Under the pieces are notes generated by a model. It saw nothing but the letters and a program-made list of their open reading frames with translations, did not search any database and had not been told where the DNA came from. DNA of 64,000 bases from Ciborinia camelliae (taxonomy: Eukaryota > Ascomycota > Leotiomycetes > Helotiales > Sclerotiniaceae), in contig JANPYM010000006.1 in assembly GCA_025890175.1 (NCBI GenBank), positions 1,952,875 to 2,016,874 on the forward strand. Direction: 5' to 3'. The position numbers were made by a program, and so were the translations under genes. This document shows, piece by piece, positions 1 to 64,000 of the stretch (its first letter is position 1; every line of letters starts with the position of its first letter).

Positions 1-2500
1 TTTGAATTTGAATTTGATAATATATATTTTTTAAATTTAATTTAATAAAAATAATATTTTTTTATAATTAATTAAAGAATTTATTAATTAAAAATAAAAA
101 TATCCAATTCTTCTTAATTATTTAATTTAACTTTTTATAATCAATATATAATTGATAATTTTTATTCTTTTTTAAAATAAATATAATTAAAATTTTAATA
201 AAGTTTATTAAATAATAAATTTATTTTTTTGATTAATATTTTTTTAAATATTTTTTTAAAATTAATAATTTTTTTTTTAAAAAAATATATATTAAACCTT
301 ATAAAAAAATAATATCTAATTTTAATTTAATTTAATATTCTATTAAATAATAATTAAATAATAATCTGTTTTTTTTTTTTAAAAAGATTTATTTTAAATC
401 CTTATATTTATTTAAAATATTAAAAATCTTTAAAATAAAAATTTTATACTCTATTTATATTTTTCTAAAATTAAATATTTAATTTAATTATAAAATCAAA
501 GTTTATATTCCCTTATTTATTTTTTGATAAACTTTTTATATCAAAATAATTTTAATAAATTTTAAATTGAATCAAAAACGAAATTTTATTAATTATTAAT
601 TAATTTTAAAATTTATTGTTTTTAATTATAAAAAATTTAAAATTATATTTATATAAAAAAGATTTAAAATAATTAAAATAAATTAATAAATATATATTTT
701 TTTATTTTTTAATATATTTATTATTTTTATAACAAATTAATAATTTTTATAAATAAAAATATAAATCCTTAATATAAATATTAAAAATATATTTTTTCCT
801 AATATAAATTCCCAATTTTATTTGATATATTTATTTTGTTAAACTATATTAACTTAAATATTTAAATCAATAAAATAATAAAATATTATTAATTAATATT
901 TTAACTTAAATATAATAATAATAATAATAATAATATATTTTTTTTTATTTAAATTTAAAATTATAAAAACGTTTAAAATAATTATTAAATTTCATTATTT
1001 TTTTATTAATATATTTTACTATTTTTTTATCAAAAAGATTTAATATTTTTTTATTAATATAAACCTATTTTTTTTTTAAAATAATTTTTTTTGAAATATC
1101 TTTTTTAATAATATTAATATTTAAACAAATTTTTATAAATAATAATATAATAATTTATTTATTAATATTAATAATATTTTAATAATCTTTTTTAATATTT
1201 TTAATATTAAGTTTTTTTTATTAATTAATTTTTTTATATAATTTTTTAATTTGATTTTATTTTAATTTTAATAAATTTTATTGATATAACGTTTTTATTG
1301 TTTTTTTATAATTTATAAAAAAATTAAATAGAATTTGAATAATATAATGGGATATTATATATTTTTTTAAAACAATAATTTGTAATATTAATAAAATAAT
1401 ACATTTAATTAACATTTTTTAATTTATATATTTATTTTATAAATTTTTTTTGAATTTCAAATTATCAAAAAGATTTAAATATTTTTTTATTTATATTAAA
1501 ACAAAAATCAATAAACAATTATTTACAATATATATTATTTGCTTTATATTTTATATTTTTTTTTAAATTATTTAGATAAAAAATAAAATTATTTATATTT
1601 TGTTTTAAATATTATTTAATTTTTAATATTTGAATAATTATTATATATTATCGATTTTTTTTATTCAAAATTATATTATATATATATTTTTTAAATTTTG
1701 TTTATATAATATTATTCAATTAAATTATATTAACAAATTAATATTATATTATTAAAAAGCGTTTTTTGAAATATTATATTATATAATCTATTTTTTAAAT
1801 ATTAATAAAAAAATAATATCCATTATTATTTCAAAATATTATTTTAGTTTAAAAAAAAAAGTTTTTTATTTAAAAGATATTTACTTTTTTGTATTAAAAT
1901 AATTTTTGAAATTTTAAAAATTTAATATTTAATTTAAAATGAACAAATAATATATTATTAAAAATTATTAATATTTTAATAATTTTTTGTATTTAAATAA
2001 ATCAAATTATAATTTCGTTTATAGTTTTTATATTATTTTTTATATTTTATATTTATTATTTTAAAATATTACAAAAACTTTTTTTTAAAAAATTTTTAAA
2101 TTTTAAAAAAAGATTTATACCTTATTAATATATATAGAATTTATTAATAATATTGTTTTATATATCATTAATTTTAATATTTTATTAAACAAATATAGGG
2201 ATATTTTTTATTTTTAATATTATTTTGAATATTATTAGTTTAATTAATAAATTGTTTTTTAAATAAAATAAAAAGAATTGTTAAAATAAAAAATTAATTA
2301 AATTAATAATAATTCTAAAACTTTTTATTACTTTTTAAATAAAATTTTTATTATTTTTTAAATAATCGATAATATATTATCGATTATTGTTTAAACAATA
2401 ATATTTTATTTAATATAAAGTTTTACGGGTTTTTAAAGTCTTTTTTATTTAATTATATAAATCTGTTTTATATATATTAATATTTTATAAATTAAATATT
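1..2500. repeat. Extremely AT-rich block, probable RIP-degraded repeat
   Basis: Nearly every base is A or T, with only isolated G or C, and no open reading frame of useful length exists on either strand. Short AT phrases recur, for example around 1029 and 1464, and 'aaaaagattta' is seen several times. The block stops abruptly near 2500, where ordinary base composition begins. In filamentous ascomycetes such blocks usually come from RIP of transposons (established knowledge); assignment to RIP here is inference. Mitochondrial or centromeric DNA cannot be excluded from sequence alone. Confidence 0.75.
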
Positions 2501-3334
2501 GCGTTAGAGATTCGCCATCGATCAACGTTGAATACTGGCGATCGCTGATACACCGGCTTTAAGCCTAAATTCTATGCCTAGGCATCTCTTTTGTTTTTAT
2601 TGCCTTTAGATCTGTAACATTAATCGAAAAATGGGAATAGCTTTAAAAATAAAAATAACTTTAAATAAACATAGTTTTAAATGGGAATAGTTTTAAATAA
2701 AAATAACTTTAAAAATCGATAATGTAATATAAGAATTTCAATATTTTTTTAATATTTCAATATATTTTTACAAATATTTGTATTAGATAATGTCTATACA
2801 AATGGTATAATTCGTTTTTTATATATACAATATACTGTATAAGATCCTTAATACGCGCTACCGTTGTACAGTAGTATACTAAATAGAATACTGGTGAAGA
2901 TGGTGCAGTGTCAGTGTATTCGGCTCGATTTTCTAAAAACTATGCTACAGATTGATTGATTCTATATAAGGCCGCTAGCGCATGCTAGCGCCGTACGGCG
3001 CTGCCATGACATAGTCACGTGATTATTCAACAGAAAGGTTATATAAGTACTTGAAAATTACTGCTTTCGGTGGTAAAAGTTGTCTAAAACAGAGGGGTCC
3101 CAAAAGTAGAGTAGGGGACTTAATTTCCTATTCTCATCATTGTTCACTGTTCTTTCTATATTAGAAACAAAATGAGAACAATATATTTACATCAAGTATA
3201 TAATTCGTTCAATGTGAGTTGTGTGTTTAATTATCCATCAAAAACTACTCGTTCCACAATTCTTGATACATCATAAACTATCAAAACCAAGTGAAACTCA
3301 AGCTTTTTACTCACACGCCCAAGATCTAGACAGA
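2501..3334. other. Transition zone and promoter side of the 2EXR gene
   Basis: Base composition recovers stepwise. An imperfect direct repeat of about 37 bp (a 'aaatgggaatag' block followed by 'aaaataactttaaa') occurs at about 2630-2666 and 2679-2715. A GC-rich palindromic knot lies at 2974-3001. A TCACGTGA box is at 3015-3022 and a TATA-like ttatataag at about 3039. No protein gene is visible. Confidence 0.5.
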
Positions 3335-4264
3335 ATGTCCTTGATTAAGCAAGATAATAGAGGGGTCTTTACTCAATTCTCCATACTCCCTACTGAGCTC
3401 AGACTCATGATTTGGGAATATTTACTTCCAGGACCGCGAACTCACACAGTTTATTCCAACGATAGATTGACGTCGAAAGGGACAGGCAATACGAAGGTCC
3501 CATTCATCTTCCACGTAAACCATGAATCCAGAGAATTGGCTCTAAAGAGAATGCCACGCATTTTTGATGGCACCAACCTTATTGGTTCTGTAGATTGTCA
3601 CTTGGCGTATTTCAACCCAAAGATTGATACCATCTGCCTTCAAGCTCCACTCGGCCAGTTTGCATGGTCAATGGGCCCTCGACCTAGACAAACGCATTGG
3701 GTGCATTGGAAACCAACCATTCAATCACTCACAGAGGCCAGTCATCAAGCAATTCGAGAATGTGATAATATCATATCCCTAGAGATTAAATGGGAACCTC
3801 GCCATTCTGCGAATGGTTGGCGCAGCCACTATCTACATTTAGACGTCTTTCAGAATCTGGAAAGAATCACTGTGCGCTATCCTTGGTCCTTTGATCGACT
3901 ACAACTCAACTGCTCTGATTTCGTAGATGAAGTGGAAAGTGAAGTAAAAAGACGAGCCACGTTTCTTTATGCATTCTTTCAAATCAGATTGGAGATGAAG
4001 CTGATTACCAAGATCCCGGAAATCATTTTTGCCCTCACACACCAAGATATGCGTCGCATCTTCGACTGCTCCCAACTCGGTCTTTGTTTTTTGCCCTGGC
4101 CCTGTTCTGGCGAGCGGATCACCATGAACGAACATGTCAAAAATTTGCCTTGCATGGGCATGGATAATGTTGATAAATTACAAAAGTTATTGGCCAAGTG
4201 CTCTCACAAGCCAAGTGAGAGAACTTGGCCGTTCACCGGAGAAGCAATATGGCATTCAATTTGA
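3335..4264 (+). CDS. 2EXR domain-containing protein
   Basis: The protein has 309 residues if translation begins at the first in-frame ATG (3335); the open frame extends upstream only through non-ATG codons. Near the N-terminus it carries an F-box-like segment: F-T-Q-F-S-I-L-P-T-E-L-R-L-M-I-W-E-Y, then a P-G-P-R turn. This is the signature of the 2EXR family, which is greatly expanded in leotiomycetes and related fungi. The segment is followed by a conserved 'FHVNHESRELAL' block. The biochemical role of 2EXR proteins is unknown, although the helix resembles F-box motifs. No intron is needed. The gene lies next to the AT-rich relic, so it may be subtelomeric or accessory (inference). The last 80 bp of the coding region belong to a tandem duplication, so the C-terminus may have been remodelled. 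Confidence 0.8.
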   Translation: MSLIKQDNRGVFTQFSILPTELRLMIWEYLLPGPRTHTVYSNDRLTSKGTGNTKVPFIFHVNHESRELALKRMPRIFDGTNLIGSVDCHLAYFNPKIDTICLQAPLGQFAWSMGPRPRQTHWVHWKPTIQSLTEASHQAIRECDNIISLEIKWEPRHSANGWRSHYLHLDVFQNLERITVRYPWSFDRLQLNCSDFVDEVESEVKRRATFLYAFFQIRLEMKLITKIPEIIFALTHQDMRRIFDCSQLGLCFLPWPCSGERITMNEHVKNLPCMGMDNVDKLQKLLAKCSHKPSERTWPFTGEAIWHSI

Positions 4265-4429
4265 AAAACTGGCTCAAAAAGACTTTTGAACTTTAGCATA
4301 TTAAAAGTTATTGGCAAAATGCTCTTACACTTGGGATAAGCCATTTAGTAAGAGAACTTGGCCGTTCACCGAAGAAGCAATATGGCATTCAATTTGAAAA
4401 ACTGGCCCAAAAAGACTTTTGAACTTTAG
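4182..4429 (+). repeat. Tandem duplication of the 2EXR gene 3' end
   Basis: Two direct copies lie at 4182-4296 and 4302-4429. Both contain 'agagaacttggccgttcacc', the stretch ending in 'tatggcattcaatttgaaa', and 'aaaagacttttgaactttag'. The first copy holds the last codons and the stop of the gene; the second is outside the reading frame. They differ by scattered substitutions and a small indel near the copy start, so the duplication is not brand new. Confidence 0.85.
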
Positions 4430-5004
4430 TCAAAATATGCTAGCTTATATGCTTATAAGTAAATCAATTTAAAATATCTTACATTTTTAAAGCCTCTTGA
4501 AACTTGAAATCTATTAAAAAAAATTAAAAAGGAAAAAACATAAAAAAACATTTTTTAGTAAGCTTTTATTTCTTTTTGAACTTTTGCCTTCAAGTTTATA
4601 GATTTATTTAAAAATCAAAATATCAGTGGCATTTTCTTTAAAAAAATCTCAAAAGATTTAAATAAATCTTCTATAAATTATAATTCTCGTTTTCTCTTTC
4701 CTTATACTAAAATCATCTTGTTTAACTTCATTTATACAAAAGGTATTAATTAAATATATTCTTTATAGCCTCTAACTCCTGCCTTCCACCTACTTAGAAG
4801 GTCCTTCACCTAACCTTATACTTCTTATCCTCCTCTTCTCTATCTCATACATATAATGTGTTTGTATACAGTAAATCTCCTACTATAACTTCTACCTCTA
4901 ATTACTATATCCTCCGACTCTTCTATGTTTAATATAACCATTAAGATTTTCTATACTTACTCTGTATTCTTCTTATACATCCTTAATCTAAAGAGATATA
5001 TAGT
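4430..5004. other. Non-coding, AT-rich flank
   Basis: This stretch holds A/T runs and a pyrimidine-rich segment (4760-4980). No gene was recognised on either strand. Confidence 0.5.
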
Positions 5005-5156
5005 TGTTGAAATCATCTCGATGATATAATACGTTAATCAACGTATATTGAAATGATAATGTATAAATTGTATATCGATCGAAGATCGATCTATACAAAG
5101 CTTATATGCCCGCTGTGCGAACGGATGGGCCGCATGCAGTCTGCCGCTCTAATACA
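5005..5156. mobile_element. Degenerate solo LTR, RIP-like older copy
   Basis: It begins TGTTGAAATC and aligns over its first 130 bases with the element at 10877-11018, sharing 'atcaacgtata', 'catatcgatc'-like sequence, 'gcttatatgcccgct' and 'ggccgcatg'. Most differences are G in the other copy changed to A here, often in TpG context, as RIP produces. The right end is approximate, and no target-site duplication is clear. Confidence 0.55.
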
Positions 5157-6088
5157 TTAATTAGTATTCCGATGTATTTCCTTATAAAAAGATTTAAATC
5201 TACAATTTCAATAATAAATAACATCGCTTAAAATTCTTCTAAGCGAAAGTGGTATGGTATTGTGAAGGAAGGAACAGCTTACTAAAGCATTACCTCCTAA
5301 TCAAATCTACATCTAGCTAGTATAAAACCCTTATCTTAGTTAGTAATGAATAATATCATACAAAACTCCCGACCTTTCAGTATATACTGTGCAGTCAAAT
5401 GAGCTTTCGTTAAGCCCTTGTTCAATTTTCTAAGCTATTATCAACCCTTTGTTTCTAGAATACTTCATCAATAAAGCGCTATTATCTTTGTTGTTTTCGT
5501 TATTATTTATACCCCGAAAAAAAAGACTGATAATAAGATTCAAAATATTTTGTCGATGCAAATATCTAGATAACCTAGCTAAGAAATGTTGAAGTTATAT
5601 TGATTGAAATTTCTATCTATACCTATCGATGTAGGGTGAAGAAGAGTGTATTAGCTATCAAAATACAAATTTACACTACCCCCTTTTACTAGTTGAAGGT
5701 ATGTTGCTATCAGTTTGTGTGTCTGTTGTTGTTTAGGCCGAAATAATTGTTGACCAGCTAGCTGTACAAAGCCTGATTGTTCCTTTGTAGCTCTGGTGCT
5801 GTCAGATTGTGTATATGATATTGTTCAGACTGAATGCTTGTGCGTAACTGTGCAAGGCCAGAATATGCTTTATTAAACAGGTTCCCAACCAATTCCGAGA
5901 TATAATACCATTGTTTGTAATTCTAGAAACTGTATAGAAACAAGGTATGAAAGTCTACTATATATTTGATCACATATACCCCTCAACAACTTTTTAATCA
6001 CATACAACAACAATAACAAAAACAAACACACAACACAAAACAACAACACTCAACAACAACAACAGCACAACCAACACAGCATCACATC
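5157..6088. other. Intergenic, no gene seen
   Basis: No credible open reading frame is present. The last 90 bases before 6089 are a CAA-rich leader (repeated caacaa), as often found in strongly transcribed fungal 5' untranslated regions. Confidence 0.45.
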
Positions 6089-6346
6089 ATGTCATCAGAG
6101 AACAAGAACGTCAATCTCAGGATTGTCGAGACTCGTCCAGGTCAGGAGTACAAGCTTACTCCTGACTGCCCTCTTCCAAGTCCAATGCCGAAAGCCCCGC
6201 CGTTGACGCCCATGACTCCAGGGTTTGGGAACATCCCCATCAAACTCGACAGCAATGCAGGCAACAGCAACGCAGGCAACAGCAACACAGGCAACAGCAA
6301 CGCAGGCGACAGCAACAGCTGCAACACAGGCAACAGCAAGCGCTGA
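6089..6346 (+). CDS. Small Asn/Gly/Ser-repeat protein (hypothetical)
   Basis: The 85-residue ORF starts at an ATG directly after the CAA-rich leader. The N-terminal half is proline-rich (PLPSPMPKAPP). The C-terminal third is a near-perfect five-residue repeat (G-N-S-N-A and variants) encoded by a 15-bp tandem unit, GGCAACAGCAACGCA. There is no signal peptide and no recognised domain. Leader, start context and codon-phased repeat support a real gene; small size and low complexity argue for caution. Repeat number is probably polymorphic (inference). Confidence 0.4.
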   Translation: MSSENKNVNLRIVETRPGQEYKLTPDCPLPSPMPKAPPLTPMTPGFGNIPIKLDSNAGNSNAGNSNTGNSNAGDSNSCNTGNSKR

Positions 6347-8084
6347 GTGTCAAGCGACTTGGGGGTTGGGGGTTTGAAAGTGGTGGGTGGTGCTGAAAGT
6401 GAGAATGAGCAAAAATCCTTGAAGCAGGACTTCAGGGAAGTGAGAGCTCCACAAACGGTGAGTGAATCAAAAAAAAACCAAAAAAATACATCTTTTTTCC
6501 AATATGTTAAGCGCATCTATTATCAAGTGATAATATTTTCATGAATACCTTTCCAAGTGACTATTTTAAAAATACCTAACCTACAAATACCTTTCCAAGT
6601 GACTATTTTTAAAAATACCTAACCTACAAGTCCTTCCTTTTCACCCTCTTAGATTTCTCCCCTAATAAGAGAAGTGAAGCGAGAGACAAAAAGAGACTTT
6701 TCAACTAATAAATTGGGCCCACCCACACACCACCCCCCCCCACACTTTTATTCCTATCTCCCCGAAGGTTATAAAAGAAGAAAGACCTCGGGAATGCGTG
6801 ACAATTCCCTCTCGCTACATGTGAACACACTTAGAGTGATGGGGTTGAAATTCGCTTCCTCGCCATATATTATTCACGTGACCATCTCTCAATTGCTACT
6901 GCTCCCTGGCACAACATGACAAACGCTTCCCGTTCGTCGCAACAGAGATCCCCTCTACTCTTTTCAAATCTCTTCTGTACCTTTCTAATAAGCTAACCAG
7001 ACTACTCCCTCCCATAGACGATCAAAGTCTTCATTCCATATAAACTTTCTTAACTTTTTGCTTGGAAATTCCGATTTCACGTGATCTTTATAACTTTTCC
7101 TTCACGGTTCTCTGTAGAAGAGCTTACCATTACTTTTCCTTACAACTTTTTGTGTCATTACATTTCTCACGCTGGCAGAATCCTTAGTAAGAGAAGTATC
7201 ATAACATTCTTTTCACTGGATTTGGGACCACCTTCCCTTCACGGTACTCTTAGTTGAAGAAGTACCATGACAGGTTTCATTCGGTATATATAAGAAATAA
7301 GAAATACCCAGACCATTAAACATTTTGCTCGATAAAGTAATCACAGTACTTCTTGTCCCATCACACTAGCAGAGGGACCACCTTCCCTTAATAGCAATTC
7401 AGTTTCTCGGTAGCCTTGTTCCGTACATGGAGAATCTCGCCACCCTCAATTTCTTTCACTTTTCATCTCAATTCATTTTCCTCCATCGATCAATTTGACT
7501 CGGTTCATGGAGAGAGGGTGCCCCACCTTATTCCATTGAATTGACCCTTATCCAATACTGCGCAAGTTTCCAAACCTATGTTCAATCGATCAATGGTTGT
7601 TCAGATTGATTGTAATAGGAACGATGGATGGAAGTATGCAGTCTGATGGAAATCCCAACTAAGTTCTCTTATTACTCTTAAATTTCATGTTTTAAGATAT
7701 GGTCTCGATTCTATACTCTTGAAACAAATAGAGTTCAGTTTTGCCATGAGATTGATGACTCCAATAGAGCTTATTTCACGATAGATTTTATTATCCTTTC
7801 ATGAAATGCTGGCTTTGTCATATCTGTCATATATTAGTTGATATTTGGAAATTTCACTTCTCATCCTTGGGTCATGAATTTGTGGTTCCGATTGTGGCCG
7901 TGAATTTGATGGTACTGTGTGAACAATTAAGCAACTTACTAACAATTGCATCGTGGGGCTGGCAGCTCAAAGCGTAATTTGAGCCACTTTGGAGGTCATC
8001 CTGGAGAGTCCATTGACGAGGGTGTTGGTCCCAAGAAGAAGAAGAAGAAAAACCATCCACGGAGGCGACACTAACATTCATAAT
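6347..8084. other. Gene-poor stretch with internal repeats
   Basis: No credible gene was found. A 42/43-bp tandem duplication lies at 6544-6628. Around 7100, 7235 and 7378 there are looser repeats of phrases such as 'cttcacggt(t/a)ctct' and 'gggaccaccttccctt', spaced about 135-150 bp apart, which suggests a decayed tandem array. Confidence 0.4.
6544..6628 (+). repeat. 42/43-bp tandem duplication
   Basis: The units at 6544-6585 and 6586-6628 are identical except for one extra T in the run after 'gactattt'. Each begins 'aatacctttccaagtgacta' and ends 'aatacctaacctaca'. Such high identity implies recent slippage or unequal exchange. Confidence 0.9.
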
Positions 8085-8718
8085 ATGCCACCTTCTTTAC
8101 CTACAAATATCTTAGAGACTCACGCGCTAGTCTCCAGAGATGTTTTGGTGGTTTCTGGTATTTTTCAGTACCCAGCACAAGATACAAACCAGGGATGGAC
8201 CACTCAATATCCTCCATATCCTACAAACCAATACTGGAAGGGTCAAAACTCGGCACGGCTCGCAAAGCAATCTTGGAATGATCAAGACTCGGTCCAACTT
8301 ACAAACCAGCCGTTGCATTCCCAAGATTCTGCACAAGCTGCAATAAGTCAAGCGAGCGAGACTGAGATGATCAGAGAACTCCAACGAGAGGTCTCAAAAT
8401 TACGGGATCGAGAGCAAGAAAGAGAGCGTGAGAGCGAGCGAGTCAAAAAATAATTCAAAAGACAACTCACAGAATTCCAGGACCGAGCGAGAGCAGGAGT
8501 GTCCATACAAAGAGGAAGTATCCTCATTATATGCTGGCGGCTGTCAAGGCAATGAACCACACCATCAAAACCTAGTACGGGATAACAGACCTTCCACCAT
8601 ACCTTCCATGATTCACCCTGGAGCACCTGGAGCAGTACAAGAAACTCAGCCTTCACTAAATCCCCAAAATCCAGCAGAAACCATCAGAAATTGCCACCAG
8701 CCACGACAGAGCCAATAG
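8085..8718 (+). pseudogene. Broken coiled-coil/Gln-Asn-repeat ORF
   Basis: From ATG 8085 a frame of 122 residues runs to 8453. It contains imperfect repeats built on T-N-Q-x-W-x-x-Q and then a charged helix (QREVSKLRDREQERERE). It stops in the middle of the heptad-rich stretch. The charged, low-complexity character continues in another frame (about 8428-8718) that has no ATG of its own. This looks like a frameshifted remnant, possibly an N-terminal relic of the neighbouring coiled-coil family, but no family C-terminal domain is visible. A missed intron is the alternative. Confidence 0.35.
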
Positions 8719-9451
8719 TGAATGCTGAAATTGAAATCCCTCGGCAATCAGTACAAGCTGCCCAATTCTCACCCGCCTAGAACGCTTGCGTAGAGTGTGC
8801 CATTGAATATAGGGTGCGAAAGCTATCTGGTCAACTATCGTCATACATGGAAGCATACGGTTGAAGAAGGAATGAAATGGCATCAAAACTCTCAAAACGG
8901 CGGCGATGGATATATGCCTGCTGCCCAAAATGGTCAATGTTTGATGTAACCATCACCACAGAAGCATAATTGGACACCAGTCTATGCGTTTTGGCAAGTC
9001 TCTCATTGTTTTCGTGGTGGGGTGTGAGGGGTTGGAGCAAATGCAGAATGGAGATTATTGAAGATGGAAACTCTTTGCTTTTTTGCGGATATTATGATGG
9101 ATTGCTTACAAGAGAGGACGAAAATGCACCATGTAAAAATTAGAGCTAACATTTAGTCGCTTTATGAACTTTCTGTGGGTATCAGCCATGAATATCAACA
9201 CTTTCAAATAATACTGGAACTTTTTGTTGGCTGTGCAGTAAGAGTTCTCTTAACACTTCTTAAAATTGCATGACGCAGCCCACGTGACCATAACCCGACC
9301 ACGTAAGACGCGCAATGTACCTAGACCAAAATGAGTCCCATGACCTTTCATCTTAATATTCTGTTACTGTACTTAGGAACTTCATAAACTCACAAAAAAT
9401 CCCATATTACACAAATCATATCAATTGAAGGTCGGGTTGTCTGATCGCAAG
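8719..9451. other. Upstream region of gene A
   Basis: No gene was recognised. A CACGTGACC box is at about 9281, roughly 170 bp upstream of the start of gene A. Confidence 0.4.
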
Positions 9452-10543
9452 ATGAATGCAGAATATTGGATAGAGAAATGTCAGCAGCTTGAAGCTCATA
9501 TATATGAACAGGACAAGGAGATCAGGGAGAAGACACAGCAATTGGAAGATGCAGATAACCATGCTAAGATTATCGAAGCTGAGCGAAAGACTCTGAAGCA
9601 AGAATTGAAGGATACGAAGACAGAAATGGAAATACAGAGAGAGAAAACGAACATATTGGCACGTATCGGTGTCGCTGTGAGGATTCGATATCTTGAACAG
9701 GCCAAATCTCAGGTGATGGGTCTCAATCCAAATAATTATAATTCCAATTTTATCCAGCGAGGGAACAATGCAGCACATAGGGCATATGGAGCTGTAGATT
9801 CTGCCATTTTCACGGGAGATTATCTCAGCGATGAAGAAAAGGCACAACTGGAGGATGTTTTTGGTCTCATTTACAACAATATAACCCCTGCGGAGTATGG
9901 AAATCTGCCTCCAAAGATGCTTCGGGCTATCGACCACCAGGGTAGCATTATCTCAATTTACTCTTTGAACAATGGGTCGATGTCAATCAGAGACAGGCAA
10001 GCTGCCAGCGATAGCATTCAATTCCTCAAAGATAAGAGATTGGAGCTGGGGGACAATGAATTTGAGAAAGACGAGGATGTCTCACGACACTTGATGAGAC
10101 TTGGAGAGCTTGCAAACCTGATCATTGCAAAGGCTCGGCGCCAGGGTGCTCTCAGTCCAGGAACTCCATCTACAAGTTATGGACCTCCTCAGGCTTCACC
10201 ACCCCATAAGAAGCACGCCAGTCCTTCGAAATTCCAACATAAAAAAGGCGCTGGAAGAGAAAAAGATCCATCTTTTGATTATTACTGTAAGTTTCGTACA
10301 TTCCGATTTAATATATATGAAGTTTACTGACTGACGATTTGGTTCTAGAGAGTTCCAAAGACTCCGGTCTATTCGTCGCAACAGTTCTACGATCATCAAC
10401 TATCTCCAAATTCTTCTTTACAGCCTGTATTTATCGATATAGCGATTATACTCACTGCCGATTGGAATATGGAGATTGCTTTTTTGCCAAGAGCATCTGT
10501 GGGTTCGAATTCAACGCCAAAACCCAAATGGGAGGGGAAATGA
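9452..10543 (+). CDS. Coiled-coil family member A
   Basis: The proposed CDS is join(9452..10286,10353..10543), 341 residues. The start is the first ATG in frame; the frame upstream has only TTG. The donor is TGTAAGT at 10287. Exon 2 keeps an open frame only if the acceptor is the third AG of 'ctagagag', ending at 10352; the earlier AGs give an immediate stop, so the C-terminus is uncertain. Residues 1-70 are a charged coiled coil. Next comes 'ARIGVAVRIRYLEQAK', matching gene C ('AKVGAAVRCRALEHSK'). A diverged form of the family domain follows, where 'AHRAYGAVDSAIF' stands in for the GNxRAD motif and 'AIDHQGSI' for the GTM motif. A Pro/Ser-rich tail (SPGTPSTSYGPP) follows. No enzyme motif, signal peptide or membrane span is seen. 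Function is unknown. Confidence 0.65.
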
Positions 10544-11662
10544 AGTGGCCTTTTTTGTTCACATTTTGCGAATACGGATTAAAACAATGTTCATTGTACA
10601 TATTTTTCCCTGATTCTGAAGTACTATGATCCGAGCTTAAGGTTTCCGAAGGTGGGGTGGAGTGAAGTCAGAAAGGGGCCTCGCTAATCACTAGCCTTGG
10701 GGTGAATTCGCAATTGATTTTGGTCAGGGACTGATCAATTGCGCAATTAGCAGAGAATCTTTTTGGTTTGTTCAATAAGTTAAGTTGCTGCATAGGTCTA
10801 GCGAAAGTAGAAGACCACTGTCATTAGAATGGCAAGTTTCCTACATTTTTTTACATGAAAATATCAATTATGATCCTGTTGGAATCGCCTCGGTGGTATG
10901 ATGTTGTTGATCAACGTATAATAAAAGTGGTATTGTATGGCATATCGATCTTCGCGTGGGCTTATATGCCCGCTACGCGGGCGGATAGGCCGCATGGTAG
11001 ATTTACTGTATCGCGACAGATCCATTAGCTCCCCATCTGTGACTGATCTAATGAGAACAGAGAACAGGGCTTTTTCTTGTTTAGCGATGATAATTTTTAC
11101 ATAGAGGCTTACATTACAGAAGCCCATTGATGGTACTGCAAGTCTAATCTAAATTTGATTGGATGAAATTCTGGTGTAAAGGCGGCAGAAAATGTATTGG
11201 ATTCGGAGATGAAGGATGTGGATTGAAGATCTAAAGTGTGGCTGCTTGCCAGGTCCTAAACTAGGTAATTCTACGCTGGTCTGGTGCTCAGGTGACTTGA
11301 TAAATCCACCCCTATTACTGCGGCCTTGAGAGGCGAATATTAGTTTCAAGACTGTTAACAATGCAACTCGTGATGGCAAATACAAACCAACCTGTATGGT
11401 CATTTCATAATTAGTGAATTGTAGAAATTGACTAAAGAGTAGGTACCTAGGTAGTGAAAGGAGTGGGAGCTCGGACCTAATGCGTTCAATACTCCGATCC
11501 TTCAGAGAGTTTTCCGAAAAATAATCCCAACACAACAACAACAACCTCAAGCTATCAAAATCAACCCCTCTCTTTGATATTTTATTGCATCTCTACAGCA
11601 CACTACGGTAATTTCAACTCATCAATCCTGGTTCCTCTACTAATTCTATTGCTTTCCAGATC
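10544..11662. other. Intergenic between A and B, containing a solo LTR
   Basis: Apart from the LTR at 10877-11018 there is no credible gene. The phrase starting 'gatctaaagtgtggctgctt' (about 11228) recurs in degraded form at about 17672, where it ends with the same 'gacttgata'. This suggests a dispersed repeat on both sides of the cluster. Confidence 0.45.
10877..11018. mobile_element. Solo LTR with 5-bp target-site duplication
   Basis: The 142-bp element starts TGTTGGAATC and ends GCGACA, the TG...CA ends typical of retrotransposon LTRs. It is flanked by GATCC on both sides (10872-10876 and 11019-11023). A G/A-shifted relative lies at 5005-5156. No internal retrotransposon sequence or second LTR is adjacent, so it is best read as a solo LTR left by recombination. 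A Copia-type origin is suggested by the TGTTGGAATC start but is inference. Confidence 0.75.
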
Positions 11663-13257
11663 ATGATCTTGGACAAGGAGTTGAAGAGAGAGTTTGAGAA
11701 AGATAAGTCTCGGCTTGCTGAATTAAACAAAGAATATGCCAATCATGAAGATATTTTACTCGAGAACCTCTATGTTTCGAAGAAGCAATTCCAGAAGATT
11801 TCCGATGAGAAACATGCAAGTCATGAAAAATGGAAAGCGCTCATCAAGGTAAGTTAATTTTTGTTATCAATTCATGAATGCACAGCTGATATGCATTGTA
11901 GAGTGCCGTAAACACTAGCTCTCTCCCAGAGCCAGCTGAGTTCAAGGCGATTGATAACCATGGAAAGAAACGGACAATAAAAATTGGCCCTAACACTAAA
12001 AGCCATGACGTGAAAAGGGCGATGGGAATGCATGACGCATCAAAGTACGACAAGAGGGAAAAGAGGGAACTGGCTGAGTGGAGTCGAAATCGGGAGGACT
12101 TTGGGGCGCGCATGGGTGTAAGTTGCGGTTATATCTTTACAAGTAATTCTATGCTGATGGCTGGATAGGACATCCTGAAGAGAAAGAATCGCATTCTTGG
12201 ATTTAGTTCGAGTGATAATTACTTTGATTCTTGCTTCGATGAGGCATCCTGCAATCCTCATACAGTCCCTTCAAATTTGGCCTACCATACATCCTTTCGA
12301 CAGCCGTCGCCCGACTTAAGACTCGAGGAAGAGAACTCTCGGTTGTTGGATCAAGTGAAAAAGTTTAGAGACCTTGAAGACGAAAGAGACAGACTTCTTA
12401 AGGACAACGAAGCCCTCTACGATTCATTAAAATCGACGCAAGAGCTCATGAGACAGGTTGCAGAAAATAGGGACGAGCATGTTCAAACAAACAGAAGATA
12501 TGCCGAGGAAAATCGAAAGCTGGAGCGTGCGTTGGAGGCACTTAAGGGAAACTCGGCACGCAGAGTTGCCTTTGATGACTACGATGACGATAATCTAAGG
12601 GAGGAGGTGAAGACGTTGTCTAATTCCTTGGCGAAAGTGAAGGAAGAGCCACATTACATTCTCCGAGACGTTGGAGTTGAATCTCGCCTCGAATTCCTCC
12701 AAAGTTCCAAGGCCAGCGAGCACTCAGAACATCACCATAACAGTATATCTTCCGGCCTCAACATAAACTTCAATACTCCTAGTATAAGCAGCGGCACGGG
12801 TAGCTCACATCGTGGAAATGTTCGAGCCGATGCTGCTTTGCTCTTCATCGATGCCAGTCATCGGGCAAAGTTTGAAAAGACCTTTGAGGATATCTACGGA
12901 ATGAGCGTCGATGAAGTCAAAGAAGGCCGTGGTAACAAGTATGCTCCAGCTTCCAAGGCAACGGAGATTGCAAATCTGAGGGGAACCATGGCACACAGGG
13001 GTTACTTCACCAAACACACACCGGATAGAGATGCAGAAGACCAGTTCCTCACCCTTTTGGACTATTGTGAATCGGAATACAAAGAGGCAATAAGAGGAAC
13101 GTCGACAGCTCTTAGAGCAGCTCAGGTATTTAGCGAAAACGCAGATGTTATCAACTCATGCGAGAGGATGCTCAGAATCTGTGATATCGTTGTTGGAACG
13201 TCCAGAGTTAACCCTCGTCCTCGTGGTCATTATATGAGTGGGGGGCTCAATTCTTAA
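11663..13257 (+). CDS. Coiled-coil family member B
   Basis: The CDS is join(11663..11848,11902..12117,12169..13257), 496 residues. All introns are phase 0 with GTAAGT donors and are 51-53 bp long. Residues 1-62 are a Lys/Glu-rich helix. Exon 2 is charged. A second strong coiled coil (about residues 190-270) follows, then a Ser/Asn-rich linker (SSGLNINFNTPSISS). The C-terminal family domain shows 'SHRGNVRADAALLF', 'YGMSVDEV', 'ASKATEIANLRGTMAHRGYF' and 'FLTLLDYCESEYKEA'. No catalytic motif, signal peptide or transmembrane segment is seen, so a cytosolic or nuclear scaffold or regulator is possible (inference). It lies in head-to-tail order with A, C and D. It gives the clearest copy of the family motifs together with D. 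Confidence 0.82.
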
Positions 13258-13694
13258 AATTGAGAATTAGGAACGTGGCATTGGTGGCTGGCAACGGCAG
13301 GATAATAGAGATACATACCTAGGAAATCAGTGCAAGAACGATTGGTATTAATTCTATGTGGCCAAGATTTGGCATATTGACACTGAGCGAAGTCATGATT
13401 TGATATGAACAAACCTCCTCTACAAAGGATGATTACTTTGATTCTCTTAAGAAATAATTCAGGCGAGATGTTACAAGATGTTATGCAAGAATATTAAGTG
13501 AATGTGACACTCCGAAACTGTACTGAAAACCACACAAATACCTATAGACAAGGTTTTTTACTTTCTAGAAGTATGTTCACTCGACGCCTCTCAACCTCAT
13601 TGTTCCTGCCCAATTCAACAATGCCGCCTCCATTGTGGCAGCCTCGCAGTCCAAAACTCCTGCCAATCTCGATACCAGGCAATATACCTTCGCC
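13258..13694. other. Intergenic B-C
   Basis: An ATG at 13573 opens a 41-codon frame (MFTRRLSTS...) that stops exactly across the start of gene C. It may be an upstream ORF of gene C or a missed first exon. Nothing else was seen. Confidence 0.4.
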
Positions 13695-14638
13695 ATGATG
13701 TTTGAAACGCCAAGGCGACGCATTTGGAAAGCGCTGAAGAGTCGTTTCTCCCAAGATGAAGTAAGCATAAAGTTCCATGTTATCTTCCCAAATCGATCAC
13801 ACTTATTGACTTATTTTTATCACAGAAACAAAGCTTTTCTCACGACAACGGAGTCAAAGCCAATCCTCAAGCTGCAATTGATACTCTAGAGGCAGAGTTA
13901 GTCGCTCAAAATGCCAGATTTGAGGTGGAACGAAAGATCCACGAAGAAACGAAGGGAAAACTGAGTGAGCAGCTTGAAGAATGTAAATCAGCATATCTGA
14001 AGCAATGTGAAATTCACAAAGACACAGAGGCAAGGCTGAAGAAGCAGCTGGAAGAATACAAATCCAAATATGAGGAACTCGAAAAGAAAACACCATTTCT
14101 TGAGCAGCTAGCTAAAGTAGGTGCAGCTGTTCGTTGCCGTGCTTTGGAGCATTCGAAGGGCCGAAGGACTTTTGGGGTGGAAAAGGACAAATTTACGAAC
14201 CTCCGCGGAGAAGTTGATATCAAAGTTATTGAGGAAGGGAATATCGCTTCTCATCTTGGAAACATACGAGCCGATTACTCCTTGTACCGATTGGGATATA
14301 AATCTTCGGAAAAGGACAGGGAACTTTTTTCTAGCATCTATACTATCAGACTAAATTTGGGGGGAATAGACATTCTAGCATCCAGAAAGGCAACAGAGGC
14401 TATGGATCTACAGGGTACAATGGCATTTTGCTTTGCCTTCACTGCGTCAACTAGATCTCCCGGTTACGATACCCGTTTCACTTCACTGTTTCGAGAGTTG
14501 AGAAAGATATGGACTAGGAGCGAAAGTGCAAGATCGTTTGATTCAGACCCTAAAGTGGAAGAACAATTGGTGTTAATGCGCAAGATTGTAGATCAAGTGA
14601 GGACGATGGAGAGACGGCAGAGAAATCAACATCGATAA
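13695..14638 (+). CDS. Coiled-coil family member C
   Basis: The CDS is join(13695..13760,13826..14638), 292 residues, with one phase-0 intron (donor GTAAGC, acceptor ATCACAG). Two ATGs stand in tandem at the start (13695 and 13698), and the frame is closed by a TAG further upstream. Residues 1-22 are basic (RRRIWKALKSRF). Residues 45-115 form a long coiled coil rich in E/K/Q. Then come 'QLAKVGAAVRCRALEHSKG', 'SHLGNIRADYSLYRLGY', 'SRKATEAMDLQGTMAFCFAF' and a C-terminal helix. This is the shortest complete member and so defines the minimal unit: coiled coil plus a domain of about 170 residues. Function unknown. Confidence 0.8.
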
Positions 14639-14956
14639 ATCGAATACGGCTATCAGGAGGAAGCGTACTCTTCGATCCATCTCATAAATCCACACCCTCC
14701 TACTCTAATGAGTTCTTCGTAATTTGCATCTGTGCTTCTAATGAGTGAATAGACAGAGGGTGGGATGATAGTTGTGCTTTACCCCTCAAACGTCTTGTGC
14801 GTATTCACTTCTCATTTGAAGCCACGGAGTGAATGGCATAAATCTATTCAATTGGTCAACCTAGAAGCGGGGTATTTACCATTAGTTTACTCTCGAGTAT
14901 CTTCAGAAAAACAACTCCAATTTCCCTTCCCGATCTTCCTCCAAAACTCCATCGCA
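14639..14956. other. Intergenic C-D
   Basis: Short promoter region of gene D. The D reading frame continues upstream as an open frame, but its first codon (14765) is an ATG far from the CAA/CTCC-rich leader, so the start at 14957 is preferred. Confidence 0.4.
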
Positions 14957-16379
14957 ATGATGGTCCCCAATCCTAGCGCAGAGGCTTTGGCCGTTACTGA
15001 GCAAGAACAAATTCAGCAGCTCGCCCAACTACACGCCCAACTCGCAGATCTCGATCTTAATCGCCTCCGCGCCTCTCACGATAGGCGAAAGGTTGACAAT
15101 TTCGCGGCCAAAAAACAGGTTTGGTTTGACGGAATCAATCAAAAGCTCGAGGTAAGACCGGCTCCATTGGTCTTACTTGATCCAAGTACTGATGATTACA
15201 AAGGGTATTCACAGAATATTGAGTGATGGTGAGATTCAGACACTCTTGGGTTCAATGAAAGTCAGCCACGACGGCATTTTGGTGACTTTGGGAACGCAGA
15301 ATGACTCGCAGAGTATTGAAAATGCCTGGGAGGAGAGTATGAGAGACCAGATTGAGAGTCTCACCGCTCAAGGTGCTGAAATTAGTTCTACTCAATGTGA
15401 ACAGAGAAAGGTAAGCAAGAACCAATCATACGCACAATGCCAGTGTGTCAAAAGATAATCGCTGACTCGATGGTTCATGATTCAGGAGATCTTGAAGAAT
15501 ATCCATCTCATTCTCGGCTACTCGGAGGATGAGATCCCTGCCGTTGTTAGTCAAGCTTCTGTAAATGATGCCCGATCAACAAATATTGCGTCCGATAGAA
15601 TTGCCTCGCTTGAACTGGAACTCTCAAACACTAAAGAGGCGTTGGCACAAGCTCAGAGCGAAAATGAATCTCTTATACTCGAACATTCTAGCACTAGAGA
15701 TCAGCTTCAAAACATTAGGACTTCGAGGGAATCTACTAATCTTGAGCTTGTTGATGCAAATAAGACTGTCCAGGATCTCAAAGCTAAACTGGCGTACAAA
15801 ATTGGCAAGAACAACGAGAGTCGCAGAGTTTCCGCCGCCATTAGCCTACGCTTTTTTAATCTGTCAACACGCCGCAACAATCATGGAGCATTTACCTTAG
15901 TTTCAGGACGTGGAATCGCCGATTTGGGTGCAATTCATCTTGGCTCGGATGCAGCCCATGGTGGTAATGTTCGACTCCATGCCAGCTTGATACATACAAA
16001 CTTTGAGGGGAAATTCGGAATGTATCCAGATGCATTCAAGTTGCATTACGATCTCACTGTCGATGAAGTAATCGGAGGCTGGCATGACAAATTTCGCTCT
16101 GGCTCGAAGAATACGGAAATTGCGAATATGAGAGCCACAATGGTCCACTGTTTGTCATTCTCCGAGCTTACACACGATAAAGACGGCGACGCTCTGTTCG
16201 ACAAGCTGAGGGGAGAGTGTAGAATCATCTATGCAAGTCTCCTCCGGCAGTTTGGATCAGCAGCCCAGGTACAAAGGGCATTTGATGAGAGCCGTGATAT
16301 CGCGAGAAAAATGGCTGATATGCGAATCATTGCCGGACGAATTGTTGATCGGGAGAGGCAGAGACTCAAAGGCGAGTAA
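14957..16379 (+). CDS. Coiled-coil family member D
   Basis: The CDS is join(14957..15151,15204..15410,15486..16379), 431 residues, with two phase-0 introns of 52 and 75 bp. Tandem ATGs (14957 and 14960) make the start, as in gene C. An alternative upstream ATG at 14765 would add 64 residues. The protein opens with a Gln/Leu-rich helix (EQIQQLAQLHAQLADLDL). A middle region follows, then a coiled coil in exon 3 (NTKEALAQAQSENESL). The family domain has 'AAHGGNVRLHASLI', 'YDLTVDEVIGGWHDKF', 'GSKNTEIANMRATMVHCLSF' and 'FDKLRGECRIIYASLL'. Its closest visible relative is B, which shares L/M-(T/S)-V-D-E-V. A short sequence just downstream of the stop (about 16497-16535) recurs at about 19107-19145. 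Function unknown. Confidence 0.8.
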
Positions 16380-16496
16380 AGGATCAAGTGCTGTATGTCG
16401 CGTGAACGAAGGGGCAGCTCTGGTTAGTTGGCTATATTCGGCATTCAATAGGGCAAGTCTCTGGGCAACTTCAGGGGGATCATAGCTTTAGTTTTT

Positions 16497-16535
16497 GCGT
16501 AATAGCGAAAGGCAAAATCAAATACAATTAAAACA
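16497..16535 (+). repeat. Short dispersed repeat, copy 1
   Basis: The core 'agcgaaaggcaaaatcaaa' followed by an 'acaattaaaaca'-like tail matches 19107-19145 ('cagcgaaaggcaaaatcaaa' then 'cattactaaaaca'). Copy 1 lies 3' of gene D and copy 2 lies 5' of gene E, so it may mark the edge of a duplicated segment. Confidence 0.6.
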
Positions 16536-16667
16536 TTAAAGGGATAGAAACATTGGTTTACAGATTTGAAATCACTGAAGGTAAAGCCATTGATTGATGT
16601 AACTTTGAAGTGGTAATCATTTAGGATTCTCTAATCTTATCCCGATAAGAGCGTATAAAGCTCAACT

Positions 16668-17034
16668 TCATTTGCCACCACTGGCAATCCCAGTAGGCAT
16701 ACACTTAACCGCTCCCTCCATTTGAACAGGAGTAGCGCATTTATAATTTCCATTCCCTTTGCAAGGAGTACCAAATGATGTGCCATCATCACGATTGGCT
16801 TGAAGACAATAGGCGTGACAATCCATTCCGTCAAGTGCGGGCTGCAAGTGAGATGGATGGGATTAGCTTATGCTTTGGCTTTGGCTTAAAAAAATGAGAT
16901 AGAGGGTTACGAACCTGAGTTGGTGATACACAGCAATTCTGGCCACCTCGATACTCGCATTGGCAATAATCACAAGCAGCTTGTACACCAACAGCGGCGA
17001 TGAGGAAGGAGGCGATAGCAGAGAATTTAACCAT
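16668..17034 (-). CDS. Small secreted cysteine-rich protein
   Basis: The CDS is complement(join(16668..16841,16915..17034)), 97 residues. The N-terminus MVKFSAIASFLIAAVGVQA is a classical signal peptide, with cleavage expected after A19 or A20. The mature part holds ten cysteines: five in exon 1 (CDYCQC and NCC) and five in exon 2. That suggests five disulfide bonds. The phase-0 intron uses a weak donor (GTTCGT) but a good acceptor (CACTTGCAG), and both exons stay open. It is the only non-family gene inside the coiled-coil cluster and is read on the opposite strand. Small secreted cysteine-rich proteins of plant-associated fungi are often apoplastic effectors or surface proteins; that role here is inference. 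I do not recognise a named family. Confidence 0.8.
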
Positions 17035-17150
17035 TTTGACGATTTAAGAAGGGTGTTGTGAATTGTTTTGATGAAGTGAATGTAAAGTGTGAGGTATGAA
17101 GTTTCAAGTTGTAGTAGAAATAATCTGCTGAACCAAGATGATATCTGTTC

Positions 17151-17157
17151 ATTTATA
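17151..17157 (-). promoter_or_regulatory. TATA box of the secreted cysteine-rich protein
   Basis: TATAAAT on the minus strand, about 117 bp upstream of the ATG at 17034, is a plausible distance for a fungal core promoter. Confidence 0.45.
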
Positions 17158-18097
17158 TCTTAACTTTTTTAAATATACTTTCTATACTTATTAATAAAAC
17201 TATATTATATGAATAGAGTTCTTGCGCAAAGGATTAATCCTTCTTGTTACAGATTGTTGTTACAGATTATATAATGAATTTAGAGGCTCTAAGTGGTTAG
17301 ATTATCTATTGTAACCAATGAGATTTTAAGTTTAAAGTAAATCGAAATCCTAGGCCCGTTTAGCTTTTTGAGGTAGCTGTAGAAAAGGGTGTATCCCTAA
17401 ATCTATAAAGTTTAGTATATTGCAATTGATTGCAACTCGTCATTTTGAACGCCTCGTCTTGCGCATAAAATCGATGCAGCTAGCTATAATGAGTATAGTT
17501 ACCGCAGATTCTATACCCCATCTAGAAAAGACTAGTAAGTGGACTGCGTTCAAGCGAATCCAAGCGAATCCAAGCGAAATTCTGCACAAGAAAATAGAAC
17601 CTTAAAATGTACTGATGACCTAGAAATAACATTGATTAGGTTGGTTTTAGAGATGAATCATGGTATCAATTAAAGATCTAAAGTAAGGCTGTTTATAAAC
17701 CACTTGCTAAGCTAATGCTACGCTAAGCTAGTGTACACATGACTTGATAGAAGCGTGGGCAACGGCAACACTTATAGAGCCTAAAACGTATTCTATTTAG
17801 ATATTAGATCTACTAGCAGTTCAAGGGGAATGGAAGCAGGCGATATTTTATTAGTACGGTAAGCTGATATGGCCAAAATAGCCAACTGTAATTTGTGGGT
17901 CGGGTCACGTGAGCCGGTCGCTGTGAAATCGAGTAAAATCGAAAGTCCACCTCGTCTCAGACATGAAACCACCCCTGTTACTAACCCTTACATTTTGTTT
18001 CAAGCAAAAGCATATATGATTTCCTTAATGCTATATATACCTATACAAAACCTTTATGATTTTATGTTTAACTAGATACTTATGTTACGAGATTATA

Positions 18098-18711
18098 TAT
18101 GGCCGGGCGACTAGGTATGCTAACAACAGATGCCTTAAGTGTCATGGCTAGGCCCCTGGTGAATGCCATGTAGCTAGTCATGTGATCGCCACTATATTAG
18201 ATGGTGATCTTTTGAAGACTATCCTTTCCTCTTCGGCATAGTTCTTTTATCATATACATCTTAGAATAATATGGATATTCTAGATACCATTCCGTATGCT
18301 CTTGATGACGTGCCTGACACCGCTTGTACACAGTCTATGCCTTAAGCATCCACTCTTAGAATAGCCTCACTTTAGCCGGATCGGGCTCGTAGCTTAAAAG
18401 ACCTCGGCTCCTCGCTCTTACGATTCTCTTCTGAAAGTATTATTAGATCTTTTAGCACAATACGATATTGCGGAATATGCTACGGCATATGGTGAATGTG
18501 GCATGTGACCGCGTGCATCTGTACTAGCGCATACCGCGTCTATATAGATCTCCCGGTTTACAACGTTAGATCATTATTATTAATAATAACAAGCGCAAAC
18601 TCATATCCTACTATATTGATCACTACCACCACGCGTGTGCTATCACCCGGAGTGATTCGAACAGACACGAAGGAAGCTAGGGATAGGAAGTATATTATTG
18701 TATTTGACTAG
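18098..18711 (+). pseudogene. Decayed ORF, possible transposon remnant
   Basis: Long stretches stay readable but are cut by TAG, TAA and TGA codons that could come from CAG, CAA, CGA or TGG by C-to-T or G-to-A change. About 18130 there is a Cys/His cluster (C-L-K-C-H-G-stop-A-P-G-E-C-H) resembling a damaged zinc knuckle, though its spacing is not canonical. The last part (about 18496-18711) is open but has no recognisable domain. A RIP-mutated transposon ORF is the favoured reading. Confidence 0.3.
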
Positions 18712-19106
18712 AGAGGTAGAGTACATTACTGTTGAACCGCTGTCCTTATATAAGACTCCCTCATTCTTAATGCGGCCTAGTTCCGAACCATGTGACCTGA
18801 CTTCCTCAATAATTTATAAATAAAAAATTTGTTTTGCCTTGGAATATTAGAATTTTTCTTTTGCTATTCTTTCACTGTCTCGCGTCGGGCAGGGAGGAAC
18901 CATCGCGTCTAGACTATAGCCATGGGGTTTTAAGGATATTGAAGGGCAGAGCAACCATTACTTCCTCGCCAAGGGGTTGTATACTTTCCGTTGGTGAGCG
19001 GTCCAAATGATGGTCGAGGTATTTAGTTAGCATTGGTTGTTGTGGCCGGTCGAGATTCGATATTAAATAGGGCAAACTTTTCGAAAACTTGAGGATAATC
19101 ATAACT

Positions 19107-19145
19107 GCAGGTTTACATTACAGCGAAAGGCAAAATCAAACATTA
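19107..19145 (+). repeat. Short dispersed repeat, copy 2
   Basis: This is the second copy of the 16497-16535 sequence, sharing an uninterrupted 18-base core. It lies about 350 bp upstream of gene E. Confidence 0.6.
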
Positions 19146-19492
19146 CTAAAACACAAAATGGAACCCTGAATTATGTGATTAGTCGCCAGTGCTGTTGCAT
19201 GGAGTGTGTATACGGCTGGTGTCATCATCAATAGATATCTCGATGGAAACATTGCCAGGTTAAAGGGATGTAACAACCGTACTTAAAAAGCATTCAGTAC
19301 TGCAGTAGCATACTATGCACCCTGGGCATTTGAACTGTTGATCTATTCAAGAACAGAATCTAATCCTTCTTCCACCAAAGATCCTCGACATCAAAACTTC
19401 AATATCATATCTAAACTTCGGCCTTTGGACATCAACACTTGAACATAAAAACTTCAAATACTACACCAACAAACACATGACACGCTCATGCC

Positions 19493-21464
19493 ATGGCGTC
19501 CCCAGTACCTTCTACCAACAAGAAGGGCAATAATAGAAGATTTTCGATCCATAAAGACATTCGAGTAAGTAGTAACTCACTATGTATCAAGCAAAGCCAA
19601 GTCAAATACCAGTTCATGAATACTGACCACCCTCTTACCATAGAAGCCACTCGCTCTATTCAGCCATAACATAAATCGCAACAAGACCGACACCAACGGA
19701 TCAGGCTCACATATTAGCGAGGCTTCCAAGAAAGCCATTGCCGTCCTAATCAATGAACACGAACGAACAAAATCGGAACTGGAAGATAAGAATATTTCGG
19801 AAAAGAGATTCAAGGAAGAGGTCGAGGAGTTGAGGACACAGATACAAGAGCTTCAAAGTACAATCAGGGATGGCCAGGATACTTTGAAAAAGTTAAATGA
19901 TAAAATAGAAAAGGGAATTCAAGAAGCCTCTGCCGCCCCCGATACACAGGAAGCTCTTCTTGAAAAGCTAATTGCAAAGGAGAGCGAAATCGATCGAGAA
20001 TTGTTCTATCTACGAGATGATAAAGTTGTGGCTAGAGGTGAACTGTGGTTTGCTTTAATGGGTAAAGTTGATGAGTCGGTTGAGGTAATGATTATAAGAT
20101 GGGGATTTTCCTACATGGGTTACTGACGCATGTTGTAGCATCCTGATCAAGCCAGTCGGGACAGAAACCTAGTAACCCGAAAGGAAATGTACATTAGGAC
20201 TAAGCTATCCGTGGCCCAGGAGACGAGAGCAAAGCTTTTATTAGCAAAAGAGGTAAGTATATATTTCCGACATGTTGAAATTGTGCTAACCACATGGCGG
20301 GTATTGTAGGAAATCCAAGAACAGAAATTTGAGATTTCTCAGATCAACCATCATTTACAACTTGGAGAAGTCTCTCCAATTCCAGAGGATAATAGCCAAA
20401 TCTCGATTGTTCCAGAAAGTGGCCTGGGAGAGGATGATGATGATGTCGATGATGATGTCGATGATGATGTCGATGATGATGTCGATGATGATGTCGATGA
20501 TGATGTCGATGATGATGTCGATGATGATGTCGATGATGGTCCCGTCGAGAACGATCGAGACACCTCTTGGGTCACATCCAATAGAGAAGAATCTTCGAAT
20601 GTACTAGGCCTTCTATCTGGAGAAGACGATCAAGCGGTTGCAAACGATCATCTGGCGACAAATAAAGAGAATGAATTCCTCAAGAAAGAACTGATCTGCA
20701 CCCAGGAAAAGATACAAAAATGGGAGGCTAAGTTTAAACACTTTCGGCTCGACACAAAGGGCATAATTGAACGACTTTCTGGTGAGATTTCTTCTACTCA
20801 AGGAGCCCTTAGAGAGTATAAGAATGCGTTAGACGAGGCTGATGATGTGCGTGAACGTCTAATTTACAATTTGGCCAAGGTAGAGGAGGAGAAAGCCCGC
20901 CTTTTGATTATGGTCCAAGAGATTGCACTTCCAGTATTGGCAAGCAGCGCTGAAAATATGAAAAGAGTCAAGCGAAATGGTATTGACATGCCATTGGACA
21001 ATAGCCATCTTCCATTTAACAAGGAAATTGCAGGTGCGGGAACTACTGCTACAACTGGGGGTCACGTCAGTGCGCATTTTGCCTCGATCGTCTTGGGCGA
21101 GAAAGGGGTTGTTAGCGGCTCGATCATCAGTCATGAAATGTTTCTCAATATGTATGGCTTATCTGTTGGGGAATACAGGAACTTATACAACGCCTCCAGC
21201 AAACTCGATGAAATGTTAAATATGCATGCGAAGCTTGTGGAATATGGATCTTTTACAACAAAGACGCTTTCCAAGACTCGGGACGCCCTATTCCGAAACC
21301 AATTAGCGCAATGCTTACTGGAATTTGAGGCAATTGATGCACCGAATTCTATGGAAAAAGGCCAAATTTTCGATGCTGCGGTTCGGGAAAACCAGTTCGA
21401 GATGTTCAATGAAATGGTACAAGTTATGCAGGATATCGAACGTTTGCACAAGGCCGCGATGTGA
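19493..21464 (+). CDS. Coiled-coil family member E with acidic DDDV repeat
   Basis: The CDS is join(19493..19564,19644..20084,20139..20252,20310..21464), 593 residues; all introns are phase 0. The start is the second of two close ATGs, at 'gccATGgcg', because only it stays in frame with exon 2. The N-terminal part is basic, then a coiled coil spans most of residues 60-210. Exon 4 carries eight Asp-Asp-Asp-Val units encoded by a 12-bp minisatellite, a second coiled coil (to about residue 425) and the family domain. The domain shows 'TTGGHVSAHFASIV', 'MYGLSVGEYRNLY', 'ASSKLDEMLNMHAKLVEYGSF' and 'FRNQLAQCLLEFEAID'. It is the longest member and has lost the T-M of the RATM motif (K-L instead). 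Function unknown. Confidence 0.8.
20431..20538 (+). repeat. 12-bp coding minisatellite (GATGATGATGTC)n
   Basis: Eight GTC codons are spaced exactly 12 bases apart, with three GAT codons between them and no substitutions. Perfect units encode acidic D-D-D-V inside gene E. Copy number probably varies between strains (inference). Confidence 0.95.
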
Positions 21465-22421
21465 GAAAGGGTGGACTAGTCACTTGAATCTTGATCGGAT
21501 AGGCCCACATATCCTATGGGAACTATTGTTCTAATCGAAGTTTCTAATTGATATAAGCCAAGGGGAGGATCAGAATGAGAGGCATGGATGCATCATCTAA
21601 AGGATAATAAGAACAATATACCACCTACATATAATCTAACGCACTTCTCTCTGAGACCCGAAACTTTGCAGTTATTAAACCTCTCCTTCAAGATTCAACC
21701 CGATTATCTAATTTTGCGACTGAAATACGGGAAATATGCCAGACTCTGTTGAGGAGTCTGGCACACAGGTGTGCCATATCTTCCAAATATACCATGTAAT
21801 TATTTTCCGAACAGTTAGCCGAATCTACAAATTTACCATCCAGCAAGATGATAGGTAAATTACAAGTTTATTAACAGTGTGCCCAGAAACTCAGTGTAAT
21901 GAGAAAGTTGATAATCGTTCGTCGATCTAGCCCTACCTAGCCCATTAACTAGTCATACATCTAACCAACCAACCAACGGGACACCCCATTGATCAATTGA
22001 AGTGTAAAGCGTCCCATTAATTAATTGATTTTAGCCAATCTAGTCTAGTATCATGATACCGACGATTTCATTTCATATGCCGGGACCCTACCCAACATAG
22101 CAGACTTCTATAGAGGTTTAGGTGCGGGCCTGAAGTCACGTGTTGGAAGTTGGGTGTCGACCTTCAGGGTGAAAGCCCTGAAAATACAGGCTATGATAGT
22201 GTATAGTGTATAATTCAGTAGGATCCGCGTCCTAGATCGCCGTCCATCCAATATTGACTTTGTACTATTTACAAAAACAAACCAATTATATCTCCAAAAA
22301 AGAAACCTTGATCCTATTGACTGAACTGGACCATCCATCTCATTTGAAGAATCCCATTACCCGATTTGAATTTACAATTAACCAATGGGACGGATTAAAG
22401 GACGGGTCGGACTAGATGTCT
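21465..22421. other. Convergent intergenic region E-F
   Basis: This holds the 3' flanks of genes E (plus) and F (minus). No gene was recognised. It contains an 'aaccaaccaacc' microsatellite at about 21962. Confidence 0.45.
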
Positions 22422-24095
22422 TCAAACCCCAGAAATACCATTCGGGCTGGGATAACGCATTGTGCTTATCTCATGAGCAACGGTGTTTTGAACTATCTGC
22501 TTCATGAGTTCCAAACTATTTTTGCCCTGCTTCTCATTCTTGAGGAAGTTTACCAGAGAAGCGTATCGTGCCGACCAGGCAGTTAAACCGTTAGTTGCCA
22601 AAAGACGCTTGTAATGTACGAAAAGCCTCTCAAAGGAAGCCTCGAAGTCTTTATCGTTTCTATTATTGGAGCAATAAATTGTCTTGAAGTAGCATCTATA
22701 CATGGTGGCATGCATGTTGAGGGGATCTAGGAGAATCTTTGGCGGAGAGCTCTTAGAAAAAAGGAAGATCGTTTTACATTCTTCCGGTGTGATGCGATAA
22801 GATTTGGTAAAATCAATATAGCGTTCGCCTCCAACATTCCAGCCAGTACGATTAGGGTCGACCATAAAAAGCGAAAAGTCTGCTGAGATGTCACCCTCAT
22901 GACAAGTTTTATTACGAGCGTCAATCACTTCCTTGCTTGCGGGGCCCCGACCTTCAATCTCGAGGATCGCTCCACCGTGATGAATTCTGCGTCCCGAATG
23001 GTGGAATCCGTGTCGAACACGAGAACAAAACTGCGCGAGCACTCGGTAATATGGAAGGGACGCTTCGATTCTTTCCGAATCTTGTTCGGACGCAGTGTTT
23101 TCCTTCTGGGTATCATTTGATATAGGGTGTCTGTTTTTGTATAGCTCCATGGCTGCCTCAGCTTGCGCTTGAGCCTTTAGTGCTGCGTCAAGTTTGGTTT
23201 GAAGGGAAGCATTGTCTGCGAGAATCTTCTCGACGGTATTATCCTTGCTTTTGGTTGGTTCGATGTTGATTAGAGAAGGTGCGGTCATAGTGGTGATGCC
23301 AAGAACCATAGAAATGTCTAGTTTAACTGCCTTTATCGAAGTTAGTTCTGATTGTTTTGTAAGTGGAGCTATACCAAGCCTTACCTCAAATTCCTCGCAC
23401 AAACGTCCTCTCATATCATCAGCACGCTCTCTCTCTGCGGCGGCAAAGTTTAGTAGGTGATCATTGATATCAGATACTGAGAATTCCTTCAAGTCCTCGA
23501 GAGGATATTTGACACCCAGTTCGGCATTGATTTTCTCAATCATCTCGTTATTCTTATTGATATTCTCGTTGATTTTCTACCGATAGGTATTAGTGATGGG
23601 CTTCACGCATCGACTGAAGGGGTTTACAATTCCACTTACAGTAAATACCACCGAAAGATTATTGAATTTATCAATAAGAACTCTCTTCTCGTTGAGGACA
23701 TTGTTTTGAATGGTCTGCTCGATTCGCTCTCCATCAAGATCGAGAAGTTCAAGCCTCAGCTGTTCAAACCTCTCCACAAGTTCTTTGAGGGGCTTATGAT
23801 TCTCATCTTCGGGATTTCTGGGTACAAGAGTGGAAGTTCTAGGAGGCTTTGTAATATGCTTCAATGCTTCCGAAAATGAAGTTTCATCGGATTTTGGAAG
23901 AGATTCATCATCACCAAGCAGTGGTTCATGATTAGTAGAAACTAGTGGAGGTTTGTTGGATTGTATGGGTGAGATTTGTGGTATTTCTGAGAGCCTTGAT
24001 TCATTGATTTCATCGGGGGAACGTTCCTTGACTGGACAGACAGAGAAAGCAGATGAAGTTTGAACAAAAGAAGAAGAGTTTGTGCTATTGATCAT
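22422..24095 (-). CDS. Coiled-coil family member F
   Basis: The CDS is complement(join(22422..23330,23385..23576,23640..24095)), 518 residues. The start is the ATG at 24095; the frame further upstream has only TTG. The 54-nt intron at 23331-23384 (donor GTAAGG, branch ACTAAC) contains no stop and is a multiple of three, so retention would insert 18 residues. It is called an intron because pseudogene G has one at the same place. The N-terminal third is Ser/Pro-rich, followed by 'RLELLDLDGERIEQTIQ', a coiled coil ('NASLQTKLDAALKAQAQ'), then the domain: 'HGGAILEIEGRG', 'CHEGDISADFSLFMVD', 'LDPLNMHATMYRCYF' and a long C-terminal helical part. F and G form a subfamily with a H/Y-x-x-G-E/A-I-x-I-E-G-R-G motif that A-E lack. 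Confidence 0.8.
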
Positions 24096-24807
24096 GTTGT
24101 GGGTGGAAAATAATTTACGAAGTGAGACAGAAGCTAGGCAAGGCTGAAGATGTTTGTTCAATTGATTACCTTAGATACCCAGGTGGGTTGCTTGTTTATT
24201 TTATTTTATTTATTCCATGGCCATGTTACAATATAATAATAATACACTACCGTACCTATGGAGGATAAGATATGCATGGGTTCATAATAAATAAATCACA
24301 TTCCGACATTCAAAAATCAATGATGATTAATTGTACAGTTTGACAGTATGATTGTTTGATCTATATTGAATGATGATTCTATTAAGTAAATATTAAAATA
24401 TACAAAGAAAATTTCGAGTTGGTATCAGATCAGACAGACTTATGTTATGTGTATTCCTACTTCTTATTCCTTTTCACTACCACATACATGCATGATTGAA
24501 CAATTCATAACCAATATTTAAAAGGGAAGAAGAAATCCAAAGAGACATCATTCAATCACAAACCACAAACCACACACAACCCACGAAATCTTACACAAAG
24601 ACCCCTTAAGCATAAACATCATCTATCATACCGAATTAACACTCTCTCAAGCCCTCATTTTATTCAGGCCAACGGTTAAAATACATATCTGACCATGCTA
24701 TCAGTTGACCAGCCAATTTGTAAAAAAACTCCTCTCTTAACTCCATGCTCAATCCTCAATCCAGCTTCAAATATTTCCAAGCGCTCAATGTAATGCGACG
24801 ACGATGG
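24096..24807. other. Intergenic between yta7 3' end and gene F
   Basis: Promoter side of F; a run of 'ttttattttatttatt' follows its start. No gene was recognised. Confidence 0.45.
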
Positions 24808-27800
24808 CTACTGGGTCGAATGAGGCGACTGCGGTGGAACAGGTGATTCTTGACTCGGTTTTAAAACCTTTTGCATCTCCTCTATATCCAATATAGTATC
24901 ATTGAACACGTGGGCCAATTCGGTAAAAATCTTGTTCCTGTTCCACTCCCCTCTCATCTTCCATATATAGTCCATCAATTCGCGATTTATTTGTTCCAAT
25001 TGTTCAATAGAACAACCGCTTGTCCCATCCGTAAGGTTTTCCAGTAACTCGGTCGCATAATACTCCGTCATGATGTATTCCTTTTGTGAAGATGACTGCG
25101 TAGAATTGACTTCAACTAGTGAGTCATCAGCCACTCCGCTATTCTGGGAAGGCTTGGGTGCAGATGGGCGTGGGGGTGCATTAAACTGTGGAACAGGTGG
25201 TCTTTCTTGTGAATTATGTGCGCTTGGGGTCTGAGATGGCAATCCAAGATTACCACGGGCAAGAGCATGTGCTTGTGAATGAAACCACTCTGTCTCCCCG
25301 CTACTTTTCTCTCCCTCGGTCACATTAGTGACTTGGGTACTTAGGTTCTGTGAGAGCCTTTGCGTCTCCGGAAGATCGGCATCATGCCTATGCCCATCTA
25401 TCGGACTTGAAGCACCTGGACGAGTCCCATTTGTTGCCTGTGTACTCCAACCATCCGATGTCCTCTTTGAGGTAGTTGCCTCTGACGTTTTCTTTCCGGA
25501 AGTTGTTGGAGATGCGTTGTTGATTAATGCACTGAGAGGAGTGTCATGTGATATCTCCTGGAAAGCAGATCGCTGAGAATTGAATCCAGTAGCACGGTTA
25601 GACATGCTGGAAGGAGCCATTACCGTCTTAGGTGGCCATTGCTGGCGGGGAAGAGCAGGCGAATGCTGGAAATATTCGGAGGCATTTTCGTTTGTCCCAC
25701 TCATCATAGTATCTTCGCCGCTTGCTCTAGAGGGCACGGAAGATCCATTCGTCATATTGTGCTGAGACCCTGAAGCTATCGAATGGCCGTTGGACAGAGC
25801 GTTGGGTGTTTGGAAAGGTGGAACAGCAGAAACTGGACGTCGGCCAGGAACAACTTGGCCTAAGTTTATTGCTCCAGGAGAATTGAGCCTCGAGCTCACT
25901 GCCCCTGAAAAGACATCTGAATGCACTAAATCCATCCCAACGTCAACTTGAGCATTCTTTCGTTTTTTCTCCTCCGCCTCCTTAGTTCGTTGTAACTGTC
26001 GATGATATACGCCTTCGCAATCGGCAAACTTTGGATCCCTTTCAATCAAGTCAAGATCAACTGCAACATTAGCAACTAGCTCCTTGGTCCTGAGCTGTCT
26101 ATCCTTATCACCAAAGTGTTTGGCATCTTTAGCAAGAGTTCTGATATCGGCTCCAAAATCTTTTGGTCGAGCATAGAAACCATTGGCTAGCCGCTCCTCG
26201 ATCACATTGGTATCTAAATTGTAACATATCTTTCCGGTCGCCGTTTCCCGAAGACATTGAACTCCATTTTTGTCAACATCCAGTTCAAATGGTCGGAATT
26301 GAGGTATGTCTGGGCGGACAAAATTTGGATCCTTTTCGTTTAAGAGATATTGGATCTGGCTTTGCAAAAGTACAGGTTGCCGAAACTTTTTATACTTCCT
26401 GTGAATTTGATCCATGATAGGTTGAATCGCCACCTTTAAAAGATTCAATATCTGATGATCTTGTTTCTTTTGTGCCTTGAGTTCCTCTTTAGTCGGTATT
26501 CTTGGCGGCGGTGGTGGGGCCAGCTCAAGTGTTTCTAGCTTACGCTTCTTACGATTCGCTGGGTCAGGAAACTCGTTTGGTGCTTTTCTGACATACGAAA
26601 TGACGCTTTGAAAGAATTCTTCTCGTAGTTCCTAAGGTGTATTAATAAACTAAAATCACACGGTAAATAAAATGTTGCTTACCCTCGTTGGTCGATTGAT
26701 GGTGAAGCGGTTTTTTCTTGAAAAGCCAAATATATCACGCAGCATTTGTGGATTCACCTTGTCCGGACTGACGTCTGTTATACCGAGCACTAAGACGGGA
26801 TCTGTAGGAGGAATCGCTTTGAGAAGGCCAAGGAACGTGGTTATCACATTTTCTGGTAGAGTATGATACCAAGTATCAATTGCTGGCAGGTATATAACAC
26901 TTGGTTTGTGGCGCTTGACTTCGGCAAATAACTGAACGATAGCCGACTCCGCGGACTAGTCTCACATTAGTATATGAATCAAGAAGAAAATGAGCAGAAA
27001 TACAAACCCTGGCAGAATCCATATATATGGTTGGAAGATCAAAACTCTGGACATGTAGTCCCTCAAAATGATTTAACAAGGCACCACCAAGATACGCTTG
27101 ACCCATGCCAGGCTCACCACCAATTAGTAATCTTGGACGGAACACTCGGGACTTCTCAAACTCTTGTTGCATTGTTTCTCGGCCAAACCCCTGATCCTCA
27201 TCGTCGTATTGTTCATACATCGCTTCTTCCAAAGCAGTTGTCTTCTTCTTGACGGGAATTAGGTTATCAACAATCTCTTCGATCTCTTTTAGTTGATCTC
27301 GAAGGAGAGGTTCGATAAGCTTCGGCAGTGCTTTGGCCCCTGAAGATGTCGAACGTTCAGATGACGGCACCATCTTCTTAACTGAGAGCATAAAATCTTT
27401 GGCCGTAACCTTGATTTTTGAGGCATCCACAATGAGCTTGTCATTAGAGGAATAGATTTGAGGATATGTACGCTGGATTGAATTGAGAGCAGCTTCTGTA
27501 CACAGAGCACGAAGATCAGCACCACCGTATCCCTTTGTAGCGCGAGCCAAATTATCCTTGAATGTATCATCAATACCCCAGTCCTTGGTATGGATGTTGA
27601 TGATAGATTTTCGACCCTCGATGCCAGGCAATGGAAAATAAAATTCTCGATCAAACCGACCGGGTCTTCTCAAGGCCGGATCAATGTTATCGGGTCTGTT
27701 TGTTGCTCCAATGACAATGACTTGTCCTCGACCATCCATGCCATCCATGAGTGCCAACAACGTAGAAACAATAGAAGCATGAATCTGCTCTTGCTTACTT

Positions 27801-30001
27801 GATCGAACAGGGGCAAGACCATCAATTTCATCAAAGAAGATGATACTTGGTTGGGTGTTCCTTGCCTCCTCAAATAACAATCGAAGCTGTTTCTCGGCCT
27901 CACCAACCCATTTACTCAAGGCATCAGCACCTTTTCGCATATAGAAGGTGACTTTGCGGCCACCTGTACCCACAGTAGCTGCTAAAGCTCTTGCCAAAAG
28001 AGTTTTACCAGTACCAGGAGGACCATGAAATAGCACACCACGTGGGGGTGTTACGTGGAACTTCTGGAAAAGTTCGGGGTATAATAGAGGCATTTGTACC
28101 ATCTCTTTAAGCTGTTCAATGTGCCCTTCGAGTCCACCGACTTTGCTGAAATCAACATTTTGATCAACACCGAGAGGATCTGCATCTGCGAGGGCTTTCT
28201 GGCTCTTAACTTTTCCGAGTTGTGCACCAGTTGGCGCTTGGTCGAGTTGATTTGCTTGTGGAATAGGCGGGAGCAATCCAGGCATTCTTCCCATGGTCGC
28301 AGAAGTAGGTGTCATACCAATGCCGGAAACGATTGGACGCTGCATGTTTTCGTCATCGCTATCATCCGAATCAACACCACCAGTGGCACCGGTACCCCAA
28401 GGACCACCAATAAGTGGGGCTGGCCCCAGACCGCCACCAAAAGGACCATATGTGGTATATAAATTGCGTTCCCATGGCTGGCCTGCACCACCACGACCTC
28501 CACGACCCCTACGGGAAGGACTCGGTGCTGGATCCTCTGCATCATCATCTTGGGCATATATTTGATCCATCGGCATGATCTTGTAGTCGACTTGCTTCCT
28601 TTCACGGCGACCTTTAGGCTCGTACGCGATTTCCGGTTCGCGATTGCGTCGTCTTCGAGATGGTTTGAGTTCTTGAAGCTCGTCTGCCAATTCTTCCGCA
28701 TCTAACTCATCTTCATCGTCCGATGCATCCTCACGTCTTCGTGAAACACTCTTCGATTTCGCTCGCCTTGCATTTCTTCCAGGTCTAGACGCGCTCGAAT
28801 ATTCGCCATCATCGTCTCCACCTTTCTTTGGCGACGCATCAGACGCAGTCATCTCTTCCTCGGAGCCTTCACCTTCAGGTGTAAAGTCGCTGCCATCATC
28901 TTTCTTCTTCGAATCTCGAGTTCTAAGGCGTCGAGAACCAGTAGCTGGATTTTCGGCGGTCTCTACTATTTCTTGTGCATCCTCGCCCGCATTACTTGAT
29001 CTAGAGGCTCTAGTGCGAGTTCTTGTGACTGGTTCGTCATCGTCATCATCGTGGCTGACTGCTTTTTGTGCCGGGGCTTCTTCGACGGCGAGTTCGTCCA
29101 CCATATCTTCGTCAACCGGCGCACTGGCAGGGAGGTTCAATGACTCGGTATTATCATCCTCTCCATCATCTGTTCCAATTATCTCAGGCTGCATTACAAT
29201 ATCATCTTCGCCCTCAGCATCTTGTTGGGGATCTTCGTATGAGCTTGTCTCATGTACCTCTTCTTTGATAGTGGAAGCTGCAGGTTGCTTGATACCTTTT
29301 GCTCCTCTAGTTGCTCTTATGCGACCGATTGGTTCCGGTGATCTCGAAGCTCGAATGATGTGTTTGCCGGAGTTTGATAATGAAGTGAATTCTTCACCTT
29401 CCTCAGTACGAGCGCGTGTACTTCTTCTGAGACCCGCGGATGTAGGTTCAGCGCTTGCCCTGGTTTTTGCAGTACTGCCAGCTCTTGTTCTTCGAGCCGG
29501 TGTGGTTCCTCTTGGCATCTTAAGTGTCACCATAAGTTTCTTTTCCGTCGTCTTGTTGCGCTTCGAAACGGGCTCTTCGATTTCATCTTCGTCCTCATCA
29601 TCGTCCTTGTCTACCACGCGCGTTCGCTTATTTGAACTTGCTGGACGAACCTCATCTTCAGATTCCTGAATCAAGTCCTCATCACTATTACTATCCTCTT
29701 CGTATCTGACAGCTTTCTTCGTGGCCTTCCGCACTGCTCTTCCAGTCTTCTCGTTCATCTCGAAATCTTCAACTTCTTCCTCTGATTCTGAAAGTGATTC
29801 TTCTAAACTTTCATCATCCTCGTCCTCCGAAACATCTGAACCTCTGTATCTATTCTTCTTTCGCGGACCTCCTTTCTTTTGCGATTGGGACCTTGACTTT
29901 CGGGGAGTCTTCCGTGGAGCGACTTCGGTAGGAGAGAAATCGTCGTCGTTGGAGTCGGATTTATTTGGGTCGAAATAGTCCAATTTTTTCTTTGCTGGCA
30001 T
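24808..30001 (-). CDS. yta7: Yta7/ATAD2-type AAA+ ATPase with bromodomain
   Basis: The CDS is complement(join(24808..26631,26683..26955,27008..30001)), 1696 residues. The first 450 residues are acidic and basic low complexity. AAA1 has Walker A GPPGTGKT at 660-667 and Walker B IIFFDEIDG with D724-E725, followed by a sensor/arginine-finger region (GATNRPDNIDPALRRPGRFDRE). AAA2 starts near 960 with a degenerate P-loop (GGEPGMGQAYLG) and spans the first intron. A divergent bromodomain lies around 1155-1290, and the C-terminal tail is Ser/Pro-rich. The order AAA-AAA-bromodomain is diagnostic of yeast Yta7, fission yeast Abo1 and human ATAD2. These bind chromatin and control histone H3-H4 density and transcription. 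Length and domain order are normal. The first intron donor is GTTTGT, weaker than usual, but it gives perfect AAA2 continuity. Confidence 0.95.
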
Positions 30002-31098
30002 AGCGTGGAATCGGTATTGAACGAAGCTTCGAGATTAAGAAACGGCGAGGAAAAAGCTCAAAGCGATGGTGATTCGTCGAAATTCACTGTTTATTTAAAA
30101 CATTAAAACATTGATCGTTTCGCGCGCCGCTGTGAATAAAGTTGGCAGTGATATTCAGTTAAACTTTGAACATCACAATGCTTTTTTTGCGTTGAAAATG
30201 AAGAGTCAATGTAAAGATAATAGCGAATGATGAATGATCTGTTATCTTTTTCTTGAAGTTATTCGCATGAGAATTATGATGAATGAAATTGATACCTGTG
30301 TTTATGTTGATATGGGGAAAGCTGATTTCTCACCAGGCGCGTTTTTGGGGTCTGCCTGGATTTCCCGGTGGTCGGGTGGTCGGGTGGTCGCTTAGCTTAC
30401 CTCTGACCACGCTAGTGGAGCGCTACCCAAAAATTTATGACTGCAAGGCTCGGCAGGCACCACCACCACCATCCTTGGATAGCGGAAAATCATCCAAGAT
30501 CCATTTTTGATCCATTTCGATGAAATGAAATCTTCTCAATTCAAATACATTGTCGACAGCATCAATCAATAAAAAAAGCATGGCGATAGAAAAAACCTCT
30601 CGATGGCTGCGAAGATGAGATATTCAACCATTCATCTACATTACATCTTCGAAAAAAAGATGGAAACATGGCCGGAACAAAACACGATGGATGAGAAAGA
30701 GAAAAAATCTTGGGAGGAGAAAGATGGTTTGATACTCACTATCGATCTTTATATAGCTCCCATGCGGCTTAAAAGCTTATCTCGATTAAAGTCTCGTCTG
30801 GTACCTTTTTCTGGACCCTTATTCTAGAAAGTATGGGGAAACACGTGAGGATCTCGCCTTTGTGGTCACGTGATAACAAAGAATCATTGATTCTCGAGTG
30901 AGTGTTCTCTTTCCTTGGCTTGGTGTTAACATTATTTTATGGAATGGATTCGTGTCAAGCAAGGCTCAATTTAACTGATTGATTTAAGTCTCAAGTTATT
31001 AAAAATCAACCATCTGATTTTACTTATAATATACTGACTGTATCCATGGATCACAGCTCAATACAGAGTTCATAGATGATCCATCTAATCTAAACCCC
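30002..31098. other. Promoter region of yta7 and 3' flank of GST-kappa gene
   Basis: It contains a perfect palindromic TCACGTGA box at 30866-30873 and a short 'gtcgggtg' triplication at about 30371. The ORF-like stretch at 30603-30827 has no recognisable content, so no gene is called. Confidence 0.45.
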
Positions 31099-32006
31099 TC
31101 ACAATTTCGACTTCTCCCTCTTCTCCCTCTTCTCCCCCCTCACAATCTCCACATCCCTAAACTCCACCCCCAAAAACATCCAGATAAAATGAAACCTATC
31201 ACTCCCAAAAAACGGTTCTTCCTTTCCCTCTCCATTCCTCACCCACAACCACGGTGCTCCAAACGCCCCCTTATCCAACGCATCTTTAGTATTCGCAAGT
31301 AACTTATCCTTCCATTCCTTCTCCGTCGCCTTTTCCATAATCTCCTCGACCTGTTTCTGATCAAAAGAACCAAGTCCATTTAAGAATTCCCGAAATTGCT
31401 CAGGAATCGTGATGTTTTTCTGTGGTGGGACCCATAATGCATCAAAGATACTCTGCCATGTTTCCTCAAATGTCTCTTGGGAGTATTGGGACTTGATGAA
31501 ACATAGTGCTCTTTGGGGCTTCGAATCGTTAGCTACAAATGACAGGATGAGAAAATCGAACAATAGGTACTTACGAGGAGAGTCACAGGTGGAAAGAACT
31601 CCGACGGTTGAAGATTTGGAAGTCCATGATATAATTTCGTACGAGCACTATCAAATTTACTGTATTTGGCTTTGGCGGGAAGAGTCCAAGGGGGTTTATT
31701 TCCCGAGCCGTGATTTATACCGCCGAGGAAGACGGGGATGAGACTAGAGATTTAGATATAATTTCAAGAATGATTGGGGGATGGAAAATAGACGATGGAC
31801 GATATAAGGGGAGCTCACTCACTTGACCGTAACATCATGAGAAAGAAGAACTTCTCGATTCTTTCGGAGATGGACTAGAGCTGCGTAGCTGTAGAATGAA
31901 GCTTTGACAATAGGGGTTAAGTAGATTGCGGGGAACGTGGGGGAAGCTTTTGGGAAATGATTTTATACTTACAGCAATCGAGATAACAATCTATATGTCC
32001 CGGCAT
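31099..32006 (-). CDS. Glutathione S-transferase kappa, peroxisomal (PTS1)
   Basis: The CDS is complement(join(31099..31518,31575..31743,31823..31901,31973..32006)), 233 residues. It is a DsbA-fold thioredoxin-like protein of the GST-kappa/2-hydroxychromene-2-carboxylate isomerase family. It opens MPGHIDCYLDCSFYSY, where the Ser in the C-S-F-Y turn is the expected glutathione-activating residue. Next come PVFLGGINHGSGNKPPW and, near the end, GAFGAPWLWV with FFGSDRF, all hallmarks of GSTK. The protein ends K-S-K-L, giving a C-terminal S-K-L peroxisomal targeting signal; mammalian GSTK1 is also found in peroxisomes and mitochondria. The last intron skips a nearer AG (TTTGTAG), and only the AG at 31519-31520 restores frame. 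It shares a 336-bp divergent promoter with an SDR gene that also ends in SKL. Confidence 0.92.
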
Positions 32007-32342
32007 GATGAATATGTATGAAATTTACAACATTAGTTGAAGGAATATCATGACTTTTTGAGATGAGATGTCAAGATATATTCAAGCGGAGGTTGACCTC
32101 GCCGTTTGTATGTGCCTCACCTCGGCTCATGAAGTTCGACCCCGGAAATCTTGATCACTAAACAAAAAATGCATCATTCCTCTAATAACCCTCATCACAA
32201 ACCAACTTCACTGTTTGATCACTAAACCTCAACCTCAACTTTCTGCAAAGTCCGAGATATGCTCTTTAAAATGGTATATATCACTCAAAGCGATGGAATT
32301 CCTTCATCCCCATTCATTTAACATCTACAAATCAAATCCAAC
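32007..32342. promoter_or_regulatory. Divergent promoter of the GST-kappa/SDR pair
   Basis: This 336-bp gap separates the ATGs of two oppositely read genes. A 'atggtatatatc' TATA-like stretch lies at about 32271-32282, toward the SDR gene. Both products carry a C-terminal SKL, so co-regulation is plausible (inference). I see no unmistakable oleate-response or Far-type element by eye. Confidence 0.55.
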
Positions 32343-33355
32343 ATGCCATCTAAAAAGGTAGCTCTCGTAATCGGCGCATCTCGAGGGATTGGACGACAGA
32401 TTGCAATTGATCTTGCAAAAAACGGATATGCAGGTAAATGAATATACATCTAACCTTCCACCCTCCCCAGCATTGATAACCTCACTAATATCACCTCTCA
32501 GTAATCGTATCCGCCAAATCCACCAGCGATGCCTCAGCAACCCATCCGTTCCCCCCCCACCCCAATTCATCCGCCTCAACCATCTCAACCGTCTGCCGCG
32601 AAATTTTTGAATCTGGTGGGATCGCCACCGCTATCCCCTGTGATGTCCGCGATTTCGCCAGTATCTCATCTCTCGTTTCCCAAACCATCTCCGTATATGG
32701 ACGCATCGACGTGCTAATCTACAATTCCGGCGCCATCTACCATTCCTCAGTCCTCACCACCCCTCTTTCCCGCTACATGTTGATGGAATCCGTGAATCCC
32801 AACGGTCTATACGCATCCATCCAATCCTGCATTCCACATTGGAAAAATCAGAATTGGAATGCTAGGATTATAGTCATATGTCCCCCGATCTATAGTCGAT
32901 TTTTCCGCGGGAAAACGGCATATGCAATGGGGAAGGTGGGGATGAGTGTTTTAGTCAAGGGATTGGGAATGGATTTTGCGAGGATGGGGGACGAGGGGAA
33001 GGGAATGTCGGTTACGGGTTTATGGCCCGCGAGTGCAATTGAATCTGCAGCGACGGCGCATTTTTCTTCTCCGTCGGAGGATCTGAGACACCCATCTATC
33101 TTTTCTGACGCTGTTTTGTCAATTTTGAAGGCGCCGGTTGGAGATGTAAATGGAATTCTGACGTTGGATGAAGATTATCTTAGGGATCATGATGGGGTTG
33201 TAGATTTTAGTAAATACGCGCTAGTACCTGGAACGACGCCGAGGAGAATCATGCCGGCGAAGTTTCCGGATTTGAGGGTCGAGGAACAAGATGATGAAGG
33301 GACAAGAATGGATAGTGCGAAGAAGGAGAAAAGTGGAAAGTTGAGTAAACTTTGA
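32343..33355 (+). CDS. Peroxisomal short-chain dehydrogenase/reductase, HSDL2-like
   Basis: The CDS is join(32343..32433,32502..33355), 314 residues. It is a classical SDR Rossmann fold: cofactor motif G11-A-S-R-G-I-G17, C-D-V-R-D after the beta-3 strand, Y-N-S-G in place of N-N-A-G, and the catalytic Y171-A-M-G-K175. The Arg after G-A-S suggests NADP(H) preference (inference). The extended C-terminal part resembles the SDR domain of HSDL2, a peroxisomal SDR; no SCP2 domain is present. The protein ends L-S-K-L, a PTS1 signal. The single intron (phase 1, donor GTAAAT) restores the V-I-V-S strand. Exact substrate unknown; a fatty-acyl or steroid-like carbonyl is a guess from the family. Confidence 0.9.
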
Positions 33356-34148
33356 GGTAATACACCATGAATACAGGAAGTGGAGATAAGATCTGGAATT
33401 CGAAGATGCCATGGTGTAGCTAGTTACGCACCCGAGGTATTCTTGACCATCGAAATTAATGAACAAGTACTCAAAAAGTTTGAAATACGGAGAACAGATA
33501 TCCACTACAGCTTCGTTCACATCCCATTTATTCTGGGTTAAGTTGAGACGGTATGAGTGTTCATCCTACACGTCTATGAATCCATTGACGCCTCTAATTC
33601 TGGCATCCGATGCTATAGGACAATTACTACTCATATATATAAATCCAACATTCTTGAACCCCCTTCTTATTATCGAGTCCAATACCACAAGCACTTTCAC
33701 ATACCATACATATATCTCTAAACCATATGATTCCCCATACCACACGAACAGCAAACCGACACAATACAACTAACTACGAGGTAGCTGCCAATTACCAGAT
33801 CATCTATCCTCAAAATCCCATACACTCTTTCTTTACAAGTTAAGATACAAGCCCCATTTACCGGTTCATTCTCCCATATATCGTGTAAATACTACTACTA
33901 CACATGGCCAATTCACTAATTTCGGGTTTGAAAGTCGGTTCATTGAGACAAGGACGTGCGTTGCATATCTAAAATATTAGAGTAGAAGATCAGCACTTGA
34001 TCTCTTCTCTCCTCTTCTCTTTCCTATTCACTTCTATTCTATTGATCTACTATTTAACTAAATCTCCAATGGGTGAAGTATTCTCGTATACCTTCCATGT
34101 CACGCCAGTCCAACCAATTCTAGCTCGGTGTAGATAGAGATGTAGAAA
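33356..34148. other. Convergent intergenic region
   Basis: This holds the 3' flanks of the SDR gene and dus1. No gene was recognised. Confidence 0.5.
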
Positions 34149-35984
34149 TCAACCACAAACCAAGCCATCTTTCGGAACCTCCACCGATTCCTTCTCTGTA
34201 TTGCTCCCCTCCTTATCACCCACAACCTGCACCTCGACCTTCCCCTCCTCCTCAGCTTCCCCAACCTCCCCTTTCCCCTTCACATTCCCACCTCTTTCCT
34301 TCCTACTCAAAGTTAAGCTCCCCTTCGCCAATGCCTCCATGGGCAACGGTCTCACATAAGCCTGCACCACCCACCAAGGCCTCTTACACCTCCTAACCGT
34401 CTCCAACGAGCTTTCCTCAAACTCGAGATCCTCTCCCCCCTTGCCCTCGCCGTCCCCATTTGCTCCACCTCTCCCGTTAGCACCCTTCCCACTCCCCTTC
34501 ATTTTCTCCTCTCGTTCTTTTTCCGCTCTCTCAACCTCTTCTCTGTAACTTTCTCCATTTGTTCTCTCATATTCTAATATGCCTTCCTTTACCACTTTCT
34601 CCGTCATTTGTAGGACGTTTTCAAAAGCTTGTATATCTCCTGCTCGGCACTTAGCCAATGCATCTCTAATTCCATGATGTTTTGAAACCAGTGGTCTAAG
34701 AAGTTTGAAACAATGCGGTTGCATAGCAACCAAGCTTGGACTTGTCGTTTTCTCCTTCTTTTCTCCCTTTTGTTTTTTCTTCGGTGGTCCCTCTTCCTCT
34801 TCTTCCTCCACCTCTTCCTTCATCTCTTCTGTTGGATCAGAAGATAAAAATAGCGGTTTCCTATCAGGTGGCGATACCTGCAGAACATATTTATAAATGA
34901 TATCCAGGTATCTCCTCAAAACCGCATCCATTCTCCAACCTGCCATCTTCCCATCTAAACTTCTCCAATATTCTCTCCCTTCCTCTCCTATGGCCGGCGC
35001 ATCCGAAAAAATGGTCGGATCATACAAGTTTCCCTCCGCACTCATCACCCCATCCGCTCCCGTCACTTTCAAACATTCATCAATATCCTCCCTGGCCAAA
35101 ATATTTCCATTCGCAAAAAGAACCACCTCCTTTGGCAAACTCTCCCTCAAGAACCTCAACACTCTCCAATCCGCCAACCCCGTCTTATGACCCTTCATCT
35201 CCCTCGTTCTCCCATGCACCGTCAAAATACTGGCTCCAGCACTCAATACCATCTTTGCATATTCCAATGTCTTCTCCCTCGTTTCCAGTATCCTGATCTT
35301 CGCCGTAACAGGCACATCCAACTCCTTGTGCAAAGTATTAATCAACTTAAAAATGAGGCCCTGATCCTCCTGCAAAAAAGCCCCGTATTTCCCTTTCCTC
35401 GCGATTCCCTGAGGACATCCCAAGTTCAAATCCACAGCATCACAAAACGGCGCTACGTATTTTGCCCCCTCGAGTAATTCCTTCTCGTCATTGGCGCAAA
35501 ATTGTACGAAAAGAGGTCTATCAAACCCTGGGTTTCCATCAAGAAATAGTTCATCGCTAGAAGCAGGAGAAGAGGAATCCAGTTGAGAAACGAGCGAGAT
35601 TTTCAGCGGTTGGAAATGCGCATCGCGGAACTTGGGAGTTTCGGAAAACATGCGCGCATGAAGCATGGGTGTGTATGCCAGAAGAGATTTGTTTGATTCT
35701 GGGGACATGAAAGAGCGGGAGAGCATGCGCCAGGCCTGAAGAGATTGCAGTTAGTATAAAATGATTTCAGGGTTCTCTTGAGATGAATGGGTGGCTCGCC
35801 AACTTACGAATTCGGATTGATCAACCATAGGGGCGAGAATGAATTTGGGACTTCCGATACTTTCATAAAACGAGCGACCGTGTAGCTTCTTGGACGGATT
35901 GCTAGAGCCATTGGTATGCTTCTCAGAAATAATGGATTCCGGATGTGCTGCCTCGACGGCCGGCAAATCGTTTGAAACTGTCAT
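34149..35984 (-). CDS. dus1: tRNA-dihydrouridine synthase Dus1
   Basis: The CDS is complement(join(34149..35735,35808..35984)), 587 residues. It is a FMN-dependent TIM-barrel enzyme that reduces uridine 16/17 in the D-loop of tRNA. Visible marks are PKFILAPMVDQSEFAWR at the FMN-binding start, FVQFCANDE, D-L-N-L-G-C-P-Q with the likely catalytic C166, VTAKIRI, TVHGRTREMKG and FANGNI. The intron is phase 0 with GTAAGT donor; exon 1 joins 'SEF' to 'AWRML' exactly as the family requires. A Lys/Glu-rich insertion (EEVEEEEEEGPPKKKQK) and an acidic, low-complexity tail extend it beyond yeast Dus1 (about 420 residues). The open frame continues upstream of the ATG and encodes a hydrophobic stretch, but without an ATG. 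Confidence 0.95.
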
Positions 35985-37321
35985 GATTCCTCGAATTTGG
36001 AGTGGTAGAAAACGGCGGGTGCCAGCCCTCAACCTTGAATGAATACGATTTATGATAGTAGCCACTATGATTATCGGATCAACCAAGAATGCAATGATCA
36101 ATGCATAGAGAATCTTTAAAAAAATAATTGTTTTCAATTGTTTTATCAAAAAAGTTTTAGCGGGGTGAAGGGAAGTTTAACAAAGTAAGGCTGCAAATAT
36201 AAGGCTGCCAAGACGAGGCTACCATTCTATCTTTTCCAAGGTTCTAATGATTACAAAGGACTCAAAAAAATAAGATTACCGCTTATCTAGTACCACTAAG
36301 GTATATCTAACCCCCCTGAAACTAGTAGGTACGCGTCTGTATACAAAATATCATGCGATGAATCCACATCAAAGCTTGAAACGCGAGAAGAAAATCACTT
36401 ACATTGCCTAGACCAATAAGTTTTCAATAATAGATTCATTCAATCGATCCAGATTCTCCCAGGGTCAGATTGTATCCAAGCTTTGATGTTGACGTGTGCA
36501 TTGAGGATCTAGAATTCCCTTTCAGACCTATGGAAAATCTAGACTCTCTATTACCTAGTAGCACATAAAAGAATGAAGTTCCCCTTTTCTTCCAGATTTC
36601 TCACAATTCATGGATACTCCATACTTATCTACAGATTCATTGTAAACATTGTAAACGGCAACCATTGCTTGTATTGTATCATTTGATTACGTAGAATATG
36701 CCGTCCCGGTTTCTCTCCCATCTTTCCCCCTTTCTCAAACATAATAACATACGCTGAAGTACGACGACGAGGCGACGACGAATATAAAGTAGACCGGACC
36801 GACCAATGAAGAAAACGAAAATTAGACCATGACATTGTCCGAAATGCAGATCTCAAAACCCTAGAGAGATCAAACAAAGCCGCAGAAACCAACCGAGATC
36901 GAAACTTTTGAGTACGAGTTGTGCTTTTATCCTTGGTAGCTAGGAGAAACAAATTACCAGCCTATCGGACAATTGAAAACTCTCTCTTTCTTTCACAACC
37001 TCGGAAAGCTACACAGCACAACATCTCTCATTTCCCAAATTTCTACTGTCGCCCCCTAGTACCCTTAATATATCCTCCCTCATCTTCTTCAACATTTATG
37101 CTCGAAAAGAGATGGCCAACGCCAGTCTATGAAATAATATTGTTTTCGACGAAATCGCTCAGATGTGAATGAACTCCTGTACACCAATAATGCGAGAAGA
37201 CCGTTAAAACGCCTTAAAAGTCTTAAGAGTGTATTGCGTAACTACACAGTTGCCTGCAGTAGCAGAGGAGTTTTGTAAGTTTCGTAACTTGTTTTAGACA
37301 AATAGAATAATCGTGGTTTCA
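35985..37321. other. Intergenic between bni4 3' end and dus1 promoter
   Basis: No gene was recognised; the small frames at 36629-37172 lack domain content and look accidental. Confidence 0.45.
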
Positions 37322-40138
37322 TTAAAAGAAGTGTGTGTAGATCTTAGAATTCTCATGAACCTCCATTTCCTGTTCTTGGTTAGCGTGCAGTCAAGGATTT
37401 GAAAATGTTAAACATACCATTTTGAAAGTATTAAGCTCTTCCTTAATTTGTTGAGCAAGCATTGGAGTGAGTCGGTTACAGGTTGCGATTTCGCCTCTGC
37501 GGTCGTACTCTTGGCTAGGCCAAGTATCGTGGAACTGTATCCGTGGACTGAATGTAGCATTTCTTTTGGTAGCACCTGAAGGTGTTCCAGGAACACTCTT
37601 GGAATCTCCCCTGAATTTGAGGGCAGACATAAAATAATCCTCTCCCCCTAACGTGACCGATTGTTTGTGAACTTGGTCATCGTTTGGTGTACTAGGGGCG
37701 GAAGAATTGGGGGATTCGTTGTTGACATTGGGGATTTGTGGTGAATTGAAGTTTGCTGCTTTTCCATCGACAGGGAGGATAACCGGTGATGAGTTTCCTG
37801 AACCTGTACCGGAGCCTAACGTTGACCAAATTAGTAAAGTACAATAAAAGAAGATGGGCAACCTACGCTTGAGAATACCCTTCTTGACAGCGGCCAAGAC
37901 TTCAGCGCGCTCCTTCTCACCACCAACAATGCTTTTTCTATTCGCAGAATTCTCCGTGTTAGCACTTCCAAGACGATCGGTGACCACTGAGCTGATAGCC
38001 CCAGCTTCGAGTGAATTTCTCTCAAGTCTCGGAAATCCTGTTCCGCCCGAAGCGGCATCGGCAGCATTGGCGGTTACGTTGACCTTCTCCCTTTCGGCTT
38101 CAACATTAACCATCGAGACTTGAGCTTGGCTAGCTTCAGGCACAGCGGCATCAGCTGCGGGGACACCAATTACAGATTTTGGTCTGAAGAGACCGACAAG
38201 AGATCTCGTCGACTTCTTCATGCCCTTGCCCATTTTTCGAATCATGACAGAAGCCGAGGAGGCAGTCGAAGAGATAGACAAATTATCGGTTGAACCAGTA
38301 AAGAAATTCCCTTGGCCGGAATAGATATTAGATCCGATACCAGCAGCTTCTTGTTGTTGGGCAATCTTATCTTGCTCTGCTTCTTGCTCATGTTGGTACT
38401 TTTCTCTTCGTAACTTGGAACGATCCAAAACATCATTGCCACTCCTGCTCGCATGATGGTTCTCGGCAGACGCCTTCCGTAACTCAGCAGCAGATCCAAA
38501 AGAAAATGCTCTTCTTAATCTCGACGTCTTACTCTTCTTTCCTTCCTTTTCATTCAATGCAGCCAAATGGCGTGCGGCAGGGCTGGTAGTATTTGGGCTC
38601 GTTGCACCCTGGGCATATGTAGATTTGGATTGTGTTGGCTGTAACGCTGCATTGACTGCTGAAGCAAACGAGTCCTTAGACTTAGACGCCGAGGACTCGG
38701 TACCCATCGTCACCGGCTTCGATAAAGGAGAGGGACTGGAAAGTCGTTTCGCAGCATCGGTTGAAGATGCACGAACTGGAATATTCACAAGCCGTGGCTG
38801 ATCATTCTTAGAAATCGCTTGATCTTTACCATTGGATGTACTCGAATTTGCGACGGGAGACGTCGAAGATTGGGCGGGGCTTGCAGTTGACATCGATACA
38901 CTTGTTGCTTCTCGCTTGTCCGACTAAAGTAAGTTAGCGTGATGCCGATTTCAGTGCTACGACGCTGTGATTGGTAAAGCTTAAATTGCGGTGACGCCGT
39001 ATGCACGATAAAGTCCCGTGAACCATGAGTGGGGGGAGTAAGGACTTGGTACAAATAAAATAACTTAAGAACTTACCGAGTTCGGGCGTGAATGGCCGCT
39101 GCGAGTGGATTTCAAGCTATCGGTACTATCATTCCGTCCGTGAGAAGTTGATGGGCGGATCGTTACTACTGGTGAACTTCGCAAGGGGTGTTGTCCGTGT
39201 TGCTCAGGCTGCTGATCAATACGACTACTAGCGCTGCTAACTTGCCTTGACCCCTGCTGTACAAATACGGGATTTGGAGCGTTGCTATTTTCGTGTGCAT
39301 CAATCGTATGTATGCTCCTACGCCGATATCTCTTTGCCTGCTCCGAAGTGGTACGCTGATTCAATTGCATATCATCAGCCGTTGCACTTGGTTGGCTCTG
39401 TACTTGTGGCATCTGTAAATTGAATGACTGGGTATTGACAGCTTGTGTACTGGCACCATAAAATTGCATGACATTCGGCATGGTCGAGGCCGAGGGGCTA
39501 GGACCACTGGCCTGGCTACTGCTCGACGATTCGGCACGGCGATTAGCAGGTCGACGATAGCGGTCAGGGGCGGGTTTTGATGGTGAAGCCATAGGAGGAG
39601 TCTGACTTTGACCGTATGATGTGATGATGGTGGAATGTGGTCGAGGAGCTCTGGTGGCAACTCGAGCTGTAGAGGTTATGGCTGAATCATCTTTTGTGCC
39701 TGGCCTTTGAGAAAGCTCCGAGGACGCAGAGGAGGATGTAGTTGAAACAGAAAGGGTGGCAGGGTATCGTGAACGATTCGCAGGATTCCCTGAACCTCCT
39801 TGAAGTGTGGGAACTATGGGGGCTGACGATGTTCTCTGCTGGTCCGGCCTTGATTGGGACCCATTTGGTGCCTGCTGACCTATCGATAGAACGGGTGTGC
39901 TAGTGAATGCATATGGTGCAATCGGGGCCATGGAATTATGACCACGGTAATTTGATGTTGCCATATTGTTGTTGTTCAAGCCATGGAAGTTGTTTCGCTG
40001 CTGTGGATTGACAGGATACTGGTGATAAGCGGCTTGGTTCTGCGAAGGTTGTAGGGTGCCAGAGGCAGAGGAAGGTCGAGTTTGAAGCATAGTGACCGTG
40101 GTTGTCTGTTGTGGTAATGTCTGAACGAGAGCGGCCAT
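37322..40138 (-). CDS. bni4: Bni4-type septin/chitin-synthase scaffold
   Basis: The CDS is complement(join(37322..37369,37418..37815,37867..38923,39077..40138)), 854 residues. Most of the protein is disordered and rich in Ser/Thr/Pro/Gln. A basic patch (KKSKTSRLRRAFSFGSAAELRK) lies in exon 2. The last 65 residues are highly specific: R-N-A-T-F-S-P-R-I-Q-F at about 791-801, a PP1-docking R-I-x-F, then 'EYDRRGEIATCNRLTPMLA', 'QQIKEELNTFKMEMEVH' and the end 'SKIYTHFF'. This matches the C-terminus of yeast Bni4, which recruits PP1 (Glc7) and chitin synthase III through septins at the bud neck. The terminal 48-nt exon is essential for that ending. The 51-nt intron at 37816-37866 is a multiple of three without a stop, so retention would add 17 residues. 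Confidence 0.9.
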
Positions 40139-43100
40139 GCTGTTACTTGGCTAGTTTCGAGTTGTTGAAAAGCAAACAGCTATTATGCCATCTACCGAAA
40201 AGGGTTCGTACTCAAGGTAGTTTTCAATTGAGTAGTGTTGAAATGACTGTGATGAATGGAAAATTAGCAACAAAGATTATTTTGAGTTGAATGTGGAGAA
40301 GAGGTACGAATTGGTCAAGTTGGAACGTTACAAGCGTGCTGTCAGAGGGAGATTGGGTGAACTAGTGTCTACGAACCTTCAAGAAAAATTGGAAGTCTTG
40401 GTGGAATTGCTAGACAAATGAACAATTATTACGAGGGTTGTTGGTTTGAACGATAAAAGTCAAGGCGAGTTAACGGTTGGCTTTTATTTTTATTCTTGAG
40501 AAGTTGTGAAAAGGTTTCGGATACTGAATGGAAGAAGGAGGTCGCCCGCGGCCAGAAATTTATGTGGAGGTGGATCGATCTGCTCCCTCTCTAGGTATCT
40601 CTCCGTACAGGCACAGACAGGCACAGGCACAGGCAGAACACACTTTCACCGTGAGTTCTTGTTGATGTTGACGCCTTTTTAAATTCTATTGGAACATTGT
40701 ATGATAAGCGGGTGAATAATCTTTGATGATTGAATCAAAAGAAGAGAATGAATGAATCATCTGCCAACCTCAACGAGTATATCCTATTATGTTTGCTGTA
40801 GCCACTTTCTTCCTCTGCTGGTCGAATTGAATGGGTTGCTGTAGCTGCGGGAAAGTTTCTCGAAGAGGAATGAAGAGAGGAATGCTTTGCGTTTCACCGG
40901 GTGAATTGAAAAGAGATCAAAATGAAGGACAACAAATAGAAAGATAGAATATAGGGAAAAAAACAAGGAGAATGTTGGCAATGCTGACTTTGGATTAAAA
41001 GAGAAACCAAGTTTGTGGGATGGAATGAAGAAATTGGGGATTGTGTGTGTAATGGTGTGGTTGTTCCCCCAAAACCAAACAGCCAGCGACAGTGAGCAGT
41101 AAGCAGAAAAGGTTGATGGGGAAATAATTTGGATGGAGTGGATGGGGATGGATGGAGGGAGGGAGGGAGGGAGTGGAATCAGTGGATGGAGAAAATAGAA
41201 TAATGGAAAGGTTATTAGATTGATTGATTGATTATTATTTTTGGTGGTAGACAGACGGTAGAGGGTAGATGGTAGACCGTAGTCCGTAGTCCGTATACCG
41301 TGGACACAATAATAATAATAATGATCATTGATTTGATTTGATTTGATTTGATTTACGACTAGGTAGTCTGGGTACTATTGATACCTACTTATGATTGACT
41401 ACCTAGGTACCTAGGTACTCCTTGGCCCCACTCCAGCACTGGCATCGACTTCTTATGGTTAGAGAGGATAGGTATCTACGTATCGTACGTATAGTACGTA
41501 TAGTCCGTAGGAGTAATTTGAGGGATCAATAATAATATCATGGATGGGATGGGATGGGAAAACGGAATCGAAAGATACCTACCTAGTACCTATATAAATG
41601 ACCCTGATAGGTACTACATATCGAATTATTAGGTCAGCCCTTTATTCAATTTAATGCAACCTATCGGAGACTCTCCACTTTGACCTAAACCAATTATCTG
41701 ATTAGATCTCATTAATATAATTAAGGTTATTCCCCTTTCCGACTTAGTTTGCTTCAAAAAGAAAAGAAGAAGAAAGTGAATCTTCCCAATCATAAATTCA
41801 TTGATGAATTTCAATCATGCGTCAGGGGGTGACGAGGTGCCAGGTGGTAGGTTATTCTTCTCTTATGCCAATTTCCATCAATGATGTTCTCTTAAGGTTC
41901 TTCGGCCGCCTACCTATCTTAACGCACAGTAGGGTAAAGTTCTTTTCTTCATCCAGAGGGAAGAGAGAGAGAGAGAAGATGTGTATGTGTATGTGTATGG
42001 GCGAGGGTGAAGGAGAATGAGAGTTTATTAGTTGTTATTACATATATACATACGTACAGTACATACCTATACAACCTACCTTAACTATACATACATACCT
42101 TCCTACCTACTTATACATACCTTTCTACCTAGGTACTTATACATATAGCCTGTAAGGACTACAGTACATATAAAATTATGGTGAACAAGCTTTGAGATCC
42201 ATCGATTTTCATCTTCATCTTCATCTTCATCTTATTGGAAGGAATAATGATCTCTTTCAAATTCTTAGGTATCATTCATTAACTGTCGACGCCCTCCAAT
42301 CTCCAATACAGTATACTGGTGAGGATGGTACTGATATCCATCCATACCTAGGTACTGTACCGTACTGGGCAGTAGACCTCTCTTGAGATTCAAGGCACCG
42401 AGTAGGTAGTTTTTCCTTGGTCCCTCCCTGACATCCATCTCATGAGTTCAGGGGGTTTTGGAAAGGGAGAAAGGGAATTTATTATGATACCCAGGTATGG
42501 AGGGAGTAGGGAGAGATGATTTGGATACCTAGGGAGGTAGTATTGTCATTATCACCACTCACAAGCAAGGAAGGAAGATCAATACAATTATTAGGTATTT
42601 GATTACCTGCTGCACAGCACCTTCCATGGAGTACTTCGGTACATACAGAGGAGTATTAATAAAGTTATTGTTTCGCTCACCACAACAGTACACGATCAGC
42701 ATCACCAACATCATTTAACGTTAACATTGGTACGAATATCGGTCATCCTACAATTAGGAATCGTATTGTGCAATAATGCAAAGAGCTCCCTCAATATGGA
42801 AGGTATTATTTTTAATCCCCTTTCTCCATATTATTATTCCACAAGGTTCACATTTAAGATGTCTCTGTTTCGCCCAAGAACGTGGAACTTTTTAAGCATA
42901 TGGATTCAAAGTCATTTATTTTTAGATTGCTGTTGATCCACCCATGACATTAGTAACGTGATATATATCTCCCTTCCAATTCGTTCTTGGTGCGAGGTAG
43001 ATGATTCTGTCATTGATCTTTTTCTCCACCAAGCTCAAACGATAGAGATATGCCTTGAAGGATTGTGTTCGATCCAAACGGCGGATCTGTTGGACGTTGT

Positions 43101-46100
43101 ATAATAAGCTTTTCCTCCGTACATTATGACATCTGTTGGTGGCAGAGCTTTGTAGGAAGGCTTCATTCGTTCTTTACCCTTCTCACCCCACGTTTCTCAC
43201 GAGCCTCTTCCAATAATCCCAGTCCATCAAATCGAAAAGATGAACATATCGATATTTCACGCCAATCGGTTTCGATAAGACTGCAACCGACTTTCATGTT
43301 GGCTGCAGTGGTTGTCAAAATGCAAGACTGTTGAGGAAACACAGGGATGAAATTGCCCTCCAAGATGAAAACTGCCTTCTCTTATAAATCTCGGGTCCAT
43401 GTTCTAGGCGTACAAGGTACCTGTCTTGCATGCCTACCTCAATGCTATAAGAGGTGAGATGCAGATTAAGCCAGCCTGGTGGCCTTCAGTTTTTTACCCA
43501 AGTTTGGAGATGGAGAAAAAAGGAGTTGGGTCATTGGGTGAAGATTTGAGTGGTCAACGATGCAGATCCACACAGAATGCTTGAAGATGTTACATGAAGT
43601 GGCATAGAGGAAAGCTTGGAAGGACGTTTGCTTTTGAAACACTGCAACAGCATTACCATACATTTATCAACGCGTGTAAGTGTCGAATCAATATCCGGCA
43701 AGCACCTCCTCCTCCCATAGATCCAAGGTTCCACAATTTGAACTCTCCAATCAAGGCCTACACTTCTTCATACCAAGTCCACAGGCACCTCTGGTCCTGC
43801 AGCTATCGTACTAGTGATGATAACCTTCTCATTATTGCGTGCTGTTGTGGAGCTTTGAGTTGCGATGAACCAAGCATCATGAGAACTTCACATGTATTTC
43901 ACATGTTCATTTGTACTTATTATTCTGTCTGTTGTGTAGGTCTCTTTCATATATACCGACATGTACTCGTAACTCGAAACATTTTACAGAATCGCGAATA
44001 GCGGTTGTTGAATATTTGACCTGGTTTTTCGAATAAATTTCATAATCGACATCCGACCACTTACAGTACTTACCTATACTTTATGCTCGCTTTAACTTAA
44101 ACTTATTAAGATGCTGCATCAATAATAATGTCTCTAATAACATGCATTGAGCCATCGATGCTGCCAGCTTGTCACGGACCAGGCCAATATAAGATGGATA
44201 CTAGTACGGCCCACCCTAGACCCTGTTCTTCTTCGTACTGTACAGATACATTAACTACATCGCGAGATTCGAGGGGGGTCAAATTGACAATACTGTAGTC
44301 GAGGAGAGAGTTGCAGTATGAAAGAAAACGAATTATGCTGAGAGGGGTATTGTTAAAATTGTTTGGTTATTTTATTTTCACCGCTCATCCAGTAATACAT
44401 ATCGCTGCGTACTGGATGCGGGAAGGAAAGCCGTATTTGATGACTATTGGTAGCCTCGTCGATTGTTTACTATGTCAATTGTAAATTGCCTACTGACTGT
44501 ACTGTACCAAATGCGTGCGTCTACTACCAAGAAGACGCGAGAATAATGTTGTGATGATTTCTCGTACAGTATGCTTGTTTTACTTCATGGGGGTGGGGTT
44601 CAGCGAGTACGAGGACTATCAGAACTCCTCCGAGAGTGAGACTGTGAGAATGAGAGTGAGAGTGATGAGATGAATAATTTATGCCATGGTTTGATGTGAA
44701 CAGTCATTATGTAATAAGTTATGTGTAGCAATTATTACTACCTACAGTATTCCGATAGCATGGTTATGGCCATACATGATACATTGATACTACCGGTACT
44801 TTATACTACCTACGCAGTCAACAACTTCCTCTCTCTCTTCAGGAAGTTTTGCCTTTGCCTTTGAAGAGGGATAATGGCAGTACAGTAACTTTATCGTAAA
44901 CGGAATATATGGGATTTTGAATAATAGGGGTTCTGAGAGCCGCCCAAACATCTATAAAAGATTCGCGATAAACTTTTTCTATCTATTTTAACAATTTGAT
45001 TCATTCATTTATTCATTCACTCAGGGGATATCCATGAGGTTGAAGAAATACACGATAGGCCTACTACAATCCTCTAGCAAATATCCAAGGACAACCCATA
45101 TTCCTTTGCATGCCCGCCGCTCACCTGTAGGCGGTATGTCTGAATTTGCATTTCATATAAAAAGAAGAAACTCATCTGAAACGAATCCACGATACCATCA
45201 AGCCCGGATGCTGGCAAAGATGATCAGCAAACACCCGCATTTTTGTACAATCTACCGCACTCTCATTGTTATTGACGATTCACGAATCACGAATCACGAA
45301 TCACTAGAAGTCAAAATACTCTGGAGTCTGGGTAGACCTCGGTAACATTGAAGTACGTACCTACCAGTACTTCCAATCATTACCTACCTACCTATTGAAT
45401 ATACCTACAATGTACATCAATACCTGCCTGGTACAAGTTACAACCTCATGAACTCCCTCAAAAATGTTTTCCGCGCGAAGATTCAATAGATTAATATATT
45501 GGTCCATCTATCTGCATGCTTGATGAGCGAGCGCAGGAACATGCATACTGTGGACACGTCATGTTCGCTTTATACTGTGATCTCCTAACTACTGCTGCAC
45601 GATAATCATTGCAGGAACATAACCAGATACTATTCAGGGTTACCCAACATACATACTCACAGGTACAAATTCATATCATTGGATTTCTCCCCCTAAAGTT
45701 TCTGGGGTTCAATGCAATGCACTTGGAGTCTTGGATGCAGACTTTCCAAGAACTAAAAGCGTATCACAGACTCACAGTGCTACCCACCATCATCTGGATT
45801 TTTTCCATTCAATCGGAAATTATTCTTTCTCTGTATAGTATCAGTATCAGTTCAACGCTGGTCGGCCGGTCCGGTTTAATGGGTCAAGCTTCGGTTTGTG
45901 TGCTTGTTTGTTTGTCTGCTTGTCAATGGGTATTTTCCCCAAGATTACCTATGCAAGTCGGAATGCCCTCGAAACTCGAGATGCGAATATTAACCTGTTA
46001 GAGCGAGAGGGGGAAAACTCGCTTCAACACTCAAAATAAACAAGCATCGACACCACACTTATATACTATATTACTATTGCTATGTACCTCCCAGGTCGTA

Positions 46101-47473
46101 AGTATAATATGACAATCCTTATGCGCCCAATTGACCAATCAGAAATGAAATATCGTATTCTTAAGGTTTTCGAATATTCATATACCTGGTCAAAATCGCC
46201 CACTACAGTACTACCTCATTGACGCCTCGTATGAGTCGTATCTATTGAGCTGGTGGAGTTCTCGATGTCTACCCCTCCACGCAGAATGCTTGAGGTTCAT
46301 CCCGTCTCTTGTTGAAATGCATACATGATACCTTCTTATCCAGCTATAGTGCGCATATCTGGATTCGGTATACTAGGCTTAGTAACCTTTATCAATATAC
46401 CAAATTCTCAAATAAGTACTCTCGTACAGCGGACAGACTTTCATCCCATCCCACTCTTCAAACTCCGGAATCCGAATTGATATAAATGTCCAATATTACA
46501 ATTCCGACTATATATCAGTTTGTCTCTCCTCCCTCCTCAGGCAAACCGTAACCAAAACAATTACCGCTAATATAGCGGCAATGTCCATATCTAGGTAGGT
46601 ATTAGAATCAGTCTTTGGAAATAAGGAAATTTAAGAGGTAATTTCTTATATATGAATATTTAGTTCTGAGAAGCAAATCTACTGTATCCGCACCAATATC
46701 ATACTGGAAAGTAGATACTACTCTTCAAAATCTTTACCCCAGATATCATTTATATCTATCTGATGCAAACCCCCTTGTTCACATCGCTTGCTCAAGCCTT
46801 CAATCCTATCCGTCCGTTTACTCGTCAATTAATATTGATGGGTGCGCCATGACGATATTACGATATATTGACTGATGGAGTAGTGACAGGAGATTTCGGT
46901 TTGCTGATATTAATTGAAGATAAAAGTATTAGTATGCCAATCTAGGGCAATTCAGCTACCATGCACCTCGAACCCCTGAGCCGTTTGATGGATCATTGAT
47001 TCATTGCAAGTTGCAACTTGCAACATCCATGAACCAAATATTTCACGATAGGGGCAAGAGGTTCTATACCAGGGACTCTGTCTGTTCAATGTTGGCACTG
47101 TACTCTTTTTGGTTTTGAATGCAGATAAATGGTAGGTAAAGTGAGGGGCTTCACCAACAGAACTTTCCCGCTTACATGCATATCTGAGACTTTAACAGAA
47201 CGCAATTATACAGCTGCATGTTAGGTCCCCTCTTTAGATGTACCTCTGCGGCACAGCACAGATTCGACATTAACCCTGGGTAGAAGAATTTTAACGTGAG
47301 GCTGAACATTAAAAATTAGATAGGTATGCAATATTATATTCAATATTTATTTATGTATTCCGTACGCGAGATTGTTGACAAAAACATGTGATATCTCAGC
47401 CTTGCGAACCCTTGGTCGCGTCAACCTCGATTCTAACTTCCCAAGTACTTTCACATATTGAATCAAACTCAAT
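40139..47473. other. 7.3-kb gene-poor region with microsatellites
   Basis: No gene with recognisable content was found. The first 1-2 kb is probably the 5' untranslated region and promoter of bni4. There are many simple repeats: ggcacaggcac at 40620, (ggga)n at about 41157, (tttga)n at about 41327-41350, (gtgtat)n at about 41980, (cttcat)n at about 42205, and tacctacctac clusters. ATG frames at 43594-44001 (135 codons), 45034-45345 (103 codons, preceded by a ctataaaag TATA-like box at about 44951) and 45609-46001 show no domain, repeat or coding bias that I can defend. Long non-coding transcripts are possible. Confidence 0.5.
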
Positions 47474-48582
47474 ATGCCGCCAGAACTTATACCATTAGAT
47501 GAAGAATATGCATCATCTGAGGATGAAGATTTCGCACCAGATGCAGTTCCGGCACCAGGAGAATCATCAGAGTCAGAAGCAGAAGATGAAGATTCTACTG
47601 CGATAGTAAATAAGTCGAAGAAAAAGACCACCAAGAGAAAAAGAGATGGTAATGAAGAAGCGGAAGATGCGGGGTTTGAAAATTCGGGCGACGAAGCTAT
47701 TATTGAAAAGGGGTTGAAGAGGCGGAAGAAAAAGGGTAGGAAGGGTGGAAGAGATGAGGAAGATGAAGGTGGTGAGGGGGGCTTGGTTAAGACGAGGAGT
47801 ATGCGGGCTCAGGAGTATGCTCTATAATACATCAATATCAAATTCTGTCACTGATTCATATCCATAGAAAAGTCGAAAAGAAACCTCTCGCAGATACCAC
47901 AGCCGCAACAGTCGATGTGGACGCTCTTTGGGCGACCATGATATCTGGCAACCCTCTCAATCCTACCGCAGAACCAAAATCTACTCCAAACATCACAAAC
48001 ACATCCACAAGTCCAAAAACGGGAAGTAAATCCCCAGAACTTCATACAGGATCCAGGGAGCGCAGCAGTTTCAATGAAGGGCCCGATTCTATGGTCATGA
48101 TAAAACGCACCTACAATTTCGCCGGAAAGGTCATCACGGAACAAAAGCTCGTCCCGAAAGATTCCGCGGAAGCAAAACTCTTCCTCGCGTCTCAAGAATC
48201 CACTGCTTCTAAAGGAGATACGGGGAAAGAAACAGAACTCTTCGTCAACCCCAAGCGCGGTCTTAAAAAAGCCCGCCGCTCGATTTTCGAACCTGTTATA
48301 GAGAATCTTTCGCCTCAAAGGACGGATCTATATTTCGGGACAGCTGCGGCTGCGAGGATGAATGGGGTGGGTGTGGGTATGGGCAAAGAAGCGAAGAAGC
48401 TGAATACGGTGGAGAAGAGTGCGATGGATTGGGCTGGGTTTGTGGATAAAGAGGGCTACAAGGATGAGTTGGATGCAGCTGGAAAGAAGAAGGGTGCGTA
48501 TGGAGAGAGACAGGCTTTCTTGGCGAGGGTGGAGGCGAAGAAGGTGGAGGATGAGAGGAGGGCGAGAGGGTTGCCTGTCTGA
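47474..48582 (+). CDS. swc5: SWR1-complex subunit Swc5 (BCNT domain)
   Basis: The CDS is join(47474..47814,47868..48582), 351 residues. The N-terminal half is acidic (SSEDEDFAPD, ESEAEDEDS) with interspersed Lys-rich nuclear-localisation-like stretches (KRRKKKGRKGG). Exon 2 has a central region with KRTYNFAGKVITEQKLV. The C-terminal BCNT domain reads LNTVEKSAMDWAGFVD, then KDELDAAGKKKGAYGER and QAFLARVEAKK. BCNT is the defining domain of Swc5/CFDP1, which activates the SWR1 remodeller that exchanges H2A for H2A.Z; the acidic part binds histones. The intron is phase 2 with donor GTATGC and acceptor CCATAG. Length is normal for the family (303 residues in yeast). Confidence 0.95.
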
Positions 48583-50558
48583 GAGACGATTGAGTTTTTA
48601 TAAAGTTGGTTTTGGTGTTTGGGATTCGGGATACGGGGGCGTTACGGTATGATGATCAGATTATGAACATGAATCCGAAGGACCTGATGATTCGAACGAG
48701 GCGATGATATCGGTCAAGCACGGATCGTCACAGGAATGCGTAGTTGGTGAGCCATTCTGTATTTGTCTTTCTCTCGAAGAAATCGTTGAGTTTACTCCCC
48801 TCTCTTAACCTTTTCAATACCACACAATAGATACCCAGGATATGGATGGAGAATGAAAGCATACCGTGTATGAATAAACATATATTTCTTAAAAACAATC
48901 AAATGACTTACTTTCTTTCACACCCCCATGAAGCGGAAAGGCACAGTAGGTAGTTCCGAAAGAGAACCATATTTCCCACGAATCTTAATCCAGGAATTGG
49001 ATTCTTTTGACATTATTTTCTAGGCTTATCCGGGAGATATTGTTCAGTTATAATCTGGGCATAGATGGTGTACTGTTCATTTCTGGGGAAAGGGGAGGAA
49101 GGGGGTTTCTGGGACATCAGTATCTAGTAGGTTTGAAGATAAGGTTATTCATTAATTATTTGGGAGGTATAGTATGGCGTATCAAGGCCTGGTACATGAT
49201 CCATATTGTAGGTATATTTGAACCACTGGACCTAGGTATCTATTAGGTAGTATCCGATTTAGGCGAGGTGGAATGAAATGGGATGGGATTGGATGGGATG
49301 GGATGGGGTGGGATGGGATGGCTTATAAGATGACCTCGGGAAGAAAATGGCTTATGTTATGGTTTATGCTTGGGTGTGATATGGTAGTCAGGTCAGCTAA
49401 GACATGTGTGTAGGAAGCGGGATCTATTGTTGCTATGTTACGTTACGTTGGATTAACTAACTACCGGTACATGATTAAGAAGATTGTCTTGATGTATGGT
49501 TGAAAAGTTAGAAGGGGGGTAGGAGGGGATGGGATAGGGTATATAGATGGGTAGAGGTTACTTGAGCACGGGAGAGGAAAGAGGGATATATACATCGAGG
49601 TAGAGGTAGAGATATGTTAAGTCAATGCACAGGGGATGAAAGATGAAGAAGGGGTTAGAAAGGTTAGGTTAGTGAATAGATTTGGGGAGATGATCGGATG
49701 GGATAAGAGATATGGAGAATAAAAGAGGAAAGGAAAAGGGGGTCAAGAGTGAATAGAATAGAATAGAATAGAATAGAAGAAAGTGATGGGTGAATGATAG
49801 GTATGTGTCGTCGCTATGAAATGGAATAGGTAGTATACCGAGAATACAGTGGTCCACGGGTACCTAAAGTTCCATAGCAATGAGATGATTGACCGAGCGA
49901 GTGGAAGTGAATGCTAGTAGGAAAGAGCTAGCAGTTTTAAGTGAGGAGTTGATGGTAGAATATAGATGAGAAGGTCACTATAAGGATGGAAGTGAATAGT
50001 GAGAACCTTGGAACTGAAGAATAGGATAAGGAATAAAAATGTCGAGTGGTTATTAGTGGTTATTAGATGATGGGATATAAACTAGATGAAAGGAGAAAAT
50101 GAAAAGTGAATGATAGATGATGAATAGAATATAATGGTACCTACCTAGGTATGGTATGGTAATTGTCCGATTAAACGAGAGAGTGAGGAGTGAATAATTG
50201 GGCTGATGAGATGATATCACTTGTAAGATAATATACAAAAACCCATCTGCGGATACATATGTATACTATATGTTGAATTGAAATAACATTCTCACAGAGA
50301 GAAGAATATTCATCCATTCCTTTCCCCCACCATTCAGAACCTAACCTGCCATTCCATCTGGGTATTTCGCATAAAAGTAGAGATGATATGTCTGATATAA
50401 AAAATGCCTATCCGCCCGCCTTTGCCTTAAAAACACCGCTCGCTTTATGAGTCATTAACAATCCATGCTATACTGTCCATCCATATACATTCGTGCTCCC
50501 AGCGATAGCCCCTATTCGTATGTAGACCAAATTTACTTCCTTCTAGTTACCGACAGCC
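48583..50558. other. Gene-poor, purine-rich intergenic
   Basis: No gene was recognised. Short tandem repeats include (gatggg)n at about 49277-49322 and (gaata)n at about 49752-49778. The plus strand is strongly purine-rich for more than 1 kb (about 49500-50150). Confidence 0.5.
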
Positions 50559-51960
50559 TTATCCCCTCGCGCTACCATATAAGGTCAAATTCCAAGCCTT
50601 GGCAAGTATATTTGCAACCAACCCCGTAGTCGCCAAAACGATAAATATGTTGAAGACTTCCCACCAGTGCTTTGGCCTCACCTCGGTCTCAATAAAATCC
50701 TCCACGTTCCCCTTTTCTGAGGTCACGTTGGGTGGAAATCGACCAGTAGTCATGTATTGCTCCATCAAAGCATCCTTCTCATACCACTTCTCTCGTAGCC
50801 ATACTTCAAATTCCTCAGAGCTGTCCAACGGTATATCGGCAATTTTGAACCGACGCCAAAAGAGGTTTACTGATTTTGGTGGCCGTCCCTCGATATATGA
50901 AGAGGTTAAGGTAAAGTAATCCTGCCCGAACTCCCCTCTTCTAGAAATTGTTAGAGCAAGTCGGTCATTTGAAGGATGTAGTACTTACGGAACACCTTCA
51001 TAAGCCATTGTACAATCATAGACATAATCGACGGTCTTTTTCAGCTCATTTAAACAGAAAAATGAACCAGTACTCCTTGGAAGAAGAACATGCTCCATAT
51101 CCTTTACACCTATTTTCTCTGCCCATTTTGCACTCGCCGCCCTTCTGTTGTCACTTGCATTTGTGCCCTCGGGGAACAATAGAAGCCACATAGGATCGAG
51201 TTCCGAAGCTCCCGGACGTTTCTCTTGAAGCTGCTTGAATCGATGGGCCATCACTGGTCGGTCTTTCTCCATCTTTCTCGACATGAATATGAAATTATAA
51301 AACTGCATTCCCCAACCAATAATCGGAACCCATTTGAGTGAATCTTTTGCAATGATGTAAATATAACCGTGTGTTTGAGGTTGATTAGTATAAGCTACCC
51401 ACCAGAGGTAGAGCCAATCCGTATATAGCTATGAAACATTAGTACGATGAACTACACACATCCTAAAGTTGCATGTACACACCTGATGATTCGCAACCAT
51501 AATCAATCTCTCGGGGAAATGGCATTCTGCCCTCCCATCCGCAGTTTTCCGCAATTGCCCTGCTACTGAAGCATCACCACTTATTCTGACCACTGTTGGA
51601 CTCCACCACTGCGTCATCGTCGTTATTACAAGTCCAAAAGATTGTTTTGTGAGTGCCATCCATGAATAGTATATATTTCGATTTATCCAGTATAGAGGTA
51701 GGCCGATAAGTTGTGTGGCTTGTATCCTTGTATATGTCAGCAAAGAATCACAGCTCACCCAGCACAACTTACGTAGAACAAGCAGCCCAGAAATAGGTCG
51801 CAAAGCTTAACATTCGGAAAATTTGTGCGACAAATCCATGCCTCACTTCACCAGAAGGATGTTCTCCTATCGCCTTTTCCCTAGTTCCTCCTCCAAAATC
51901 CGGTACAGGTGCCGGGATAGTTGGAGCCTTATGCCTTTGCTTGAGATTTTGGTCGGCCAT
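50559..51960 (-). CDS. Lysophospholipid acyltransferase (PlsC/LCLAT1-like)
   Basis: The CDS is complement(join(50559..50940,50989..51428,51483..51726,51773..51960)), 417 residues. The catalytic N-H-Q-L-Y-T-D-W is H143-x4-D148, formed across an exon junction (NHQ | LYTDW). The second PlsC motif is F229-P-E-G-T-N-A-S. Hydrophobic stretches lie at about 40-75, and a C-terminal transmembrane segment (WWEVFNIFIVLATTGLVAN) is clear. The NHQxYTDW form is typical of the eukaryotic group containing yeast Cst26/Psi1 and human LCLAT1/AGPAT, which reacylate lysophosphatidylinositol or lysocardiolipin in the ER. Which lipid is used cannot be told from sequence. It is read divergently from the NAD kinase gene across 1.1 kb. 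Confidence 0.9.
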
Positions 51961-53055
51961 GATGATTGCTTGATGTTTGAAAACCAGTTTGTTCTCGGGA
52001 AAAGCTTTAGCAGGTAAGCTTTGGGTTTTATATACCCAGCGTAAGGTTTTCTCTTGGATAGTGTTAAACTAGGCAGAGGCAGAGTTGTCGTGTGCTCAGG
52101 AAAGCGGGAAGGCTGGAAGGTTGTTTCGTACCACTGGCACCACTGGCAGGTAGTAGTTATTTTGGTATACCTAGGGAGGTAGGTAGGGTAGGTAGGTAGG
52201 TAAGGTAGGTAAGGTAGGTACGGTAGATTGTGTGGTGGGGGTGAATCAAGTAATTTCCAGGAAGCTTTAAATAGGTGAATTTGGTACATCTAGGTGGTAC
52301 CTATGGATGAATAACAGAACACATTCTCATAATAACTTCACCATTTTGAATATAATATAATATAATATAATATGGTATGATATGGTATAAAATATTTTGG
52401 AATCGAAATGTTCAAGTTTCGTTGGTTGTGTACCTAATAATCAATTTAATTTACATGTACTTAGTAACTTTAAGTCAGTGAATGAGCCTTGTTTTTCCTC
52501 TCGTCACCTCACGTCACGTCACGTCAAACTGCCTTCAAATCCTTCAAATTATCACCTAGTACCGGTACCTAGTGAGTGGGCCAGGCCGGACCAATCTTAT
52601 GCACGGGCCACATCTTAATATTTTTGGTGCACGGATAAAGCATCACGTGAGCCTTTTCGAATTGTCATCCGCCTCAAAAGTATAAATCTACCATGAAAAG
52701 TTATATTTTGATGAAGAGTATCTTACTTAAGTATACAAACTGACGACTGGAAAGTTGATATCGTTATTGTCCCTTAAAATCAACCAAAGTCGGAAATCAT
52801 CGACATCGACATCGACATTCAACCTTGCTCAACCCAACAATAACCTAACCCACGGATGGCTCAAGTCAATCTACACCAATAATGTCAATTGTACTGGTAT
52901 CCCTCTTGTATCCGTCCCTTGCTCTCACTATCTCTCTATCATCTATCTAAGAAAACTTAACTGGATCGATTTGTGTAAGAGTATCTCGGCGTTTTATCTA
53001 TATAGGTCTGTACAACGAGATCATTTGAATCTCTTACGATTTTTCCAAATTCAAT
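51961..53055. promoter_or_regulatory. Divergent promoter region, acyltransferase / NAD kinase
   Basis: It contains a 'ggtaggta'-type microsatellite at about 52175-52222, an (ataat)n run at about 52350-52372, and three tandem CACGTCA-like sites at 52509-52526. On the minus strand these read TGACGTGACGTGACGTGA, resembling bZIP/CREB half sites. A TCACGTGA box lies at about 52643. No gene was recognised. Confidence 0.45.
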
Positions 53056-54438
53056 ATGTTCTCAAGGACTTGGCCAAGAACTTGCTCGATACAAATTAGA
53101 TCTTTTAGTAGCACAACAGCAAGATCCGAGATCTTAGATATAACACGTTTGCCGGATAAAATAGTTCCTAGATATCATCGTAAGCCCACATATCCACCCT
53201 TGTTCTTTCGAGACAAATATTCACATGGAAATTTATAGGAACTCAAGAGAGTGGTCTGCTCTCTTTACAATGGCCTTCGCCTCCTCGAAATCTCTTAATC
53301 ATAAAGAAGGATCGTTCCCCAACTGTCTCAGAGGCTCTCCTTGAATACGTCAAGTTCGTACAATGTATTCCTGCCTGGAAGAAAATCTCTCAGCTAACTG
53401 TGTACTAGACATATACATTCAAACTACAACAATTCAGCTCTCATATTCGAGCAAAAGGTAGCCGAGAGTATACACAATTCCTTGGCATTCCCAATATACA
53501 CGACTGAACTTCCATCTCTCTTCCCATCTAAGGTTGACATGGTAACGACACTCGGTGGGGATGGAACAATTCTACATGCATCGTCTCTTTTCAGCACAAC
53601 CCGTCATGTTCCTCCAATTCTTTCCTTCAGCATGGGTACCCTTGGGTTTTTGGGAGAATGGAAATTCGCTGAATATAAGCGAGCCTTTCGAGAAGTTTAC
53701 ATGTCGGGCGCTGCTGCAGGATCTCACCTCTTTCAAGACGAAATGCATCCTCACATCCAAGCCTCTGCTTCAGACAAGACTGACGATATGTCCGGCTGGT
53801 CGAGTGTTAGAGGCAAGTCCATGGGATCAGCTAGAAGTTCGAAAGTACTTCTCAGGAATAGGTTGAAGGTCGAGGTCTTCGATGCAAATGGAAATAATAC
53901 TCAAGAGGTCGCAGAGGGGGATGTGCATGCGATGAATGAAGTAATCATTCATCGTGGCAAAGAAGCTCATTTAGCTATCATCGAGGTCTTTGTTAATAAT
54001 CAATTTTTGACTGAGGCTGTCGCAGATGGTATGATCATTTCCACGCCAACGGGAAGTACGGCATATAGTTTGAGTTCTGGTGGTAGTATCATTCATCCAC
54101 TTGTAAGCAGCCTCCTTTTGACGCCGATCTGTCCTAGAAGTCTTTCATTTCGACCTCTTGTTGTGCCTGCGAACACGCCGATCAAACTTCGATTAAGTGA
54201 AAAGAATCGAGGAAGGGAACTGGAAGTTAGCATCGATGGACAAAGACGAAGTATCGGGGTTGGTGTAGGAATGGAAGTAAGAGTTCAGGGTGAGGAAATG
54301 GTAAAAGGCAGCAGTGAGTGGGGCGGAGGCGTTCCCTGTGTCATGAGAGGGGCCAAAAGTGGTGTGAAAGATGATGACGGCTGGGTTGGAGGCTTGAATG
54401 GTTTGCTGAAGTTTAACCATCCTTTTGGTGAAGAATGA
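53056..54438 (+). CDS. pos5: Mitochondrial NAD(H) kinase, Pos5-type
   Basis: The CDS is join(53056..53179,53239..53353,53409..54438), 422 residues. The N-terminus MFSRTWPRTCSIQIRSFSST is Arg/Ser-rich without acids, a typical mitochondrial presequence. The kinase core has TLGGDGTILH (GGDGT at about 129-133), FSMGTLGFL, the NEVIIHRG block, ADGMIISTPTGSTAYSLS-type sequence and a C-terminal beta domain (RSLSFRPLVVP and SIDGQR). These are the hallmarks of NAD kinases, which phosphorylate NAD(H) to NADP(H). With a presequence it matches yeast Pos5, the mitochondrial NADH kinase. The second intron has a weak donor (GTTCGT). Its acceptor at TACTAG (53408) is chosen because it adds 'HIHSNYNNSALIFEQKVAES', aligned with the family; the later AG at 53447 would break the frame. 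Confidence 0.92.
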
Positions 54439-54844
54439 TATTCAAGATCGATTGAATATTGGACATTGATGCTGCTACCGAGGCTGAATTGATACGCCCC
54501 TCATTCGTAACATGATCATTAAAAGGTATGTTTCCAGAATCTAAAAGTTCACTATTCTAGATCTGATGATACCTAGGGAATCTTTGGCCCGCGTTACTCT
54601 TTTCATGTCCGAATAATAACCCTCAAGCCGTATTTGATTTCAAGCAGTCTGAAATAAGCTATTGCTTTGTGATTAGACATTTTGTGTCTGCCAAAAGCCT
54701 CGAGATTTGAGTCCACTACAAGTCCGGTAGTGGTATAGGTGTTAAATTCTGAGTTATCTTCTCGACTTTCATTAACCCAATATGAATATTTGTACATTAT
54801 GAAACTAGGACTATACGAATCACCACGGAACTTTTACAGATCTC

Positions 54845-55390
54845 ATGGCTTTTCAATTTGGTTCTCATCTTGGTACGTTCAATCTTTACCAAGGACTTGG
54901 ACTATCAGAAGACTCTATTCCAAGGATTATTGGAGAGCAGCCACTCAACCACCAATTTTTCGTCGGGAATGTTGTACAATGAGATTACGATGATCGGATG
55001 TGGACTCGGTACTTTCGGTTACTTTCATGTTATTGCCGTGCTAGCAACGGCGATCGTGTAAGTTTCCCAACGAGGTAAAATCGTGACATGTTCTTGTCAT
55101 ATATTTAATTATTATATCTACGTGTTCGGTCTTCACCGAGAGCTAGTACTTCGTGATATATCTATAACCGAAACTTGTAGTACATCTTTCGAGAGCCTCA
55201 GTCACTTTGTTAAATTAGTACTCTTCAGTCTACCACATTGTTGGGGCCTTTTCAATGACTCAGCGTTGTTGTAACATTCAAGTATTCAATATCATAATTA
55301 TACAGCACGTTGGAATCTCTCCTATTTGTTAACTCGTGTCATCCTATCAAGATCAAAGACGATCAAAGAAAGGTCAGTATTTTCTGTAAT
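54845..55390 (+). CDS. Possible small membrane protein (doubtful)
   Basis: One reading, join(54845..54872,54925..55057,55306..55390), gives 81 residues with a hydrophobic segment near the middle (MIGCGLGTFGYFHVIAVLAT). The donors are GTACGT and GTAAGT. Nothing in it matches a family that I know, and other splice choices exist. The only solid observation is the open hydrophobic stretch 54978-55057 ending at a consensus donor. Confidence 0.22.
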
Positions 55391-55896
55391 ACGCGAACAA
55401 TTGATGAAACGGCGCAGATGATACGTCAATTTAGTCACTCATGATGTTCCCTTAAATATCTTTCACGCTATTTGCCTAGTCGTCATACGCAATGGAACAA
55501 GCTGATGTTCAAGCTAGAACTTAATTTAGGCAAGGCTGTAACTATATTTCATTGATGAGGACAGTGTGGATTTGTATGCCCAAAAATTACCAATAATGAA
55601 AGCTTCCTGTGTAACTCTTGTTACCTCTGTGTTGAGTATGACTTGTTATAGTTCGTATCTCAGTTCTTGGACATTGCTCTAGATCCTGCCTCTCTGGTAG
55701 ATTACGTTGAGGGCTGCGATCGAGTATCAGAAAGATCATCGTCGATGAGGTATTTACTTTTCGGAACATGAGAATTCCGGTGAAGAAGAACAATTCTGGC
55801 TGAATTTGGCAATATCATGCAATAGTACAGAATGTTTCTCTTTTGAAGGGCAGGTGAGATGGTCGTTGGAGTGTGGTATTGTGCCATGAAAATAGA

Positions 55897-55905
55897 TATA
55901 TAAAG
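55897..55905 (+). promoter_or_regulatory. TATA box of the 56060 secreted protein gene
   Basis: TATATAAAG lies 155 bp upstream of the ATG and is followed by a leader rich in CAA/AAC, the usual architecture of strongly induced fungal genes. Confidence 0.5.
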
Positions 55906-56059
55906 ATAGGCAAGAACGACTGACCTTTCATTCCTCATCGCAACCACATTCAGTCTTCAATCGACAATCTCAACCCTGAACTAACAAACAACAACTAACA
56001 ACTCGGATAACCTCTCAAACAAGTCAAAAGGTTCAACCCATTATCACCCATCAATCACC

Positions 56060-56700
56060 ATGCATTTCACTCAAGCTACTTCTGCCATTTTGGCTACTCT
56101 TGCCTTCTCTTCTACAGCCTTAGCTGGTATCCTAAAGACAGCCGATGAATTCTGCTCCGGTGCTGCAGGCTGCACTTGGCAAACCCCAGCTAGCTGGCCG
56201 GGTGTTCTTGAGTGCAGCTGCAACCTTGCTCCATCAGATGGAAAATCAGTGTATGGACCTTTTTCCCCCTTCTTAATTCAATGCAGCCAATAAGCATAAA
56301 TGACAGTCAGGGTCAAATCAACAAGCTAACACATTAACTAGGCTTCTCCTTCAAGGCTATACCGATGAGGACTATGAAGGATTCGTTTACAACGGCTGGT
56401 CCACCCCTGGTGTATGCAATAACATGCCTGGTCTCTTCGATAGGAATACCGAGTCAATGAATATCAACCCTGATAACACTTCCGGCTGTTGGCTCTATAC
56501 TGTGCCAGACGTAAGAATCTCTTCCCATTCAGACCCCTACAACACACTTCATTTTAGATCGAGAGAGCAAATACTAACAAAAATGCCAATATCAGTGCCC
56601 AAAGAATGCACCCTACGCCGTTATTGACAAGAACAATATTGCACAAATGCAAGGTATCTACAAAAAAGGCGTTCGAAGTTATATCTGCGATCCAAAGTAG
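56060..56700 (+). CDS. Small secreted protein, eight cysteines
   Basis: The CDS is join(56060..56250,56342..56510,56596..56700), 154 residues. Residues 1-22 (MHFTQATSAILATLAFSSTA, then LA) form a signal peptide. The mature protein has eight cysteines (FC, GC, EC-SC, VC, GC, then CPKN and ICD), which suggests four disulfides. It has Tyr/Gly-rich turns (GYTDEDYEGFVYNGW) and no other domain. The first donor must be GT-GTATGG (exon ends 56250); the alternative two bases earlier leads to a stop in exon 2. The gene has a TATA box and CAA-rich leader and sits between the NAD kinase and an MFS transporter gene. A secreted effector-like role is inference; I cannot name the family. Confidence 0.82.
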
Positions 56701-57515
56701 ATTTTCTTCCATTTTTTCCAAGGTCACGGTTACATGCATAACATGCTGTAGAAGTGGAATATGAGAGTTTTCTAGAACTTGATGGATGGGTATCGACTGA
56801 TATGCGAGCGATCGAGCATCAGGCGAAAAGTGTTGGATTGATTGGAGGAAGTGAAGCTGTGGAGGATTCCTGTTTTTCTTTTTCTGCTTCTTTTCTGGAC
56901 TTTATCTTTTTTGGTGGGATTAACGAGTGGTGATTTACTCTCTTTTATTGAAGGCGTGGCGAGAGGTCTCAGCTTAGGGGATGATTTGGGGGCTTTCAAA
57001 TATTTCTTCCAGGGGGAATCCAACATTCTCGCCCATTTTAACCCTTTTAATTTTCATTTGTTACCGCTAGGTATTAATAGCTGGTGTTAGAGGTAGCAAG
57101 CTATATATCTATTGAAGTTACTTCATCTCTCTGTCTTCAGTTTTTGGCTTGATGTGAATTGGGATTGGCTCCTTGGTATTTGAGCTGCGAAATCATATCA
57201 TTGCATGGTTATATACCTCCATCTTATTACAGACTCTACTCACACCCCGAACCTAATTTTCCTCTTGATAAACTATGACCAATGTGTCCAATAGTCTGGA
57301 CTGCAGTCTAACAATAAGAGATTTTGAATTGTTAAATTCGTTTAAAGAATTTGACATGTTTAAAACAATACATTCATTGTAAATAATAAATCCATTCAAA
57401 TAATCAACCTATTTTTGAAGATTTATCGCTTTTCAAACATTAAAAACTTCAAACCGGTCTGCTATTCCAGGCTATTGGACATGCTGACTACGGCCAACCC
57501 CCTCCCGCCAACTCC
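56701..57515. other. Convergent intergenic, contains MITE-like element
   Basis: The MITE-like element is at 57281-57485. The open frame at 56842-57090 is hydrophobic but its start is not ATG and it has no family match, so it is not called. Confidence 0.45.
57281..57485. mobile_element. MITE-like element, copy B
   Basis: The left end is 'aatgtgtccaatagtctgg' and the right end, reverse-complemented, is 'agcatgtccaatagcctgg'. These imperfect terminal inverted repeats share TGTCCAATAG. The body is AT-rich and non-coding. Size (205 bp) and ends match the element at 62227-62427. It sits in the 3' flank of the MFS transporter gene. Confidence 0.65.
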
Positions 57516-59261
57516 TCAAACAGTATACCTAAACTCTGGGTGTCTATGACCCAATCTCTCTGTATTCCCTTCCAACAACCTTCCATCCCTCAACCCCTTT
57601 TCCCGCATTCGGTTTTCCCATTTGCAATACCCCATCGTAATGCTAGTAACCACCAAACACAAACCTAACGTACCGAGGTTGATAGCATGGCCGGTTATAT
57701 AGCGAGGTGCGTCTGCGGCGATATATGTAAAGGTCGCGATGAAGGCGGCGATATTGGCGAGGCCTATTTGCAGTCCCGAGGCGGAGGCGCGTACGTAATG
57801 GGGAGAGGTGTTGTTTGCGAGCCATCCTGGGGGTGGGGGTCAGTTGGGTGGAGGTGGTGGATATTAACGTAGAGGGGATGTAAGGCGGATACGGGATTGG
57901 GAATTTGGAATTGGGGGTTGAGAACTTACCCATAACTACAGGTGGACACGCAAAACTGCCAGCAGCGACGAGGAATGTACCTCCATATTGTATGTGAGGT
58001 TTTGAAGTTGTGATGAGCATGATATAACCAATTATGGCGATGCTGGCACAGATGAGCATGAAGATGCCGCGACGCTTGAAGTGGTCTGAGAGGGAGGTGA
58101 CGAGGATTACGCTGACGCAGGCGACCATGTTTGGGGGGGCGGTTAGGAGATTTGCTGGGGGTGGGTTAGTCTAAGATATACTGAATGGACAAATGAGAAG
58201 GTGAAATGAAAAGAAGGATAATTACCATTTACCCGCGTATATCCCAAAGCAGTAATAATTGTAGGTAAGAAAAGAGAGAAAGAATAAATAGGGGTAATAA
58301 CAGCAAAGAAGTTAAGTGAAAGTAACCAAGTATTCCAATTGAACACTGCAAGTTTCACCCAATGCCAACTAAATTTCTCGTTATCTATATCGGCGACTGG
58401 AGAAGCACCCCGATAGTCAAGTTTCATACGGTGAATGGCGACATATCGTTCTTCTTCCGTTAAGAATTTGGAGTGAGAGGGTGTATGAGGAAGGTAGAAT
58501 ATGGTTATGATCCCAAAGATGACGGTTATAGCCCCTTCGACAAAGAAAATAAATGGCCAGCCATGATACCTTCGAGTTTTAATCTCTGACAGTCCTGTAG
58601 CGAGGAGACCACCGAAAGCTCCGGATAATGGAGCAGCGCAGTAGAATAGACCGATTCGGCGCATGAGTTGGTGACGACGGTAGAACATGGCGAGGTAGAT
58701 TATCATCCCTCCTAATAATCCACCTTCCATGAGTCCGAGAAAAAAGCGAGCAACTAATAATCCTTTGTAAGTTTTAACCCACCCAATACAGACAGTATTG
58801 ATGCCCCATAAGATCATTAGTGTGGGTAGATAGTATCCAGCGCCTACTTTTTTGACGAGCCAATTGGATGGAACTGTATTATGGAATTAGCATGAAATGT
58901 AGATTGATTGATGGCAATACATACTATCAACGCAAATGTAAGGAACATAAAAGATAGTCAGAGCAATATTAAACTTTGTCCCCTTAAGAATACCCAGATC
59001 CGCAGCCAGTCCATCAATTTTAGCATTCCCGATATTAGAACGGTCAATAAAAGCTAATAGCCATAGTCCAAACAACCATGGAACAATATGTTTATCGAAT
59101 TTCTTGGTGACGAGACGATCTAGTTCTTTTGTGATTTGTATTTCTTCGCCTGCGGAGGTAGTATCCAAGTTCTCGAGTTCAGTTGACACTGCTTTCTCCT
59201 TTCGCATCTCGGAACTGGGAGTATTGAAGATATGTTCTGAACTCTCTGTGTTTGTTGCCAT
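57516..59261 (-). CDS. MFS anion:cation symporter, Dal5/allantoate permease family
   Basis: The CDS is complement(join(57516..57826,57930..58154,58226..58873,58925..59261)), 506 residues, all junctions phase 1. The cytosolic N-terminus is followed by VPWLFGLWLLAFIDRSNIGN, the typical TM1 of the fungal ACS family (Dal5, Tna1, Vht1). Then come TM2 with 'FYVPYI', 'RFFLGLMEGGLLGG' (TM4), 'RRIGLFYCAAPLSGAFGGLLA' within TM5, a central loop, and 'NTSPHYVRASASGLQIG' in TM10-11. About twelve membrane spans fit. Family members carry allantoate, ureidosuccinate, nicotinate, biotin or other organic anions with protons. The substrate cannot be assigned. The start is the ATG at 59261; the longer frame begins at TTG. 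Confidence 0.9.
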
Positions 59262-60698
59262 GATTGACTGATCCAAGACAAATTGTAAACGGGATTGAAG
59301 GGTGTTGATACAAGAACTTCATCGGAGGAATCTTTCGAGGACATTTAGTGCAATGTGGCACAGCATATCCCGAGCAAATTCTAGATACAATGGTACGTAC
59401 CATAGTACAGATAAACGGTGTGCGGCGTGTACCGTAGATAACAAGTGAGATTGATTAATGGCTATGATGGCTTTTTGAAGGCGGGGAAGGAGGTAATGCG
59501 GGGTTGAGTCTGTACAAGGGGATCATGCAAGTCTTATATTGCAAGGGGATAACTTCATCCACTAATACATCTCCAATGTATCATTTCGGTGATAAGCAAG
59601 ATGCACCACACTATGTATAATGCGTATATACTCGATTAATTGAATAGATAACGATGAATAGGTACCTTCTACATTGATATTTTCCCCGGTAAGTGTGTCT
59701 ATCTCGGTCACTTGACGAGGTATCCCATCGCTAAACAGATACATAGTTTATACGAATCTCGCAGACAGCTTTTGATATATTGGATAAACTTATAGTTGAG
59801 AAATTCAATATGCAACGTTACATACCTCGTATCTTATTCAATATTTAAAAATTGAGCTTTCACAGTTGACTTACAGCTTCAGCCGACAGTCAAAACCACC
59901 ATTCATCAATGGGCCCTCAAGGAGCTTCTCAGTGCTCGAGTTTGAGTTATAGCTATGTAAAAAGACTTCTTCGGGGTGTGTCTGGCTGGCTGAATAGACA
60001 GTTCATATGCTTTTGTTGCGTATCTTATGTTTCAGAGTTCAAGCTATTGAGTGCTAGCTTGAGCAGCAGTGAGCAGCTTGCATATCAATTTAAGATATGT
60101 GACAAAACTTTTCTAAGTAGCTTTGATTGGCTGTATATCTTAAGACCTAAAATCTCTTGGCTAGACCCGGTTTCTTCTAGTGCTTACTCGAAAGTTGAAA
60201 TGAGCATATATCCAGAGAACTAACTTCTATTGTATTCTGCGACAATATAACAAGGTTTAATTATTTTGACCGTGGAAGCAGTGCTGAAGTAATGTTTAAA
60301 TACTTTCACCATCTTCAAGACCTTCTATCTAGATATTAGATTCTGTAAACGTAGCTAAAAGAAAACGACATATGAGGCCCAAATAAGCTAAAATGAGATA
60401 TTTGAAAAGTCACGTTTGGTCACGTTTAGATGGTATACTATCATTTACCATCCCATTAATCTAGTTTTTCAATCTTCCTCGATATCATGATGTCTTATTA
60501 ATAACCTTCTTGTTCTCTTCCTAAACCACAAACAATAACTATCGCCACCACAATAAAAGTATTTACATGAGACTAGAAGATTTGATATGACTGATCTTTC
60601 ACGTGTCTAAGCATCTGCGACGCCTCCGATATCATTTTTGGGAGATCTCCTTGCCATATTTTCTGTGACTTGCAGTCTTCTAAGTGGTAGGAATTTTT
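59262..60698. other. Intergenic between G pseudogene 3' end and MFS promoter
   Basis: The ATG frame at 59909-60223 (104 codons) is hydrophobic and Ser/Cys-rich without recognisable content. It is not called a gene. A doubled 'gtcacgttt' occurs at about 60411-60428. Confidence 0.45.
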
Positions 60699-61850
60699 TT
60701 AATTTGATCTCTTAGATTTGTTGACAGTTTCATTGACAATTTCTCCCATAGTCTGAAGACAACTCAGTGCCATTTCCCCATCCGGGTTATCTTTTCCATC
60801 AAAGTAAATACCTTTCTCCTCAGCGGATCAAGATAGATTTAAGGCGTTGTAGATCTTCTTGCACTCCGCTAAAATGTCATTAAAACGCTTATCCCTGCTC
60901 TTATTGTACGTATACTCAGTTTCATAGAAGAATCTGAACATGGTTGCGCGCATGTTATACATGTCAGAGAGTTTTCGAGAAGTATTAAACAACGGTTCAT
61001 AGTCACAGGGTGAGAATGCCATAAAAGCTCTGAATTCACCATCAATTTGGTCCAAGTTAAATAGCTTGCAATGGGCAAAGTCCGCATCAATGTGACCCTC
61101 GTGACAGGCCCTGTTGCGCTGAATTCTGATGTCTTGGTCTGGGGAGCCCCGACCCTCGATATGAATCCATTCTCCATCAACATATTTCTGCTTGCCACTC
61201 TCGAAAAATCCCTCGCGGACAACTAAGCTATGAGATGCAATAGTTTCAAATAATCCTATTTTCTTTTTAAGGACGACGTTTTCTCTTGCCATGGCATTCT
61301 CCTTCTGATCTGATGATGATTGAAAACCAAGAGTCTCGGATATCTTATTCTTGGTTCCTGTACACAATTAGTGTTTGATGCGTAGCAGATGAAGCTTGAA
61401 GTTGCCTTACCTCAAGCTCTGATGTAGCCTCGACTTTCCTGGAAAGAGCACTTGCTCTCGCGTCGGCGACGAATTTATCTTCATTGAAACTAGTCTTCAA
61501 GAATACATCCAGTTCTTGCATAGGAATATCAAGTGACTTTTCGGTGTTTTGCTCGGCGATGGTCTTATTGATAAACTGTCACTCATCATTAGTTATCCAT
61601 AACTCCATTAATTATGATGAATCCAGTATCTTGGCCTACAGAAACGGCAAGTGTCAACCGATCAGTGATAGAATATTTCTCAATAGCAAGTTTACGTTGA
61701 ATTGATGCCTCAAGTCGTTTTCTACCGAGATCGAAGAGCTCCAAATTCAATTCTCTCTTCATCTTTATCGATTTGAGCGTCTGCAGCGGAAGACTTTAAG
61801 GAACCCATACTGCTGGTAATCGAAGTGCTTGATGATTCTGAGACAACCAT
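60699..61850 (-). pseudogene. Coiled-coil family member G, damaged
   Basis: It is a paralogue of gene F with introns at the same two places. Exon pieces are 61850-61641 (broken), 61575-61411 and 61349-60699. Two lesions are visible. From ATG 61850 the frame ends at a TAG (61722-61724), while the F-like sequence (NLELFDLGRKRLEASIQ) is in the next frame, so an indel has occurred. An in-frame TGA at 60828-60830 cuts off the last 43 codons, which stay open and resemble F (QTMGEIVNETV against KQIVQNTVAHE). The domain motifs IHIEGRG, CHEGHIDADFAHC, SRKLSDMYNMRATMFRFFY and DILAECKKIYNAL are intact. An internal ATG at 61762 would permit a 269-residue shortened protein, so expression cannot be excluded. 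Confidence 0.75.
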
Positions 61851-63020
61851 GTCTTTGTTGTGATTAAAAAAATTCAAAGTGTGTGGAGTAGAAATGAAAC
61901 TGGGATTTGTGGTATTCGTGAGGGTGAGAGTAAAAACTCAATGGAGCGGGCTAGGAAGTAGAATATTCACTCGTAGCCATTCAATATAAGTTCGTGAATT
62001 CTTGAATGGGTTGCGGGGATGACGGAGAGGGAAAGAAAGCGGACATCAAAAAGAAATCTCACCGTTGGAAGGATGGACCAGACCATCGCAATAGAGGAGG
62101 TGTATACCGACAATGGCACATAATATTTTCAAAAAGATACACGAAAACAAAGCCTGATCATTGTTGAAAATGTGGAGGGGTAGAATGTTACGAGTCATAT
62201 AATACCTCATCTGAGGCATTTCAATCAGGGTTTCCAGTAGTCCAGATTGAAATCCGGCAATGAAAGACTTCTTGATTCTTGAATCCAATTCAAACGTTCA
62301 AATTATTTGAAATACTGGGTATTGAATTCATCTGAAATATTGAATTGTAATCAAACGATTACAGCTCTTCAAACTTTGAAAGCTCACATCTAGACATCTT
62401 CTGCCAATCTGGACTATTGGACACCCTAGGCCGCCACATTTGGAATCATACCTAGATACCTAGGTACGCTCTTTCATAATAGCGTACGAATTACATACCG
62501 CAGCGACTGCGCTTATCCACCAACAGTAGAAAACGGTGGTGATTGAACCCCTCAGCATGGAATCATGCTTTATTTATTTTCATTTCTTGAACAATAAGCA
62601 TCTTGGGGAACGCTTTGATCTGCCAAATACTTCAGCCAAAGTACTCCGGAGTAGTTATTTAGCCCCAGCTCATACAATCAAATTCAAGAGGATGACACAA
62701 ATATTGAGGGTTCTAGATAGGCCATAAAGACCACCTAGTAGTTCAGATGGGGGCCATAGATGAGAGAATTTTGTTTTTGTTTCCATGACTTTCAACTGCC
62801 GGCACGAGAGTTTCGAAGAGGGATGGATGGATGGCTTGGTGTATCTTTTGTGGTAACCAATATAATATCCATATAACTCAACCAGTATCTCATCTTTGAA
62901 ATGTGAATGAAAGAAAGCTTTCTTGGTTTTTTGCAAAGGATTCTTTTGTGTGGGTAGGTAGGTCATGGCGAAGTCCGACTTCTGAAGCGGAGGGAGTCTG
63001 CAGCCTTTGGCAGTATATCA
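61851..63020. other. Intergenic with MITE-like element A
   Basis: Upstream flank of G, then the element at 62227-62427, then a low-coding stretch. No gene was recognised. Confidence 0.45.
62227..62427. mobile_element. MITE-like element, copy A
   Basis: The left end AGGGTTTCCAGTAGTCCAG and the right end read in reverse, AGGGTGTCCAATAGTCCAG, agree at 17 of 19 bases, and both continue ATTG. The 201-bp interior is AT-rich and non-coding. The right flank begins T-A. The left flank is C-A, which could be a mutated TA target duplication, as expected for a Tc1/mariner/pogo-type derivative (inference). Confidence 0.7.
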
Positions 63021-63104
63021 CGTGCCATTCCCCGTGCCATTCCCCGTGCCATTCCCCGTGCCATTCCCCGTGCCATTCCCCGTGCCGTTCCCCTTACCGT
63101 TTCC
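63021..63104 (+). repeat. 12-bp minisatellite (CGTGCCATTCCC)n
   Basis: Five perfect units at 63021-63080 are followed by two increasingly diverged ones. The array is upstream of the SDR gene at 63770. It can be read as an ORF on either strand, but those frames lack plausible starts or conservation. Confidence 0.92.
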
Positions 63105-63267
63105 CTTGCCAAATCATTTTGTTGCATATCTGAAATTGTTGATGTTTCTCTTTTTAATTTATGGCCAAAATAATGAATGTAAAAAGTTGAATCGACTGGG
63201 AATAAGAACAACTTTTGGATTTTATTTCCGGGTTCACCAGTTATCTTTCCCACCTGCAGTTATATGT

Positions 63268-63302
63268 CACGTGATAGTCCATTCACGCAGTGCTATCACG
63301 TG
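63268..63302. promoter_or_regulatory. Inverted pair of CACGTG boxes
   Basis: CACGTGATAG at 63268-63277 and its exact reverse complement CTATCACGTG at 63293-63302 are separated by 15 bases. CACGTG is the core E-box bound by bHLH factors such as Cbf1 or SREBP-like proteins. The position is about 470 bp upstream of the SDR start. Confidence 0.5.
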
Positions 63303-63769
63303 TATGGTTCACCCAGTATTGGTCACTATTCTTCTTTTCTTTTCTTCTCGTTGATTCGGATTTATAAAAACGACACATGAACTTATTCAAAAAGCTGGAG
63401 CTGAAACAGGATCTAGGACATACCTACCTCCTAAATCCGTTTGTATATTATCTTGGCTTGCCTCAGCTGTCTAACACTAGCTGGGATGTAACATTGTCGT
63501 CATTCAAAGCTTTGCTTCTTCTCATTTGACAGCGAGGGTCAGCATGTTCTTCTTTTGTAAAGTCAGCAACCAGGGATTTGCAGAAAGTCGAAGCCATATT
63601 TGGTTGTTCAGCATTATACTGTTGTAATCAAGCAGATGCCAAGAGAGTTGAACGTCGTCGCCATAAGTATATGATTTAGCATTTCGTCGTGAGATCCGGT
63701 CGCATATTGTATCACATAGAATTGCACATACAATCGGACCTGTTTCTACTTTTGCCTTGTTCAGTGTCA

Positions 63770-64000
63770 ATGTCAATGTTTTCCCGATCCAGCACAGGTA
63801 TTTCAGTGGTGCAGCACTTTTCTTCCCTCGTGACTGGGAAAACAATCCTCATAACTGGTCCCTCAGCTGGTAGTATAGGTGCCGAGACAGCAGTATCACT
63901 TGCGCACGCTTCGCCTTCTACATTAATTCTCGCTGGGCGTTCAGAATCTAAAATTCTTCCCGTTATCGAAGCAATCCACGCTCTCAATCAATCTATTACG
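63770..64000 (+). CDS. Short-chain dehydrogenase/reductase, 5' part (cut by window end)
   Basis: Seventy-seven codons are visible. After MSMFSRSSTG comes a helix, then GKTILITGPSAGSIGAETAV, the Rossmann nucleotide-binding motif T-G-x-x-x-G-x-I-G. It is followed by LILAGRSESKILPVIEAI, the beta-2 strand with the N-A-G-R-S-like Arg that favours NADPH. This pattern is common in fungal retinol-dehydrogenase/WWOX-like SDRs. The start is the first of two in-frame ATGs (63770, 63776); the rest lies outside the window. Confidence 0.75.
   Translation, partial: MSMFSRSSTGISVVQHFSSLVTGKTILITGPSAGSIGAETAVSLAHASPSTLILAGRSESKILPVIEAIHALNQSIT

What the first reader, a model, noticed from the sequence alone, without database searches (positions are those of the whole stretch)
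9452..24095. Cluster of six paralogous coiled-coil proteins with an unrecognised C-terminal domain
Genes A-F each join coiled coil to a C-terminal domain with four ordered motifs: (1) V-G-A-A-V-R-x-R-x-L-E-x-S-K in A and C, weaker elsewhere; (2) H-x-G-(N/D/H)-(V/I)-(R/S)-A-(D/H)-x-(S/A)-L; (3) S-(R/S)-K-x-(T/D)-E-x-x-N-(M/L)-(R/H)-(A/G)-T-M-x-x-x-x-x-F; (4) F-x-x-L-x-x-x-C-x-x-x-Y. No family I know has this combination. The copies are highly diverged in sequence and length (292-593 residues) but keep order and motifs. That fits birth-and-death evolution of an accessory family near repeats. Four are head-to-tail on the plus strand. A conflict, recognition or self/non-self role is possible but is inference only.
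Basis: partly seen in the sequence, partly recalled or inferred. Interest (0 to 1): 0.93.

Follow-up and report, generated by a model that had tools for sequence, protein, structure and literature searches.

The report
Fungal tandem genes with unknown domain
A fungus that blights camellia flowers carries a cluster of old, strongly diverged sister genes that share a helical protein domain without a match in the domain and structure libraries searched here; related moulds appear to keep the cluster, and what the proteins do is not yet known.

Summary
The cluster is real. Genes A-F each end in one homologous domain of about 185 residues; profiles built without each gene's own group still find it (E 2.6e-10 to 8e-33). 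Three more copies exist: G in the window (61250-60837, minus) and H and I, 23-28 kb before the window. The nine found lie within 89 kb of one contig of a 46.2-Mb genome. The organism is Ciborinia camelliae. No Pfam cut-off was reached in the pieces scanned. AlphaFold2 models of A and F are helical with helices in register; Foldseek found nothing significant. Two claims fail. The four motifs are not common to all six: as written, A has only motif 1; F has motif 2 and a weak motif 3. Recent birth-and-death is not the main pattern: A, B and F form separate clades across Sclerotiniaceae, and gene tags suggest one conserved block; G is truncated. A HEPN ribonuclease idea is not supported family-wide. 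Best guess: intracellular coiled-coil oligomers presenting a new helical binding domain. Function is inference.

The parts
9452..10350 (+). Gene A, exon 9452-10286 plus stop codon completed at 10349-10350 (278 aa; NCBI model NHQ30_005602 has other ends)
   Evidence: orthologues begin alike
9641..10150 (+). C-terminal domain of A
   Evidence: HMM match; leave-one-out E 1.1e-12
11663..13257 (+). Gene B, exons 11663-11848, 11902-12117, 12169-13257 (496 aa)
   Evidence: identical to NHQ30_005603
12646..13212 (+). C-terminal domain of B
   Evidence: E 9.8e-22
13695..14638 (+). Gene C, exons 13695-13760, 13826-14638 (292 aa)
14102..14623 (+). C-terminal domain of C
   Evidence: E 8e-33
14957..16379 (+). 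Gene D, exons 14957-15151, 15204-15410, 15486-16379 (431 aa)
15807..16364 (+). C-terminal domain of D
   Evidence: E 3.3e-30
19493..21464 (+). Gene E, exons 19493-19564, 19644-20084, 20139-20252, 20310-21464 (593 aa)
20907..21452 (+). C-terminal domain of E
   Evidence: E 8.3e-15
22422..24095 (-). Gene F, exons 24095-23640, 23576-22422 (536 aa)
   Evidence: orthologue P0015, 64% identical
22461..23051 (-). C-terminal domain of F, with R-N-x-x-C-H motif
   Evidence: (E 2.6e-10)
60702..61367 (-). G, F-like copy: open frame 61367-60831 with domain 61250-60837, ended early by an in-frame stop; 60827-60702 is a likely remnant of the missing C-terminus (weak match, E 0.08)
   Evidence: E 3e-22
1..3000 (.). 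Right part of the AT-rich island (6% G+C in window 1-2000) that separates H and I (upstream, outside the window) from A

Best explanation
An old tandem family kept together in Sclerotiniaceae. Each protein joins its own N-terminal half, largely coiled-coil-like, to one shared, mostly helical C-terminal domain of about 185 residues. Shown: the homology, the location, the orthologous clades of A, B and F, and (by prediction) helices in the same order in A and F. Inferred: the six-gene block is conserved as such; the proteins are intracellular; the N-terminal halves make homo- or hetero-oligomers; the C-terminal domain is a binding or assembly module whose conserved N-x(3)-H-x-[GA]-x(4)-D turn and F-x(3)-Y helix help form a partner or ligand site; the paralogues have divided the work by diverging in the N-terminal halves.
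For: Leave-one-group-out detection of all nine members. The nine found lie on one contig within 89 kb. Clades of A, B, F with support 99-100, and tags and contig lengths consistent with one block in 7 Botrytis/Botryotinia species. Strongest positions when the nine groups weigh equally, F numbering: Y412 7.8 of 9, F408 7.3, H378 7.3, L388 7.2, D385 7.0; N374 5.9. AF2 models with pLDDT 82.0 and 83.6, pTM 0.79 and 0.73; 83% of 163 aligned residues share secondary structure against at most 79% in 147 circular shifts. In the A model motif 1 lies in a 45-residue helix continuous with the coil.
Against: No experiment, expression or localisation data. The coiled-coil evidence is weak. The two AF2 models share alignment rows and are not independent. 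The motif-2 histidine is not kept in all B orthologues (my motif-2 pattern fits 6 of 14) nor in E. No structural neighbour hints at binding. The genes between B and F in other species were not retrieved. Absence of a signal peptide was judged by eye only.
Confidence: 0.4

Rival explanations
1. The domain is a diverged HEPN-like RNA-cutting or RNA-binding domain, active in the F/G branch and perhaps A/H, inactive in the others.
For: F orthologues keep R-[NK]-x-x-C-H in 16 of 16; A orthologues keep R-G-N-[DN]-x-x-H in 15 of 15; B keeps N-x-R-G-[TI]-M-A-[HY] in 14 of 14, with H in 12. HEPN domains are helical and marked by Rx4-6H with a polar residue after R (PMC3710099, section 6).
Against: The arginine is not family-wide: at the F-group position G has 6.4 of 9 groups and R 2.0. 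The domain is about 185 residues with about eight helices, against 100-120 residues in HEPN. No HEPN family among the Pfam rows shown and no HEPN structure that I recognise among the Foldseek rows shown (50 of 195 and 50 of 171).
Confidence: 0.07
2. A self/non-self recognition or intracellular conflict locus that evolves by birth and death.
For: Clustered diverged paralogues beside AT-rich DNA, one truncated copy, possible remnant flank before E.
Against: Orthologous clades across genera; tag order consistent with a stable block; few 90% clusters within B. cinerea; no HET, NACHT or other recognition domain at cut-off in the pieces of A-F scanned. Neighbours were not annotated exhaustively.
Confidence: 0.13
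3. The similarity is only coiled-coil composition and the genes are unrelated.
For: Many of the weak Pfam rows are coiled-coil families; 14 of 36 profile pairs are not significant.
Against: The best leave-one-out matches lie in the C-terminal domain and exceed the best reversed control by nine orders of magnitude or more; motifs 2 and 3 of most members are not reproduced in shuffles.
Confidence: 0.02

Closest known systems
Unannotated 'hypothetical proteins' of Sclerotiniaceae: orthologues of A, B and F in Botrytis, Botryotinia, Sclerotinia, Monilinia, Stromatinia
   Same: Same domain; by tags, A and F (and in two species B next to A) on one contig
   Different: Named only 'hypothetical', 'uncharacterized' or 'predicted' (or by a bare identifier) in their sources; orthologues of C, D, E were not returned, which may be a limit of the search
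HEPN superfamily (PMC3710099; abstract, section 6 and passages read)
   Same: Helical; an R-x4-H motif in the F group
   Different: Arginine not conserved family-wide, larger domain, no profile or structure match found here
Fungal HET/NACHT incompatibility genes (passages of PMC4585241 read)
   Same: Multi-gene families in the same group of fungi
   Different: No such domain at Pfam cut-off in the pieces of A-F scanned

Membership tests
Any Pfam-A family | Score at or above the curated cut-off | tested here: not met
   seven pieces of A-F (5' exons of B, D and E not scanned), best 22.5 bits against a cut-off of 36; 32 domain rows, 29 families at E up to 0.1 (25 shown), best E 0.00049 (Rootletin, 2 rows); cut-offs are not shown there
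HEPN superfamily | Rx4-6H conserved through the family | tested here: not met
   Met in the F group (16 of 16), but G stands at that position in 6.4 of 9 groups
HEPN superfamily | Four-helix HEPN fold of about 100-120 residues | tested here: inconclusive
   Helical models, no significant Foldseek match, best E 0.45 and 0.37; absence of a match does not exclude a fold
HEPN superfamily | Metal-independent RNase activity | not testable with these tools
   Needs an assay
HET/NACHT allorecognition genes | HET, NACHT or related domain | tested here: not met
   Not among the Pfam rows of the pieces of A-F scanned
Secreted effector family | N-terminal signal peptide | not tested
   No predictor at hand; N-termini look charged or polar by eye

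The most novel reading that the evidence does not exclude
The block encodes one hetero-oligomeric intracellular machine built on an undescribed helical domain, in which the branches that keep R/H near the N-x(3)-H turn (F/G, A/H) are catalytic RNA-cutting subunits and the others inactive regulators: a Sclerotiniaceae defence or RNA-control system.
Probability: 0.05. Interest if true: 0.8.

Novelty: new member of a known kind. Interest (0 to 1): 0.36.

Why it matters
Lineage-restricted tandem families with unnamed domains are common in fungi (general knowledge), so the kind is known. This one is unusual in that every copy found in the genome sits in one 89-kb neighbourhood, and the domain is well delimited, predicted with fair confidence and kept across several genera of a plant-pathogen family. 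It is ready to become a named family and a clean target for structure and knockout work.

Full report
What the window is. The window lies on contig C24 (2,778,430 bases) of a 46.2-Mb, 27-contig fungal genome. Gene B is identical, over the 496 residues of my model, to NHQ30_005603 of Ciborinia camelliae, and A overlaps NHQ30_005602; both NCBI proteins come from a contig of the same length. Ciborinia camelliae belongs to Sclerotiniaceae, Helotiales.

Check of the observation. I built spliced models for A-F. They run 9452-24095 as described; A-E are on plus and F on minus. BLASTP among them gives B-D 4e-16, C-D 1e-9, A-C 5e-8, B-C 9e-8, A-B 4e-6, B-E 7e-6, D-E 4e-5, C-F 1e-4 and D-F 5e-4; the other six pairs are not significant. 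A fairer test removed each gene with its orthologues, rebuilt the profile from the other groups, and searched 1374 six-frame ORFs from 124 kb: all nine members were found, E 2.6e-10 (F) to 8e-33 (C); the best reversed ORF over all runs was 0.31, and the best ORF outside the nine 0.016, the likely remnant of G itself. Profile-profile comparison is below E 1e-3 in 22 of 36 pairs and at 90% probability or more in 13; C is the hub that links A with the rest of the window's genes.

More copies, all found in one place. Single-protein searches of the whole genome with A, B, C, D, E, F, G, H and I found no member outside C24:1925105-2014241, apart from one C12 row at E 0.85 that I take for chance. Besides A-F these are G (window 61250-60837, minus), H (ORF of 745 codons; domain match C24:1929442-1929975) and I (523 codons; C24:1925117-1925647). 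The tool scores only its best candidates, so nine is a lower bound. Between H/I and A lies an AT-rich island with a stretch of N. G ends early at an in-frame stop, and a short likely remnant of the expected C-terminus follows; an assembly error is not excluded.

Age and stability. Protein searches returned 15 A-like, 14 B-like and 16 F-like proteins, the genome's own A and B among them. In a maximum-likelihood tree of 52 domains, A (15 rows), B (14) and F (17) each form a clade with support 99-100 on stems of 0.85-1.27 changes per column; G joins F, and H and I join A. The tool warns that the long single branches may be misplaced. A and F came back together for eight Botrytis/Botryotinia species. 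Tags and equal contig lengths put them on one contig in seven; between them lie four gene numbers in aclada, hyacinthi, calthae, elliptica and paeoniae, three in the cinerea record and two in fragariae. In the eighth, galanthina, they are on different contigs. B is next to A in aclada and hyacinthi. The genes in between were not retrieved, so that they are C, D and E is inference. Self-BLASTN of the 124 kb (E 1e-4) found no DNA similarity between the coding parts of the nine genes. This reads as an old set of duplications kept in place, not a recent expansion.

Structure. AF2 models of the F domain (pLDDT 82.0, pTM 0.79, 217 residues) and the A domain (83.6, 0.73, 200 residues) are helical, F with a small hairpin after helix 1. 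Mapped through the sequence alignment the helices coincide: 83% of 163 aligned residues agree, against a maximum of 79% in 147 circular shifts. Motif 1 is in helix 1, which in A runs on from the coil; motif 2 is the end of the next helix, a turn and the following short helix; motifs 3 and 4 fall in later helices. Foldseek found no PDB match at E <= 0.001 for either model (best 0.45 and 0.37) and none for F among viral models (best 0.57).

How it may work. In 39 alignment columns one residue reaches half of the nine equally weighted groups; the strongest are Y412, F408, H378, L388 and D385 in F numbering. H378, D385 and L388 lie in the motif-2 turn and the helix after it, F408 and Y412 in the next helix. 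These are not absolute: B orthologues often lack the histidine (pattern fits 6 of 14) and E lacks it. Because the domain is conserved while the N-terminal halves of B-F are not detectably related, I read the C-terminal domain as the common working part, and the coil-like halves as parts that set assembly and partner choice. This is inference.

The HEPN lead. F orthologues keep R-[NK]-x-x-C-H in 16 of 16, which resembles the Rx4-6H motif of HEPN RNases (PMC3710099, section 6). Most groups have G at the R position, the domain is larger, and no profile or structure match was found. I keep it only as the boldest open reading.

Novelty. No Pfam family reached its cut-off in the pieces scanned (one search shows no cut-offs, best E 0.00049 to a coiled-coil family), and the profile has no significant PDB sequence match (best E 0.17). 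The kind, a lineage-restricted tandem family of unknown function, is familiar.

Noticed in passing
window 17034-16717 (-): Start of a small ORF with a signal-peptide-like beginning and several cysteines, interrupted by a likely intron, between D and E.
   Followed up: no
window 16436-16544 and 19055-19162: 109-bp direct repeat, 72% identical: the 3' flank of D recurs before E, perhaps the trace of a lost D copy.
   Followed up: partly
C24 about 1927808-1927980 and window 62388-62227: About 170 bp, 72% identical, inverted; one place between I and H, the other upstream of G.
   Followed up: no
window 20436-20538: 12-bp tandem repeat, 8.6 perfect copies, coding an Asp/Val-rich stretch inside E.
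   Followed up: no
window 3221-4261: A 2EXR-family gene (PF20150, E 1.6e-17) beside the AT-rich island; two similar-looking ORFs lie on the far side (judged by eye).
   Followed up: partly
C24:1922836-1923243 (-): 136-aa ORF with a weak match to the domain (E 0.035-0.27 in the leave-one-out runs where listed), possibly a decayed tenth copy.
   Followed up: partly
window 24808-30001 (-): AAA ATPase with a bromodomain match below cut-off, next to F; probably a conserved chromatin-type ATPase, name recalled not tested.
   Followed up: no
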